Positions 1-52,900 of a stretch of 52,900 nucleotides of DNA are shown here, piece after piece (positions within the stretch are counted from its first letter, which is position 1; every line of letters begins with the position of its first letter). Source of the DNA: Thermoplasmata archaeon (GTDB lineage Archaea; Thermoplasmatota; Thermoplasmata; Lutacidiplasmatales; UBA184); contig JAKAYL010000007.1 of NCBI GenBank assembly GCA_021809545.1, positions 1 through 52,900 of the forward strand. Direction: 5' to 3'. A model generated the notes under the pieces. The model did no database searches and had not been told where the DNA came from. It worked only from the letters and a program-made list of their open reading frames with translations. Position numbers and translations under genes: made by a program.

Positions 1-2341
1 CCGCGGAGACCGAGTGCCCCAGGACATCGGTCACCGTGACGGTGATGCGGAATTGCCCCGCCTGGCTGGGAGCGCACGAGAACCGGGAGAGATTTTGGGA
101 GAGGCAACCGGTGGGCAGCCCCGCGTACTGGTAGGTATAGGGGGCCTGTCCCCCCGACGCTGAGACGGAGAGGCTCGTGGAGGTCCCTGCCGTGACGTTG
201 TTCGGGGAGATCGTGAAGGAGGTGACCGCGAGGGCGGCCGGTGGCGGCACGGGCTTCGCCCGGACGGAGAGCGTCGTCGTGGCGCTCGCGTTCTTGCCCG
301 CGGCATCCGTGACGATGACGGTGACGGAGTAGTTCCCGGCCTGGGTGGGGATGCAATTCTCGGAGCTGGAGTTGGAGCTCGTACACCCCGCCGGAAGTCC
401 CGTATAGGCGAAGGAGTACGGCAGGGTGCCTCCGGTCACGTTCACCGAGAGGTGGGTCGAATTCCCCACGTAGAGCGTCGAAGGAACGGCGGTGAAACCA
501 AGAATGGAGGGTGCGGGGACCGTCACATTGCGAACGGTGAGGACGAGCTGCGAAGTGGCGCTGCGCCCCAGGGAATCGTTGGCGTAGACCGTGATCGAGA
601 AGGTGCCGGTGGCCGTGGGGAGGCAGGAGAGGGTGCTGAGGCTCCCGGAGGCGCATCCCGGGGGGAGCCCGAGGTAGCGGTAGGAGACCGGGGCGTATCC
701 TCCCGTGAGGACAGTCGTGAGATTGACCTGGGTTCCGAGCGTGTCCGGGTTAGGGGAGGCGGTGAACCCAAGGATCTGCGGGGGAGGGCTCCCTCCCGTC
801 ACCACCACGGTCACGGTCCCGGAAGACCCGGCGACAACGGTCGCAGGGGCGGAGCCGGACCCGTCGAGCGGAGAGAAAGCGGAGACCTGGTAGGTCGCCG
901 GGGCGAGCCCATTGTACGCGGCATTCCCCGAGAGATTGGTCTGGGCCGAGCCATATCCCGGCACGCTGACCTGGGCCCCCGGCACCGAGGTCCCATTGGA
1001 GGTCTGGACATGGACGGTGAGGTTTCCCGCGCGGGGCACCTCCAGGGGCAGCTGTGCGAAATAGGTCTGGAGTGTTCCGTTGGGGTCATCTCCGCCCCAG
1101 ACGCCTGCGGCCGTGCCCCAGGGGGTGAGCGTGCTTCCGATGAAGTCCCCGGGCCAGAAGGTGGTTCCGTAACCTGCCACCCGGTCCGAAAGGAGGCGCG
1201 GGGAGCTCCAGTTCCCGCCATTGTTGTAGCTGTCGGACTCGTACACATTCCAGGCCGAGGTCGTGGTGTTGGCGCGAGTGTCGAGCCAGATGACCGAGGT
1301 CTCGTTGGTGGCCGGGTCGGTCGCTATGGTCGGGGTCTGGAAGGACGTCCCGGAGGGTGTAGTGCCCGAGAGAAGGACCGGGGATGTCCAAGTGGCTCCC
1401 AGGTCCGGAGAGGAGACGAACTCGATCCCCGCGGGCCCCACATAGGTGAGGTCCAGTGTGTGGGCCGCCCCGAAGGTCACCTGCCACTCGATGTTCCCCC
1501 CCTGGGCAGAGTCGCAATCGGGCGAGGTGGAAGGGGTGGCGGCCCAGGTGGCGCCGCCGTCCGAGGAAAGGAGGATCACGCACGTGTTGCTGGCGCTCAT
1601 GTCGGCGGCTCCCCAGAGGGAGTTGTTCCAGGCGAAGGCGTCGATGGGGATCCCGTTGTTCGAGTAGATGACCTGGGGCGCGTGGAAATGGATCCCGTCG
1701 TAGGCGGCGGACATGTAGACGTTGTTCGTGGCGCCGCTGGCATCGTCGACCACCTGATAGACGGTCCCGTTGGGAGTGGAGGCGACCCAGTCCCGGTCGA
1801 CGAAATTCGTCTGGTCGGCGGGGTAGGTGATGGCGGGGTCCGGAGCGGAGACCTGGGTGCCGTTGTTCCAGGCCGCCGTCACGTAGTCCTGGGAAGTGAC
1901 CGTGCCGGTCAAGGAGCACCCCATACCGGGGATGGGGCAGACCCCGTACCCCACCCAGAAGGTCCCGTTGGGCGAGTTGGCCGCGGTGCTCACATCGTAC
2001 TCGAACAGGGAACCGTTGACCTTCGATATGGTCTGGGGCCCGAAGCTCTGTCCATCGTTCCGGGAGAAGGCCATCCCCATCGGGCCGACAGGATCCTGCA
2101 GCTTCCCTTGTTCCTCCCAGTCCACCATGACGGTCCCGTACTTGTTCACGGCGACCGTGGGTTCGCCGGCGGGTTGGGGTTCGGTGTGGCTGACCTGGAG
2201 GTTGGGAGGAGGAACGTAGGCGGGGGCCCGGGAGTGGGGGCGCACCCCGGGAAGGCTCTCCCCGTGGCCTGCGGCCGGGGGAAGCCCAGGGAGGGCCAAT
2301 ACCATCAAGATCAGGACACCGAGAACGAGGAGATTGCGCAT
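1..2341 (-). CDS. Secreted Asp-box (BNR/sialidase-like) protein with Ig/PKD-like repeats, 3' end off the window
   Basis: The minus-strand frame is open from an ATG at 2341 to the left edge, so the C-terminus is missing. The protein starts with a signal peptide (MRNLLVLGVLILMVLALPG). Residues of roughly 45-430 form a beta-propeller-like region with Asp-box motifs (SRNDGQSF, SSDGGATW, SPDLGATW). After a linker with a carboxypeptidase-regulatory-like stretch come at least three ~90-residue Ig/PKD-like repeats, each with the pattern ILGFTA...GLPPGC...TGTFSITV. These features indicate an exported, probably surface-attached glycan-binding or glycan-cleaving protein. The catalytic residues of true sialidases were not identified, so enzymatic activity is open. 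It is divergent from the rps8e operon. A TATA-like TTATTTA near 2380-2386 lies between the two starts. Confidence 0.8.
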   Translation of the reverse strand, partial: MRNLLVLGVLILMVLALPGLPPAAGHGESLPGVRPHSRAPAYVPPPNLQVSHTEPQPAGEPTVAVNKYGTVMVDWEEQGKLQDPVGPMGMAFSRNDGQSFGPQTISKVNGSLFEYDVSTAANSPNGTFWVGYGVCPIPGMGCSLTGTVTSQDYVTAAWNNGTQVSAPDPAITYPADQTNFVDRDWVASTPNGTVYQVVDDASGATNNVYMSAAYDGIHFHAPQVIYSNNGIPIDAFAWNNSLWGAADMSASNTCVILLSSDGGATWAATPSTSPDCDSAQGGNIEWQVTFGAAHTLDLTYVGPAGIEFVSSPDLGATWTSPVLLSGTTPSGTSFQTPTIATDPATNETSVIWLDTRANTTTSAWNVYESDSYNNGGNWSSPRLLSDRVAGYGTTFWPGDFIGSTLTPWGTAAGVWGGDDPNGTLQTYFAQLPLEVPRAGNLTVHVQTSNGTSVPGAQVSVPGYGSAQTNLSGNAAYNGLAPATYQVSAFSPLDGSGSAPATVVAGSSGTVTVVVTGGSPPPQILGFTASPNPDTLGTQVNLTTVLTGGYAPVSYRYLGLPPGCASGSLSTLSCLPTATGTFSITVYANDSLGRSATSQLVLTVRNVTVPAPSILGFTAVPSTLYVGNSTHLSVNVTGGTLPYSFAYTGLPAGCTSSNSSSENCIPTQAGNYSVTVIVTDAAGKNASATTTLSVRAKPVPPPAALAVTSFTISPNNVTAGTSTSLSVSASGGQAPYTYQYAGLPTGCLSQNLSRFSCAPSQAGQFRITVTVTDVLGHSVSA

Positions 2342-2427
2342 GGGGGTGCGGCTGTGCCAAGCTCTCGCAAAGGGCAGTCTTATTTAGGCATCGCGCTGTG
2401 GCACCGGGGCGGAGGACCAAAGAACTC

Positions 2428-2838
2428 ATGGGTATCTGGCAAGGACGCTCCCAACGCAAGCGGACGGGCGGCAGGCTCCGTCCGAACCGGAACAAGCGCC
2501 GATTCGAGATCGCGAGGGAGTTGCAGTTCCCCATCCTCGGGGAGCAATCGCTCAAGCTCTATCGGGTCCGCGGAGCCGGCCGCAAGGTCCGGATCCTCGC
2601 CGCTGACCGCATCAACGTTTACGATCCGACCACGAAGTCCACCAAGGCCGTCACGGCCACGACGGTGGTCCGGAACGATGCGAACCCCAACTACGTGCAA
2701 CGGAACATCCTTTCCAAGGGCGCGGTGGTCGAGACCGAACTCGGGACCGTCAAGATCCGCTCCCGACCGGGCCAGGATGGCGTCTTGAACGGCATCCTGC
2801 TCCCCAAGGCGGCGGCGGGAAAGACGCCGAATGCCTGA
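2428..2838 (+). CDS. rps8e: 30S ribosomal protein S8e
   Basis: Small-subunit ribosomal protein found in archaea and eukaryotes. The N-terminus MGIWQGRSQRKRTGGRL matches the conserved S8e start, with its WQGRS and TGGR blocks, and the protein is 136 residues, normal for the family. The frame is also open from a GTG at 2398. I prefer the ATG at 2428 because it gives the family N-terminus and has a GGAGG about 12 nt upstream. The stop codon overlaps the start of srp19, so the two are translationally coupled. Confidence 0.93.
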   Translation: MGIWQGRSQRKRTGGRLRPNRNKRRFEIARELQFPILGEQSLKLYRVRGAGRKVRILAADRINVYDPTTKSTKAVTATTVVRNDANPNYVQRNILSKGAVVETELGTVKIRSRPGQDGVLNGILLPKAAAGKTPNA

Positions 2839-3118
2839 TCACATCTACGTCTATCCGGAATACCTGACCGGCGCCAGCCGCGCGGGGGGACGAAGGGTCC
2901 CGAAAGGGATGCTGGTTCCCCGCGAGGTCACTCTGGAGGAACTCCTCGCCACCGCCCAGAAGCTGGGCTTCGAGGCGGAGATCGAGACGAAGCACTATCC
3001 CCGGGACTTTTTCGAGGAACGGGGTCGGCTCAAGGTGAAGAAAGCGAAGGGGACCACGAAGACGGCCCTCCTCCGGCGCCTCGCCCAGGCGGTCGTCGCC
3101 TCCCGAGGCACAGCCTGA
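2831..3118 (+). CDS. srp19: Signal recognition particle 19 kDa protein
   Basis: SRP19 binds the S domain of 7S RNA and helps load SRP54, supporting co-translational targeting to the membrane. The 95-residue protein shows the family pattern: YVYPEYL near the N-terminus, the basic SRAGGRRVPK-like block (here ASRAGGRRVPKG), then YPRDFFEERGRLKVKK. It overlaps the end of rps8e by 8 nt and is followed after 13 nt by the GPN GTPase, so these three probably form one operon. No SRP RNA gene was recognised in this window. Confidence 0.9.
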   Translation: MPDHIYVYPEYLTGASRAGGRRVPKGMLVPREVTLEELLATAQKLGFEAEIETKHYPRDFFEERGRLKVKKAKGTTKTALLRRLAQAVVASRGTA

Positions 3119-3131
3119 CCCCGAGGACACC

Positions 3132-3926
3132 ATGGACCCGATCACGCTCTATTTCACCGGGACGGCAGGGGCGGGGAAGACCTCCCTCACGACGGCCATG
3201 AAGGCCTGGATGGAGGAGCAGGGGTACAGCACGGCCACCGTCAACCTGGACCCTGGGATGGAGGATCCCTCCTTCACTCCGGACGTGGACGTGCGGGAGT
3301 GGGTCAAGCTGGAGGAGGTTATGGCCGAGTCGAACCTAGGCCCGAACGGGGCCCAGATCGCTGCCAGTGACCTGGTGGCGGTGCACATCAGCTCCGTCCG
3401 GGATGCCCTGGAGTCGCTCCACGCGGACTACGTGCTGGTGGACACCCCGGGTCAGGTCGAGCTCTTCGCCTTCCGGGAATCCTCGAAGGCGATCCTCGAG
3501 GAACTGGGGGGGGACCGCTCCATGATCGCCTTCCTCTTCGATCCGATGCTGGCCCGGTTCCCGAGCGGCTTCGTCTCCCTCATCCTGCTCTCTGCGACGG
3601 TGCAGTTCCGTTTCGGACTGCCCATGATGAACGTGCTCTCGAAGACCGACCTGCTCCAGCCGGTCGAGAAGGAGAACCTCGCGCGATGGGGGGAATCCCG
3701 CGACGCGCTGGCCGAGGCGATCTCCGCCACCTCCTTCAAGTCTGACGGGATGGTCACCACGGAGTTCTTCCGGGCCCTCGAGATCATCGAACCCAACTGG
3801 GTCCTCCTCCCTACGAGCGCCCGGGAGGAGGAGGGCCTCACGGACCTTTACGCCGCTGTCCAGCAGGCTTTCCTTGGGGGGGAAGAACTGGACAAGGACT
3901 CAGGGAAGCCTGGCGAGTCTTTATAG
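3132..3926 (+). CDS. GPN-loop GTPase
   Basis: A P-loop GTPase of the GPN/Gpn1-3 (XAB1) family, whose eukaryotic members act in RNA polymerase assembly and nuclear import; the archaeal role is uncertain. Of 264 residues, the N-terminus carries the P-loop GTAGAGKTS. The diagnostic GPN loop (LGPNGAQIAAS) follows near residue 75, then the G3 block DTPGQVELF and the G4 motif SKTDLL. Length is typical of archaeal members. It is downstream of srp19 in the same orientation with a 13-nt gap. Confidence 0.9.
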   Translation: MDPITLYFTGTAGAGKTSLTTAMKAWMEEQGYSTATVNLDPGMEDPSFTPDVDVREWVKLEEVMAESNLGPNGAQIAASDLVAVHISSVRDALESLHADYVLVDTPGQVELFAFRESSKAILEELGGDRSMIAFLFDPMLARFPSGFVSLILLSATVQFRFGLPMMNVLSKTDLLQPVEKENLARWGESRDALAEAISATSFKSDGMVTTEFFRALEIIEPNWVLLPTSAREEEGLTDLYAAVQQAFLGGEELDKDSGKPGESL

Positions 3927-3971
3927 GATATTACTATTAAGTGGCTTGCCTAGGGGTGGCACCTCCGACTT

Positions 3972-5162
3972 ATGATACGTTTTGGTCCGGGCGGTATCCC
4001 GCTCTCTTGCAAAGGTAGGACTCTCAGAGATAGCATTGTGGATTTACACCACCTTGGACTCACCGCGATGGAGGTCCAATTCATCAAGGTCAGCTCGGCT
4101 CAGAGGGCCGTCCTTCCGGAGGAGATCGGCAAGAAACCTCGGGAACTCCCCGAGAAGCTGATCATCCAGGTCGGGGAGCCCTCCCGGGGAAACGTCCTCT
4201 CCGAGCCCGCGTTCCTCGACCGCCCCCTCACGAAGAAGAGCCAGGTCACCACCCTCAACTGGCTGATGGCGAAGGACTACAACGCCCTGGGCCAGGGCCG
4301 GGTGCTGGCCCGCTCCGTCGACATCCGTCTCTCCCTTCACGCTCCCTACTACGTGGACCTCCTGAACGGGGAGGACGCCCGGAAGCGCACCATGAACAAC
4401 TTCACCTGGTCCTGCGTCCTCGCAGGGTCGATGGGGGCCGATGTGCTCCTCAGCCACCTGGGATTCTATGGGCCCGATGGCCCCGACGCCTCCCTCGATG
4501 CGATGGTCGACCGCCTCAAGGAGATCCGCAAGATCCTCGACTCGGTCCCCGGGGGATCCCGGATCCTCCTCGGGCTCGAGCCCAACGGCCACCCCGAGGT
4601 GCTGGGCTCCAAGCGCGAGATCATGGAGCTCGTGAAGAAGGTCCCGCGGACGATCCCCATCCTCAACGTTCCCCACCTCGCCGTCCGCGAAGAATTCCTC
4701 TTCGACGACAAGCCCGCGATCGAGGCCCTGCTGCAGGAATTCCTCGAAGCGAGCCGGGGCGATCTCTACCTCAACTTCTCCGGAGTGGACATCCAGGGGA
4801 AGGGGACGTTCCGGATGACCCCGGTGAAGAAGGGGATGGTCCGCTTCGAGAACATCGCCGAGGTCCTGACCGAGCGGAAGTTCGATGCCACCGTGATCAG
4901 CTCCTCGCCCCTCATGGAGCACGACGCGATGTACCTGCGCGTCCTCTACGAGCGGACCCTGGGGAAGCAATTCGCCAAGAAGAAGGCCGAGCAGGTCGCC
5001 CTGGCCCAGAAGAAGGAGAAGCCGAAGGCCGCCCCCGCCGGGAAGAAGACGGCCGGCGGGAAGAAGGGGCAGGCGAAGCCGGCGAAGAAGGCCGCACCCA
5101 AGGGGAAGAAGCCCTCCGGGCCCGCGGGAAAGGGCAAGAAGAATGCCGCCCGCAGGAAGTGA
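3972..5162 (+). CDS. Endonuclease IV-like TIM-barrel protein with a lysine/alanine-rich histone-H1-like tail
   Basis: Residues 1 to about 335 look like an AP endonuclease family 2 / xylose-isomerase-like TIM barrel. Visible segments are LSLHAPYYVDLL, a SHLGFYG metal-site-like block, LLGLEPNGHPEVLG and the late segment YLNFSGVDI. Endonuclease IV is a Zn-dependent enzyme that cuts DNA at abasic sites. Several of its His/Asp ligands are not obvious here, so the activity is inferred from family only. Residues ~338-396 form a low-complexity tail of Lys, Ala, Gly and Pro resembling the C-terminus of histone H1, likely for nonspecific nucleic-acid binding. The start ATG follows an AT-rich TATA-like stretch near 3930-3941. 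The tail end overlaps the next gene by 20 nt. Confidence 0.75.
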   Translation: MIRFGPGGIPLSCKGRTLRDSIVDLHHLGLTAMEVQFIKVSSAQRAVLPEEIGKKPRELPEKLIIQVGEPSRGNVLSEPAFLDRPLTKKSQVTTLNWLMAKDYNALGQGRVLARSVDIRLSLHAPYYVDLLNGEDARKRTMNNFTWSCVLAGSMGADVLLSHLGFYGPDGPDASLDAMVDRLKEIRKILDSVPGGSRILLGLEPNGHPEVLGSKREIMELVKKVPRTIPILNVPHLAVREEFLFDDKPAIEALLQEFLEASRGDLYLNFSGVDIQGKGTFRMTPVKKGMVRFENIAEVLTERKFDATVISSSPLMEHDAMYLRVLYERTLGKQFAKKKAEQVALAQKKEKPKAAPAGKKTAGGKKGQAKPAKKAAPKGKKPSGPAGKGKKNAARRK

Positions 5163-5712
5163 CGGCTCCAGTTTCAAGGACGCCGTAAGCTACATCGGGG
5201 ACCGCGTCACCGAGGCGCTCAAGGGGATCGCCCCGGACCAGATCGCCCGCACCGTTACGCTCATCACGACCTCGCCCACCATCTTCGTCTACGGCGCCGG
5301 CCGCTCGGGGATCGTGGGCCGGGCGTTCGCGATGCGTCTCGTCCAGGCCGGGATGAAGGCCTTCGTCATCGGGGAGTCCGTGACCCCGATCGTCATGCGG
5401 GGCGACCTGGTCATCATCTTCTCCAACCGGGGGGAGAGCTATTCCTCGAACCAGACGGCCAACATCGTGCGGCGGGAAGGGGCCACGCTGATCGTCATCA
5501 CGGCCCGCCCGACCAGCAAGCTCGCCCACGCAGCGACGCTCTGTCTCAGCTTCGCCTTCCCCGAGGACCCGCGCCGCCCCGTCCTCGCCCCCCTCGGGAC
5601 CCTCTTCGAGGCGGCCAGCCTCCGCCTGAGCGATGGCCTCATCGCCGAGGTGATGAAGGCGCGGGGAGAGGACGAAGACTCGCTCCGGCGCCGTCACGCC
5701 ATCATGGTGTGA
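5143..5712 (+). CDS. hxlB: SIS-domain sugar isomerase, 6-phospho-3-hexuloisomerase-like
   Basis: A 189-residue single SIS domain. The block GAGRSGIVGRAFAMRL, followed by GESVTPIVMRGDLVIIFS, matches the 6-phospho-3-hexuloisomerase (PHI/HxlB) family, which interconverts hexulose-6-phosphate and fructose-6-phosphate in the ribulose monophosphate route. In archaea that route often supplies pentoses. The usual SGSGET segment is replaced by FSNRGES. A catalytic Glu could be supplied by the later FEAASLRLSD region. No 3-hexulose-6-phosphate synthase gene is in the window. It overlaps the upstream endonuclease IV-like gene by 20 nt. Confidence 0.75.
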   Translation: MPPAGSDGSSFKDAVSYIGDRVTEALKGIAPDQIARTVTLITTSPTIFVYGAGRSGIVGRAFAMRLVQAGMKAFVIGESVTPIVMRGDLVIIFSNRGESYSSNQTANIVRREGATLIVITARPTSKLAHAATLCLSFAFPEDPRRPVLAPLGTLFEAASLRLSDGLIAEVMKARGEDEDSLRRRHAIMV

Positions 5713-5760
5713 GGGCGGGGAAACGACCCGCCGTTCCGGAAGGTCCCGTCCGTCTCCTCT

Positions 5761-6753
5761 CTAGGCCGTGAGCGGCGGCTGTTCGCTCTGGAAACTTTGG
5801 ATGCGTTGGATATCGTCCTGGGTAAGGCGCAGGCGGGCCGCCCCCACGAATCCATCGACCTGGTGGGCGCTCCGGCCTCCGACGATGGCCGCCGTGACGG
5901 CCGGGTGGTGGAGGGTCCAGGCGATGGCCACTTCCCCCGGTGAGGCTCCGTGGCCCTTCCCGATCTCGCGCAGGACCTCGGAGAGGGCGAGGTTGCGAGA
6001 GAGCCGGGGCTCCTGGAACTCTGGGTCCCGCTTCCTCCAATCGTCCCCGGGCATGGCCCGGATCCGTTCGGGGGTCATCGTCCCGGAGAGGAGACCCGAG
6101 TACATCGGGGAGTAGGCGATGACCCCGATGTGGTGCTCTTGGGCATAGGGGAGGATCTCCTTCGACACCTCCGGTCGGATCAGAGAAAAGGGAGGTTGCA
6201 GCGTCTCCACGGGCTCGATGCGGGCCAGCCGCTCCATCTGCGCCACCGAGAAGTTCGAGACCCCGATGTGGGCGATCTCGCCCGCATCCTTGAGATCGGC
6301 GAGCGCCCGCCACCCCTCCTCGATCTCCTTTTCCGGCTCCGGCCAGTGGATCTGGCACAGGTCGATCTTGTCGACCTTGAGCCGTTCCCGGCTGGCGGCG
6401 ACCTCGCTCCGTACCGACTCGGCCTTCAGGCTGGAGCGCACGCGCCGGCCCTGGTCCCAGATCAGGGAGACCTTGGTGAAGACATGGGGCCGCGTTTCCA
6501 GTCGGGCGACCGCGTTCCCCACGACGTTCTCTGAGTGGCCCGTCCCGTACACCGGGGCGGTGTCGATCCAGTTGATGCCCCGCTGGGCGGCCCGGTGGAT
6601 GGCCTCGGCGGACTGGGAATCGTCCTGCGGACCCCAGGCGTAGGCCCACGCCCCGCCCCCGATGGCCCAGGTGCCCAATCCCACCCGGGTGATGTGCATC
6701 CGTGTGCGTCCGAACTCGCGTGTCTCGGTCAGTCTTTCGTGCGTTTCCGACAT
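5761..6753 (-). CDS. Aldo/keto reductase
   Basis: NAD(P)H-dependent oxidoreductase of the aldo/keto reductase superfamily, 330 residues, (beta/alpha)8 barrel. Visible family features are GLGTWAIGGG at the start, NWIDTAPVYGTGHSE with the catalytic Asp and Tyr, QIHWPEP with the conserved His region, and IGVIAYSPMYSGLLSG. The substrate cannot be told from sequence. It is transcribed divergently from the maoC/oah/had/dch cluster and convergent with hxlB. A role in aromatic metabolism is possible from position alone but unsupported. Confidence 0.88.
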   Translation of the reverse strand: MSETHERLTETREFGRTRMHITRVGLGTWAIGGGAWAYAWGPQDDSQSAEAIHRAAQRGINWIDTAPVYGTGHSENVVGNAVARLETRPHVFTKVSLIWDQGRRVRSSLKAESVRSEVAASRERLKVDKIDLCQIHWPEPEKEIEEGWRALADLKDAGEIAHIGVSNFSVAQMERLARIEPVETLQPPFSLIRPEVSKEILPYAQEHHIGVIAYSPMYSGLLSGTMTPERIRAMPGDDWRKRDPEFQEPRLSRNLALSEVLREIGKGHGASPGEVAIAWTLHHPAVTAAIVGGRSAHQVDGFVGAARLRLTQDDIQRIQSFQSEQPPLTA

Positions 6754-6941
6754 GGAGCCGCCTCAGTTCCTTTACGGGCATGTGCCCCGATGAACCTTTC
6801 GCCCTTTCTTCGGCAGGGAAATGAGCGCAGGGACCTGCCGGGTCCCCTCGGGCGGAATCCGGGGTGGGACGAGGCCCCGTCCCCCCTTGCACAGCCTGAT
6901 ATGCCCATCCACTTTCCACTGGGAGGAGAGGAGCCTGGTCC

Positions 6942-7430
6942 ATGTATTTCGACGATATCTCGGTTGGCGACCGCTTCGAATCCGGGTGGCGTCCGGTCAC
7001 CCAAGGCGATGTGGAGCATTTCTCCGAGCTCACGGGGGACCGGAACCCGATCCATCTGGATGAGGAGTACGCCCGGAGCACTCCCTTCGGGCGCCGGATC
7101 GTCCCCGGGTTGCTGTCGATCTCCCTCGGGCTCGGACTGTGGGCGGCCGCCGGGCACACCCGGGAGTCCTTGGTGGCGCTCATCGGACTGGAGGACGTGC
7201 GCTTCCTGCGTCCGGTCTTTCCCGGCGATTCTCTCCGCCTCGTCACGCAGGTCGCGGAGAAACGGGAGCTCAAGTCCCGGCCCGGGGCAGGGATCGCCGT
7301 TTACGAGGACAAGGTCGTCAACAATAGCCAGGAGGTGGTGGTAGAATTCCGCCGGACAGTCTTGCTTAAGAAGAGGGACATTCTCCCGCCCTCGAGGGTG
7401 AAAATCGATGGTGGAAAAGCGAAGATTTGA
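6942..7430 (+). CDS. MaoC-like (R)-specific enoyl-CoA hydratase
   Basis: A 162-residue hot-dog-fold protein with the MaoC/hydratase-2 signature GDRNPIHLDEEYA, containing the catalytic Asp and His, and the family start YFDDISVGDRF. Family members hydrate or dehydrate enoyl-CoA thioesters. It opens the catabolic operon: a strong purine-rich ribosome-binding site (GGGAGGAGAGGAG) lies at 6921-6933, and its end overlaps the oah start by 23 nt. In this setting it may handle a later beta-oxidation intermediate such as a pimeloyl/glutaconyl-type CoA ester, but this is inference from neighbourhood. Confidence 0.85.
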   Translation: MYFDDISVGDRFESGWRPVTQGDVEHFSELTGDRNPIHLDEEYARSTPFGRRIVPGLLSISLGLGLWAAAGHTRESLVALIGLEDVRFLRPVFPGDSLRLVTQVAEKRELKSRPGAGIAVYEDKVVNNSQEVVVEFRRTVLLKKRDILPPSRVKIDGGKAKI

Positions 7431-8361
7431 GGATATCCTTTACGAAACAGGCTGGCATGATCACACCGTCCTGATCACGATCAACCGGCCCTCCGAACAG
7501 AATTCCTACACTCTCAAGACCCTCCAGGAACTGGTCCAGGCGTTCGAGGATGCGATGTGGGACGACGACGTCCAGTTCATCGTCCTCACCGGGGCCGGGG
7601 AGAAGGCCTTCTGCACCGGCGGCAACGTCGACGAGTATGCGTTGAACTATGGCCGGAAGCCCAACGACTGGTGGAAGTGGGGGGAGATCTATGGTCGTTT
7701 CCTCCAGATCATCATGCACTGCGGGAAGCCCGTCATCGCGCGCATCAACGGGACGACCGCCGGCGGAGGCCTCGAGTTCGTGGCCGCCGGGGACCTCGCG
7801 GTGGCCGTCGAGAATGCGCGGATCCTCTCGCCCGGTCCACGGGTCGGTATGACCTCCATCGGAGGACTTTCCCAGTGGCTCCCGATCCACTCCGGGATCA
7901 AGAGGACCGCGGAACTTGTCATGCTCTCCAGTGAGATCACCGCGAAGAAGGCACTGGAGTGGGGGATCGTCAACGATGTCGTTCCTGCCGCAAAGCTCGA
8001 TGCCCGGGTGAAGGAGTACATCGACCGGATGCTGGATCTCTCCCCGACGAGCATCCATTATTTCAAGGTCCATCTCAACTGGTGGAAGGACATGGTCTGG
8101 GCAGGGACCTGGGAACACGCCAAGGAGTTCTTCTCCCTCAACATCGGCTCGGTCGAGCCGATGGAGGGGCTGGTCGCCTTCATGGAGAAGCGTCCCCGCA
8201 ACTACCGGAAGATCCGGGACAAGCTCGGCAAGGGGTTGGAGCCTCGCTATCCGTTCGGCCCCTATTCGGGCCGCTGCCCGAGCTGCGAAGCCGAATACCT
8301 CCCGGCCAACGCTGTCTTCTGCCTGAAGTGTGGTGTAAAGCTCCCGGCTCCTAAGAAATGA
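7408..8361 (+). CDS. oah: 6-oxocyclohex-1-ene-1-carbonyl-CoA hydrolase (Oah/BamA-like) with C-terminal zinc ribbon
   Basis: A crotonase-superfamily protein of 317 residues that fits the ring-opening hydrolase of anaerobic aromatic degradation, which converts 6-oxocyclohexene-carbonyl-CoA to 3-hydroxypimeloyl-CoA. Family-like blocks are CTGGNVDEYALNYG, KPVIARINGTTAGGG and SIGGLSQWLPI followed by KKALEWGIVNDVVP. From memory these align with BamA/Oah better than with ordinary enoyl-CoA hydratases. The last ~35 residues form a zinc ribbon (CPSCEAEYL...VFCLKCG), which I do not know from bacterial BamA; the usual protein is longer (about 360-380 residues) without it. Its stop overlaps the had start by 4 nt (ATGA). 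Confidence 0.78.
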   Translation: MVEKRRFEDILYETGWHDHTVLITINRPSEQNSYTLKTLQELVQAFEDAMWDDDVQFIVLTGAGEKAFCTGGNVDEYALNYGRKPNDWWKWGEIYGRFLQIIMHCGKPVIARINGTTAGGGLEFVAAGDLAVAVENARILSPGPRVGMTSIGGLSQWLPIHSGIKRTAELVMLSSEITAKKALEWGIVNDVVPAAKLDARVKEYIDRMLDLSPTSIHYFKVHLNWWKDMVWAGTWEHAKEFFSLNIGSVEPMEGLVAFMEKRPRNYRKIRDKLGKGLEPRYPFGPYSGRCPSCEAEYLPANAVFCLKCGVKLPAPKK

Positions 8362-9389
8362 AGGCGGCGGTCTTCCGAGGTCCGCATCAACCGCTTTCGA
8401 TCGAAGAGGTTCCCGTCCCAACACCCGCCCCCGGCGAGGCCTTGATCCGGACCGTGGCCTGCGGCGTCTGCGCCACCGATCTCCACTATCTCCACGGGAC
8501 CCCGACCTTCCACCCTCCCCCGGTCACGCTCGGCCACGAGATCTCCGGTATCGTGGAGAAGGTGACGCGCGAGGGTGGGTCCATCAAACCGGGAGACCGG
8601 GTGCTCCTTCCTTCCGTGATCTCCTGCGGACATTGCTCCCAGTGCCGCGTGGGTCGTGACAACATCTGCGAGAGCATGGTGATGTTCGGGAATCACATCA
8701 ACGGCGGCTTCGCTCCCTGGGTCGTCGCCCCCCAGGACTCCCTGGTCAAGATCCCCGAGGAAGTGCCCCTCGAGGAGAGCTGCCTCATCGCCGACGCCCT
8801 CTCGACCCCCTTCCATGCGGTGAAGAACCGGGGACAGGTGCGGGCCGGGGAGACGGTAGCGATCTTCGGCTGCGGCGGGGTCGGCATCAATGCGGTCCAG
8901 GCGGCCGCCGCGTTCGGGGCCCAGGTGATCGCGGTCGACATCGATCCCGGCAAGCTCGAACTGGCCCGAAAGTTGGGAGCGGTGGAAACGCTCAATGCGA
9001 AGGAGGGGGACGCTCCGAAAGCGATCCGCAAGCTGACCCGGGGCGGGGTGGATGCCGCCTTCGAGGTCATCGGGAATCCGGTCACCCTCCAGGCCGCCTT
9101 CGATTCCGTCCGCACGGGAGGGCGTCTCGTGACCGTGGGTTACAGCGAGCAGGACTGGACCTTGCGCGCCAGCCGGGTCATGTTCCGCGAGATCTCGATC
9201 CTGGGCTCCCTGGGCTGCCGTTCCGCGGAGTATCCCGTCCTCATGGACCTTGTCCGGAGGGGGCGGCTGCAGTTGGCCCCTCTCGTGAGCCGCAAGCTTC
9301 CGCTGGAAAAGGTGAACGAAGCGCTCGACGACCTCGAGAAGGGCCGCGTGATGGGCCGGCAGATCATCGTCTTCCCCGAGGAGAAGTAG
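8358..9389 (+). CDS. had: Zinc-type alcohol dehydrogenase, probable 6-hydroxycyclohex-1-ene-1-carbonyl-CoA dehydrogenase
   Basis: A 343-residue medium-chain dehydrogenase. Catalytic-zinc residues lie in CGVCATDLHYLHG and TLGHEISG. The structural-zinc Cys cluster is CGHCSQCRVGRDNIC, and the NAD-binding Rossmann motif is GCGGVGINAVQ. Had oxidises the 6-hydroxyl group made by Dch to the 6-oxo compound that Oah opens. The assignment to Had rather than a generic alcohol dehydrogenase rests on its position, coupled by ATGA overlap to oah and 9 nt before dch. Family membership is certain; the substrate is inferred. Confidence 0.8.
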   Translation: MKAAVFRGPHQPLSIEEVPVPTPAPGEALIRTVACGVCATDLHYLHGTPTFHPPPVTLGHEISGIVEKVTREGGSIKPGDRVLLPSVISCGHCSQCRVGRDNICESMVMFGNHINGGFAPWVVAPQDSLVKIPEEVPLEESCLIADALSTPFHAVKNRGQVRAGETVAIFGCGGVGINAVQAAAAFGAQVIAVDIDPGKLELARKLGAVETLNAKEGDAPKAIRKLTRGGVDAAFEVIGNPVTLQAAFDSVRTGGRLVTVGYSEQDWTLRASRVMFREISILGSLGCRSAEYPVLMDLVRRGRLQLAPLVSRKLPLEKVNEALDDLEKGRVMGRQIIVFPEEK

Positions 9390-9398
9390 CGAGGGAAG

Positions 9399-10163
9399 AT
9401 GGCCTCGATCGGTCTCGCGGTGGAGGAAGGGAACGCCGTCGTCTCCCTGCAGCGCCCCCCGCTCAACATCCTCAATCACGAGATGGTCCAGGAACTCTCC
9501 CAGATGCTAGACAACTTGTCCCGCGAACCCGCCGTTCGCACCGTGACCCTCGCCTCAGGGATCCCCGGGGTCTTCAGCGCAGGCGCGGATGTGAAGGAGC
9601 ACCTTCCTCCCATGGCGCGCACCCTCATCGAGGGCTTCGTAGGGCTCTGCCGGAAGCTCTTCTCCTATCCCAAACCCACCCTCGCCCTCGTGGACGGGAA
9701 GTGTCTCGGGGGAGGCATGGAGGTCGCCATGGTCTGCGATTTCGTCCTCGCCTCGGAGCGGTCCGTCTTCGGACAGCCTGAGGTGGCCGTCGGGGTCTTT
9801 CCCCCGGTGGGGGCCGCCCTATATCCCCTTCTCGCCGGCGTCCGGAACGCGCACCGGGTCCTCCTCTCGGGGGCGTCCTTCGATGCCCGGGAATCCCTTT
9901 CGATGGGTTATGTCACCGAGGTGGTCCCCCAAGCGGACCTCGCCTCGGCCCGCACCCGCTGGCTCCAGAACTTCTCGGGCCGCAGCGGGGTCGTGCTCCG
10001 GCTCTCCAAACGGGCCGTGCTCCAAGGACTGGGCCAGCCCTGGGAGACGGCGCTCTCCTCCGCAACCGATCTTTACCTCGGGGAGCTCATGTCCTCTGCG
10101 GACGCCGTGGAAGGGCTCCGAGCCTTCACGGAGAAGCGCAAACCCCAGTGGAAGGAATTGTAG
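9399..10163 (+). CDS. dch: Cyclohexa-1,5-diene-1-carbonyl-CoA hydratase (Dch-like)
   Basis: A 254-residue crotonase-fold protein. The blocks PPLNILNHEM, FSAGADVKEHLPP, LGGGMEVAMVCDFVLASE and FGQPEVAVGVFPP are the pattern I associate with dienoyl-CoA hydratases of benzoyl-CoA pathways (VKEHLP and GQPE...VGVFPP). Dch adds water to the diene made by class I benzoyl-CoA reductase. The start ATG has a GAGGGA ribosome-binding site just upstream. It is the last gene of the maoC-oah-had-dch unit, since the next gene has its own promoter at 10255-10262. Confidence 0.82.
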   Translation: MASIGLAVEEGNAVVSLQRPPLNILNHEMVQELSQMLDNLSREPAVRTVTLASGIPGVFSAGADVKEHLPPMARTLIEGFVGLCRKLFSYPKPTLALVDGKCLGGGMEVAMVCDFVLASERSVFGQPEVAVGVFPPVGAALYPLLAGVRNAHRVLLSGASFDARESLSMGYVTEVVPQADLASARTRWLQNFSGRSGVVLRLSKRAVLQGLGQPWETALSSATDLYLGELMSSADAVEGLRAFTEKRKPQWKEL

Positions 10164-10254
10164 CCGGGCCGAGTGGCCCACGAACTTCCTCGGACCACCG
10201 GTAGGGCCGGGGGACCGGGTCCACGACCGGTGGGAATTTGGCAGTTTAACCCTG

Positions 10255-10262
10255 CTTATATA
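10255..10262 (+). promoter_or_regulatory. TATA box of the M29-like gene
   Basis: CTTATATA centred 28 bp upstream of the ATG at 10287. This is the archaeal TATA position for a leaderless transcript. It decides the start of the downstream gene, whose frame is open further upstream, and separates it from the dch operon. Confidence 0.75.
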
Positions 10263-10286
10263 CGGGCGACCGCCTTTGGGGACGGC

Positions 10287-11396
10287 ATGCCCGAAGCACC
10301 CTCAAAACTCCAACGCGCGGCGGCCCGCAACATCGTGACCAAGTATCTCCGGGTCCGACCGGGAGAGAACGCGATCATCGAGTCGTGGGACCACACGATG
10401 CCGATGGCCCGGGCGATGGTCGACGAGATCCGCCGTGCGGGGGGCAAGACCCTGCACATCCACGAGGACGAAGACGCCTGGTGGCAAGCCATGGGACGGA
10501 AGCAGAGCAAGCTTCTGGGTCAGTTGAGCGCCCCCGAGTGGGCCGCAGTGAAGGCCGCCGATGTCTACGTGCACTTCTGGGGTCCCGGCGACACCGACCG
10601 GATCGAGAAGGCTCCCAAGAAGGCCTTCGAAGAGTCGGTCGCATGGCTCTGGCCCTGGTACAAGGAAGCCTGGAAGGCGGGGCTCCGCGGCGGGCGGGTA
10701 GCCATTGGGTTCGCGTCGGAGGGAAGGGCGAAGCAATGGGGCCTGGACCGCACCGAGTGGGAGGATGACATCTTGCGAGCCTGCCTCACCGACCCGGAGG
10801 AGACGGCCCGGCGAGCCGCCCGGCTCTATCGGGCGCTCTCCCGCGGGAAGGAGGTGCGGATCACCCACTCCAACGGGACCGACCTGACGGTCGGTCTGGC
10901 CGGGCTCGCCCCTCGACTGCACGACGGGAGGCCGCATCCCCGGGACAAGCGCTACGGCCGGTCGGACATGCTGGCGCAGATCCCCGGGGGGCGCATCGAT
11001 GTCACCCTCGACTCCAAGATGGCCGAGGGGAGCATTCATGCCAACCGCCGTACCAACATCTGGTGGGAGTGGAGCGCCGGGGGAACGCTGGAATTCTCCG
11101 AAGGCAAGCTCACTTCATACTCCTTCGAGGAAGGAGGGGAGGAGTTTGCGCGTGAGTTCAAGAAGGCCACCGCAGGGAAGGATCGCACCGGTTCGCTCAC
11201 GTTCGGTCTGAATCCCGCTGCGAAGGATGTCCCCAACCTCGAGAACATCGAGTGCGGGAGCGTTTCCCTCGTCCTGGGGGGGAACCGGCAGTTCGGGGGG
11301 ACCAACTCCTCCGATTTCATGAGTTGGATAACGCTCGCAGGATCCGAGGTCGCGGTCGACGGCACCCCCGTCGTCCGCGGCGGAAGGCTCCTCTAG
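10287..11396 (+). CDS. M29-family aminopeptidase-like protein, metal site possibly degenerate
   Basis: A 369-residue protein resembling thermophilic aminopeptidases of family M29 (AmpS/aminopeptidase T). Visible similarities are the N-terminal segment VRPGENAIIES, the mid region IPGGRIDVTLDS, and the C-terminal segments NIECGSVSLVLGGN and GGTNSSDFMSW. In active M29 enzymes the corresponding places carry metal-binding Glu (PGGE) and a His-x-Asp near the C-terminus. Here PGGR and SSD are seen, so the metal site may be lost or shifted. The start at 10287 follows from the TATA box at 10255-10262. It converges on bcrC with a 36-bp gap. Whether it belongs to the aromatic pathway is unknown. Confidence 0.6.
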   Translation: MPEAPSKLQRAAARNIVTKYLRVRPGENAIIESWDHTMPMARAMVDEIRRAGGKTLHIHEDEDAWWQAMGRKQSKLLGQLSAPEWAAVKAADVYVHFWGPGDTDRIEKAPKKAFEESVAWLWPWYKEAWKAGLRGGRVAIGFASEGRAKQWGLDRTEWEDDILRACLTDPEETARRAARLYRALSRGKEVRITHSNGTDLTVGLAGLAPRLHDGRPHPRDKRYGRSDMLAQIPGGRIDVTLDSKMAEGSIHANRRTNIWWEWSAGGTLEFSEGKLTSYSFEEGGEEFAREFKKATAGKDRTGSLTFGLNPAAKDVPNLENIECGSVSLVLGGNRQFGGTNSSDFMSWITLAGSEVAVDGTPVVRGGRLL

Positions 11397-11432
11397 GGCA
11401 GCGGGCGCCCCGAGGGGCGGCGCTGGCCCGCC

Positions 11433-12584
11433 TCAGTCGAAGAGGATGGACTCCGCGAAGGTCTCCACCATGGTGCGGGCGTGCTCGAAGCTGGAGGCCG
11501 ATTCCTCGTACTCGATGTGAAGGTAGGGGATCTTCTCCTTGTCGAGCGCGGACTTCCCGATCACGTAGTCGTAGAGGGCGGGTTCGCAGAACTTCGGCGT
11601 GAGGAAGACGACCCCTTCCGCCTTCTGCTCGCGAGCCTTCTCCAGGATCCGTTGCTGCTTGTCGAGCCCGGGGTGGTAGCGAACGGTGAGCACGTTGGGA
11701 TTGGACACGTACCCCTCGGCCAGGGCGGTCAGGGGGTCCTTCCCTTGCGGGAGCGGGATCCTTCCGAGCCAGCGTTCTCCCACGAGTCCCTCGTCCTGGA
11801 CGATGTAACATCCTGCATCCTCCATGGCCTTCAGGATGCCCAAGGGGGGTTGTTCGCAGAAGGTGCCGAGGACGACCACACGGATCTTGTCCATCGCCTT
11901 TCCTTCGACCTGCTTGGCCTCCTCCACGAACCGCTCGAGGAGGGGCAAGTAGCTTTCGATGGGCATGAGCGTCCCCGCCCGCAGGGTGGAATAGTACGAG
12001 GAATAGGAAAGGGCCCAAGGGCGGCTTCCCCGCAGCATCCCCAGTTCGGCCTCGAGGGCCCGCTTCCGGTTGTAGAGCTCCACGCTCTCCCGGAGCTTCT
12101 CGGTGTCGAGACGCACGCCTCCCACTTCAAAGAGGGTGTTCGCGAGCCGTTCGTACTCCGAGCGCAAGTAGGGGACCGCTGTTTGCGAGGTGTTGTTGAT
12201 GGGCAGGTGGAGATACTCGATGCGGGTGCGCTGGACGTTCCGCTGAGTGATCCCCGACAGGTTGCGGGCGACGTCGCAGATGTTCGAGAAGACGATGGCC
12301 TCCATCGCGTCCAGGTTCCCCTGGAGGACCAGCTGGAAGACGCTCCGGCTGATGGAGCAGACGAAGCTCTGGGTGTGGGCGGTGGCCCGGTCGAGAGGGA
12401 TCTTCCCCGAGGCCCCGAGGAGCCCGACGGGGAGGAAGCCCATGGCGTGGGCGAGTTCGGAAGGGAAGTAGACCGGGAAATACCCGACGGCCGGCCGGCC
12501 GGAGGCTTGCTTCCACTCCTTCACGGTCTGGAAGGTGGTGTAGGAATCCTCGACGTACTTGGAGAAGGTCTCCTCGGGCGTCAT
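11433..12584 (-). CDS. bcrC: Benzoyl-CoA reductase subunit C (class I, ATP-dependent)
   Basis: A 383-residue member of the 2-hydroxyacyl-CoA dehydratase D-component superfamily. The Cys-containing blocks SFVCSISRS, NICDVARNLSGI, GTFCEQPPLGILKAME, GCYIVQDE and KFCEPALYDY closely follow BcrC/BadD as I recall them, rather than generic HgdB. BcrB and BcrC together carry the iron-sulfur site where benzoyl-CoA is reduced to the cyclic diene. The start ATG at 12584 overlaps the bcrD stop by 4 nt and gives the family N-terminus (MTPEETFSKYVEDSY). It is the last gene of the bcr operon. Confidence 0.88.
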   Translation of the reverse strand: MTPEETFSKYVEDSYTTFQTVKEWKQASGRPAVGYFPVYFPSELAHAMGFLPVGLLGASGKIPLDRATAHTQSFVCSISRSVFQLVLQGNLDAMEAIVFSNICDVARNLSGITQRNVQRTRIEYLHLPINNTSQTAVPYLRSEYERLANTLFEVGGVRLDTEKLRESVELYNRKRALEAELGMLRGSRPWALSYSSYYSTLRAGTLMPIESYLPLLERFVEEAKQVEGKAMDKIRVVVLGTFCEQPPLGILKAMEDAGCYIVQDEGLVGERWLGRIPLPQGKDPLTALAEGYVSNPNVLTVRYHPGLDKQQRILEKAREQKAEGVVFLTPKFCEPALYDYVIGKSALDKEKIPYLHIEYEESASSFEHARTMVETFAESILFD

Positions 12585-13378
12585 GCCCCCACCCCCTTGC
12601 GTTTGAGCAGCCGGCGGTGCCCGAGATAGGCGGCCCCGAGGGCGGCGGCGTAGTAGAGGTCCGGCGAGGAGTTCAGCTTCGAGCCCAGCTTCGTCTCGAA
12701 GGCCTTCACGAAGGCGGGATTCTCCACCAGCCCACCGGTCAGGGTGACCTCGGGATTGATCCCGACCTGCTTCAGGGTGAGGTAGACCCTCCCGACCACG
12801 GACTGGTTGGCGCCCATCAGGATGTCCTCGAGGGGAACCTCTTGGGTGATGAGGTTGATGACCTCGGACTCCGCGAGCACGGAGCAGACGGTGGAGATCG
12901 CGACGGGGTTCTTGGAGGTGAGCGCGAGAGGACCGAGCGACTCCAGCCCGACCTGGGAGTAGAAGGCGATCTTCTCGAGGAAGCCTCCGCCACCGGCGGC
13001 GCACTTCTCGGTCGAGCGGAACTTGACGATCTTGCCCTTCTCATCGACCTTGGAGGCCCGGGCGTTCCCGGCCCCGACGTCCAGCACGCACGTGGTCCGG
13101 GGGAAGAGGAACTTGGCGCCCCGCGCCGCGGCCGTGATCTCGGTCACGCTCAGGTCCCGTTCCTCGTAGCGGTACCGGCCGAAACCGGTGACGGCGACGT
13201 AGTCGATGTCGGCCCGGGTCAATCCCGCGGAGGCGAGGGCGGACGCGAGGAGCTCCTGCGCCACCTTCGTCATGTCGTAGCCCGTCGGGGACCTCGCCTT
13301 GGCCAGGATCTTCGTGCCGTCCTCAAGGAGGATGGCGCGGCTGTTGCGGGTACCGATGTCGAGCCCCGCGGTGATCAT
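12581..13378 (-). CDS. bcrD: Benzoyl-CoA reductase ATPase subunit, BcrD-like
   Basis: A 265-residue ASKHA-fold ATPase. The phosphate-binding N-terminus is AGLDIGTRNSRAILL. Cluster Cys residues lie in TEKCAAGGGGFLE and STVCSVLAESE, and the C-terminal nucleotide motif is LTGGLVENPA. The segment after the cluster-dimer strand reads LDVGAGNARASK instead of the canonical GGQD of activator proteins, as in the BcrD/BadG type. With the partner ATPase at 13375-14196 it forms the electron activator that couples two ATP hydrolysed to each electron transferred. It overlaps both neighbours by 4 nt (ATGA). Confidence 0.85.
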   Translation of the reverse strand: MITAGLDIGTRNSRAILLEDGTKILAKARSPTGYDMTKVAQELLASALASAGLTRADIDYVAVTGFGRYRYEERDLSVTEITAAARGAKFLFPRTTCVLDVGAGNARASKVDEKGKIVKFRSTEKCAAGGGGFLEKIAFYSQVGLESLGPLALTSKNPVAISTVCSVLAESEVINLITQEVPLEDILMGANQSVVGRVYLTLKQVGINPEVTLTGGLVENPAFVKAFETKLGSKLNSSPDLYYAAALGAAYLGHRRLLKRKGVGA

Positions 13379-14196
13379 GCGGCCGACCTCCCGGTCCCCG
13401 TCGTGTTCTCGTACTTCTCCCGGGCGAAGAGGGCGGCGCCCAGGGCCCCGCAGAAGTTGGTCAGGGGACTGGTGTTGAGCTTCTGGCCCAACTGTTCCTC
13501 GAGGCACCGGATCATCCCGGGGTTCTGGGACACGCCTCCGGTGAAGGTGATCTCGGGGTCGATCCCGACCCGGCGGAGAAGGCCGATGGACCGCGTGGCG
13601 ATCGAGACGTGGATCCCGTAGAGGACGTCCTCGAGCTTGTTCCCCCAGGCGAGCTGCTCCTGGGTCTCCGTCTCCGCGAACACCGCGCAGGTGCTCGACA
13701 CTTTGACGGGATTCGAGGAGTTCATCGAAAGGGTGCCCACCTGTTTCAGGCTGAGCCCGAGGACTCGGGCCGAGCCCTCGATGAACCGGCCCGTGCCGGC
13801 GGCGCACTTGTCGTTCATGCAGAAGTCGACCACCTCGCCCCGGTCGTTGACCCGGATGGCCTTGGTGTCCTGCCCGCCCATGTCCAGCACGGTGCGGGTG
13901 CCCGGGAAGAGGGCGTGGGCTCCCTTGGCGTGGCAGCTGATCTCCGTCACTTGGGTGTTGCCGAACGTGATCCGGTAGCGTCCGTAGCCGGTCCCGATGA
14001 CGTAGGCGACCTGGCCCTCGGAGACGCCTGCCTTTTCCAGGAGTTGGGCGTACGCTTTCTTGGTCGCGGTGACGATGTTGATCCCCGTCATGTCGACGGT
14101 CGTCTCGACCAGCGCACCCCGGTCGTCGACGAGGGCGCCCTTGGTGTAGGTGGATCCCGCATCGATGCCGGCGAAGTAGGTGCGGAGAGCCTGCAT
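13375..14196 (-). CDS. bcrA: Benzoyl-CoA reductase ATPase subunit, BcrA-like
   Basis: A 273-residue ASKHA ATPase with canonical activator motifs: AGIDAGSTYTKGAL, VIGTGYGRY, DMGGQDTKAIRV, MNDKCAAGTGRFIE with the first cluster Cys, STCAVFAETE with the second, and FTGGVSQNPG. It lacks the extra ~150 residues of the Thauera-type BcrA. Both ATPase subunits here are short, more like the Azoarcus (Bzd) arrangement as I recall it. Two different ATPase genes, rather than one, distinguish this operon from ordinary 2-hydroxyacyl-CoA dehydratase operons. Its start overlaps the bcrB stop by one base (TGATG). Confidence 0.87.
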   Translation of the reverse strand: MQALRTYFAGIDAGSTYTKGALVDDRGALVETTVDMTGINIVTATKKAYAQLLEKAGVSEGQVAYVIGTGYGRYRITFGNTQVTEISCHAKGAHALFPGTRTVLDMGGQDTKAIRVNDRGEVVDFCMNDKCAAGTGRFIEGSARVLGLSLKQVGTLSMNSSNPVKVSSTCAVFAETETQEQLAWGNKLEDVLYGIHVSIATRSIGLLRRVGIDPEITFTGGVSQNPGMIRCLEEQLGQKLNTSPLTNFCGALGAALFAREKYENTTGTGRSAA

Positions 14197-15479
14197 CAGT
14201 TACCTCCTCCGCCCTTGCGTAGGGCGAGTGTCTCGAAGAAGGCATCCACCCGGTTCCGGGTCTGCGCCTCGCTGTAGTAGCGTGGGTCCACGTGGTCGGA
14301 TTCGATGAGGAGGGTGGGGATGTCGAGGTCCTTGGCGAGATGCTCGCGGATGTCCCCCTGGCCCATGGAGAAGCTCCGGCAGCTCTTGATCGAGTGGATG
14401 ACGACGCCGTCCGCCCGGTAGTCCCGGACGTACTTCTCGATCAGGTCGGTCCGCATCGGCATGTTCCAGTTGCAGTAGGCGTGGATCATGTACTCCGCCA
14501 GCGACTCGAAGGGCCGGTCGGGGTTGATCCGGAAGGAGTCCGTGTCGATCATTCCGGCCACCTTGGGATAGGTGGCGGCCACGCCCCGGGCGTTGTGCTC
14601 CCGGAAGAGTCCCCAGAAGTTCTTGAAGAACGGGTAGTTGGGGACGCCCTCGTAGACCAGCCGGTACTCCTCCTTCTTCGTGGGGCCCACACCGTGCTCG
14701 GCGCGGGCGTTGAGCTCGTCCAGCAGGAACCGGTAGAAGTCCACGCACTCCTGCGTGCCCCGGGCGATCGTGATCGGGGCCATGTAGTAGATGGCCTCGA
14801 AATAGGCGTCCATGGGACAGGGGGTGAGCTTTCCCATCTCGATGCACTTGCGCCACAGGTCCCAGGCCTCGGCCGAGAGGCGCATCGTCTCCCGGAATTC
14901 CTCCTCCCGGAACTTCTTGCCGCTCACGCGTTCCAGTTGAGGGATCGACTCCTCCAGTTGGCTGGCGACGTACTTGACGTCATGCGACGGGACCTTTCCG
15001 TCCCGTTCCCGGACGTAGGGGACGTCGACCACGAGCACCTCGGCCCCGGTCTGGTAGTGCAACTGCTCCCACCAGTGGATGTAGATCTGGCATCCGGAGA
15101 ACGTGAGCAAGAGGACGTCCGGCTTGGGAAGGACCCCGATGGAGGTGGACGTCCCTTCGGTGACGGAAGCCACGCCCATCTTGACATACCCGCAGGCATC
15201 CGTCGAGTACCCCATCTCCTCGGAGAGGGAGATGAGGGGCGGTGCGCCTCCCCGGTACGAGATGTTGAGGCTGGTGATCTCGGGGTAGAGCGGAACGATG
15301 TCGAAGACATTGAAGAGTTCGATGGGGTTCGCCATCACGAAGGCGTAGCCCACCTTCCTCCCCTGTTCCTTCGCCGTCAGGAGCCTTTGGAAGTATCTTT
15401 TGGTCAGTTCCCCTTGCATGCGTTTGGCTTTGTCGAAATTGTCGAACGAGAGAGGAGCGCTGCTCGCCGCTTCGGCCAT
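14196..15479 (-). CDS. bcrB: Benzoyl-CoA reductase subunit B (class I)
   Basis: A 427-residue protein of the HgdC/D-BcrB superfamily and first gene of the bcr operon. Conserved segments include FVMANPIELFNVFDIVPLYPE, the three Cys sites STDACGYVKMG, FSGCQIYIHWWEQ and IHSIKSCRSFSMGQ, and the acidic TLLIESDHVDPRYYS near the C-terminus. These Cys residues fit ligands of the [4Fe-4S] site shared with BcrC. Length equals the bacterial subunit. A TATA-like box (minus TAAATAA) at 15500-15506 lies about 24 bp before the ATG, so the operon mRNA is probably leaderless. Confidence 0.88.
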   Translation of the reverse strand: MAEAASSAPLSFDNFDKAKRMQGELTKRYFQRLLTAKEQGRKVGYAFVMANPIELFNVFDIVPLYPEITSLNISYRGGAPPLISLSEEMGYSTDACGYVKMGVASVTEGTSTSIGVLPKPDVLLLTFSGCQIYIHWWEQLHYQTGAEVLVVDVPYVRERDGKVPSHDVKYVASQLEESIPQLERVSGKKFREEEFRETMRLSAEAWDLWRKCIEMGKLTPCPMDAYFEAIYYMAPITIARGTQECVDFYRFLLDELNARAEHGVGPTKKEEYRLVYEGVPNYPFFKNFWGLFREHNARGVAATYPKVAGMIDTDSFRINPDRPFESLAEYMIHAYCNWNMPMRTDLIEKYVRDYRADGVVIHSIKSCRSFSMGQGDIREHLAKDLDIPTLLIESDHVDPRYYSEAQTRNRVDAFFETLALRKGGGGN

Positions 15480-15499
15480 GGCGAGACCAGTTGGTTTTC

Positions 15500-15528
15500 T
15501 TATTTATCGTTGCTCAAATGCATATATA
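15500..15528 (-). promoter_or_regulatory. Promoter of the bcr operon
   Basis: TTATTTA at 15500-15506 is placed about 24 bp before the bcrB ATG (15479) on the minus strand, as expected for a leaderless archaeal transcript. A second AT-only box, ATATATA at 15522-15528, lies further upstream and may be an alternative TATA element or part of a regulator site. Confidence 0.6.
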
Positions 15529-15719
15529 GCCTATTCTTTGTGTTCATATACTGAAATCAGGCCAATTGTGACAGAAGGCTCCCTTGATGAGGGAACGCAA
15601 CCTCGTGCAGATTTCGAGTCTTCCTGCCCCAAGAATCTAGAATCCCCGCACTTTCCTCCCCGGAAGCCCTCCGGATATCTGTTCCTGCCCGGGCCCGCAG
15701 CGTAATATCCGTCTCCGGG
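15529..15719. other. Intergenic region between the bcr operon and the TtcA-like gene
   Basis: About 190 bp without a convincing gene. It contains a short perfect dyad, TCCCT-tgatg-AGGGA at 15580-15594, a candidate operator for the divergent bcr promoter. A weak TATA-like AATAT lies at 15704-15708, just before the next ATG. No RNA gene was recognised. Confidence 0.4.
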
Positions 15720-16670
15720 ATGTTGGGGGACGTGGAGTGTTCTCGAAAGGGGTGCGCCCTTCCGGTCGTGATCGACCTCCCCTACGCGGGCGAGCACCTT
15801 TGCCGCCGGCATTTTCAGGCGTTCACCGAGGAACGGGTCCGTCGGGAGCTTCATCGGCAGGCTTCCGGACTGAAAGGAGGGGTGCTCGCGGTGGCCCTTT
15901 CCGGGGGCAAGGATTCGGGGACCATGCTCTCGCTCCTCGTCCGATTTCTGGGACGGCGGCGGAACGTCCGGATCGTCGCCCTGACGGTGGACGAGGGGAT
16001 CGAGGGATATCGCCCCGCGACCCTCGAAAAGGCCGCGGCCCTCACGAGCTCGCTCGGGATCGAGCATCGGATCCGAAGCTTCCACGACGAGCTCCAGACG
16101 AGCACGGATGAGGCCGCCCGGGCCCTGCCGGGCATCCCTCCGTGCTCGTTCTGTGGGGTATGGCGAAGGAACGTCCTCAACCGGATGGCCCGGGAGGTGG
16201 GGGCGGTCCGGCTGGCGGTCGGGTTCAACCTCGACGACCTCGCCCAGACGGTGCTCATGAACCTCGCAAGGGGAGAGCCGGCCCGTCTCCTCCAGATGGC
16301 CCCCCACGCACGGACCACCGAGGGCCTCGTGCCCCGCATCGCTCCCTTGGCACAGATCCCCGAACGGGAGGTGTACCTCTACGCCCGCTTGACGGGGATC
16401 CCCTTCGACCATTCCGAGTGCCCCCATGCTTCCCGGGCGATGCGGAACGTGTTCCGGGAGGTGCTCTGGCGTCTCGAGGAGGAGGTGCCGGGGACTCGCC
16501 ACGCCCTCCTGCGGACGCGGGAGAAGCTCTTGGAGGCTCTCGAGGCGACCCAGCCGGCCTCGACCCTGCCTCGCTGTGCCTTCTGCGGAGAGCCCTCCTC
16601 GAAGGCCGTTTGCCGGGCCTGCTCCCTGAGGAAAGACTTTATGGCCGAGGGAAGTGAGGTTCCTCCATGA
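15720..16670 (+). CDS. TtcA/Ncs6-family tRNA thiolation-type ATP pyrophosphatase
   Basis: A 316-residue PP-loop protein. The motif ALSGGKDSGTML binds ATP. An N-terminal zinc site is suggested by CSRKGCALP...HLCRRHF, a central PCSFCGVWRRN holds further Cys, and a C-terminal CxxC pair reads CAFCGEPSSKAVCRACSL. This architecture matches the TIGR00269-type archaeal Ncs6/TtcA proteins that adenylate and thiolate a tRNA base. Which base (C32 or wobble U34) cannot be decided. Its stop overlaps the hydroxyacyl-CoA dehydrogenase start by 4 nt, so an operon with that gene and the PrsW-like gene is likely. Confidence 0.85.
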   Translation: MLGDVECSRKGCALPVVIDLPYAGEHLCRRHFQAFTEERVRRELHRQASGLKGGVLAVALSGGKDSGTMLSLLVRFLGRRRNVRIVALTVDEGIEGYRPATLEKAAALTSSLGIEHRIRSFHDELQTSTDEAARALPGIPPCSFCGVWRRNVLNRMAREVGAVRLAVGFNLDDLAQTVLMNLARGEPARLLQMAPHARTTEGLVPRIAPLAQIPEREVYLYARLTGIPFDHSECPHASRAMRNVFREVLWRLEEEVPGTRHALLRTREKLLEALEATQPASTLPRCAFCGEPSSKAVCRACSLRKDFMAEGSEVPP

Positions 16671-17545
16671 CGGCACCAGGGAGCAAACCGGTGGAGAGCC
16701 TCTTCGTAGTGGGTTCCGGGATCATGGGGGCTGGCATCGCTGCCGTCGCCCTCACCAAGGGGATGCAGGTGCACCTCTACGATGTGAAGGACACCTTCCT
16801 GGAGAAGGGGGTTGAAACGGTCAACAATCACCTTCGCAAGATGGCCTCGAAGGGGAAGTTCCCTGCTGCCGACCTTGAGAAGTTCACCTCGGCCCTCAAG
16901 CCGACGCTCACGCTGGACGACGCGGCCAACACCGACCTCGTCCTTGAGGCGGCGCCGGAACGCATGGAGGTCAAGAAGGACCTCCTCAAACGGCTCGACG
17001 AGATCGTTCCGCCCCACGCCCTCCTCGCCTCGAACACCTCCTCGCTCTCCATCACCGTGATGGCCTCCGTCGTGCGCGACCCGGGCCGGGTGGTCGGTAT
17101 CCATTTCTTCAACCCGGTCCCTTCCATGGACTTGGTGGAGCTCATCTCCGGGGCCCACACCCGGCCCGAGGTGCTGGAGGCCGCGCGGCAGTTTTCGGTC
17201 AAGATGGGCAAGACGGTGACCGGGAGCAAGGACTATCCGGGCTTCGTGACGACCCGCTCCATCGGCGTGCTCATCAACGAGGCCATCTGGATGCTGTACG
17301 AGGGGGTGGCCTCCCGGGAAGACATCGACACCGCCCACAAGCTCGGCTTCCACCACCCCATGGGCCCCCTGGAACTTGCCGACCTCGTGGGACTGGACAC
17401 CGCACTCTCCATCTTGGAGCGTCTCTACACGGGATTCCGGGACCCTAAGTACCGGGCCTGCCCCCTTCTCGTCCAGATGGTCGAGGCGGGAAAGCTCGGA
17501 CGCAAGAGCGGGGAAGGGTTCTATTCCTACCCGGCGAAGGGATGA
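16667..17545 (+). CDS. 3-hydroxyacyl-CoA dehydrogenase
   Basis: A 292-residue NAD-dependent dehydrogenase that oxidises 3-hydroxyacyl-CoA to 3-oxoacyl-CoA. The Rossmann motif is VVGSGIMGAGIA. The catalytic His lies in GIHFFNPVPSMDLVE, flanked by the expected SNTSSLSI, and the C-terminal domain begins at PGFVTTRS and ends RKSGEGFYSY. It is a single-domain dehydrogenase of usual length. It could oxidise 3-hydroxypimeloyl-CoA, the product of the nearby ring-cleavage genes, but it lies in a different operon, coupled by ATGA overlaps to the TtcA-like and PrsW-like genes. Confidence 0.9.
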   Translation: MTAPGSKPVESLFVVGSGIMGAGIAAVALTKGMQVHLYDVKDTFLEKGVETVNNHLRKMASKGKFPAADLEKFTSALKPTLTLDDAANTDLVLEAAPERMEVKKDLLKRLDEIVPPHALLASNTSSLSITVMASVVRDPGRVVGIHFFNPVPSMDLVELISGAHTRPEVLEAARQFSVKMGKTVTGSKDYPGFVTTRSIGVLINEAIWMLYEGVASREDIDTAHKLGFHHPMGPLELADLVGLDTALSILERLYTGFRDPKYRACPLLVQMVEAGKLGRKSGEGFYSYPAKG

Positions 17546-18324
17546 ACGAGATCATCGTACTTCTCATCCTCGTCCTCCTCTCCTTCCTTCCCGCGGTGGG
17601 CTACCTCGCCTGGATCCGCAAGACCGAGAGGTACAACACCGAGGCCTGGGGGCCCCTCCTCCGGGCCTTCCTTTTCGGGGCGATCATCAGCACCTTTGTC
17701 TCGCTCATTCTCGAAGAGGTCTTCCTGCTGGGCTTCAACGAGATCCTTCAGCCCGATATCGGGGCCATCCCGAAGAACCCCACGGCGAGCTATATCTTCC
17801 TCGCCGTCGTTGCCGCTCCCTTCATCGAGGAGGGCATGAAGGCGCTCGGGGTCTACAATTCCCGGGCCAAGTTCCGGTTCCTCGCCGACGGGCTGGTCTT
17901 CGGGGCCGCCGTCGGCTTCGGGTTCGGCTTCGTGGAGAACACGCTCTACGGGCTGAGCGCCCTTGATCAGTTCGGGTTCACCACCGCCATCGCCACCCTG
18001 CTCGTCCGGGCCGTCTCCAGCGTGCTCCTTCACGGGAGCGCCACGGCCATGAGCGGTTTCGGGATCGCGGAGAACACGCTGCGCAAAGGGAGGGGGCATA
18101 TTCTCGCGGGGTACTACCTTCTCGCCGTGCTCATGCACGCCTCCTTCAACGCCCTTGTCTCCCTGCCCCTGATCCTCCCCGCCAACTGGACCAATACGAT
18201 CGGGGTGACACTGCTCTCCTTCGTGACGCTGGTCGCGGCCATCGCCTTCGCAGTGTACGCCTTCGGGCACATCCGGGACCGGGTGACCGAGCTCGAGTAC
18301 ACCGCTATCCGCAGGACGGCCTGA
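17542..18324 (+). CDS. PrsW-family intramembrane metalloprotease
   Basis: A 260-residue, largely hydrophobic protein with about seven to eight membrane spans. PrsW/CAAX-like motifs are visible: FIEEGMKALG (the EE pair), GFGFGFVENTLYG, LLHGSATAMSG and LLAVLMHASFN, giving the Glu and His residues expected for a metal site within the membrane. PrsW in bacilli cleaves an anti-sigma factor; the archaeal substrate is unknown. It overlaps the upstream dehydrogenase by 4 nt. Confidence 0.82.
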   Translation: MNEIIVLLILVLLSFLPAVGYLAWIRKTERYNTEAWGPLLRAFLFGAIISTFVSLILEEVFLLGFNEILQPDIGAIPKNPTASYIFLAVVAAPFIEEGMKALGVYNSRAKFRFLADGLVFGAAVGFGFGFVENTLYGLSALDQFGFTTAIATLLVRAVSSVLLHGSATAMSGFGIAENTLRKGRGHILAGYYLLAVLMHASFNALVSLPLILPANWTNTIGVTLLSFVTLVAAIAFAVYAFGHIRDRVTELEYTAIRRTA

Positions 18325-18403
18325 GGGAAGTTCCCCTACCGAAGACCTCAACGTGCAGGCAAAAGTTCATGTTCTGTCATGGCTTAGCATCTATGAACTT
18401 TGA

Positions 18404-20821
18404 ATGGAGTTTGGGAAGTTGCCCGTCGCCTCGGCCTTGGGAGATAGATCCCAAGGGGGAGTTCGCACTTCGAGCCCGGAACCCTCCGGTGCCCTTTCGG
18501 AGAGTACCCCCACGTCAACCGACTCGCGGTACACCGCCGTTTCGGAGCACTCTGGTCCATCCCGGACGACGTCGGCCTCATCGGCCAACCCCCCGGTCGT
18601 AGCCGCTCCCCCGGACTGGCCCGTACGGAAGGAGATCGATCTCGCTCAACAGGACCTCCCTCACCGCTCCTCGGGGGTCGAGTGGTGGTACTTCAATGCC
18701 CACCTGGTGACGCCGGACTCCCAGCACCTGGGGGTCTTCGGATCCTTTTTCCGGGTGGTCATCGGCCAGTCCAAGGAGGACGGGTCGCCGATCCATGCCC
18801 ACTTCCTCACCTGGGCCCTCTCGGATGAGCTGGGAGGTCGGTACTTCCCCACCTCGGCCGTCGAAGATTCGATGCTGGGCATCATCCTGTCCCGGCTGGA
18901 ACGCGGCGAGGGAACGAGCGACCCGAGGATCCGGCGAGCCCTGGCCGAATCGCTCCAGAAGGGAAGCATGCCACGTCCCGACCTCTCTCTCCGAGGAAAG
19001 GTCACCGTGGCCCAGGACCGGTTGGCCCTGGACTACGCGAGCTCCACGCTGCGGAAGGATGAGTCGGGGAACTATGTGGTGCGCTTCCGGGGAGAGAAGG
19101 CGAGTTGCGAACTCACCTTCGAACCCAAGGTGGCTCCCCACCGTCACGGGCGGGACGGCGTGGTCCCGGGAAAGGAGGGCGAGGAGATGTTCTACTATTT
19201 CGTGCCCCGCAACGAGGTCTCAGGGACCGTGATGCTGGACGGCAAGGAGTACCCCGTGAAGGGGACCGGCTGGTACGACCACGAGTTCGGAGGGCACCGG
19301 CCCCAGGCAGCGGGCGAACCCCAGATCCGTATGGAGGTGGCGTGGAACTGGTGCGGGGTCCAGTTCAACGACGGGTCGGCGTTCACAATCTACGAGTTGC
19401 AGGAGACGAAGTCGGGCAAGGACGCCGGGTCCACGGCCGTCCTCGTCCGCGCCGACGGAACGGAGGCTCGGTCCACGAAGATCTCCCTGGAACCGCTCCG
19501 CTGGTGGCGTAGCGTCCGGACCTTCGAATCCCATCCCACCGCCTGGGCGCTCAGGGTCCCGGAGCTCAGGATCGACCTGACCCTGGAGGCGGTCTTCGAC
19601 GACCAGGAGCTCATCACCGTGCTCTCCAAGCCCTCCTTCTGGGAAGGGCAATGCCGGGTCCGAGGGAGCGTCGAGGGCCGGCCGGTGAACGGTCTCGGCT
19701 ATTTCGAGCGGAGCGGGTTCTCCTTCCTCGATTCCCTGGACGATTTCTTCCGGGCCGTGTCGAGTGAGGTGCGGAAGTCGGTCGCCTCCCTCCTCCCCCT
19801 GCAACCCACCCGGAGGGAGGCGCTGGACCTCTTCGCCTCGCGGGAGCATGCTCACTTCTTGGAGGGGCTGGACGAGACCGAGATCGCGGCCTCCTTGGTC
19901 GCTCCGCTTCGGGCGATCACGGACCGCGGGGGCAAGGCCTGGCGTTCCTATGCCGCCCTCGCCTGCACGGAAGCCCTCGGGGCCGACTGCCGACCCTACG
20001 TCAAGTGGCTCTCCCTCCCGGAGATCATGCACAGTGGCTCCCTCATCGTCGACGATGTGGAGGACCGCTCCAACTTGCGCCGAGGGGGTCCGCCCGCCCA
20101 TGCGCTCTTCGGGGAAGCGGTCGCGATCAACGCCGGCACCGGAGCGTACTTCCTCGCGGAGGGCGTCGCCATGCGCGTGGAGGCTCCCGAGGGCAAGCAA
20201 CTCCGCCTGTACCGCCTCTACTTTGAAGGGCTCCGCGCCGGGCACGCCGGACAGGCCCTGGACCTGGTCGGGTTCGACCGGTACCTGGACGAGGTCGCCC
20301 GGACCGGGAAGACGGATGTCCTCGAACAGCGGATCATCGGGATGCATCGCCTGAAGACGGGGGCCCCCGCCGGCATCCTGGCCCGCATGGGAGCCGTGGC
20401 GGCGGACGGCCGTCCGGAGCAGGTCGAGGGACTCGGGCGGTTCTTCGAGAATTTGGGCATCGCCTTCCAGATCGTGGACGACGTGCTGAACCTCAAGGGA
20501 TTCAAAGGGGACCTCAAAGAGGTCGGCGAGGACATCGCCGCCGGGAAGATCACCCTCCCCGTGGTGGTCGCCCTCGGGCGCCTGTCCCCGGAAGCGAGGA
20601 CCGAGATGGTCCGGCTCCTGCGGTCCCGCCCACAGGATCCGGCCGTGATCGGCCGCATCATCGACTCCATCCGGGAGACCGGGGCCTTCGACCACTGCAT
20701 CCAACTTTCCGAGAAGATGGTGGACGAGAGTTGGCGGGAGGTCGATCCCCTCCTTCCGGAGAGCCTCTGGAAGGTGATGTTACGGGCCTTTTGCTGGTAC
20801 GTGCTGGAACGTCACTACTGA
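18404..20821 (+). CDS. Fusion of CrtC/AttH lipocalin-like domain with a type III-like polyprenyl diphosphate synthase
   Basis: An 805-residue two-part protein. After ~65 Ser/Thr-rich residues, residues ~80-455 are a CrtC/AttH-like (hydroxyneurosporene synthase, carotenoid 1,2-hydratase) beta domain. It starts with GVEWWYFNAHLV and contains the GTGWYDHEFGG and WNWCGVQFNDGS blocks. Residues ~500-805 are a trans-prenyltransferase with first Asp-rich motif DDVED near residue 548 and second motif DDVLN near 690. The DDxxN form and the LRRGGPPAH context resemble eukaryotic type III geranylgeranyl diphosphate synthases. Joining chain synthesis to a hydratase-like domain suggests a modified isoprenoid product; this is inference. 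The start ATG at 18404 is the only early in-frame ATG, but the disordered N-terminus leaves some doubt. Confidence 0.82.
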   Translation: MEFGKLPVASALGDRSQGGVRTSSPEPSGALSESTPTSTDSRYTAVSEHSGPSRTTSASSANPPVVAAPPDWPVRKEIDLAQQDLPHRSSGVEWWYFNAHLVTPDSQHLGVFGSFFRVVIGQSKEDGSPIHAHFLTWALSDELGGRYFPTSAVEDSMLGIILSRLERGEGTSDPRIRRALAESLQKGSMPRPDLSLRGKVTVAQDRLALDYASSTLRKDESGNYVVRFRGEKASCELTFEPKVAPHRHGRDGVVPGKEGEEMFYYFVPRNEVSGTVMLDGKEYPVKGTGWYDHEFGGHRPQAAGEPQIRMEVAWNWCGVQFNDGSAFTIYELQETKSGKDAGSTAVLVRADGTEARSTKISLEPLRWWRSVRTFESHPTAWALRVPELRIDLTLEAVFDDQELITVLSKPSFWEGQCRVRGSVEGRPVNGLGYFERSGFSFLDSLDDFFRAVSSEVRKSVASLLPLQPTRREALDLFASREHAHFLEGLDETEIAASLVAPLRAITDRGGKAWRSYAALACTEALGADCRPYVKWLSLPEIMHSGSLIVDDVEDRSNLRRGGPPAHALFGEAVAINAGTGAYFLAEGVAMRVEAPEGKQLRLYRLYFEGLRAGHAGQALDLVGFDRYLDEVARTGKTDVLEQRIIGMHRLKTGAPAGILARMGAVAADGRPEQVEGLGRFFENLGIAFQIVDDVLNLKGFKGDLKEVGEDIAAGKITLPVVVALGRLSPEARTEMVRLLRSRPQDPAVIGRIIDSIRETGAFDHCIQLSEKMVDESWREVDPLLPESLWKVMLRAFCWYVLERHY

Positions 20822-20860
20822 GTCGCGAAGGACCGCCACGGAGAGGCGAGCGCGGGTCCT

Positions 20861-21244
20861 CTACTTGCGGGCGCGGCTGCGGTTCCAGCCTTCCTGGCCC
20901 AGATTCTCGTAGACCCCTTCGGGGGAGTCGTCCACGCCCTCCTGCTGGGTCTCCTTCGTGAGGATGGCGCCACTGTTGAGAAGCCAGTAGTGGATCCTCC
21001 AGTTCTTGCCCTTGTCCACGGTGGTGTTCTCGACCTCACTGGAGAGGAGGCCCTCCTCTTCGAGCTTGTAGAAGATGTCGCGATCCTCGGGGGCGAGGAT
21101 GTTGTCGAGGACCATCGACTCATGGCCGAAGTAGTTGAGGACCTGGATGGCGATCTCCTCGGCCTTGTCGTCTGGGAGCTTCCCATGGGCGACGAGTGTG
21201 CGCCGAAGGGCCTTCGTCATATCCGGCACCGTGACCACGGCCAT
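20861..21244 (-). CDS. Small conserved archaeal protein, winged-helix-like (possibly DUF6015)
   Basis: A 127-residue protein (MAVVTVPDMTKALRRTLV...). Predicted helices of the segment KAEEIAIQVLNYFG, then DRDIFYKLEEEGLLSSE followed by WRIHYWLLN, look like a winged-helix fold. It resembles a small uncharacterised family I associate with Thermoplasmata (DUF6015), from memory only. The ATG at 21244 is chosen because a minus-strand TATA box (TTATCTAT, 21266-21273) lies 26 bp upstream; the frame is open further but upstream codons look noncoding. Function unknown. Confidence 0.7.
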   Translation of the reverse strand: MAVVTVPDMTKALRRTLVAHGKLPDDKAEEIAIQVLNYFGHESMVLDNILAPEDRDIFYKLEEEGLLSSEVENTTVDKGKNWRIHYWLLNSGAILTKETQQEGVDDSPEGVYENLGQEGWNRSRARK

Positions 21245-21265
21245 CGCGCACTTCAAGGCTCCCCA

Positions 21266-21273
21266 ATAGATAA
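21266..21273 (-). promoter_or_regulatory. TATA box of the small winged-helix-like gene
   Basis: TTATCTAT on the minus strand, centred about 26 bp before the ATG at 21244, consistent with leaderless transcription. It also lies close to the GTG start of the divergent glycosylase gene at 21280. Confidence 0.55.
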
Positions 21274-21279
21274 CAGTAC

Positions 21280-21849
21280 GTGCGCCTCCGCTCCTTTCCA
21301 CCGGGACCTTCTCTCGATCGAAGCTTCTTTTCCCGGGACACGGTCGGGGTGGCGCGCGGGTTGGTGGGCGCCGTGCTCGTTCGCAAGTCCGGAGACGGTC
21401 GGGTGCGGGAGGCACGGATCACTGAGACCGAGGCCTACGTGGAGGGGGACCCTGCCAACCATGCGATGTTGGGACCCACCCGGAAGAACTGGAGCATGTT
21501 CGCCGGGCCCGGGCATCTCTACGTCTACCGGATCCACCAGGTGCATTGCGCCAACGTCACCACGGCCCCCGGGGAGGCGGTCCTGCTGCGCGCAGCCCTC
21601 CCCCTCTCCCCCGACCTCGGCCGCATGTCCGGGCCCGGCCTTCTGTGCCGCGCCCTCGAACTTTCAAGGGCGGACGACGGGCTCGATGTGACCCAGGGCC
21701 GTAGCCCGGTCCGTTTCGAGTCGGGAGGCGTGGAAGGCCCTGCTCCTAGGATCCGCACGTTGCCGCGGGTAGGTATCCGCCACTGGAGACAGGCTCCCCT
21801 CCGCTTCGTGCTCGACGAGGGGCTTCCCGGTTCCCTACGGCTTGGGTAG
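21280..21849 (+). CDS. 3-methyladenine DNA glycosylase (AAG/MPG family)
   Basis: A 189-residue DNA-repair glycosylase that excises alkylated purines. Family blocks are FFSRDTVGVARGLVGAVLVR, ITETEAYVEGDPANHAM with the catalytic Glu, MFAGPGHLYVYRIH with the conserved Tyr region, and GPGLLCRALEL. It uses a GTG start, and no in-frame ATG lies before the conserved start. Its 3' end overlaps the convergent tfb gene by 15 nt. Confidence 0.88.
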   Translation: MRLRSFPPGPSLDRSFFSRDTVGVARGLVGAVLVRKSGDGRVREARITETEAYVEGDPANHAMLGPTRKNWSMFAGPGHLYVYRIHQVHCANVTTAPGEAVLLRAALPLSPDLGRMSGPGLLCRALELSRADDGLDVTQGRSPVRFESGGVEGPAPRIRTLPRVGIRHWRQAPLRFVLDEGLPGSLRLG

Positions 21850-22779
21850 GTCGATCTTCAGTTTATCGGCGATGCACTTGTACCGGCTGCGGATCGTGAC
21901 CTCCGTCACGTGGGCCACCGCCGCGATCTCCGACTGGGTCCGCTTCTCGCCCGTCAGGACGCAAGCGATGTAGAGCGTGGCCGCGGCGAGGCCCGTGGGG
22001 CCGCACCCGCTCGTGAGCTCGCGCTGCATGACCTGTTTCATGATCCCGCTGGCCTTCTTCTCCGTGTCGCTGCTGAGCTTGAGGTCCAGGGCATAGCGTT
22101 TGATGTAATCTTCGGGGTGGGCCGGAAGCATGCGGACCGAGAGTTCGCGGGCAAGGAAGCGGTACATCCTCCCGACCTCCTTCCGGTCGAGGTGCGTGTT
22201 GAGCGAGATCTCGTTGAGCGTGCGGGGCATGTTGCATTGCCGGGTCGCGGCATAGACGCAGGCGGCCACCACCCCCTCGATCGTCCGGCCGCGGACGAGA
22301 TTGTTCATGACCGCCTTCCGGTAGACGAGCGCCGCGGTGCTCCGCACGTTCTTGGGGAGCCCGAGGGCGCTCGAGAGCCGGTCCACCTCTCCCAACGCAT
22401 ACGAGAGGTTGCGCTCGGTGGAACTGGATGTGCGCATCCTCCGTTGCCATTTGCGGAGACGGTAGAGCTGGGCCTTGCTCTGGGCCGGGATGGACTTCCC
22501 GTAGGTGTCCGTGTCCCTCCAGCCAATGACCGTGCTCAACCCCTTGTCGGGGAGCAGGATGGAGGTGGGGGCCCCGGTCCGCGCCTTCTTCGCGTCCGAT
22601 TCCCGGTCGAAGCTGCGCCAGTCCTGGCCGTGATCGATGATGAGGTCTTCGTTGACGACACCGCAGTCGTTGCAGACCACTTCTCCGTGGTCAAAGTGAC
22701 GGGTCAGGTGTTCCGAGCCGCAGTTCTTGCAGTGCCCGTTGAGAGCCTCTTCCTCGACTGGCCCGCCACGTGCTCTCAC
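21835..22779 (-). CDS. tfb: Transcription initiation factor B
   Basis: Archaeal TFIIB homologue of 314 residues. The N-terminal zinc ribbon is CKNCG...VVCNDCGVVNED, followed by the B-finger region with WRSFDRES. Two cyclin-like repeats follow, beginning near LRKWQRRMRT and ending in the second-repeat helix EVTIRSRYKCI. It recruits RNA polymerase to TATA/TBP. It overlaps gar1 by 4 nt; gar1-tfb pairing is common in archaea. Confidence 0.94.
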   Translation of the reverse strand: MRARGGPVEEEALNGHCKNCGSEHLTRHFDHGEVVCNDCGVVNEDLIIDHGQDWRSFDRESDAKKARTGAPTSILLPDKGLSTVIGWRDTDTYGKSIPAQSKAQLYRLRKWQRRMRTSSSTERNLSYALGEVDRLSSALGLPKNVRSTAALVYRKAVMNNLVRGRTIEGVVAACVYAATRQCNMPRTLNEISLNTHLDRKEVGRMYRFLARELSVRMLPAHPEDYIKRYALDLKLSSDTEKKASGIMKQVMQRELTSGCGPTGLAAATLYIACVLTGEKRTQSEIAAVAHVTEVTIRSRYKCIADKLKIDLPKP

Positions 22780-23054
22780 CGCTTCCTCACAACCATTTTC
22801 TTTCCGACAAGCGCGAGCAGGTCTCCGGCCGCTAGGGTTCTCCGGGAACGCACGCTGAGATAGGGCTGCTCCACGGGTCCGAAGACCTTGACCACCCGGC
22901 CGATGAACTTCCCGTTCGAACTCTGGACCAGGGTGCCTTCGGGAACCTCCCTGCCCCGGAGGATAACGGCCCCCTCCGATGTAATCGTGATGACGCTCCC
23001 GACCTCATTTCCATGGCCGGGAATGGTCTCAGGGCTGGTCCCTTCCTTCGTCAA
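22776..23054 (-). CDS. gar1: H/ACA RNP protein Gar1-like
   Basis: A 92-residue protein with the Gar1 beta-barrel pattern: PEGTLVQSSNGKFIGRVVKVFGPVEQPYLSV. Gar1 is a subunit of the H/ACA guide-RNA pseudouridylation complex with Cbf5, Nop10 and L7Ae. Translation starts at a TTG (23054). A minus-strand TATA box (ATTAAATACT, 23077-23086) lies 28 bp upstream, favouring a leaderless start there. It is co-transcribed with tfb. Confidence 0.85.
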   Translation of the reverse strand: MTKEGTSPETIPGHGNEVGSVITITSEGAVILRGREVPEGTLVQSSNGKFIGRVVKVFGPVEQPYLSVRSRRTLAAGDLLALVGKKMVVRKR

Positions 23055-23076
23055 TCGATTAAAATATGTGATTTTG

Positions 23077-23086
23077 AGTATTTAAT
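23077..23086 (-). promoter_or_regulatory. TATA box of gar1-tfb
   Basis: ATTAAATACT on the minus strand, centred about 28 bp before the TTG start of gar1. It supports that unusual start codon. Confidence 0.65.
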
Positions 23087-23291
23087 CCTAGGCCCTCGGC
23101 CTTGGGGATGGGTGGCCCGGACACGTTCGTCGAACAGGACCTATTAAACTCTGTGAGAAGGGGCGCCCCGGGAACGGATCCCTTTCCCCGGACCCGAGGA
23201 AGCCAACCCTCCCCTTTCGGAACGGCACGAGCACTTCTTCCGGGTACCCGTGCTCCAGGGTATAGGGGTTGGGTGCGAGTCTCCCCGCAGG
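23087..23291. other. Intergenic region, possibly a structured RNA
   Basis: About 200 bp with no convincing coding frame. It holds an isolated TATA-like CTATTAAAC near 23140-23148, a 10-bp palindrome GGGGCGCCCC at 23160-23169, and a hairpin with GAGCAC/GTGCTC arms enclosing GGGTACCC near 23229-23253. No tRNA, SRP RNA or RNase P RNA signature was recognised. A short noncoding RNA is possible but unproven. Confidence 0.3.
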
Positions 23292-23300
23292 CTTTATTAT
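23292..23300 (+). promoter_or_regulatory. TATA box of the first Bat-type regulator
   Basis: CTTTATTAT centred about 33 bp upstream of the ATG at 23329, implying a leaderless or very short-leader transcript. Confidence 0.6.
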
Positions 23301-23328
23301 CGCCTTAGAAGTGTTCCCCGACGAATAG

Positions 23329-24048
23329 ATGCGCTCCGGTTTGAAGGTGAAGGCCCCAATTAAAAGACTTTCTCCGAACGCTGGGAGCCACTCGTTCTCT
23401 CGCATCACGATCCCTCTTCCCCCGAACCACTCGTTCGTCGAGAGGATCTCCCGCGCTTTCCCCGACCTAAGCTTTCAGGACCTCGGCTACCAGATCGAAG
23501 AGGGTGCCATCGTGACGAATCTCGAGGTTCCGCCGGGCGCCCCGCTGGACCGGATCGTCGAAACCCTCCGACGATGTCCGGATGTGCGCATGTTGGAGAA
23601 CCTGGCGAGCGAGGGGGATGGGGGGATCCTCCGTCTCGTTTCGGACATCCCTCGGGTGAGCGTCGTACGGACGTTCTACGATTTCGGTGTCGTCCCCGAA
23701 TTGCCAATCCTTCTGCGGAACGGCTCGGTGACCATCCGGTTCGTGGCCCAGAAGGAGGTCGTGGCGCAGGTCGCTCGGAGGATACTGGAGCTCTTTCCCG
23801 GGAGCGAATTTGCCTCCCTGAGCGAGGATCACGTCTCGGGCATCCAGCAACTGCTGACGCCCCGTCAGGTGCAGATCTTCCAGTTGGCGATGGAATCCGG
23901 ATACTGGGACGTGCCCCGGAGGATCTCCCTCACCGAGCTCGCGCAGAAACTGGGTCTCTCGAAATCCTCGCTGTCCGAGATCATTGCCCACATTGAGAAG
24001 AAGCTCATCTACGAAATGTCCGAGCGCGGCGTCCGGGTCGAGGCCTGA
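23329..24048 (+). CDS. Bacterio-opsin activator (Bat)-type HTH regulator
   Basis: A 239-residue predicted transcription regulator. The C-terminal ~55 residues are the HTH_10/Bat domain: LLTPRQVQIFQLAMESGYWD, then PRRISLTELAQKLGLSKSSLSE. The N-terminal ~170 residues are a sensor-like region with two similar alpha/beta halves and no recognised ligand site. It lies 3 nt before a second regulator of the same type, so the two are probably co-expressed. Targets are unknown. Confidence 0.85.
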   Translation: MRSGLKVKAPIKRLSPNAGSHSFSRITIPLPPNHSFVERISRAFPDLSFQDLGYQIEEGAIVTNLEVPPGAPLDRIVETLRRCPDVRMLENLASEGDGGILRLVSDIPRVSVVRTFYDFGVVPELPILLRNGSVTIRFVAQKEVVAQVARRILELFPGSEFASLSEDHVSGIQQLLTPRQVQIFQLAMESGYWDVPRRISLTELAQKLGLSKSSLSEIIAHIEKKLIYEMSERGVRVEA

Positions 24049-24051
24049 AGA

Positions 24052-24915
24052 ATGGGGTCGGGCGTCGGTCAAACGGGCCTGAGCAAGTCCGTGGAAGTAC
24101 TCGGTACCCGAGGAAGGTCCGGGCCCCGCCGGACGAATTCTCCCCGCCGGGAGCCGGGCGCACGTGAGGCAGCTCCTTCTCTGCGCAAGGACGCTCTCGG
24201 AGACGCGGGACCGGGAGAAACCGACATCGCGGTGGTCACCCTCGGGATCCCGATCACTTCCGGGTACGGCTGTTTGTACCAACTTTCCGTGGCCTACCCC
24301 CTGGTGAAGATCGAGGTGATGTACTACCTCATCTCGGGCCGGGAGGCGCTCTCCCGCTGCCGGTTCACCGGCCCGCTGGACCTCGAGGAGATCGTCACCT
24401 TCCTGCAGGACTCTCCCGATGTGCGTCACGTGGAGGTGGTCTCGAAGCCTGCGACCCCGACCCAGGTCCAGATCCAGTGGGAGACGCCAAGGAGCTCGGT
24501 CGCGAAGATTGCGAACGAGTTGCACATCCTTCCGAACTTCCCCCTGGAGATCCAGGATGGGGTACTTACCCTCGTCGTCGTGGCCCCCGCCGAGCGCATC
24601 CGCCAGCTCTATCGGAACCTCCTGAGGATCGGGTACTTGAGAACCCGGATACTGTCGATGCGCCACAAGCGGGGCATCGGCCCCGAGAGCCTCCTCACCG
24701 AGCGGCAGAACGAGATGTTCCGCAGCGCGATGCGGGCGGGGTACTGGGATGTGCCGCGGCGCATCACCATGGCCCAGCTCGCCAAGGACATGGGGATCTC
24801 CAAATCCGCGGTCGCCGAGATGCTGGCGACCATCGAGATGAAGGTCCTCCACGAGGCCTCCCAGCTCGTTCACGGAGAAAACGCGGCCGCCGGTTCCGAG
24901 ATCCACTTTGGGTGA
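24052..24915 (+). CDS. Second Bat-type HTH regulator
   Basis: A 287-residue paralogue of the preceding gene. The HTH segment reads LLTERQNEMFRSAMRAGYWD, then PRRITMAQLAKDMGISKSAVAE, closely matching its neighbour. The first ~60 residues are low-complexity and basic, so translation may start later than the ATG at 24052; the sensor domain starts near DIAVVTLGIPITSGYG. Tandem regulators suggest duplication and possibly a heteromeric pair. Confidence 0.82.
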   Translation: MGSGVGQTGLSKSVEVLGTRGRSGPRRTNSPRREPGAREAAPSLRKDALGDAGPGETDIAVVTLGIPITSGYGCLYQLSVAYPLVKIEVMYYLISGREALSRCRFTGPLDLEEIVTFLQDSPDVRHVEVVSKPATPTQVQIQWETPRSSVAKIANELHILPNFPLEIQDGVLTLVVVAPAERIRQLYRNLLRIGYLRTRILSMRHKRGIGPESLLTERQNEMFRSAMRAGYWDVPRRITMAQLAKDMGISKSAVAEMLATIEMKVLHEASQLVHGENAAAGSEIHFG

Positions 24916-24922
24916 GCCGAGC

Positions 24923-25336
24923 TCACGCCGCGGGTGCGGGTCGAACGCGGAGGTCGATCAGGAGCAGGCCAAGTCCCGCCACCGTGGCCGCCCCGAGTGC
25001 GCAGGTGAGCGCCATCAGGATCGGCCCGAGATAGAAGAACACCGTGGGAGGCAGGCCCTCGATCCCGGCCACCGCCGTCACGATCCGCTGGAGCGGCGTT
25101 TGGGGCAGGAGCAGCAACTGGGCCACCCAGAGCACGAAACCGTAGAGCGCGGCCACGATCACTCCCACGAAGTAGTTCCGCTTCCAGGAAAGGAGACCGA
25201 AGAGGGAGACGACCGGCACTTCCGCCCACCAGTAGGGTGCTACGACGGCTACGACCGCTGCCAGGAGCGCCACCACCACGGCCAGCAGGTAGGGGATGAA
25301 CCGAGGGGGAACCCCGCGTGTCTTCAGATCCGTCAT
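24923..25336 (-). CDS. Small integral membrane protein
   Basis: A 137-residue protein with about four hydrophobic helices (YLLAVVVALLAAVVAVVAPY is the first) and a short basic N-terminus. No family was recognised. Its start overlaps the stop of the upstream penicillin-acylase-like gene by 4 nt, so it may be an accessory membrane partner of that exported hydrolase. Confidence 0.7.
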   Translation of the reverse strand: MTDLKTRGVPPRFIPYLLAVVVALLAAVVAVVAPYWWAEVPVVSLFGLLSWKRNYFVGVIVAALYGFVLWVAQLLLLPQTPLQRIVTAVAGIEGLPPTVFFYLGPILMALTCALGAATVAGLGLLLIDLRVRPAPAA

Positions 25337-28011
25337 GGCGACAGCCTCCAGGTGGAGACGACCCCCATGGGGAAGGGTCCCGTGTCACTGCTGATCACCG
25401 ACATGTCCACGTACTTGTGATTGAGCCAGAGGGGTAGTTGGTTGTCGTAGTAATTCGAGCCGATGTTCTCGCTCGTGCCGCCCGGGATGATCCCCCAGGA
25501 GGGTCCATCCGAAGGGGTCGTGACCATGCGCAGGGAGGAGCCGATGGAGACCTGGGTAAGGGGAACGGTGAGCGCCGGGCTGAAGGGAGCGACTCCCGGC
25601 GTGTAGCCGTCTCCCCACTGGGGATACGGTCCCTCCGCAAAGGAGGGGTAGCCCAAGATGGAGGGGATGGTCAGGGCGTGGACCCGCCCCCACGTCCATC
25701 CCGAGAGGTCGGGCGCGGCCGAGGAACCCCCGCCCAGGTGGGCCTGGAGTAGGTCGAGCGCATCCACCGCCGACGAAGTGCTCACCGCCGCCCAACCGCC
25801 GGGAAAGACGGTCGCGTTGGGGTCGCTGAAGGCGTAGCTGAAGACCTCGTTGGGGTCGGGAGGCGTGGCGTTGACGAGCCCCATCTTCGGAAGAAGAGGC
25901 GTGTAGACCTGGTTCAGGATCTCATTCCACCAGTAGGAATAGATGGTGGGCCCCACCTCCCCGGTCTGGAAGCTGCCGTTCCAATTCGTCAGGTAGGGCA
26001 GCGCCGCCTTGGCCAGGGCACCGGCGGATCCCGTGTTGGAGGCCGAGATGTTCTGCAGCGTCTTCTCGAGGATCGGAGCGTACATGACCGCCCAAGAGTC
26101 GGTCACATTGGCCTGGAGGGCCTGCATGTTGGCCGGGGGCATGCTGGGGTGGGTGTTGAGGTAGTTCCCGATGGTGTGGGCCCGGCCTCCCGGATCCCAC
26201 CAGCTACCGATGAAGGGGAAGGGATACTCTTGTCCGACCGTGGGTTGGTTGGGTGCATACAGGTAGCCACGGGCGGGGTCGACGACCTGCGGGCTGAGGT
26301 TCGAAGGAACGGCCCCGACCGGCTCGTACCCTCCCGAACCGTTGAGTGGCCCGCGAGAGCCGATGACCTCCACCGACTGGTTGTTGGGCATCGAGACCCG
26401 GATCAACGGATATTTGGCCGGGATGATCCAGCCGATGTGGTTGGCGCCGGTCGTAGCGTTGTGCTCGGCCATCATGAAGTTGAGCGTGGGGATATGCCAG
26501 TATTTTTCCAGGATCCCTGTCATCTGGCTGATGGAGACGGCGCGGTCGAAGAGGAGCTCGGAGAGCAATTCCCAGGTGGGTCCGGAACCCGCCCACCGGA
26601 CAGAGATACCATAGTTCCCGATGCGGCCCACGAGCGGGCCGTTGTTCGTCCAGGGGACACTTAGCGAGACCGACGCCCCGCCGTTCACCGAGATGGTCTG
26701 GTTCTGGTAGGTGAACGGGTGCCAGGTGCCGTTCGAGAGGTACGAGTCTCCCTGGAGCGTCTCGACGTAATCCTCGGCGGTCGCTCCGCCGGAATAGGTG
26801 AGCCCCCACGCCACGCTCCCGTCGTGTCCGATGAGGATTCCCGGGAGGCCGGCGAGAGCCCAGCCGCTCACTCCGTAGGAAGGGTCGTTCAGGTTCGTGG
26901 GGATCCAGAGGGAAGGGAGTTGAAGCGGAAGGTGGGGGTCGTTGGCCAGGAGCGGCATGCCGAGCCCCGTCTTGTTGGCGGAAACGACCCAGGAGTTGCT
27001 GCCCACACCCTCCGAGGCGGCTGCAGCGCCGAGCCCCGGGAGGAAGGGGTCCGAGACGTTGGCGAGCGCCGCCCGGAGCAGGGGGATCAATTGCTGGGTC
27101 TCGGCAGTGGGGATCCCGGTGGCCCAGGGTTGGGACCAGTCCTGGGAGAAGACGTAGGTCGAGTTGACCCCCTGTTCCTGGGCCAGGGAGACGTTGTTCA
27201 CGGAGCCGTTCCCGGGGAGGACGGTGTAGTTCTGATAGTAGGGAGGGTAGATCGGATAGAGGTGGTTGAAGGTGGAGTCTCCGAGAGTTGCAGCGGCGAG
27301 CCCCCCCTCGAGCGGCTCTACGATGCCGGCGGTCTGGGAGAGCACCATGAGCCGCTCGAAGCAGAGGGAGGCAAAGGGAGTCCAGTGAAAGGGGGAAACC
27401 CCGAGGGCTTTGAAGGGGAGAGGGAGGGCGTTGTGCGCCTCCGCATAGGCGATGTACGCGTTGACCCCGTCGCTAAAGGCATTGAAGTCCGCGGCCACCG
27501 CCGGATCCTGGGAGGGGAGCCCGGTGGCCATCTGGGCGGCGGCATGCGGGATGCCGAGGTAACGGAACGTCATGTCGGACCCGAGCGCGCTCGGGCCAAG
27601 CCAGGAGGAGAGGTTCCCCTGGGCCATCATGCTCTGGGCCTCCATCTGGAAGAGCCGGTCCGAGGCCTGGACGAACCCCTGGGCGTAGAACAGGTCGGCG
27701 TCGTCCGCAGCGTAGATGTAGACGGTGCCCGCCCCGTTCCTCACGACGGTGACCTTGTGCTGGAGGCCGGAGAGGGTGAAGCTCTGGTTCCCCCACGAGC
27801 TGTAGGTGGCGTCGGTGAAGATGCCGACCTCGGGGTCCAGGAGCACGAGCGTCCCGTTGAGGACGAAGCCGACGACGATCAGGAGGACCAAGGGTACAAG
27901 AAAGGAGGCCGCGGCCCGGACGCGCTTTCGTCGAGGGGAAGCCGCCCGTCGGGACTTCGGTTTCTTCTCCTCGGGAACTGCTTCCGTGGCCTTGTCTGGC
28001 TCTCCCGACAT
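25333..28011 (-). CDS. Penicillin amidase (acylase)-family Ntn hydrolase, membrane-anchored
   Basis: An 892-residue protein. A basic cytoplasmic stretch (~30 residues) precedes a membrane segment (SFLVPLVLLIVVGFVLN), so the enzyme is exposed outside the cell. The alpha-chain region follows (AQGFVQASDRLFQME). The autoprocessing site and nucleophile Ser lie in GVGSNSWVVS near residue 336. NDPHLPLQLPSLW follows as in other members. Family members hydrolyse amide bonds, for example of acylated amino acids or acyl-homoserine lactones. The substrate is not predictable. Length is typical of the unprocessed precursor. Confidence 0.88.
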   Translation of the reverse strand: MSGEPDKATEAVPEEKKPKSRRAASPRRKRVRAAASFLVPLVLLIVVGFVLNGTLVLLDPEVGIFTDATYSSWGNQSFTLSGLQHKVTVVRNGAGTVYIYAADDADLFYAQGFVQASDRLFQMEAQSMMAQGNLSSWLGPSALGSDMTFRYLGIPHAAAQMATGLPSQDPAVAADFNAFSDGVNAYIAYAEAHNALPLPFKALGVSPFHWTPFASLCFERLMVLSQTAGIVEPLEGGLAAATLGDSTFNHLYPIYPPYYQNYTVLPGNGSVNNVSLAQEQGVNSTYVFSQDWSQPWATGIPTAETQQLIPLLRAALANVSDPFLPGLGAAAASEGVGSNSWVVSANKTGLGMPLLANDPHLPLQLPSLWIPTNLNDPSYGVSGWALAGLPGILIGHDGSVAWGLTYSGGATAEDYVETLQGDSYLSNGTWHPFTYQNQTISVNGGASVSLSVPWTNNGPLVGRIGNYGISVRWAGSGPTWELLSELLFDRAVSISQMTGILEKYWHIPTLNFMMAEHNATTGANHIGWIIPAKYPLIRVSMPNNQSVEVIGSRGPLNGSGGYEPVGAVPSNLSPQVVDPARGYLYAPNQPTVGQEYPFPFIGSWWDPGGRAHTIGNYLNTHPSMPPANMQALQANVTDSWAVMYAPILEKTLQNISASNTGSAGALAKAALPYLTNWNGSFQTGEVGPTIYSYWWNEILNQVYTPLLPKMGLVNATPPDPNEVFSYAFSDPNATVFPGGWAAVSTSSAVDALDLLQAHLGGGSSAAPDLSGWTWGRVHALTIPSILGYPSFAEGPYPQWGDGYTPGVAPFSPALTVPLTQVSIGSSLRMVTTPSDGPSWGIIPGGTSENIGSNYYDNQLPLWLNHKYVDMSVISSDTGPFPMGVVSTWRLSP

Positions 28012-28067
28012 CGGTACATGGGCCAGAGCCCCAAAAGGGATGAACCTTTGGGGAAGTCCGGGTCTCC

Positions 28068-29060
28068 CTACTCTCCCCGGAGCGGGGCGCCGTTGGCCGG
28101 CTCGTTGCTCACCACATTCTTGAGGGTCCCGAGCCCGTCGATGGTCCCCTCAAGGATGTCGCCCGCCTTGATCGCCCGTTCGGGTTTGCCGAACTCGAAC
28201 CCCGGGGCGGAAGCGATGGCCCCGAGCGTGATCAGGTCGCCCGACTCGAGGGTGATACCCTGGGAAAGGTGGTGGATCACGTCCGCCACCGGGAACAGGA
28301 AGTCCTCCGTCGTCCCCGACTGGCGGAGCGCGCCGTTGACCTTGAGTTCCATCTTGAGCCCCTTCGGCTCCGCGATCTCGTCCCGGGCGACGACGCCCGG
28401 CCCGACCGCGAGGCTGTAGTCCAAGCCTTGACCGAGAACCCAATCCGCAGGTCTTCCGGCCTCCGCGAACTGTAGTCCCTGGTAGCTCACGTTGTTGACG
28501 ACCGTGAAACCGGCGACGTGCTCCAGGGCCTTCTCCCGGGCGATCCGTCGGCCCCCCTTCATGAGCACCACGCCCAGCTGGACCTCGGCCTCGGGTCGCT
28601 GGTCCGGCGCCATGAGGAAGATGGGTTGCTCGTGCCCGACCAAAGTGTTGGTGAACCGGGCGAAGGCGTAGGGCCGTTTGGGAGGCTCCTGACCCTGCTC
28701 CTTCGCGTGGGCCGCACTGTTGACCGCCACGGAGAGGATCTTGGCTCCGGGGAGGACGGGAGGAAGGTAGGACACCTTCTCTCCGTTCTTGAAGAAGTAG
28801 CGCGCCCCGGTCGCCGCCCGGGGGGTCCAACCGGATTTCCGGCGCTCGTCGATGTAGCTCTGGATCGTGTTGGCGAGCGCGACCGATTCGGCCCCGCCGG
28901 AAAGGAACGCCTTCAGGTCCCGGAAGCGGCTCGGGTCCGCCCCCTTGACCGGCTTGGTCGCGAAGAAGTCCCGGCAGGCGATATCGAGATCGAGAAACCC
29001 TTCGGGGGTGCGCATTCCAAAGTGGCGGTCTCCGTCCAGGAAGAAGTAGCAGAGTCTCAT
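28068..29060 (-). CDS. Fumarylacetoacetate hydrolase (FAH)-family protein
   Basis: A 330-residue protein with an FAH-type domain in its second half: EAEVQLGVVLMKGGRRI, HVAGFTVVNNVSYQGLQ, LGQGLDYSLAVGPGVV and SGDLITLGAIAS. The fold is used for hydrolysis, decarboxylation or isomerisation of oxo-acids, often in aromatic catabolism. The family NDVSxRD segment, with a metal-binding Asp, reads NNVSYQG here, so metal binding and catalysis may be altered. No direct link to the benzoyl-CoA genes is visible beyond general function. Confidence 0.8.
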   Translation of the reverse strand: MRLCYFFLDGDRHFGMRTPEGFLDLDIACRDFFATKPVKGADPSRFRDLKAFLSGGAESVALANTIQSYIDERRKSGWTPRAATGARYFFKNGEKVSYLPPVLPGAKILSVAVNSAAHAKEQGQEPPKRPYAFARFTNTLVGHEQPIFLMAPDQRPEAEVQLGVVLMKGGRRIAREKALEHVAGFTVVNNVSYQGLQFAEAGRPADWVLGQGLDYSLAVGPGVVARDEIAEPKGLKMELKVNGALRQSGTTEDFLFPVADVIHHLSQGITLESGDLITLGAIASAPGFEFGKPERAIKAGDILEGTIDGLGTLKNVVSNEPANGAPLRGE

Positions 29061-29123
29061 TTCCTTCTGGTCAGTCTTATGGCCACTAGAAGATAGCTTT
29101 TCAGTCTCCGGAACGCTACTGTT

Positions 29124-29606
29124 TCACTGCCGTACGGGGGGGCCCGAGATCTTTCCCGTCATGACGTAGTCCTTGAACTGATGGAGAAGATCGTTCCAGT
29201 AGTGGAAGTGCCAGGAGCGGGCCGCCTCCCAGTCCTCTCCCGCACCCCATCCCTTGTGCTCCAGCGTCACATCGATGCCCTCGGGACAGGTGTCCACCCG
29301 GATGTTCACCGTGGTCAGCTTCCCTTCCTGGTTCATGAGCTCCGCGAACCGGGGAGGCGCTTTCCAGGTGAAGGTGAATTCGGCTTGGTCCTTGTAGAGC
29401 AGGATCCGGCATCCCTGGGTCGAGTTCTTCGGAGGGTTCTCCTCGTCCCAGAACAGCTCGAAGGCTCCTCCTTCGTAGGGCTCGAGGTGGACGCGGGGGG
29501 CGAACCATTTCTCCAGGTGCTCGGGGCGGATGAGTCCCTCCCAGACATCCGAGATGGGAAGCTGCGGCGTCACTTGGAGCAGGATGTCGTCCGCGGGGAA
29601 TTCCAT
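29124..29606 (-). CDS. AHSA1/SRPBCC-family protein
   Basis: A 160-residue START/Bet v1-like protein. Family pattern: VTPQLPISDVWEGL, HLEKWFAP, EGGAFELFW, and a long C-terminal helix with SWHFHYWNDLLHQFKDYV. AHSA1-type domains bind hydrophobic ligands or partner proteins; function here is unknown. A minus-strand TATA box (AATTATAT, 29628-29635) is about 25 bp from the ATG, so the transcript is probably leaderless. Confidence 0.83.
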   Translation of the reverse strand: MEFPADDILLQVTPQLPISDVWEGLIRPEHLEKWFAPRVHLEPYEGGAFELFWDEENPPKNSTQGCRILLYKDQAEFTFTWKAPPRFAELMNQEGKLTTVNIRVDTCPEGIDVTLEHKGWGAGEDWEAARSWHFHYWNDLLHQFKDYVMTGKISGPPVRQ

Positions 29607-29627
29607 GCCCTCTCTACGCGGAGCCCC

Positions 29628-29635
29628 ATATAATT
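29628..29635 (-). promoter_or_regulatory. TATA box of the AHSA1-like gene
   Basis: AATTATAT on the minus strand about 25 bp before the ATG at 29606. A perfect dyad GCGGTCA-g-TGACCGC lies 40-60 bp further upstream at 29675-29689 and could be an operator. Confidence 0.6.
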
Positions 29636-29730
29636 GTTAGTTCGCCAAATTGGGTACAAAACCATCGTTCGGTGGCGGTCAGTGACCGCGAAAGTGGAGG
29701 GGTCTTGTCCCGTAACGAAACCCACCGGTC

Positions 29731-29743
29731 TCCGCTCTCAGCG
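29731..29743 (-). terminator. Possible tRNA 3' hairpin
   Basis: CCGCT-ctc-AGCGG forms a short hairpin about 13 nt beyond the 3' end of tRNA-Pro. It could aid termination or processing. No strong T-run follows, so this is weak. Confidence 0.25.
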
Positions 29744-29755
29744 GGCTCGAACTAA

Positions 29756-29830
29756 TGGGACTGTCCGGATTTGAACCGGAGTCACAGCGTCCCGAACGCC
29801 ATAGGATGGACCAAGCTACCCCACAGTCCC
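29756..29830 (-). tRNA. tRNA-Pro (anticodon CGG)
   Basis: A 75-nt cloverleaf on the minus strand. The acceptor stem GGGACTG pairs with CAGTCCC and is followed by discriminator A. The D-arm has GGGGTAGC and GG. The anticodon stem TGGCG/CGCTG encloses loop TTCGGGA, giving CGG in positions 34-36. The T-arm is TCCGG-TTCAAAT-CCGGA. No intron is seen, and CCA is not encoded. A weak TATA-like TTTAAGAGAT lies about 30 bp upstream, overlapping the tpiA stop. Confidence 0.95.
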
Positions 29831-29852
29831 GTGCTGGGAGCGGCACACCGCA

Positions 29853-30557
29853 CTATCTCTTAAAGCCACCCATGAGTTCCCGGATGGCTCCGGCGGGGTC
29901 CTTGGAGGCGGCGACAGCGCTGGAGACCAAGATGCCCTCCGCTCCCAGTTCCAGGGCTTTGCGGACATCCTCTCCCGAACGGATCCCGGCACCGCAGAGG
30001 ACCTTGGTGTGGGGCGCGACCTCCCGGACCGCGGCGACCGCCCCGCTGACGATCTCGGGCTTAGCCACCGAGACGGAGATGTTCCCTCCGATGAGCTCGG
30101 GCGGCTCGATGGCCAGGTAGGGGGGTTGGCACTCGCCGGCCAGGGCCCGTGCCTGGGCGAGATTCCCGGCACAGACCACTGTGGTGAGGCCCGCCTCTTT
30201 CAGCATCCGGCTGATGGCGCTCACAGATTCGGACGGGACCTGGTGCTCGGAGTGGTTGACCAGGCTTCCCCGCACCTGGGCGGCGACGAGCGCCTCGGGG
30301 ATCAGGAATCCGGTCCGGGCCCCAGGGGGAAAGGGGTCGACGTGCTGGGCAAGGACGGGCATGGAAAGTGCCTGGCTCATGGCATAGAGGAGGGAGGAAG
30401 AGGGGGCGACGGCCACGGCGACCCCGAGGGATTCCCCGATCGCTTGGAGCTGGGAGGCGATCTCCATCGCGGCTTTTCCCAACGAGGTGGGGTAGGACTT
30501 GAGGTTGAGGAGGAAGAGGGGGGTGCCCAGTTCCCTATGCCCGGCTGTGCGTGCCAT
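29853..30557 (-). CDS. tpiA: Triosephosphate isomerase, archaeal type
   Basis: Interconverts dihydroxyacetone phosphate and glyceraldehyde-3-phosphate. The ~234-residue archaeal-type short barrel shows the catalytic Lys in LNLKSYP, the catalytic His in LVNHSEHQ, and the catalytic Glu in LAIEPPELIGG. The phosphate loop is CGAGIRSGED with ILVSSAV. I use the ATG at 30557 (MARTAGHREL); an upstream in-frame ATG at 30596 would add an unlikely N-terminus. It overlaps the end of a small upstream gene by 23 nt. Confidence 0.9.
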   Translation of the reverse strand: MARTAGHRELGTPLFLLNLKSYPTSLGKAAMEIASQLQAIGESLGVAVAVAPSSSLLYAMSQALSMPVLAQHVDPFPPGARTGFLIPEALVAAQVRGSLVNHSEHQVPSESVSAISRMLKEAGLTTVVCAGNLAQARALAGECQPPYLAIEPPELIGGNISVSVAKPEIVSGAVAAVREVAPHTKVLCGAGIRSGEDVRKALELGAEGILVSSAVAASKDPAGAIRELMGGFKR

Positions 30558-30741
30558 GCTTCGTGTGCCGGGGCCTCGAGCAGATCGAGTACTCATCGCC
30601 GTCGAAGAAGATCTCCCGGTCCGGGTGTTTCTTCCGGAGTTGCTCGATCATCGAAAGTACCGTCTCCAGCGTTACCGTTTCATCCGTCGGGTCGAAATGG
30701 TGATGCACGGTCTTCTCGCTCTTTCGGCCCGCACCCACCAT
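30535..30741 (-). CDS. Small conserved-looking protein upstream of tpiA
   Basis: A 68-residue acidic/basic mixed protein starting MVGAGRKSEKTVHHHFDP. The central part forms one amphipathic helix (LETVLSMIEQLRKKHP) followed by REIFFDGDEYSIC. The ATG at 30741 is about 28 bp from a symmetric TATA box at 30764-30773, so a leaderless start fits. It overlaps tpiA by 23 nt and is likely co-transcribed. No family was recognised. Confidence 0.6.
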   Translation of the reverse strand: MVGAGRKSEKTVHHHFDPTDETVTLETVLSMIEQLRKKHPDREIFFDGDEYSICSRPRHTKHGTHSRA

Positions 30742-30763
30742 CAAGGTATTGTTTAGGATAGCT

Positions 30764-30773
30764 GATATAAATA
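30764..30773. promoter_or_regulatory. Shared TATA box for divergent tpiA-operon and MFS gene
   Basis: GATATAAATA on plus reads TATTTATATC on minus. It is centred 28 bp from the minus-strand ATG at 30741 and about 36 bp from the plus-strand GTG at 30805. One AT-rich element seems to serve both directions. Confidence 0.5.
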
Positions 30774-30804
30774 GGTTCGGCTCGTTATCCGGTGAGGCGA
30801 GACG

Positions 30805-32244
30805 GTGGCACATCCTTCCAATCCGGACTTCCATATCAAGGAACCGGGGACCCGTGCTTCCTCCTCGGACCTCTGGTTCTTCTCCTATCTTCCCTGGTCG
30901 CTCTACAACGGTCTTTCCACGCCCCTCATCCCGCTCCTGGCGATCGCGCTCTACCACAGCGATTCCCCGCTCATCATCGCGGCGGTCGTCGCCGCCTCGA
31001 CGCTGACGGAGGTTCCGTTCACGATCTTCTGGGGAAACATCTCGGACAGGATCCGTCATCGGAAGTACTTCGTGGTCCTTTCCTTCCTGGCCACGGGCAT
31101 CGTGCTCATCGCCATGCCTTTCGCCCCGAACCTGAACGACTTCCTCCTCCTCAACGTCCTGGAAGGGATCTGCTCCTCCGCGAGCACTCCCATCGGGACC
31201 GTACTGCTGCTCGAGACCCGGCGCAAGCAATGGTGGGCCCGCGACGTCGGGGTCTTCGGGCTCGTCTCCGGTCTCGGGACGGCCGCCGGGCTGGCCCTCG
31301 GGGGTCTCTGGCTCACGGGCGCCGCCACCCTCGACGCCCAGGTCTTCAATGTGGTGTTCGCCATGCAGTTCCTGGTGCTCCTCTCGGGGGCCCTCGCGTT
31401 CGCTTCTGGTCTCACAGCCAATGCCTGGATCGAGGAGCCGGAATCGTACCTGGACCGGGACGCGGTGGAGGCGGACATCCGGATCCACCGCGGGGTCATC
31501 GAGAGGATACGGGGCTTCCGGAAACGGGTCCTGAACGTGCTGGACCTTGCGAAGGGAGAGGAGATCCCCCTGACCTTCATGGAATGGCTCCTCTTCATCT
31601 CCCTCCTTCTGGAGAGCTTCGGCTCGCAGACCTTCTACGGCACGTTCATCTACTACCTGACGGCCGCTTCGGGCGCGGCGCTCGGCCAGAACATGGTCTT
31701 CTTCGTCTTCCTCGCCTCGGCGGTCGCCTCGACCGCGCTCTTCTATCACAGCGGAATCGCGGTGGAGCGCTATTCCCCGAAGTACATCTTCATCGAAAGC
31801 CTGCTGGCGCGGGCCTTCCTCATTCCGGTGTTCCTCTTCGCGGGGGTCTACTTCGCGGGAGACTCCTCCCACATGGCCATCGTCATGATGGGGCTCAACG
31901 GGGCGATGGGTCTCCTCTTTGCCTTCTCGAGCACGGCCAGCACCCTGTTCCTCCTGCGGCTCATGCGGGGCTCGGAGAACAAGGGGAAAGCCTTGGGGAT
32001 CTACAACGCGGTGGTCGGGTTCGGGGGTCTTGCGGGGACGATCTTCGGGGGTTGGATCTATTCGACCTACAACTCCACGATCGCCTACCTCGTTGCCACG
32101 GGGATCATCGTGGTCGGGGCAGTGCTCCTCTTGCCGATCCCCCTCCGTATGACGCCGTACCGCCACCGGCACATGCCGATGAAGCCCGTCGAGACCCCCG
32201 CGAAACAGCCGGCCAAGCCCACGCTCCGGCCGTGGGAAGTCTAA
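30805..32244 (+). CDS. Major facilitator superfamily transporter
   Basis: A 479-residue membrane protein with about 12 hydrophobic helices. The conserved loop between helices 2 and 3 appears as GNISDRIRHRKY, the MFS motif A form. A longer cytoplasmic loop (residues ~210-250, acidic/basic with DIRIHRGVIERIRGFRKR) separates the two halves. The substrate cannot be assigned. It starts at GTG and its stop overlaps the convergent gene by 4 nt. Confidence 0.87.
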   Translation: MAHPSNPDFHIKEPGTRASSSDLWFFSYLPWSLYNGLSTPLIPLLAIALYHSDSPLIIAAVVAASTLTEVPFTIFWGNISDRIRHRKYFVVLSFLATGIVLIAMPFAPNLNDFLLLNVLEGICSSASTPIGTVLLLETRRKQWWARDVGVFGLVSGLGTAAGLALGGLWLTGAATLDAQVFNVVFAMQFLVLLSGALAFASGLTANAWIEEPESYLDRDAVEADIRIHRGVIERIRGFRKRVLNVLDLAKGEEIPLTFMEWLLFISLLLESFGSQTFYGTFIYYLTAASGAALGQNMVFFVFLASAVASTALFYHSGIAVERYSPKYIFIESLLARAFLIPVFLFAGVYFAGDSSHMAIVMMGLNGAMGLLFAFSSTASTLFLLRLMRGSENKGKALGIYNAVVGFGGLAGTIFGGWIYSTYNSTIAYLVATGIIVVGAVLLLPIPLRMTPYRHRHMPMKPVETPAKQPAKPTLRPWEV

Positions 32245-32705
32245 ACCCCGAGCTCTCCGAAGAGGACCCGGATGAGAAGGCCGACGGCCAAGTAGGCCAC
32301 GAAAGCCTCCAGCTCGTGGGGATAACGATCGACTTGGATCGAGCGGAAGCGGGCCCTCCCCTCGACCACGACCTCCGTGCCACGCAACATCGAAAAGCGC
32401 CCCGTGATCTTTTCGTGGAGGGCATACTCCACCCCGTCGTAGGTGATCTTGGACGGGCCGAAGAGGTTGGAGACAGTGCGCCACTTGTGCTCCTCGACTT
32501 GGATCATGATCTCGTCCTTCACCGGGTAGTACGAGACGCTGGCGATCCCCTCGCCTTCCTTCCGCTCCTTCCCTGCGGGGTAGATGGTGTAGTGGGTGGT
32601 GAAGAGCGCCGAAAGCGCTCCGGCTATCCTTCCCTTCCACGTAGGTGTCGGAACTGCCGTCCACTCGGTCGCGCCGATCTCGACGGAGATGACGTTCTTC
32701 AGCAC
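32241..32705 (-). CDS. Uncharacterised protein with C-terminal hydrophobic helix
   Basis: A 154-residue protein rich in beta-strand-like segments (TTHYTIYPAGKERK, GIASVSYYPVKDEIMIQV, KITYDGVEYALHEKIT), ending in a hydrophobic helix (LEAFVAYLAVGLLIRVLF). The frame is open further upstream, but a TATA-like GCATATACG at 32752-32760 predicts transcription from near 32730. The GTG at 32705 is then the first likely start, giving a leader of about 25 nt. No family was recognised. Confidence 0.6.
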   Translation of the reverse strand: MLKNVISVEIGATEWTAVPTPTWKGRIAGALSALFTTHYTIYPAGKERKEGEGIASVSYYPVKDEIMIQVEEHKWRTVSNLFGPSKITYDGVEYALHEKITGRFSMLRGTEVVVEGRARFRSIQVDRYPHELEAFVAYLAVGLLIRVLFGELGV

Positions 32706-32877
32706 ACGTGCTGTAGCAACGATCTTCTTGATGAGGCGCCGAACAGGGCTCGGCGTATATGCTTTCCCGTCGCCAACTTCGGCGGACCCTCGGAGACGTG
32801 GCCCCGGCTCCCGGATCCAACGGGCACGGACCCCGCAGGAGCGAAAAGGTAAGGAGCTCCCCTCGCTGGGATGGGCC

Positions 32878-33372
32878 ATGATACGTTTGGTACCCATGCG
32901 GTCAGAGGACTACCGTCGCTCCATGGAGCGTTTGATCCAGGAGTACGCCGAGGACCACATCCGGACCGGGCGCTGGACCCGGGAAGAAGGACCCACCGAG
33001 GCGCGCAAGGAGGTCGAGCGCCTGCTTCCCCAGGGACTCCGTACACCGGGCCACTACCTCCTCTCGATCGTGACCTCTCCCGGAGAGGAGAGGGTCGGGG
33101 AACTCTGGCTTGCCGCGGCCCCTTCCGAGGGCCCCCGTCGGGGTTTCATCTACGACCTCCTCGTCTACGCCCCGTTCCGGCGCAAAGGATACGCGCGGGA
33201 GGGAATGCTCGCCCTGGAGGAGTTCGCCCGTGAGAAGGGGATGACCTCGCTCGGACTGCACGTCTTCGCGCACAATTCGGGCGCCCGAGCCCTCTACGAA
33301 CTGCTGGGATACCGGACCACCGACCTCGTGATGGTGAAGGACCTCCCCCACCCCTCCTCCCCTCCGAAATGA
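32878..33372 (+). CDS. GNAT-family N-acetyltransferase
   Basis: A 164-residue acetyltransferase. The fold is visible from MIRLVPMRSEDYRRS through the acetyl-CoA pyrophosphate loop YAPFRRKGYAREGMLALEEFA (a Q/RxxGxG/A form), then LGLHVFAHNSGARALYELLGY. The substrate is unknown; an amine or protein N-terminus is typical. The ATG at 32878 gives the family N-terminus. Confidence 0.85.
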   Translation: MIRLVPMRSEDYRRSMERLIQEYAEDHIRTGRWTREEGPTEARKEVERLLPQGLRTPGHYLLSIVTSPGEERVGELWLAAAPSEGPRRGFIYDLLVYAPFRRKGYAREGMLALEEFAREKGMTSLGLHVFAHNSGARALYELLGYRTTDLVMVKDLPHPSSPPK

Positions 33373-33437
33373 ACGTCGGGCGCGAGGCGGCGGCGCGGAG
33401 CAGAAAGGCTCATTAGAGACCGCCCTCTGGTCCCGCC

Positions 33438-33740
33438 GTGAGCGAGAAGGCACAGAAGCGCAGCCACACCCCAAAGCTGGACGCGGAGCTCCTCGAGCGG
33501 TACCAGAAGAATCCGAAGGCCTTCCGGGCCCGGACCACGTGGAACCTGGTCGTCGGCATCTTCTTCCTCGCGTTCGCCGCCCTCATCTCTTTCCTTGCCA
33601 TCAAGGTCATGGGCCCGGCCTACGGAGGGGATGCGATGCTCCTCATGGCCGCCACCGCTGGCCTGATCGCCATTGCCATCCTCGATGACGCCCGGTGGCG
33701 CATGAAGCTGGCTGCGCCGAGCGCACCCGCCGCCCAGTAG
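33438..33740 (+). CDS. Small two-helix membrane protein
   Basis: A 100-residue protein beginning at GTG (MSEKAQKRSHTPKL). A charged N-terminal ~30 residues is followed by two hydrophobic helices (VVGIFFLAFAALISFLAIKV and MLLMAATAGLIAIAIL). No family was recognised. It lies 14 nt before the HAD phosphatase gene in the same orientation. Confidence 0.65.
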   Translation: MSEKAQKRSHTPKLDAELLERYQKNPKAFRARTTWNLVVGIFFLAFAALISFLAIKVMGPAYGGDAMLLMAATAGLIAIAILDDARWRMKLAAPSAPAAQ

Positions 33741-33754
33741 GCATCCGCTTTCCC

Positions 33755-34312
33755 ATGTCCGGGAGGGGACTGCGCCGGGCTGTCTTCCTTGACCGGGACG
33801 GGACGCTCAACGTCGATCCCGGATACATCGCTGACCCGGCCCAGATCGAGATCTATCTCGGGGTGGTCGAGGGGCTGCGTCTCCTCTCCGAGAAGGGATT
33901 CCTCCTCATCGTCGTGACCAACCAATCCGGGATCTCCCGGAAGTTCTACACGCACGAGATCGTGGGGGCGATCCACGCGCGCATCCAGTCCTTTCTCGAG
34001 GCCAGGGGCGTGCGGATCGACGCCTTCTACTATTGCCCGCACCATCCGGACGAGAAGTGCGCGTGCCGGAAACCGGGTACGGCGCTCTTCGAACGTGCGT
34101 CGGGGGAGCATTCCCTGGACCTCGCTTCCTCGGCCATCATCGGGAACGGAGCTTCCGACATCGAGGCCGGGAGACGGCTCGGACTTCTGACGGTCTACGT
34201 CCCGACCCCCCGCTTCCGGTTGGAGCGCGAACCGGTGGAGAAGGTCGGGGCAGACCTCGTGGCGGAGAGCTTCCGGGAAGCGTGCCGAAAGGTTGCCGAG
34301 CGCCTCGGGTGA
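33755..34312 (+). CDS. HAD-family phosphatase, GmhB/histidinol-phosphatase-like
   Basis: A 185-residue HAD hydrolase. Motif I is FLDRDGTLN with the nucleophile Asp; motif II is VVTNQSGI; the zinc-loop pattern is CPHHPDEKCACRKPG. Motif IV reads IGNGASDIEAGRRLG, where many GmhB proteins have IGD, although the second Asp is kept. Relatives dephosphorylate D-glycero-D-manno-heptose bisphosphate or histidinol phosphate. No heptose cluster is here, so the substrate is open. The ATG at 33755 gives a normal N-terminus. Confidence 0.85.
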   Translation: MSGRGLRRAVFLDRDGTLNVDPGYIADPAQIEIYLGVVEGLRLLSEKGFLLIVVTNQSGISRKFYTHEIVGAIHARIQSFLEARGVRIDAFYYCPHHPDEKCACRKPGTALFERASGEHSLDLASSAIIGNGASDIEAGRRLGLLTVYVPTPRFRLEREPVEKVGADLVAESFREACRKVAERLG

Positions 34313-34392
34313 CCCCGCTCGCCGAGAGCAGCGTCTCTTCCGCAGGGCTTTCCCCTCCAAAGCTTGAAGTAGGGACCCCCGATGGAGGGGAG

Positions 34393-35043
34393 ATGTCCCC
34401 GCCCGAAAACGCCTCCGAAGAGGTCGCACGTCTTCTTCTCGAGATCGAGGCGGTCACGCTCTCCCCGCGCCAGCCCTACACCTGGGCCTCAGGGGTCCGC
34501 TCCCCGATCTACTGCGACTGCCGAAGGATCGCAAGTTTCCCGGATGCCCGAAAGTTCATCGAGGACGCCTGGGCGCAGCTTCTCCGGGCCGAGTGGCCCT
34601 CGGTGCAGGCGGTCGTGGGCGTTGCGACGGGCGGAGTCCCCCACGCGGCCCTCGTGGCCGAGCGGCTCGGGCTTCCGATGGCCTACGTGCGGAGCGAGGC
34701 CAAGGGACACGGACTGGGCAAGCGGGTCGAAGGGTTCCTCCCGAAGCAGGTTCGCGTGGTCGTCGTGGAGGATCTGGTCTCCACGGGTTCCTCGCTCCTC
34801 GAAGCGGTCAAGGCTCTCAAGGCGGAAGGCGTCCAGGTGGTCGGGGCCACGGCGGTCTTCTCGTACGGACTGGACATCGCCCGGGAGGCCTTTGCCCGGG
34901 AGGGGGTTCCCCTGCGGACCCTCACCGGTCTCTCCGAGGTCAAGCGAGCGGCGGCGGCCTCGGGCCGTCTCAGCGCAGAGGAACTCACCCTGGTCGACGA
35001 GGGCATCGCCCGGGTCGCCCAGCAGCTCGCCGCCCGGAGGTGA
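34393..35043 (+). CDS. pyrE: Orotate phosphoribosyltransferase
   Basis: Transfers phosphoribosyl from PRPP to orotate in UMP synthesis. The 216-residue protein shows VTLSPRQPYTWASGVRSPIY (orotate-binding start), the catalytic loop region RSEAKGHGLGKRVEG and the PRPP motif VVVVEDLVSTGSS. The ATG at 34393 has a GGAGGGGAG ribosome-binding site directly upstream. It is followed after 20 nt by endA. Confidence 0.92.
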   Translation: MSPPENASEEVARLLLEIEAVTLSPRQPYTWASGVRSPIYCDCRRIASFPDARKFIEDAWAQLLRAEWPSVQAVVGVATGGVPHAALVAERLGLPMAYVRSEAKGHGLGKRVEGFLPKQVRVVVVEDLVSTGSSLLEAVKALKAEGVQVVGATAVFSYGLDIAREAFAREGVPLRTLTGLSEVKRAAAASGRLSAEELTLVDEGIARVAQQLAARR

Positions 35044-35063
35044 TCGCCCCCTCGGCATCGCCC

Positions 35064-36161
35064 ATGGAGGGTACAGTTTCCACTCCCGATCTCCCCTGGG
35101 CCGAGGCCCGGGAGGATGGCTCCTCGGTGATCCTCGAGGACCGGTCGGCCTCCCAGCTCCATTCGAAGGGCTACTACGGCGTTTTCGGGCCCCGCGGATC
35201 TCTCACCCTGAACCGTACGGAGACGCTCTACCTGGTCGAGGTGGGCCGGCTCCGGGTCCGCTCCGCCCCGGAGGGCAAGGAGCTCTCCTTCCGAGAGATG
35301 CTGCACACCGCCGAGGAGGCGGAGTCGGGGTTCGAGATCCCCTATCTCGTCTATCGGGACCTCCGGCAGCGGGGGTACGTCGTCAAGTCCGGGATCCCGG
35401 GCATCGATTACGGGGTCCTTCCCCGGGGGGGCACCTATCCCTCGACGCCTTCGCTCTACTGGGTCAAGGCGATTTCGGAACGCTCTCCCTTCCGTCTTCC
35501 GGACCTGGTGGCCCTGCTCGACCAAGCCCAAGGGGCTCGGCGGAAGGTGCTCCTCGGGGTCGTGGACGAGGAGAGCGACCTCACCTACTACCTCGCCCGG
35601 TTCGTGCAACCGAAGGGCCGGCACATGGCGGCCTCCGGGGAGAGGGAGATCGAGGGCATGCTCCTGGCGGACCGGGTCACGGTCTTCGACAAGGGGGCCG
35701 TCGAGCTTCTGGGGACCACCGAAGCCTACGGGAGCCGGATCGGGGAGCGTCTCGAGCTGTCCCTGGTCGAAGCTGCCTACCTCGTCGGAGAGGGAAAGCT
35801 CTCGCTCGTGGACGGCCGGACCCTACGGCCGCTGAGCCGGAAGACCTTCCTCACCCGGGCGAGCGCCATCGAGAAGGGACTGGAGAACCTCCAGCACACC
35901 TACTCTGACCTCCGGCGGAACGGGCTCGTGCCCAAGACCGGGTTCAAGTACGGGGCGCACTTCCGCGCCTACGAGGCCGAGCCTTCGGCCACGCACGCCA
36001 AGTACCTGGTGCATTCGGTCCCCCCGTCGTTCGCCTCGAGCTGGCCCGAGCTCTCCCGGGCCATCCGACTGGCCCACGGGGTGAAGAAGTCCTTCCTCCT
36101 CTCGTGGCGGGACGAGGAAGACTCGCAGCGGTACCTCAATCTCCAGCGGATCCGGCCGTAG
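35064..36161 (+). CDS. endA: tRNA-splicing endonuclease, duplicated alpha2-type
   Basis: Cuts archaeal introns at bulge-helix-bulge sites. At 365 residues it is the fused (two-repeat) form, slightly longer than typical. The N-terminal repeat (with LYWVKAI and YLVYRDLRQRGYVVKSG) is degenerate. The C-terminal repeat carries GLVPKTGFKYGAHFR with the catalytic Tyr, THAKYLVH with the catalytic His, and HGVKKSFLLSW with the catalytic Lys. Homodimer architecture is inferred from length. Confidence 0.92.
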   Translation: MEGTVSTPDLPWAEAREDGSSVILEDRSASQLHSKGYYGVFGPRGSLTLNRTETLYLVEVGRLRVRSAPEGKELSFREMLHTAEEAESGFEIPYLVYRDLRQRGYVVKSGIPGIDYGVLPRGGTYPSTPSLYWVKAISERSPFRLPDLVALLDQAQGARRKVLLGVVDEESDLTYYLARFVQPKGRHMAASGEREIEGMLLADRVTVFDKGAVELLGTTEAYGSRIGERLELSLVEAAYLVGEGKLSLVDGRTLRPLSRKTFLTRASAIEKGLENLQHTYSDLRRNGLVPKTGFKYGAHFRAYEAEPSATHAKYLVHSVPPSFASSWPELSRAIRLAHGVKKSFLLSWRDEEDSQRYLNLQRIRP

Positions 36162-36185
36162 CGGGAGACCACCGCTCCCGACGGT

Positions 36186-36779
36186 TCAGGTGGTCTTCTC
36201 GGTCATCCGCAGCAGCAGGATGGCCTCGCGGAGGATATCGCTCAGGCTGTGTTCCATGATCTTCGTCAGGGAGGTCCCCGACTCCGTGGCGAGGTACTCG
36301 CGCCACAGACGGGGAACATCCCGCCCCGTGATCTTCTCCTCACCGAAGTAATCCTCGGGTTCGCTGATGAGCTCGTCGAGCTTGGGCCACTTGAGCCCCG
36401 AGTTCTCCGCCCGCTTCCGCCACGGTTCCATGATGTCGACGATGTCCTCCTCCCGGACCCGCAGCCCGAGCTCGACCTCGATGATCTCCCGTTCGAACTT
36501 GGCGTTGTAGGAGAAGAGGGGGCGAGGAAGGTGGGCGATGACGTTCCGCAGCTCCGCATAGAAGGGGTCCTTCTCCCTCGTGCGGCGTTGCATGATGACG
36601 AGCTTGTTGGCGTAGAGGTACCCCAGGGTCACGACCTCGTGCTCGGGGGTCTTCCCGGGGATCCCCGTCGTCTCGAAGTCGATGAGCGTCCCCTCCTGGA
36701 CCCCGAGGGCAAGGGTGACGGTCCGGGCCACGTACTGGGGCCGGGTATCCTCGGAGAAGCTTCGTCCCAGGGCCGGCAT
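36186..36779 (-). CDS. RNase H-like 3'-5' exonuclease-type protein
   Basis: A 197-residue protein with DEDD-type features: the metal motif LIDFETTGIPG, the middle FSYNAKFEREII, and the C-terminal EHSLSDILREAILLL. This fits the ribonuclease H-like superfamily group with YprB-type exonucleases. The substrate (RNA or DNA) is unknown. It lies one nucleotide after the rpr2 stop, suggesting a joint role in RNA processing. Confidence 0.8.
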   Translation of the reverse strand: MPALGRSFSEDTRPQYVARTVTLALGVQEGTLIDFETTGIPGKTPEHEVVTLGYLYANKLVIMQRRTREKDPFYAELRNVIAHLPRPLFSYNAKFEREIIEVELGLRVREEDIVDIMEPWRKRAENSGLKWPKLDELISEPEDYFGEEKITGRDVPRLWREYLATESGTSLTKIMEHSLSDILREAILLLRMTEKTT

Positions 36780-36780
36780 C

Positions 36781-37224
36781 TCACTCCGCCTCCTCGTCGG
36801 CGAAGTCCTCTTCCTCGAGGCCCTCCTCGGCCAGGGCAGGCTCCGGCTCGCCCGGGAGGTCGGACGGACCCGTCAGCACTTCCCCCCGGTCCTGCGAGAA
36901 CGGAAGTCGGGTGACCTGCCCGCACTGCACGCACGTGACCACCCGGCGCCCGGCGCGGAGGCGGGAACGGGTGTTGACGCCATACCTGAGGTAGGTGTTG
37001 CAAGCGGAGCAGAACTGTCCTCGGAGCTCGGGACTCATCCGCACGTTGTAGCGCATCCCGATCTTCCGTGCCAGGCCCACGTACCTCCGGGACCGGGCCG
37101 ACTCACCGGACCGGTCCGCAGCCGCAGCCATGCGGACAAGGTTCTCCATGCGCTCCCGGGCGACGGAGACCATGAGGGCCGTGCGGAAGCCGCGGCGCCC
37201 TCCCCTTACTGCCGTCCTGCGCAT
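36781..37224 (-). CDS. rnp4: RNase P protein component 4 (Rpr2/Rpp21-like)
   Basis: A 147-residue zinc protein of RNase P, which matures tRNA 5' ends. The helical N-terminus (RERMENLVRMAAAADRSGE) and ARSRRYVGLARKIGMRYNV precede the zinc site, FCSACNTYLRYGVNTRSR...VVTCVQCGQVTRLPF. The last ~30 residues are strongly acidic (EEGLEEEDFADEEAE). The ATG at 37224 is preferred because a minus-strand TATA-like AATATTAT at 37252-37259 lies about 31 bp upstream; an ATG at 37173 is an alternative. The start overlaps the upstream zinc-ribbon gene by 19 nt. Confidence 0.87.
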   Translation of the reverse strand: MRRTAVRGGRRGFRTALMVSVARERMENLVRMAAAADRSGESARSRRYVGLARKIGMRYNVRMSPELRGQFCSACNTYLRYGVNTRSRLRAGRRVVTCVQCGQVTRLPFSQDRGEVLTGPSDLPGEPEPALAEEGLEEEDFADEEAE

Positions 37225-37508
37225 ATGGGGCATGTTACGGCCTGGGAGGAGATAATATTGTTGCAGTGCGCACAGCGTTTTGCTCCGGGAGGCAACGTCT
37301 CGTGCCAGCGCTCCGGTGGGGGCGGGGGCGGAGGGACCGGCGGAGGCGGGGGAGCCAACGGGGGTGGCGGGGGAGGCGGTGGATACGGGAGGGCGGCGCT
37401 CAGCGGCGTGCCCTTGGTGGAGGGCATGGGGAGCTGCACGCGCAGACACGCGGGGCAGAAGAAGGCCCCGGTCTCGATGTCGGCGCCGCAGTGGATGCAC
37501 TTCGGCAC
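37206..37508 (-). CDS. Double zinc-ribbon protein with polyproline linker
   Basis: A 100-residue protein. The N-terminal zinc ribbon is PKCIHCGADIETGAFFCPAC and the C-terminal one is KRCAHCNNIISSQAVTCPICAG. Between them is a ~30-residue linker made almost wholly of proline with a few Leu, Ala and Val. A stiff polyproline spacer would hold the two ribbons apart. A minus-strand TATA box (GTAATATA, 37531-37538) 26 bp upstream supports the ATG at 37508 as a leaderless start. Confidence 0.72.
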   Translation of the reverse strand: MPKCIHCGADIETGAFFCPACLRVQLPMPSTKGTPLSAALPYPPPPPPPPLAPPPPPVPPPPPPPERWHETLPPGAKRCAHCNNIISSQAVTCPICAGRQ

Positions 37509-37530
37509 GTCCTTAGGATTCGACCGGGCC

Positions 37531-37538
37531 TATATTAC
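37531..37538 (-). promoter_or_regulatory. TATA box of the double zinc-ribbon gene
   Basis: GTAATATA on the minus strand centred about 26 bp before the ATG at 37508. It separates this gene from the pst operon, which ends at 37559. Confidence 0.6.
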
Positions 37539-37558
37539 CTTCTGGGAGGGCCGACGGT

Positions 37559-38263
37559 TCATCCCGCGGGATCTGCGTCCGCCGGGCCGATCCCCTTGAT
37601 GGGGCTCTCTCCCGTCACCATGTAGACGACCCGGTGCCCGACGTTCACCGCGTGGTCCGCGATGCGCTCCAGGTAGCGGCAGACGAGGATGTACTGCACT
37701 CCGGTCTCGGGGGAAAGGGTGCCCTTCCCGATCTGGGTGATCAGGTCCTGATAGATCGCCTCGTAGAGATCGTCCACCGCATTGTCGAACTCTGCGATGT
37801 CCCGGACCGAAGCGGCGTCGTGGCGGGTGAAGGCCCGGACGGCCGTGTCGACCATGTGGATGGTGAGGTCGGACATCCGCTTGAGCTGCTCCTCCTCCCT
37901 CGGGGGGGCCTTTCCCTGCTTCTGCTGCTCGAGGGCGATCTCGGCGATGTCGCGGGCGTACCGGCCGATGCGGTCGAGGTCGGTCACGATCTTGAGGGAG
38001 GTGGTGATGGTCCGGAGGTCCCGGGCCACGGGGGCATGGAGCGCGATGAGGTCCACGCAGTTCTTCTCGATGACATTCTGGAGGGCGTAGATCTCCCGGT
38101 CGAGGGTGGAGACCTCCAGGGCCTGCGGGGCATCGCTCTCCAGGAGGCCCCCGATGGCCTTCTGGATCGCGAACTCGCTCAGCTCCGCGAGGGTGACCAT
38201 GTTCTCGCCGAGTTTGGAAAGCCCCTCCTCGAGGGCGACCCGCCGGGGGCGCTCGGACTTCAT
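37559..38263 (-). CDS. phoU: PhoU phosphate uptake regulator
   Basis: A 234-residue helical protein with two PhoU repeats, each with an E/DxxxD metal-type motif (KIVTDLDRIGRYARDIAEIA and LVCRYLERIADHAVNVGHRV). PhoU restrains phosphate uptake through PstB. The start overlaps the pstB stop by 4 nt; it is the last gene of the pst operon. Confidence 0.93.
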   Translation of the reverse strand: MKSERPRRVALEEGLSKLGENMVTLAELSEFAIQKAIGGLLESDAPQALEVSTLDREIYALQNVIEKNCVDLIALHAPVARDLRTITTSLKIVTDLDRIGRYARDIAEIALEQQKQGKAPPREEEQLKRMSDLTIHMVDTAVRAFTRHDAASVRDIAEFDNAVDDLYEAIYQDLITQIGKGTLSPETGVQYILVCRYLERIADHAVNVGHRVVYMVTGESPIKGIGPADADPAG

Positions 38264-39225
38264 CCGAACCTCCCGGTGACGTAGCTCTCCGTCAGCTTCT
38301 CTCGCGGATTCTCGAAGAGCCGCTTGGTCTCGTCGACCTCGATGAGCTTCCCCTGGTAGAGGAAGGCCGTGCGGTCGGCGACCCTTGCCGCCTGCTGCAT
38401 GTTGTGGGTCACGATGATGACGGCGTACTCGCGCTTGAGCTCGAACAGGAGGTCCTCGACCTTCTGCGTGGCGGAGGGGTCGAGGCTCGAGGTGGGCTCG
38501 TCCAGGAGGAGCACGCGCGGGTTCACCGCGAGGGCCCGGGCAATGCAGAGCCGCTGTTGCTGTCCTCCGGAGAGGGTGAGGGCGCTCCGGTGGAGGTTGT
38601 CCTTGAGCTCCTCGTAGAGCCCGGCCCGCTTCAGGGAATCGACGACCTTGGTCTCCACGACGTCGCGGCTCTCCCGGTTGAGCCGGAGCCCGAAGGCGAC
38701 GTTCTCAAAGACCGAGAGCGGGAAGACGGTGGGCCGCTGGAAGACCATCCCGACCCGTTGCCGGAGGAGGACGGGATTGACCGCCCGTCCGTAGATGTCC
38801 TGTCCCTTGTACTGGATCGATCCCCGGACCTTGAGCCCCGGAGAGACCTCCGTCATCCGGTTCAGCGTTCGGATGAGGGTGGTCTTCCCGCACCCGGAGG
38901 GGCCGATGATGGCCGTGACCTCGCGCTCGGCGAAATCGAGGTTGATGTCGGAAAGGATCGCCTTCTTCCCGGCCCAGACCCACAGCTCCCGGACCGTGAT
39001 GACGGAGGGTGGCCGCGTCGCGGGAGAGGCCCACGGTGAGCTCCCGGCCCCCAACGAGGGGCTCGGGGGCGCAGTAGGGGACGGAGGGGAGGGGGACGAC
39101 ATGGGATGCACCCCGGAGAAAGACGACTTCCCTAAATCCTCTGCGTCCCGCGGCTTGGCGCTCGCGGGGATGGGAAGAGGGGGGCGCGGCAGGTAGGATA
39201 GCTCGTCCTCGAGAGCGGCCGTCAT
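38260..39225 (-). CDS. pstB: Phosphate ABC transporter ATP-binding protein
   Basis: A 321-residue ATPase of the PstSCAB importer. Walker A is GPSGCGKTT; the Q-loop is MVFQRPTVFPLSVFENV; the signature is LSGGQQQRLCIARAL; Walker B is VLLLDEPTSSLD; the switch His is in VTHNM. The ATG at 39225 overlaps the pstA stop by 4 nt, giving a Pro/Ser-rich ~75-residue N-terminal extension not usual for PstB. An internal ATG at 39102 would remove about half of it. Confidence 0.93.
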   Translation of the reverse strand: MTAALEDELSYLPRPPLPIPASAKPRDAEDLGKSSFSGVHPMSSPSPPSPTAPPSPSLGAGSSPWASPATRPPSVITVRELWVWAGKKAILSDINLDFAEREVTAIIGPSGCGKTTLIRTLNRMTEVSPGLKVRGSIQYKGQDIYGRAVNPVLLRQRVGMVFQRPTVFPLSVFENVAFGLRLNRESRDVVETKVVDSLKRAGLYEELKDNLHRSALTLSGGQQQRLCIARALAVNPRVLLLDEPTSSLDPSATQKVEDLLFELKREYAVIIVTHNMQQAARVADRTAFLYQGKLIEVDETKRLFENPREKLTESYVTGRFG

Positions 39226-40130
39226 GCGAAGAGCCCCCGGAGCTTGCGACGGTAGTGCTCCGCGATCACCTGCACGCTCACGTTCAGGATGACCACGATG
39301 ACGATGAGGAGGAAGGCCGCTTGGAAGGCCAGTGTCTGGTAGTGGCCAAAGGTGGAGGGGAAGTCGTAGAAGTTCCAGATGCACCCGGTGAGGTATCCCG
39401 TGGGCTCGAGGAGGTTCGTGGGGACGGTGTTGCTCCAACCGGCGGTGAGGAGGAGGGGGGCCGTCTCGCCCAGTCCCAGGGCCATGGCGAGGAAGACCCC
39501 GGAGAGCATCGTGGGCATGGCGATGGGGAAGGCGACGCGGTACAGGTACTGCCAGCGGGAGGACCCCATGGCGAGGGCGGCCTCCTTCTGGTCGTGGGGC
39601 ACGTTGGTGAACGCGAGGTCGGTCGTCCGGAAGATGAACGGTACCATGAAGATCCCCAAGGTGATGCCCCCGGCGAGGGTATTGTAGTTCCAGCCGGTGT
39701 AGAGGACGAGCAGGTAGAAGCCGAAGTAGCCTAGCACGATCGCTGGGACCCCCGCGAGAAGGTACCCTCCCAAGCGGCCGACCTCCGCGACCCGCCGGGG
39801 AGCGAACTCCGCGGTGTAGAGCCCCGCCAGCACGCCGATTGCCGTAGCGATGCCGGTCGACAGCCCGAGGATGAGGAGCGTTCCCAGGATCATCGAGTGA
39901 AGGCCCCCGCCAGTCCCGATCTGATTGTCGGCCAAGGTCGCCCACGTGAAGGTCGGGAGGGCCCTCTCAGCGATCCACCCGAGCATGTCGACCAGGGGGA
40001 AGAGGACGATGACGAAGGCAAGGAGCAGCACCCAGCCGATCACTCGGTCCACTCCCAGCCGAACGAGAAGACGGCCGCGAGCGTAGCTGAGGTCTTCTCC
40101 GAATGCCAACGTAGGGTTCGCGACCGCCAT
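39222..40130 (-). CDS. pstA: Phosphate ABC transporter permease PstA
   Basis: A 302-residue membrane permease with about six helices. The ABC-permease loop that contacts PstB reads EAALAMGSSRWQYLYRVAFP, followed by GLGETAPLLLTAG, both typical for PstA. The ATG at 40130 lies 8 nt after the pstC stop. The frame is open further upstream but overlaps pstC. Confidence 0.93.
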   Translation of the reverse strand: MAVANPTLAFGEDLSYARGRLLVRLGVDRVIGWVLLLAFVIVLFPLVDMLGWIAERALPTFTWATLADNQIGTGGGLHSMILGTLLILGLSTGIATAIGVLAGLYTAEFAPRRVAEVGRLGGYLLAGVPAIVLGYFGFYLLVLYTGWNYNTLAGGITLGIFMVPFIFRTTDLAFTNVPHDQKEAALAMGSSRWQYLYRVAFPIAMPTMLSGVFLAMALGLGETAPLLLTAGWSNTVPTNLLEPTGYLTGCIWNFYDFPSTFGHYQTLAFQAAFLLIVIVVILNVSVQVIAEHYRRKLRGLFA

Positions 40131-40138
40131 GGTTTCCC

Positions 40139-41182
40139 TCAGGAGAAGAGTCCCCTCCGGCCGGGCGACCGCTGGTCCCGGGTCAACCAGTGACCCACGA
40201 GATTGACGGCCAGGGTGATGAGCAGCAGGACCAAGGCAAATTCGACGAGGACTTGCAGGAGGATCGGGTAGACGAAGGCGCTGTCCTGCTGGTCGAGGAT
40301 GTAGGAGGCGATGGTGTAGCCCCCCGCGTAGAGGCTGGGCGGGAGCTGGGGGGTGGCTCCGATGAGCATTGCCACGGCCACGCTCTCCCCGATGGCGCGT
40401 CCGAACCCGAGGAAGAGGGCCCCCGAGATCCCCTGGCGGGCCATCGGCATCCGGACCCGCCGGACTACTTCCCACCGCGTGGCGCCGAGGGCCAGTCCGG
40501 CCTCGACGGCGCTGTGCGGGACCGCTCGCAGGGACTCGCGCATGACAGCCGTGGTGATGGGGATGACCATGATCGTGAGCACGAAGACCGCGAGGAGGAT
40601 GCCGGTGCCTCCCCCGATGGCGTACTCAGGCCCCCCGAAACCCGGGATCCAGAAGAGGGCGTCCCGGAGGGAGGGTTCGAGGGTTCGGCCGAAATAGGGG
40701 GCAAGGATGACGAAGCCCCAGATGCCGAAGACCACGCTGGGGATCCCGGCCAGGAGGTCGGTGAAGAGGGTCAGGACCCGGCTAGCAATGGGAGGCAGGT
40801 AGACGACGATCGAGATCGCCATGGCCAGACTGAGGATCGTTGCGAGAAGGATCGCGAGCCCCGCGGTGAGCACCGAACCGAGGGCAAAATATCCTATCCC
40901 GTAGCTGGACCCGGGTCCGGGGGGGATCCAGTTCCAGTAGGTCCCCCAGAAGGAGGTGCCGAAGTTGTGGAGCTCCGAGGCCCAGAGAAGCACCCCTCCC
41001 ACAAAGGCGAGGAGAAACAACGGCACGAGAGAGATCGGGCTCGATACCACGGCCTTCCAGTACTGGTGGAGCCAGGAGACGTCGGATGGGGAAGGGGTTG
41101 GAGCCGGCTCCTTGAGAGTGCCCTCTGCGGGACGCACTCCCTGGGACGGGGCCGGCTCCATTGTCGTCGGATCTTGTTTCAA
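40139..41182 (-). CDS. pstC: Phosphate ABC transporter permease PstC
   Basis: A 347-residue permease with about six to seven helices. The coupling loop is EAGLALGATRWEVVRRVRMP and is followed by GFGRAIGESVAVAMLIG, as in PstC. A TTG start at 41182 is preferred because GGAGGCG at 41191-41197 lies 8 nt upstream on the minus strand; an ATG at 41161 is the alternative. The first ~45 residues are a Pro-rich cytoplasmic leader. Confidence 0.92.
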   Translation of the reverse strand: MKQDPTTMEPAPSQGVRPAEGTLKEPAPTPSPSDVSWLHQYWKAVVSSPISLVPLFLLAFVGGVLLWASELHNFGTSFWGTYWNWIPPGPGSSYGIGYFALGSVLTAGLAILLATILSLAMAISIVVYLPPIASRVLTLFTDLLAGIPSVVFGIWGFVILAPYFGRTLEPSLRDALFWIPGFGGPEYAIGGGTGILLAVFVLTIMVIPITTAVMRESLRAVPHSAVEAGLALGATRWEVVRRVRMPMARQGISGALFLGFGRAIGESVAVAMLIGATPQLPPSLYAGGYTIASYILDQQDSAFVYPILLQVLVEFALVLLLITLAVNLVGHWLTRDQRSPGRRGLFS

Positions 41183-41203
41183 CTCGGATGCGCCTCCTTC
41201 ACT

Positions 41204-43516
41204 TCACGCACTCGTCTTGACCGAGTTCAGCGCCTGCACATCGTACCCGATGACCGAGGGGGTCAGGGGCAAGAAGTTTACGAGGGAAGCGTAGGTTCCC
41301 CCGCTCTGCAGCGACCACTCGAGGAAGGTCACGACGAACAGTTGCTTTGCCGGATTGCTGGGGTTGGTGGAGACCAGGGTGTACTCCAGGTTGGTGTCAG
41401 GGTAGGGGGTGGGATACTGGCTGGTGGGGAGCGTGCCGCCCTTCCCGAGCTGCAGGTTGATCGCCCCCGGAACTCCGCCCAGGATGAGGCTGATGGCAAC
41501 GCTGGGTGGGGCCAGGTTCTGGAGCGCCAGATTGGCGTCCTGACTGATGGTGGCCGGGGTCGGGAGCACGTAGTTCGCTGCGTTGGTCCCGTTGACGTTG
41601 GCGGCCTGGTCCCCGAGGGCAGCATACTGGAGGTTGGCGGCGTTGGCCTCGCTCTCGTAGCTGATGCCGATGTAGGCGATCCCGTAGGGGGTGTTCTGGA
41701 GTCCCGTGACCATCCCGCTGTTGCCTTGGTAGCCGGGCTGTCCTGCCTTCCAGGTGATGGAGGTTCCGTAGCTCGCCGTCCATCCCTTCCACGACATGTA
41801 GAGGAGGGAGGTGAACATGAACGTGTCCCCGCTCCCGTCCGACCGGTGGAGCGGGATGATGGTGTTGCTGGGGAGAGTGACCCCGGGGTTGGCGGCCTGG
41901 ATCATCGGGTCGTTCCACTTGGTGATGGCCCCCGCGTAGATCATGGCGAGCACCGTGCCGTTGAGGTTGAGGTGCTGGGAGACGCCCGGGAGGTTGTAGT
42001 AGACCAACTGTGCAGAGATGGCGATGGGGACGTTGATGAGGCTGTAGTTGGCCGCAGTGCTGGGGGTGAGGTAGGCGTCAGTGCCCCCGATGTCGACGAG
42101 TCCCTTCTCCGCCGAGCTGATCCCCGTGCCGCTCCCAGTGCTCTGGGGAGAGATCTGGATGTTGGGGTAGAGCTTGGTGAAGTTGGGACCGAGGACTTCC
42201 ATGTAGGGGAAGATCAGGCTCGACCCGGTCTCCGATATCGTGTAGGAGGAACTGCTCGTGCCGCTCACCTTCACCGAATTCAGTGCTTCCATGTCGTACC
42301 CGATGACCGCGGCGGTCAAGGGCAAGAAGTTCACCTGGGAGGCGTAGGTCCCTCCGCTCTGCAGCGACCATTCCAGGAACTTCACCACGTAGAGTTGCTT
42401 CGAGGGGTTGCTGGGGTTGGTAGAGACCAGGGTGTACTCCAGGTTGGTGTCAGGGTAGGGGGTGGGATACTGGCTGGTGGGGAGCGTGCCGCCCTTCCCG
42501 AGCTGCAGGTTGATCGCCCCCGGAACTCCGCCCAGGATGAGGCTGATGGCAACGCTGGGTGGGGCCAGGTTCTGGAGCGCCAGATTGGCGTCCTGACTGA
42601 TGGTGGCCGGGGTCGGGAGCACGTAGTTCGCTGCGTTGGTCCCGTTGACGTTGGCGGCCTGGTCCCCGAGGGCAGCATACTGGAGGTTGGCGGCGTTGGC
42701 CTCGCTCTCGTAGCTGATGCCGATGTAGGCGATCCCGTAGGGGGTGTTCTGGAGTCCCGTGACCATCCCGCTGTTGCCTTGGTAGCCGGGCTGTCCTGCC
42801 TTCCAGGTGATGGAGGTTCCGTAGCTCGCCGTCCATCCCTTCCACGACATGTAGAGGAGGGAGGTGAACATGAACGTGTCCCCGCTCCCGTCCGACCGGT
42901 GGAGCGGGATGATGGTGTTGCTGGGGAGAGTGACCCCGGGGTTGGCGGCCTGGATCATCGGGTCGTTCCACTTGGTGATGGCCCCCGCGTAGATCATGGC
43001 GAGCACCGTGCCGTTGAGGTTGAGGTGCTGGGAGACGCCCGGGAGGTTGTAGTAGACCAACTGTGCAGAGATGGCGATGGGGACGTTGATGAGGCTGTAG
43101 TTGGCCGCAGTGCTGGGGGTGAGGTAGGCGTCAGTGCCCCCGATGTCGACGAGTCCCTTCTCCGCCGAGCTGATCCCCGTGCCGCTCCCAGTGCTCTGGG
43201 GAGAGATCTGGATGTTGGGGTAGAGCTTGGTGAAGTTGGGTCCGAGGACTTCCATGTAGGGGAAGATCAGGCTCGACCCGGTCTCCGAGATCGTGAACGA
43301 CGGGAGATTGGTGTTGTTGCCTCCCTTGCCACCCTGTGTGCCCGGGAGGTAGACCTTCTCGTAGTAGTAGATCCCGGCTCCCGCTCCCGCGAGAATGAGC
43401 ACGGCGATCAGGGCGATCGCCATTCCCTTGCTCCCGGTCTTCGTCGCCTTGCGCGGTGCGGCTCCGGTGATGGTGTCCGAGGGCTTGCTCGATGTGATGT
43501 CGTCCCCGGAACTCAT
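41204..43516 (-). CDS. pstS: Tandem-duplicated phosphate-binding protein (double PstS)
   Basis: A 770-residue protein that holds two complete PstS-type phosphate-binding domains in one chain. A cytoplasmic N-terminus and one membrane anchor (MAIALIAVLILAGAGAGIYYY) are followed by domain 1 (from SFTISETGSSLIFPYMEV) and domain 2 (starting again with SYTISETGSSLIF). Each domain has the phosphate-loop motifs PQSTGSGTGISS and HRSDGSGDT and ends with YASxVNFLPL...IGYDxxALNSVK. Most PstS proteins have one domain. The two copies arise from a 1053-bp tandem repeat. The start overlaps the upstream regulator by 4 nt. Two binding domains per anchor may raise the local ligand supply to PstCA. Confidence 0.93.
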   Translation of the reverse strand: MSSGDDITSSKPSDTITGAAPRKATKTGSKGMAIALIAVLILAGAGAGIYYYEKVYLPGTQGGKGGNNTNLPSFTISETGSSLIFPYMEVLGPNFTKLYPNIQISPQSTGSGTGISSAEKGLVDIGGTDAYLTPSTAANYSLINVPIAISAQLVYYNLPGVSQHLNLNGTVLAMIYAGAITKWNDPMIQAANPGVTLPSNTIIPLHRSDGSGDTFMFTSLLYMSWKGWTASYGTSITWKAGQPGYQGNSGMVTGLQNTPYGIAYIGISYESEANAANLQYAALGDQAANVNGTNAANYVLPTPATISQDANLALQNLAPPSVAISLILGGVPGAINLQLGKGGTLPTSQYPTPYPDTNLEYTLVSTNPSNPSKQLYVVKFLEWSLQSGGTYASQVNFLPLTAAVIGYDMEALNSVKVSGTSSSSYTISETGSSLIFPYMEVLGPNFTKLYPNIQISPQSTGSGTGISSAEKGLVDIGGTDAYLTPSTAANYSLINVPIAISAQLVYYNLPGVSQHLNLNGTVLAMIYAGAITKWNDPMIQAANPGVTLPSNTIIPLHRSDGSGDTFMFTSLLYMSWKGWTASYGTSITWKAGQPGYQGNSGMVTGLQNTPYGIAYIGISYESEANAANLQYAALGDQAANVNGTNAANYVLPTPATISQDANLALQNLAPPSVAISLILGGVPGAINLQLGKGGTLPTSQYPTPYPDTNLEYTLVSTNPSNPAKQLFVVTFLEWSLQSGGTYASLVNFLPLTPSVIGYDVQALNSVKTSA
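41371..42187 (-). repeat. pstS repeat core, copy encoding domain 2
   Basis: 817 bp that by line-by-line reading match 42424-43240 without a difference, at a spacing of 1053 bp (351 codons). Just outside this core the two copies differ at several bases at the low-coordinate end, and at single bases near 42188 and 42236 at the other end. Confidence 0.9.
42424..43240 (-). repeat. pstS repeat core, copy encoding domain 1
   Basis: Second copy of the 817-bp core, in the same orientation as 41371-42187. The identity of synonymous sites indicates a recent duplication or ongoing gene conversion. Confidence 0.9.
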
Positions 43517-44637
43517 ACTCCGCTCCTTACGGGTGTGTTCGATCGCTCGTTCAATGACCGGCGGGCTGCGATTGCTCCTCTCTCTTTCATATTGGGTTGC
43601 CTGTGATCTGCGAAGGTGCCGGCGGGCGTGTCCATGACAAGCTCTCCGACATCAGCAAGGTATCGTGACATGCGGACCAGGGACTCAAGGGCGACAGAGA
43701 TCCCGGCGAGCCCCTCGCTCGCGAGCTTCCCGGCCTTGGCCAAGCGCACGGCCTCCAGGAGGAGCGCCGAGCGTTCCGCCTCTGCCGCACCCACGCTGTC
43801 GACGTACTCGTTCGCCGCCTCCACGTTCCGGCTGGCGAGGATCTGCGGACCGGTCGAGAGGCTCTCGATCGTGCGCTGGTGCAGGTTGTAGACATGGGCG
43901 AGCAAGGACGACGGGGGCGAAGCTTCGGCCATGGCCTCCTGCTCCTCCTCGATCCGGACGGCGAGGTCCGCGATGCGCTCCCAGGTGCGGGAGAGGAGCA
44001 GTACCGGGATGGCTTCCCGGGCCGAGATGCGGTTTCCGTGGTCCCCGAAGCGGGTGAGGTGCCGGCGGATCTGCCAGCCCAACCGGTCCACCTCGTCGTC
44101 TCGCTTGGCGACCTGGGTCTGGGAGGCGAAGGGAAGGTCGTTCCAGCGGGCGCAGACGAGCATGTGCATCTCGACCGCGATGCTGTGCATCCGGTCGAGC
44201 CGGGAGCTGAGGGGGAGGTCCGCGGTGCCGAGGTCCCGGATCTCTGTCCGTCCCGGGGTTTCGGAGGCGACCATCATGGTGCCCGTGCGCCGGACGAACT
44301 CCCGGACGGCGCGGGATTCCCGCTGGGTTGCGCTGGGGAGCTCCAGTTGGATGTCGGTGAATCCCTGGAGGTAGGCACCGAGCAATTCCCTAAAGACGTG
44401 CGAGTCTTCCTGGGTTATGGTGAGGGTCACCTTCTCCCCGGTCGGGTTCCACGGCTCGTCGATGATGATGCTGTCCGGGCGGAACCTGCGGAGCCGGAGG
44501 GTACCCTTATGGTCCCAGCCTCCCTCGGAGATCCATCCGGTGGGGATCGTCACTGCGTAAGAATTGCCGGCCTTGCGCAACCGGTGGTGGACCTCCTCGA
44601 CCGGTCCACCTTGGAGTCCGTTCTTTGTCTCGCTCAT
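43513..44637 (-). CDS. AbrB-PhoU phosphate uptake regulator
   Basis: A 374-residue regulator. The N-terminal ~50 residues are a SpoVT/AbrB-type DNA-binding domain (HHRLRKAGNSYAVTIPTGWI). The rest is a PhoU-like helical region with RTWERIADLAVRIEEEQEA and YLADVGELVMDTPAG. Proteins of this type stand first in archaeal pst operons and probably repress them; this is inference. The operon promoter region 44655-44700 carries a TATA box and an inverted repeat suited to autoregulation. Confidence 0.88.
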   Translation of the reverse strand: MSETKNGLQGGPVEEVHHRLRKAGNSYAVTIPTGWISEGGWDHKGTLRLRRFRPDSIIIDEPWNPTGEKVTLTITQEDSHVFRELLGAYLQGFTDIQLELPSATQRESRAVREFVRRTGTMMVASETPGRTEIRDLGTADLPLSSRLDRMHSIAVEMHMLVCARWNDLPFASQTQVAKRDDEVDRLGWQIRRHLTRFGDHGNRISAREAIPVLLLSRTWERIADLAVRIEEEQEAMAEASPPSSLLAHVYNLHQRTIESLSTGPQILASRNVEAANEYVDSVGAAEAERSALLLEAVRLAKAGKLASEGLAGISVALESLVRMSRYLADVGELVMDTPAGTFADHRQPNMKERGAIAARRSLNERSNTPVRSGV

Positions 44638-44660
44638 ACTTGAAGGGACTATTTCTTTCA

Positions 44661-44672
44661 GAATATATATAG
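44661..44672 (-). promoter_or_regulatory. TATA box of the phosphate operon
   Basis: CTATATATATTC on the minus strand, centred about 28 bp before the ATG at 44637. It includes one arm of the 44666-44693 inverted repeat. Confidence 0.75.
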
Positions 44673-44693
44673 AAACTCTATTTTCTCTATATA
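44666..44693. promoter_or_regulatory. Inverted repeat at the phosphate operon promoter
   Basis: TATATAGA at 44666-44673 and TCTATATA at 44686-44693, separated by 12 bp. The left arm is inside the operon TATA box, and the right arm is itself a TATA-like box for the plus strand. It could be an operator for the AbrB-PhoU protein or two divergent TATA boxes. Confidence 0.5.
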
Positions 44694-44699
44694 GTGGTA

Positions 44700-44883
44700 T
44701 GTACGTCTACGACTGGTGCGGAGTCGCGCGCGGGGAGGGGGGCACGCAGCCGGTGGGAGCCGGGACTCGGTCACCGGGCCCAGAGTCGGGACTCCGGTCA
44801 GATCAATCGGGTCAACAGCGGGTGGGTCGGCCTATCCCGGGCGTATGGGAGTGCCAAGGTCCGGGACCCGAGGTGTGCGGAAC
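44700..44883. other. GC-rich intergenic region, no convincing gene
   Basis: About 185 bp downstream of a plus-strand TATA-like box (TCTATATA, 44686-44693). Any small frame beginning at the ATG at 44700 has low-complexity, uncodonlike composition. The stretch has hairpin potential (GACTC/GAGTC near 44764-44790; GGTCCGGGACC near 44860). A short structured RNA is possible. Confidence 0.3.
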
Positions 44884-45990
44884 CTAGCTGGGAGCGGCGG
44901 CTTCCACCGCCTTCTTGGACCGCAGCTGGAGGTACTGCCGGAGAACGCCGGCAAAGGCGCCCATGGCGATCCCGAGGGCGATCCCGATGATGTTGAGGAC
45001 GAGGTTCGCACTGGGGATGACCCCGGTGGTGGCCGCCGCGAGGAAGAGCAGGGCATAGCTCTCCACTCCGAAGGCCGTGATGGAGACGACCACGATCCAG
45101 AAGCTCGAGGGGAAGGTCCCGTCGGTCATCGCCTGGTGCACGGCGCTGCCGCCTTCCCAGATCGCCGCAGCCATGACCCACCAGATGAGGGCGCTCTCGA
45201 AGAACGCGAAGATGTGGTAGCCGACGCTGTTGTCCTGGGTGCTCGCGAGCGAGGTGTCCCCCTGGATCCAGCCGAGGACGAAGAAGGAGAGGGCGATGAC
45301 CCCGATGAAGACGGCGATGGAGCCGCTCCGCAGGTCGCTGCCGAAGCTTTCCACCTTCTCCAGGATCCACTCGTCGATGTCGAACGTCCACAGGACGAGG
45401 TAGGCCCCGATGAAGAGGAGCAGGAAGACGGCCCCGTAGCTCCAGATGTTGAGCCCGTAGAAGACGCTCAGCGACTCCACGAAGCCAAGGAAGAGGAGAA
45501 AGGCGGCGAGGGGGAGGATCGTCTTGAAGCGGAGCTTCCGGTCCTTGAGGGCGCGGATCACGCTGTAGTAGGTTCCCTGGAGGGTGGCGGTCTGGCGGAT
45601 GTAGATCCGCTTGACCGAGGCGATGGGTTTCCGGGAGGAGAGGAGGGGGATGACGTGCTCGTCCTCCGCGCCGTCCGAGACCATGTAGAGGGAGCTGACG
45701 GCGACCTTCTTCAGCACCTCGTCGAACTGGCGGGCGATCTCCCGGTCCGAGGGGATGCCGACCCGGGCATCTCCGGTGAGGATGACCACGTCGGCCTCGT
45801 CCCCGGCCGCCCGGAGTTCGTCCATGAGCCCGACGGCCGCCAGCATGGCGTTGGCGTCGGAGTCCTCGGGGTCGGCCACCCCGAGACGGGTGGCGGCATC
45901 GAGGACCGCCTCACGGCCAAGGACCGGTCCCTTGACCTTGGCCTTCCGGCCTAGGTCATCATCCCGGTCCACACAGACGACTAGGTGCAT
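44884..45990 (-). CDS. DUF373-family archaeal membrane protein
   Basis: A 368-residue protein. The N-terminal ~150 residues are soluble and begin with the family hallmark LVVCVDRDDDLGRK; further conserved pieces are DPEDSDANAML and ILTGDARVG. The remaining ~215 residues contain about six membrane helices. The function of DUF373 is unknown; the acidic DRDDD motif suggests metal or nucleotide binding. A perfect 19-bp palindrome covers its start codon. Confidence 0.88.
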   Translation of the reverse strand: MHLVVCVDRDDDLGRKAKVKGPVLGREAVLDAATRLGVADPEDSDANAMLAAVGLMDELRAAGDEADVVILTGDARVGIPSDREIARQFDEVLKKVAVSSLYMVSDGAEDEHVIPLLSSRKPIASVKRIYIRQTATLQGTYYSVIRALKDRKLRFKTILPLAAFLLFLGFVESLSVFYGLNIWSYGAVFLLLFIGAYLVLWTFDIDEWILEKVESFGSDLRSGSIAVFIGVIALSFFVLGWIQGDTSLASTQDNSVGYHIFAFFESALIWWVMAAAIWEGGSAVHQAMTDGTFPSSFWIVVVSITAFGVESYALLFLAAATTGVIPSANLVLNIIGIALGIAMGAFAGVLRQYLQLRSKKAVEAAAPS

Positions 45991-45999
45991 TGCACCTAG
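45981..45999. promoter_or_regulatory. 19-bp perfect palindrome at the DUF373 start
   Basis: CTAGGTGCA-T-TGCACCTAG, with 9-bp arms around one base. The central TGCAT contains the DUF373 start codon (minus-strand ATG at 45990-45988). It lies 50 bp upstream of proS. It may be an operator for one or both divergent genes, or an RNA hairpin that masks the DUF373 start. Confidence 0.5.
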
Positions 46000-46048
46000 A
46001 GCTTATGGCCCCTCTCAGTTATGAATGTTGCGTAGTAGGAGTTTGCCA

Positions 46049-47473
46049 ATGGGAGATCTTCCGGACAAGGAACGCGCGTTCTTTGAGTGGTACATCGAGG
46101 TACTGGAGCGTTCCGGCATCACCGACAAGCGTTACCCTATCAAGGGGATGAACGTGTGGACCCCCTTCGGCAAGAAGGCGAGCTCCCTCATGGACAGGCT
46201 CATCCGGAGCAAGATCGAGCCCCTCGGCTACGATGAGGTGAACTTCCCGGCCCTCATCCCCGAGACCGAGTTCAAGAAGGAGGGGGAGCACATCAAGGGA
46301 TTCGACGAGCAGGTGTACTGGGTCACCCACGGAGGGAAGACCGAGCTCGACATCAAGCTCGCCCTGCGCCCGACCAGCGAGACGGCGATGTATCCGATGT
46401 TCGCCCTCTGGGTGCGCTCCCACCGGGACCTCCCGCTCCGCGTCTACCAGATCGTCAACGTCTTCCGGTACGAGACCAAGACGACCCGCCCCTTCATCCG
46501 GGTCCGGGAGATACATTTCTTCGAGGGGCACACTGTCCACCTGAGCGCGGTCGAGGCTGAAAAGCAGGTCCGTGAGGACATCGATTCCTTCGTCGCCATC
46601 ACCCGGGCGCTCTGTCTTCCCCACCTGAGCATCCGCCGGCCCGACTGGGACAAGTTTCCCGGGGCCCGCTACTCCATCGCCTTTGACATGCCCCTCGGGG
46701 GCTCCAAGACCCTGCAGATCGCAACGGTCCACTACTACGCGGACAACTTTGCCCGGGCCTACGGCATCGCTTTCGAGGACCGCGACGGAACCCAGAAGAT
46801 CCCCCATCAGACCACCTACGGGATCTCGGAGCGCCTGCTCGGAGCCGTCGTCGGGATGCACGGGGACGCCAAGGGGCTCGTCTTCCCCTCGTCGATCGCC
46901 CCCGTCCAGGTCGTGGTCATCCCCATCCCCGGCGCCGGGGATTCCCCGGAGCTTACCTCCGCCACCGAAGTGGTGATGAACTCTCTCAAGGAACTCGGGA
47001 TCCGAGCTGTCCTGGACGCCTCCGACGAGCGTCCGGGATCCAAGTTCTACCGGTGGGAACTCAAGGGAGTTCCCCTGCGGGTGGAGATCGGGCGCCGCGA
47101 GATCGCAGAGAAGCGGGTCACCGCAGTGAATCGCCTCGGCACCAAGACCCCCCTTCTGCTCGAAGGGTTGGGGGAGGGGATACTTACGGCCCTCTCGGCG
47201 TTCGACAGCGCCCTCGCCGCCCGGGCCGAGGCCTCCCTCCGCAGCCGCATGGTGCAGGTCACTGACGGAGGCGCCCTCAACCCGGAGGTTGTCAACGTGA
47301 TCGGCTGGTGCGGACGGGCCGAGTGCGGCCACGAGGTGGAGAAGACCCCCGGACTCTCGCTCCTCGGGACCGTTGAGGACTCCGAGCACCTGGGCAAGCT
47401 CCCGCCTCCGGTCTGCCACTTCTGCAAGAACCCTACCAACGCCGTCTGGGCGGTCGCCGCCCGTCCGCTCTGA
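46049..47473 (+). CDS. proS: Prolyl-tRNA synthetase, archaeal/eukaryotic type
   Basis: Charges tRNA-Pro. A 474-residue class II synthetase: motif 2 region RYETKTTRPFIRVREIHFFE, RPTSETAMYPMFALW, and the motif 3 region. The C-terminal domain has a zinc-type CGRAECGHEVE...CHFCKNP cluster and ends in a hydrophobic-Leu terminus, as in archaeal ProRS. The ATG at 46049 is chosen over the upstream TTG at 46025 because of the AGGAG at 46037-46041. Confidence 0.94.
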   Translation: MGDLPDKERAFFEWYIEVLERSGITDKRYPIKGMNVWTPFGKKASSLMDRLIRSKIEPLGYDEVNFPALIPETEFKKEGEHIKGFDEQVYWVTHGGKTELDIKLALRPTSETAMYPMFALWVRSHRDLPLRVYQIVNVFRYETKTTRPFIRVREIHFFEGHTVHLSAVEAEKQVREDIDSFVAITRALCLPHLSIRRPDWDKFPGARYSIAFDMPLGGSKTLQIATVHYYADNFARAYGIAFEDRDGTQKIPHQTTYGISERLLGAVVGMHGDAKGLVFPSSIAPVQVVVIPIPGAGDSPELTSATEVVMNSLKELGIRAVLDASDERPGSKFYRWELKGVPLRVEIGRREIAEKRVTAVNRLGTKTPLLLEGLGEGILTALSAFDSALAARAEASLRSRMVQVTDGGALNPEVVNVIGWCGRAECGHEVEKTPGLSLLGTVEDSEHLGKLPPPVCHFCKNPTNAVWAVAARPL

Positions 47474-47503
47474 GGGAAGAGGTCGCTGGGATCCCGACGG
47501 GGC

Positions 47504-48715
47504 CTACGGGGAGCACCCGTTGACCGCGTAGTCGTCGCCGTTGAACTCGGCGTAGCCGTAGTCCTCGTACAGGTCCGTCTCGGTCACGGTGACGTGATTG
47601 ACGGGGTCGTAGAAGACGACCACCCCTGTGTTCGAGTTGTACGAGAGGATGACGGAGGGTCCGAGCGCGTGGTGCAGCTGCGTCAGTGTGGAGGCCGGGA
47701 TGGAGGGGTTGTCGCTCTGGCAGTTGGAGACCTGCACCGGGGTGCTGCCTCCGGATCCTCCGCTGGTCGAAGACACGGCGACGAGCTGCGTCGGGGTCGC
47801 CGACGGGCCGGCCGCGGCGGCCACCAGCGAGAGCAACACGAGGGCCATGATCCCCACTCCCACCCTGCGCGGAGCGCTCCAACGCTCGAGGAGGCGGCGG
47901 TCCCGCTTCAGGGGCGTCTTCTTCTTCACGGGTGCGGGAGCCTGGGTCATCGACCGGAAGACGAGGTTGAGGATGTTGCCGCCCAGCAGCGCGACCAGGA
48001 CCCCGATGGTCGGCAGAACGAGGCTCAGGGCGACGCTGCCGAGTCCCACCGCCGCTCCGAACATCGGCTGGAAGGCCGGGTCAGCGGGGGCGCTCCGGGG
48101 CTCGCTCACCATGAAGAACCCAAAGAAGATGATGACCGGGTCGAAGATCGTCAGCAGGAAGAGCTCCGGCGAGGCGAGCTGGACGAAGAAGAAGTGGTAG
48201 AGCGAGGCGATCCCCGCATAGGCGATGAAGAAGGTCGCCACCATCTCCCAGCGGCTGAGATTGCGCCAGGCCACGAAGAGACCGAGGACCGGGATGAGGA
48301 TCTGACCGACCGTCCCGAGCCCGACCCACCAGGACGGGGCTAGGCCGAGGAAGAGCACTCCGACCAGGACGCCCATGACGGCGGGGTTGAAGATCGGGCT
48401 GCCGGACTTCCGGAGGACATGCTTCAGGACGATCGCAAGGACCGTCGCAGTGCCGGAGAGGAAGAGGGTCGCGCTCGGGGGAAAGAGCAATGCGAGCAAG
48501 GCGCCGGTCACGAGCGCTGCCTCCGGTAGCTTCAGCTTCTCGAACCGGATCCACTGGAAGGCGAGATCGGTCACCACGGCGATCGGGAGGAGCGCCAGCG
48601 CGCTCGCCCCCATTCCGTTCAGGTAGTAGATCCCCCAGAGAAGGATCACGACCAGCGAGATCCAGAGGGCGCGTACCGGTGGAATAAAGCGAAGCGCCTT
48701 GGAGAAGGCAGACAT
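47504..48715 (-). CDS. Orphan NqrB/RnfD-like membrane protein with C-terminal exported domain
   Basis: A 403-residue protein. Residues ~1-285 have about nine to ten membrane helices with NqrB/RnfD-type pieces (SGSPIFNPAVMGVLVG, FDPVIIFFGFFMVSEPRSAP). These proteins carry a covalent FMN in Rnf/Nqr ion-pumping complexes; the usual Thr attachment site is not evident, with SEPRSAP nearest. No other rnf/nqr subunit is in the window. After a last helix, ~100 residues would lie outside the cell and contain two Cys (VSNCQSD and VNGCSP). A TATA box at 48737-48749 centred 27 bp upstream supports the ATG at 48715. Confidence 0.75.
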   Translation of the reverse strand: MSAFSKALRFIPPVRALWISLVVILLWGIYYLNGMGASALALLPIAVVTDLAFQWIRFEKLKLPEAALVTGALLALLFPPSATLFLSGTATVLAIVLKHVLRKSGSPIFNPAVMGVLVGVLFLGLAPSWWVGLGTVGQILIPVLGLFVAWRNLSRWEMVATFFIAYAGIASLYHFFFVQLASPELFLLTIFDPVIIFFGFFMVSEPRSAPADPAFQPMFGAAVGLGSVALSLVLPTIGVLVALLGGNILNLVFRSMTQAPAPVKKKTPLKRDRRLLERWSAPRRVGVGIMALVLLSLVAAAAGPSATPTQLVAVSSTSGGSGGSTPVQVSNCQSDNPSIPASTLTQLHHALGPSVILSYNSNTGVVVFYDPVNHVTVTETDLYEDYGYAEFNGDDYAVNGCSP

Positions 48716-48736
48716 TGCCTTGGGAAGACATGGCAC

Positions 48737-48749
48737 ATATTTAAATTTA
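48737..48749 (-). promoter_or_regulatory. TATA box of the NqrB/RnfD-like gene
   Basis: TAAATTTAAATAT on the minus strand, centred about 27 bp before the ATG at 48715. This is a strong AT-rich element in a GC-rich context. Confidence 0.75.
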
Positions 48750-48797
48750 GGGCCGGAAAACTGGTGAAATCTCACCTCGGCAGCGGGGGATCTCACG

Positions 48798-50222
48798 TCA
48801 GAAATGCCAGCTCGGGCCGGTGTATCCCGAGGGGACGGGAACCGATTCCCTATCCCCGAACGGGTGCGGTCGGGGGTGCGGGGAGAGGCCGTGCTTGCGG
48901 CTCACGTAGGCATCGATGGCCTCCGCCGCCTTGGTCGCAGCCGCCATGGCAAATACGATGGACTTTCCTCCGGAGGCGAAGACTCCTTCGACGCCGGTCG
49001 AGAAGCCGGGGAGCTTTCCCTCGGGCGCCCCCTGCGAACCCGCAGCGAGGCCGAGTTCCCGGGAGAACCCGATCATGTCCGCCTTCTGGCCGACGGCAGC
49101 GATGACGGAGTCGCAGGGGACGAACTCCTCCTCTCCCGGGATCGGGACAGGGGAGCGGCGACCCGAGGCGTCCGGTTCGCTCAGCTTCATCTTCTGGAAC
49201 ACGACCCCTTCGACCCGGTCCTTTCCCCGGATCTCGAGGGGGGCGGCGAGGTAGAGGAACTCGATCCCCTCGTCCACGGTCTCCTTGATCTCCTCCTTCT
49301 CGGCGGGCATCTCTTCCCGGGTCCGGCGGTAGGCCACCACGACCTGCCCTCCGTTCGTGAGCCGGAGCGAGGTGCGCGCCGCGTCCATGGCGACATCGCC
49401 GCCACCGACCACGACGACGCGTTTACCGACCTCGGGGGGAGCCCCGCGGTTGGCTTCCTTCAGGAACTCGAGCGCCGGATAGACCCCGGGCTTCTCCTCC
49501 CCTGGGATCCCGAGCTCGCGGTGCGCAGAGGTACCGATCGCCACATAGACGGCCTCGTATCCTTCCTTGAGCAGGCTCTCGGGCGTGAAGTCGGTGCCCG
49601 CCTTGCGGCCTGTGTGGAAGCGGATGTCCAGGCCCCGGAGGCGGTGCATGTCCTTCTCGAGCTCCGAACCGTCGAGGCGGTAGCGGGGGATCGCCCCCAT
49701 CTGTCCGCCGAACTGGGAGTCCTGCTCGAAGACCGTGACCGAATACCCGCGGAGAGCCAGCTCCCAGGCGGCCATGATCCCTGCGGGTCCTCCCCCGATG
49801 ACCGCAACTTGGAAGCCGAGCCGGGCTGCGGAGGCGTACTCGAGGTCGGAATCGCCGTACTCGAGCGCCGCCCGCTTGAGGTGCCGGATGGCCACGGGAA
49901 GCCCACGGTTGCCCCGGATGCAGGCCGTCTCACAATAGTGGTAGCACGCTTTGCAGAGGCTCGAGGCCATCGGATTGGCAAAGAGCACGGTCTTCGCGGC
50001 CTCGTCGAACTTCCCCTGGGAGATCAGGGTCACGTATCCCCGGCAATCCTGGGAGATGGGGCACGCTTCGATGCAGTAAGGGAGGGCACACTGATTGCAG
50101 CGCTCTGCCTCCCGGATCGCCTCGATCGGAGAATAGGGATGGATGATCTCGTCGAAGTCGTGCGAGCGCAGGGTCGGCGTCTCTTCCCGGATCCGGATCC
50201 TCTTGTTCGCGTAGGAGTACAT
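48798..50222 (-). CDS. GltD/NfnB-like NAD(P)H-dependent flavoprotein
   Basis: A 474-residue homologue of the glutamate synthase small subunit. The N-terminal Fe-S domain has CNQCALPYCIEACPISQDC and CKACYHYCETACIRG. The FAD site is VAVIGGGPAGIMAA, and the NAD(P) site is VVVVGGGDVAMDAART. The C-terminal motif is GVEGVFASGG. Relatives serve GltS, dihydropyrimidine dehydrogenase or electron-bifurcating NfnAB; no GltB or NfnA is adjacent. A role in supplying reduced ferredoxin, for example to benzoyl-CoA reductase, is speculative. A TATA-like TAGATATAAG (50279-50288) lies upstream. Confidence 0.87.
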   Translation of the reverse strand: MYSYANKRIRIREETPTLRSHDFDEIIHPYSPIEAIREAERCNQCALPYCIEACPISQDCRGYVTLISQGKFDEAAKTVLFANPMASSLCKACYHYCETACIRGNRGLPVAIRHLKRAALEYGDSDLEYASAARLGFQVAVIGGGPAGIMAAWELALRGYSVTVFEQDSQFGGQMGAIPRYRLDGSELEKDMHRLRGLDIRFHTGRKAGTDFTPESLLKEGYEAVYVAIGTSAHRELGIPGEEKPGVYPALEFLKEANRGAPPEVGKRVVVVGGGDVAMDAARTSLRLTNGGQVVVAYRRTREEMPAEKEEIKETVDEGIEFLYLAAPLEIRGKDRVEGVVFQKMKLSEPDASGRRSPVPIPGEEEFVPCDSVIAAVGQKADMIGFSRELGLAAGSQGAPEGKLPGFSTGVEGVFASGGKSIVFAMAAATKAAEAIDAYVSRKHGLSPHPRPHPFGDRESVPVPSGYTGPSWHF

Positions 50223-50395
50223 CGCTGGTAGGTTCGCTGGTACGACCTCTTCCCCCCCTTCTCAGTAGAGAATGGCGACTAGATATAAGCTCGACCGAAC
50301 AGGTTCGATGCGGGAACCCCGTCCCCGTGCGCGTCTCCCCGACCGCGCTTCTTATGACGCCCGGTAGTTCCCCGTCTGCCGAAGGGGAAACTGCG

Positions 50396-51805
50396 ATGGC
50401 GGGAATGAAGGTGCTTCTCGTGGGGTCCGGCGGCCGGGAGCACGCCATCGGGGAAGCCCTCCGGCGCAGCGAGGCCGAGGTCTTTGTCGCCGCCCCTACC
50501 GTCAATCCCGGCCTGCACCGTCTGGCCCGGGAGTACCGTACTCTTCCGGTGGAAGACGGGGAGGCCATCACCCAGTGGGCCAAGGCCTGCCGTGTCTCCC
50601 TCGCCGTGCTGGGGCCGGACGCCTCCGTGGCCGCGGGGGTGGCGGATAACCTACGAGCCGCTGGCATCCCGACCGTGGGACCCGGCAAGGACGGGGCCCG
50701 GATGGAGAGTTCGAAGGCGTTCGCCCGGGAGTTCCTGGACCGCCATGGGATCCGGGAGACCCCGCAATTCCAGATCGTGAAGTCGCCCGGGGAGATCGAG
50801 GGGGCCCTCTCGAGCTTCGCCGAGACCGGCTTCGTGCTCAAACCCTCGTGGCTGACCGCCGGGAAGGGAGTGCTGGTCGGCGGAGTGGACTTCCAGACTC
50901 CCACGGAGGGTCGACAGCTCGCCTCCCAGATGCTCGCGGAGGGGAAGGGCGCCCCTCTCGTTGTCGAGGAGAAGCTCGACGGGGAGGAGTTCAGCCTCAT
51001 GGCCTTCGTCGACGGGAAGCATGTCTACCCGATGCCGCTCGTCAAGGACTACAAGCGGGCCCTGGACGGGGACCTGGGCGGGAACACCGGGGGGATGGGG
51101 TCCTTCTCGACCCGGGATCACCTCCTGCCGTACGTGAGCTCCGCCGACCGGGACACTTCGGTGGCGCTCTTGGAGCGAACCGTCACCGCCCTCCAGAAGG
51201 AGGGCATCGACTACCGCGGGATCCTCTACGCCGGGTTCATGATGACCCGGCGGGGTCCGCTCATCCTCGAGTTCAACGCACGCTTCGGCGATCCGGAGGC
51301 GCTCAACGTGCTCACCCTCTACAACGGGACCGACTTCGCCCCCCTCCTCCTCAGCCTGGCCGAGGGCAACCTGAACCGCACCTTCCTTGACTTCCGTCTG
51401 CGGGCGAGCGTGGTGAAGTACCTGGTCCCTCCGGGCTACGGCTCCCATCCCACCTCCGGTGGGATTCTCGAGATCGACGAGGCAGCCCTCGCCCGGAATG
51501 CGATCTCCCTCTACTACGGCTCCGTGACCCCTGGTCCTCACCCGGGGAGCGTGGTCCTGGGGACTTCCCGGGCCATAGCCCTCGTGGCCGAGGCGAGCGC
51601 CCTCCGGGAAGCCCTGGTCCGCGTGGAAGATGGGATACGGTGCGTGAAGGGTACCTTCGACCTGCGGCACGATATTGCAACGGCGATCGATCTCAAGAAG
51701 CGGACGAGCCACATGGACACGGTCCGCGCGACAACTCCCACGACCCCAGGAGGCGTCGCGAACCTGACCCGGAGTGGCCCTCAGCCCCCCTCGGTATTCA
51801 CTTAG
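50396..51805 (+). CDS. purD: Phosphoribosylamine-glycine ligase
   Basis: Purine biosynthesis, ATP-dependent joining of glycine to phosphoribosylamine. A 469-residue ATP-grasp protein: N-terminal KVLLVGSGGREHAIG, the ATP-grasp segment FVLKPSWLTAGKGV, EEFSLMAFVDG, the GGMGSFSTRDH loop and EFNARFGDPEA. The ATG at 50396 gives the family N-terminus; earlier in-frame starts only add a poor leader. The last ~35 residues are an unrelated Thr/Pro-rich tail. The 3' end overlaps the convergent peptidase gene by 8 nt. Confidence 0.93.
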   Translation: MAGMKVLLVGSGGREHAIGEALRRSEAEVFVAAPTVNPGLHRLAREYRTLPVEDGEAITQWAKACRVSLAVLGPDASVAAGVADNLRAAGIPTVGPGKDGARMESSKAFAREFLDRHGIRETPQFQIVKSPGEIEGALSSFAETGFVLKPSWLTAGKGVLVGGVDFQTPTEGRQLASQMLAEGKGAPLVVEEKLDGEEFSLMAFVDGKHVYPMPLVKDYKRALDGDLGGNTGGMGSFSTRDHLLPYVSSADRDTSVALLERTVTALQKEGIDYRGILYAGFMMTRRGPLILEFNARFGDPEALNVLTLYNGTDFAPLLLSLAEGNLNRTFLDFRLRASVVKYLVPPGYGSHPTSGGILEIDEAALARNAISLYYGSVTPGPHPGSVVLGTSRAIALVAEASALREALVRVEDGIRCVKGTFDLRHDIATAIDLKKRTSHMDTVRATTPTTPGGVANLTRSGPQPPSVFT

Positions 51806-52900
51806 TCGCTTTCGAAGTTCCCCCTCGGCGGTTAGTAGGGAGGGAAGGGCGCCGCTGGACCCACCGTCTGGCACGGAACAAGAGACCCCCCAGGAGCAGC
51901 GATTCCGCGAGGAAGAGCCCCCCCACGAGCATTTCACCGAGTGTTGACGGAATGAGGGGAGCATACGTGGTGGGAGCGATCGCCTGATGCGTGGCGCTGA
52001 TCAAGCCCTGTCCCACACATCCTAAGAGCAAACTGGAGCCGGAATCCCCCACAGAGGCCCCTGGGGCAACCCACCAGAGACAGGCCGTCGCAGAGATGCC
52101 TTGGTCTTCCCCGGGAGCCGCGGGCAATGTTCCGACAGACTGGGGGCCGCTCTGGATAGTGATGCCCGAACTCTGGACCGTGCGGTCCGAACACTTCGTC
52201 CCGCAACGACCCAAGGTCGCAGTGAGGGTAAGGGAGAAGGAAGGAGGTAGGTTCGGCGGGACCACGGTGTCGGAGGAGGTCAGGAGGGCAATCAGGTCGG
52301 TCCGATTGCCTTGGGTCTGAGTCCGGACCCCGGTGAGTTGGGTGAGATAGGAGACGGTGAAACCCGGAAGCCCTCCCGGCAGGGTAGTGAGGGAACTCAC
52401 CTGGGTCATGTACGCCGGTGAGGTGGGGGTCTGCGTGCTCTGTAGCTCCAGAAGGTTCAGTTTTCCTCCTGGGGGCAGTCCGGAGGCGTTGGTCCATGTC
52501 CCGGGCCCGGTCTCCACGCTCAGGTCCTGGAAGGAGACCTCGTTGAAGGCAGGAAGGGTGGTCTCGTGGCCGTTGATCTGGGGCGACTCCAGGATCCATT
52601 CGGCACTGTCCGCCTGGACCACGGCGCAACCGGGCCAGAAGAGGGTGCCACCACAGACATCCAACATTCCACCGTTATTCCAGCTCTGCCCCGTGGTCTG
52701 GTCCTCGAGGGCGAAGTAGATGAGCTGCTGGCCGAAGTAGTTCTCTCCGACAATCTCGACCTCTCCGCAGAGTAGGTCCCCGGGATTCACGGAAAGGGAG
52801 ACGCTGTTCGCCACCGAGGGGAGCGTCTCCCACCATGCCGTGATCCCTCGTCCGGGAACCAGGGTGACTCCCACTTGTGCGAGACTGCCAGTGTCCGTTC
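51798..52900 (-). CDS. Glutamic peptidase (family G1/A4, eqolisin)-like protein, 5' end off the window
   Basis: The frame is open to the right edge, so the N-terminus is missing; an apparent GTG at 52874 is internal. The visible start reads ...TDTGSLAQVG...ITAWWETLP, matching the eqolisin core with the catalytic Gln in SLAQVG. VNPGDLLCGEV and SAEWILESPQ follow, the latter with the catalytic Glu region. G1 peptidases are acid-active. Further on are a ~100-residue region with Cys (GRCGTKCSD) and a C-terminal membrane helix (LAESLLLGGLLF) with a basic tail. The enzyme is thus probably anchored on the cell surface. Confidence 0.8.
   Translation of the reverse strand, partial: TDTGSLAQVGVTLVPGRGITAWWETLPSVANSVSLSVNPGDLLCGEVEIVGENYFGQQLIYFALEDQTTGQSWNNGGMLDVCGGTLFWPGCAVVQADSAEWILESPQINGHETTLPAFNEVSFQDLSVETGPGTWTNASGLPPGGKLNLLELQSTQTPTSPAYMTQVSSLTTLPGGLPGFTVSYLTQLTGVRTQTQGNRTDLIALLTSSDTVVPPNLPPSFSLTLTATLGRCGTKCSDRTVQSSGITIQSGPQSVGTLPAAPGEDQGISATACLWWVAPGASVGDSGSSLLLGCVGQGLISATHQAIAPTTYAPLIPSTLGEMLVGGLFLAESLLLGGLLFRARRWVQRRPSLPTNRRGGTSKATK

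Follow-up and report, generated by a model that had tools for sequence, protein, structure and literature searches.

The locus lies on contig JAKAYL010000007.1 of assembly GCA_021809545.1, from Thermoplasmata archaeon (Lutacidiplasmatales; UBA184), an uncultured soil-type member of the Thermoplasmatota. The whole stretch analysed, positions 1-52,900 (52,900 nucleotides), is called the window. A plus-strand gene set, maoC-oah-had-dch, faces a minus-strand set, bcrB-ATPase-ATPase-bcrC, and all genes are intact and placed as an earlier sequence-only reading had described them. The plus set opens with maoC (6942-7430, +), for a MaoC-like (R)-enoyl-CoA hydratase (PF01575, 88 bits), and continues with an oah-like gene for a candidate ring-opening hydrolase (7408-8361, +), had (8358-9389, +) and dch (9399-10163, +). 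The minus set comprises a bcrB-like gene for a catalytic subunit predicted to hold the active-site [4Fe-4S] cluster (14196-15479, -), bcrA-like and bcrD-like genes for ASKHA ATPases (ATPase 1, 13375-14196, -; ATPase 2, 12581-13378, -), and a bcrC-like gene for a second HGD-D-fold subunit (11433-12584, -). Overlaps of 1-4 nt had been claimed for the junctions, which holds for four of them: bcrB/ATPase 1 (1 nt), ATPase 1/ATPase 2 (4 nt), ATPase 2/bcrC (4 nt, ATGA) and oah/had (4 nt); maoC and oah overlap by 23 nt, and a 9 nt gap separates had from dch. An M29-peptidase-like gene (about 10287-11396, +) sits between the two sets and is missing from L032, the sole congener with a matching region. 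On the far side, 3' of ncsA, a 3-hydroxyacyl-CoA dehydrogenase (16667-17545, +; 343 bits with 3-hydroxybutyryl-CoA dehydrogenase models) may catalyse the next step, oxidation of 3-hydroxypimeloyl-CoA, a tie to the locus that we regard as tentative.

The proteins match the expected curated models: TIGR02260 for BcrB (328/487 bits, score/cut-off), TIGR02259 for BcrA (198 bits), TIGR02261 for BcrD (155/313 bits) and TIGR02263 for BcrC (255/421 bits), with TIGR03201 and TIGR03189 as best models for Had (237/339 bits) and Dch (155/293 bits). Each scores under its NCBIfam equivalog cut-off, and since this includes all four Bcr subunits (TIGR02259-02263), we class these as a variant and not as the Thauera-type equivalog. 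One overlapping gene set holds two PF06050 (HGD-D-fold) and two PF01869 (ASKHA) proteins. As had been proposed, the two ATPases differ from each other. Both carry the cluster cysteines, and the cluster cysteines and catalytic Glu are invariant. In BcrB, C96, C130, C367, E67 (the catalytic Glu) and Y98 are invariant across 101 archaeal and bacterial sequences, the window's included, and are equivalent to C95, C128, C380, E65 and Y97 of BzdO, whose active site served as reference (PMC11971306). BcrC, with MbdN as nearest solved structure (227 bits), keeps the equivalents of BzdN C73, C100 and C327; C36, C263 and C293 are replaced, and a single [4Fe-4S] cluster is predicted. ATPase 1 has canonical motifs (MbdQ, 315 bits); in ATPase 2 the nucleotide motif GGQD reads GAGN (MbdQ/MbdP, 193-194 bits). 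The BcrB tree places the window protein in a seven-row clade (support 100/100) within sequences of benzoyl-CoA reductase (BCR) loci, with HadB, BzdO and MbdO outside, in trees without authenticated Thauera BcrB or Ferroglobus BCR; a plasmid search for a named Thauera BcrB returned distant dehydratases only. The BcrC tree and both ATPase trees recover the same clade, so that all subunits fall with BCR and not in dehydratase or unrelated clades.

Of the ring-processing enzymes, the Oah-like protein is the most unusual. It has a crotonase fold with a C-terminal CxxC...CxxC zinc ribbon, and it fails the TIGR03200 cut-off by far (136/464 bits), with a score slightly under MenB and BadI; the Oah of another BCR locus (L078) passes with 486 bits. 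Its tree nevertheless sets it in the Oah clade (100/96), separate from MenB and ordinary hydratases. In a loop of the active site, SPGPRVGM replaces the GQxGPKxGS of classical Oah and MenB, a change restricted to this clade. We see it as a highly diverged relative of Oah, with an inferred role in ring opening. Dch falls inside the clade of BCR-locus Dch (100/99), apart from the enoyl-CoA hydratases of its own genome; neither protein, then, groups with ordinary enoyl-CoA hydratases. Both outcomes named in the sequence-only reading as refuting it were looked for, and the trees came out in its favour. For Had, TIGR03201 leads by 20 bits, and the nearest sequences are Had of BCR loci, in a tree without purpose-chosen outgroup alcohol dehydrogenases; it is 61-63% identical to Had of L056 and L057, which share the gene order.

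The same seven genes are found again in relatives, and the locus is therefore not a product of chance. The clade of the window's reductase (the window type) unites one Thermoplasmata genus with unrelated Nitrososphaerota. A window-type Oah orthologue, 64-80% identical, occurs in 6/6 other window-type genomes searched, adjoined by had in 5/6 and with dch behind in 4/6. Congeners G288 and G099 share the order maoC-oah-had (58-61% identity); maoC was not found in the Nitrososphaerota loci. Genes flanking the locus vary among congeners. Across the family, BcrB of either type, window or ordinary, is present in 28/61 genomes. The make-up of the clade suggests transfer between archaeal phyla, and the Thermoplasmata genus probably acquired the module from Nitrososphaerota or exchanged it with them. 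In the Nitrososphaerota relatives the module lies beside a 2-oxoacid:ferredoxin oxidoreductase, a molybdoenzyme and 4-hydroxybenzoyl-CoA reductase; at L056 and L057 it forms one unbroken stretch with genes for a Kor-like oxidoreductase and a molybdopterin enzyme and with a set resembling 4-hydroxybenzoyl-CoA reductase. These neighbours support an aromatic-CoA role.

Our results suggest that an ATP-dependent (class I) aryl-CoA reductase of the BCR kind is encoded here together with its ring-processing enzymes. We put the probability of this reading at about 0.75, and it agrees with the earlier proposal that a Thermoplasmatota genome combines such a reductase with Dch, Had and an Oah-like hydrolase. 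The sequences establish which subunits are present, their cluster ligands, the clade to which they belong and the conservation of the gene sets. For substrate, activity and electron donor we infer the following scheme. The two ASKHA ATPases would push low-potential electrons from reduced ferredoxin across a bridging [4Fe-4S] cluster to the BcrB/BcrC-like pair, which would convert benzoyl-CoA or a close derivative to a cyclic dienoyl-CoA. Dch would add water, Had would oxidize the resulting alcohol to a ketone, and the zinc-ribbon-tailed crotonase would hydrate and hydrolytically open the ring, giving a 3-hydroxypimeloyl-CoA-type product for beta-oxidation. The electron donor would be the genome's single Kor-type oxidoreductase with ferredoxin.

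The benzoate-CoA ligase noted as missing from the window was not found by a genome-wide search either. The genome has only three AMP-binding enzymes: by model, one is of the long-chain type (TIGR02262, 260/375 bits), and from their sequences we read the other two as synthetases of the acetyl- and acetoacetyl-CoA types. Aryl-CoA could instead come from beta-oxidation or from ADP-forming acyl-CoA synthetases. To call the locus complete, as was done at first, fits its full gene set but is too strong, given the diverged Oah and a source of the CoA ester that was not found. A dedicated ferredoxin gene is, as reported, lacking in the locus; ferredoxin-type domains and one 2-oxoacid:ferredoxin oxidoreductase are encoded elsewhere in the genome. 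In the ordinary operons of the family, the second ATPase and bcrC are ~190 nt apart, and the frames in between yield no ferredoxin. The host genome also has HcrABC-like genes (TIGR03194, 823/995 bits against 514 for the next best; TIGR03195, 287 against 113 bits). Because such genes occur in most family members, including those lacking BCR, they are not specific evidence for the locus, and their value as proof of a benzoyl-CoA pathway is weakened. Two other candidates were rejected: phenylacetyl-CoA oxidation in this genome (no PF00384 enzyme and no match to the PaaK-like ligase of L059) and indolepyruvate oxidoreductase (nothing above cut-off). The phrase "without oxygen" in the sequence-only reading is right for the chemistry, but an anaerobic lifestyle does not follow, because the genome encodes a heme-copper oxidase and has no PF00384 molybdoenzyme.

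The strongest rival is that the enzyme reduces another ring, a substituted or different aryl-CoA (methyl- or hydroxybenzoyl-CoA, or a heteroaromatic) in place of benzoyl-CoA, with the hydrolase tuned to match. Congener G099, which carries both the ordinary BCR operon of the family and the window type, hints at two substrates, and the altered Oah loop and the long branch of the window-type clade (1.19 changes per column in the BcrB tree) point the same way. Yet G000 and G288 have the window type only, which can thus stand alone, and the Hcr-like genes adjoining the module argue for benzoyl-CoA as central intermediate; we consider this rival unlikely. Far less probable is that what we read as BCR is a HadBC-type 2-hydroxyacyl-CoA dehydratase serving amino acid breakdown. 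The two share a superfamily, and among PDB chains HadB (174 bits) is not far under MbdO (215 bits; BzdO, 107 bits) as a match to BcrB. However, BCR models beat Had models for both catalytic subunits (328 vs 210 and 255 vs 190 bits), HadB stays outside the BcrB clade, there are two different ATPases and not one homodimeric activase, and Dch, Had and Oah are fixed company. Finally, it is hardly credible that the locus is a leftover or an assembly artefact (a misbinned foreign contig, or no working pathway for want of a substrate-supplying CoA ligase): the ligase that was not found and the differing flanks of congeners would fit, but composition is native to the host genome (GC 64.8% vs 64.5% genome-wide; tetranucleotide correlations of 0.98 and 0.997 for locus and contig, respectively), four congeneric MAGs carry an intact window-type BcrB, accompanied by its partner genes in the stretches read, contamination is rejected on composition and on recurrence in congeners, and aryl-CoA could come from the routes named above.

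If the reading of a BCR-kind reductase with ring-processing enzymes is true, anaerobic-type ring breakdown is spread through archaea that apparently can respire oxygen, and it escapes current marker models, with Oah relatives far under the curated cut-off. It would also offer two cases for testing: a BCR common to two archaeal phyla, and an enzyme for ring opening whose tail and active-site loop are new. A broader and more speculative proposal, which we hold at somewhat less than even odds, is that an oxygen-respiring lineage living in acidic soils and mine sediments uses a reductase clade of its own, together with an undescribed zinc-ribbon-tailed hydrolase replacing classical Oah, to dearomatise aryl-CoA, the module having passed between archaeal phyla.

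Among known systems, the 3-methylbenzoyl-CoA reductase MbdONPQ of Thauera chlorobenzoica (PDB 9g87, 9gai) has four subunits whose sizes match those of the window, and is the top-scoring solved relative for all four. MbdN is single-cluster, as expected for the window's C subunit; in the BcrB tree, MbdO falls outside the window's group, among loci of other Thermoplasmatota (L044-L047). BZD-type BzdNOPQ of Aromatoleum (PDB 8s02; PMC11971306) shares the active-site cysteines and the Glu65 and Tyr97 equivalents, whereas the window lacks the double-cubane cysteines (the three replaced BcrC positions) and has Tyr for His131. All four subunits find their best curated equivalog models in BCR-type BcrCBAD of Thauera and Rhodopseudomonas, but the long N-terminal portion of the BcrA model (432 positions) has no counterpart in the BcrA-like ATPase. 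The ordinary operon of the family (oah-bcrB-A-D-C-dch-had) has equal gene functions and forms the sister clade; it differs in BcrB (42-45% identity), in lying on one strand and in its Oah subtype. Other archaea, among them Ferroglobus placidus, are also known to have class I bcr genes, some of them accompanied by dch, had and oah. The view that archaeal BCR is confined to Ferroglobus-type Archaeoglobales does not hold, and archaea were already known to have the pathway: Bcr-Dch-Had-Oah was reported in 2019 in Thermoplasmata and in Bathyarchaeota MAGs (PMC6472368), and further reports describe bcrABCD from Ca. Yaplasmales (PMC9239135) and, from Hermodarchaeota, a cluster of bcr, dch and had (PMC8163825). 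A window-type clade joined with Nitrososphaerota was not found described in the literature searched. The window's genes represent a distinct archaeal form of a pathway that had been described from other archaea before.

The BcrB of the window groups, with full support, with those of two other Thermoplasmata genomes and of four further MAGs labelled Nitrososphaerales, Nitrososphaeria, Ca. Caldarchaeum and 'bacterium'. The sister of this clade consists of the other archaeal BcrB (the ordinary type of the family, Heimdallarchaeota and one more archaeon); both are set among bacterial sequences from loci of class I benzoyl-CoA reductase (BCR), and HadB (a 2-hydroxyacyl-CoA dehydratase subunit), BzdO and MbdO lie outside them. 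The trees of BcrC and of both ATPases recovered the same seven-member clade, so the four phylogenies sustain the sequence-only reading of these genes as a BCR. Because the Thermoplasmata rows nest inside the Nitrososphaerota rows, the simplest reading of these trees would be a transfer between the two phyla, in a direction that hinges on the root. Among the 61 genomes of the window's family, 28 have BcrB; the congener G099 carries both types, G000 and the congener G288 only the window type. Some genomes (L047 and L122) have extra, deeply diverged BcrB-like genes near their BCR locus, which form a separate clade on long branches.

Profile matches confirmed the two convergent gene sets: the plus strand carries maoC, oah, had and dch, and the minus strand bcrB, two ATPase genes and bcrC. 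The tight coupling claimed for them, by overlaps of 1-4 nt, holds for four junctions (4, 1, 4 and 4 nt), but there are also a 23-nt overlap and a 9-nt gap. An M29-peptidase-like gene (10287-11396, plus strand; PF02073, 38 bits) stands between dch and bcrC, and is missing there in a congener (L032).

A tree of crotonases placed the Oah of the window, together with those of L056 and L057, in an Oah clade (100/96) of three lineages, of which they make up one. Neither MenB nor the enoyl-CoA hydratases of this genome fall in that clade, whose other two lineages are the classical TIGR03200 Oah and a broad group in which nearly all members have a zinc-ribbon tail. The window Dch falls in the Dch clade; the two placements argue against these genes being ordinary enoyl-CoA hydratases. 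Two kinds of Oah occur in 55 versus 13 fetched BCR loci (some fetched twice, and the classical-looking L124 tallied with the other kind) and together in none, a pattern consistent with one kind having replaced the other. The Oah of the window clade has the loop SPGPRVGM where GQxGPKxGS stands otherwise. It was found in all six other clade genomes searched (64-80% identity), in short fetched stretches with had adjacent in 5/6 and dch in 4/6, and with maoC ahead of it in two congeners. Crotonases with a C-terminal zinc ribbon occupy the position of the classical Oah in many bacterial and archaeal BCR loci (L106, L094, L084, L072, L033 and others). Those scored from BCR loci fell below the TIGR03200 cut-off, and would thus escape marker searches.

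In L056 and L057 the module forms one contiguous stretch with genes for a 4Fe-4S protein, an NrfD-like membrane protein, a Kor-like 2-oxoacid:ferredoxin oxidoreductase and a ~905-aa molybdopterin oxidoreductase, and with a 4-hydroxybenzoyl-CoA reductase (Hcr)-like set. These neighbours resemble a route from phenylacetyl-CoA via phenylglyoxylate to benzoyl-CoA, which is a lead, since curated phenylglyoxylate models did not single it out. Elsewhere, a PaaK-like ligase adjoins the bcr genes (L059), the Hcr-like genes are immediately upstream of bcrB (G288), and HcrB lies ~5 kb from bcrB (G398) or ~4 kb from the window-type Oah (G099). HcrB-like genes are nearly family-wide, so only their linkage counts.

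The genome (1.96 Mb, 99% complete) encodes a heme-copper oxidase, one Kor-type oxidoreductase and two or three ADP-forming acyl-CoA synthetase-like genes; no PF00384 molybdoenzyme was found in it. As for the two functions missing from the window, the genome-wide search found ferredoxin-like domains but no recognisable benzoate-CoA ligase. Within the window, a penicillin-amidase family protein (25333-28011, minus strand; PF01804, 511 bits) could liberate aromatic acids from amides, and an NQR2/RnfD-like membrane protein (PF03116) adjoining a Fer4_20 and pyridine-nucleotide oxidoreductase (47504-50222, minus strand) is possibly tied to ferredoxin redox balance. An ABC transporter ATPase, two inner-membrane-like frames, a 770-aa solute-binding protein (PF12849) and PhoU-domain proteins (37559-44637, minus strand) are apparently a phosphate uptake set. 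One 805-aa frame (18404-20821, plus strand) fuses a CrtC-type lipocalin pair (PF07143, PF17186) to a polyprenyl synthetase (PF00348). The ordinary operon also occurs in the Lutacidiplasmatales MAG SubAcS9-61 (PMC9287336), where it is 83% identical at the nucleotide level to that of a member of the window's family, which probably places the family in the Lutacidiplasmatales. That group is described as aerobic or facultative; the text of the cited paper has no match to 'benzo' or 'aromatic'.

We found no report of a BCR clade common to Thermoplasmata and Nitrososphaerota, of the diverged zinc-ribbon Oah, or of a Bcr pathway in an apparently oxygen-respiring family, which is weak evidence because the search covered open-licence literature only. 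The view that archaeal BCR is confined to Ferroglobus-type Archaeoglobales is contradicted by reports of Bcr-Dch-Had-Oah in Thermoplasmata from deep-sea seeps (PMC6472368), of bcrABCD in Ca. Yaplasmales (PMC9239135) and of a bcr-dch-had cluster in Hermodarchaeota (PMC8163825).

Both catalytic subunits match curated BCR models best among the equivalog models, ahead of 2-hydroxyacyl-CoA dehydratase models (328 versus 210 bits for BcrB, 255 versus 190 for BcrC), and no Bcr subunit reaches their equivalog cut-off. The BzdNO structure (PMC11971306) supplied the reference positions: every one of the 101 sequences compared, window included, has the three active-site-cluster cysteines, the catalytic Glu and Tyr97. 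Both ATPases likewise keep their cluster cysteines. The second ATPase (12581-13378, minus strand) retains both of its own, but its nucleotide motif changes from GGQD to GAGN (GAG[NS] in the clade members checked) and GTGRF becomes GGGGF, changes also present in those window-type relatives that were checked. The two ATPases may thus differ in function. Compared with BzdNO, the window has Tyr at the position of His131, which most relatives do too. It also lacks the three distal double-cubane cysteines, and its C subunit is therefore expected to hold a single [4Fe-4S] cluster. The closest solved structure for all four subunits is the 3-methylbenzoyl-CoA reductase MbdONPQ.
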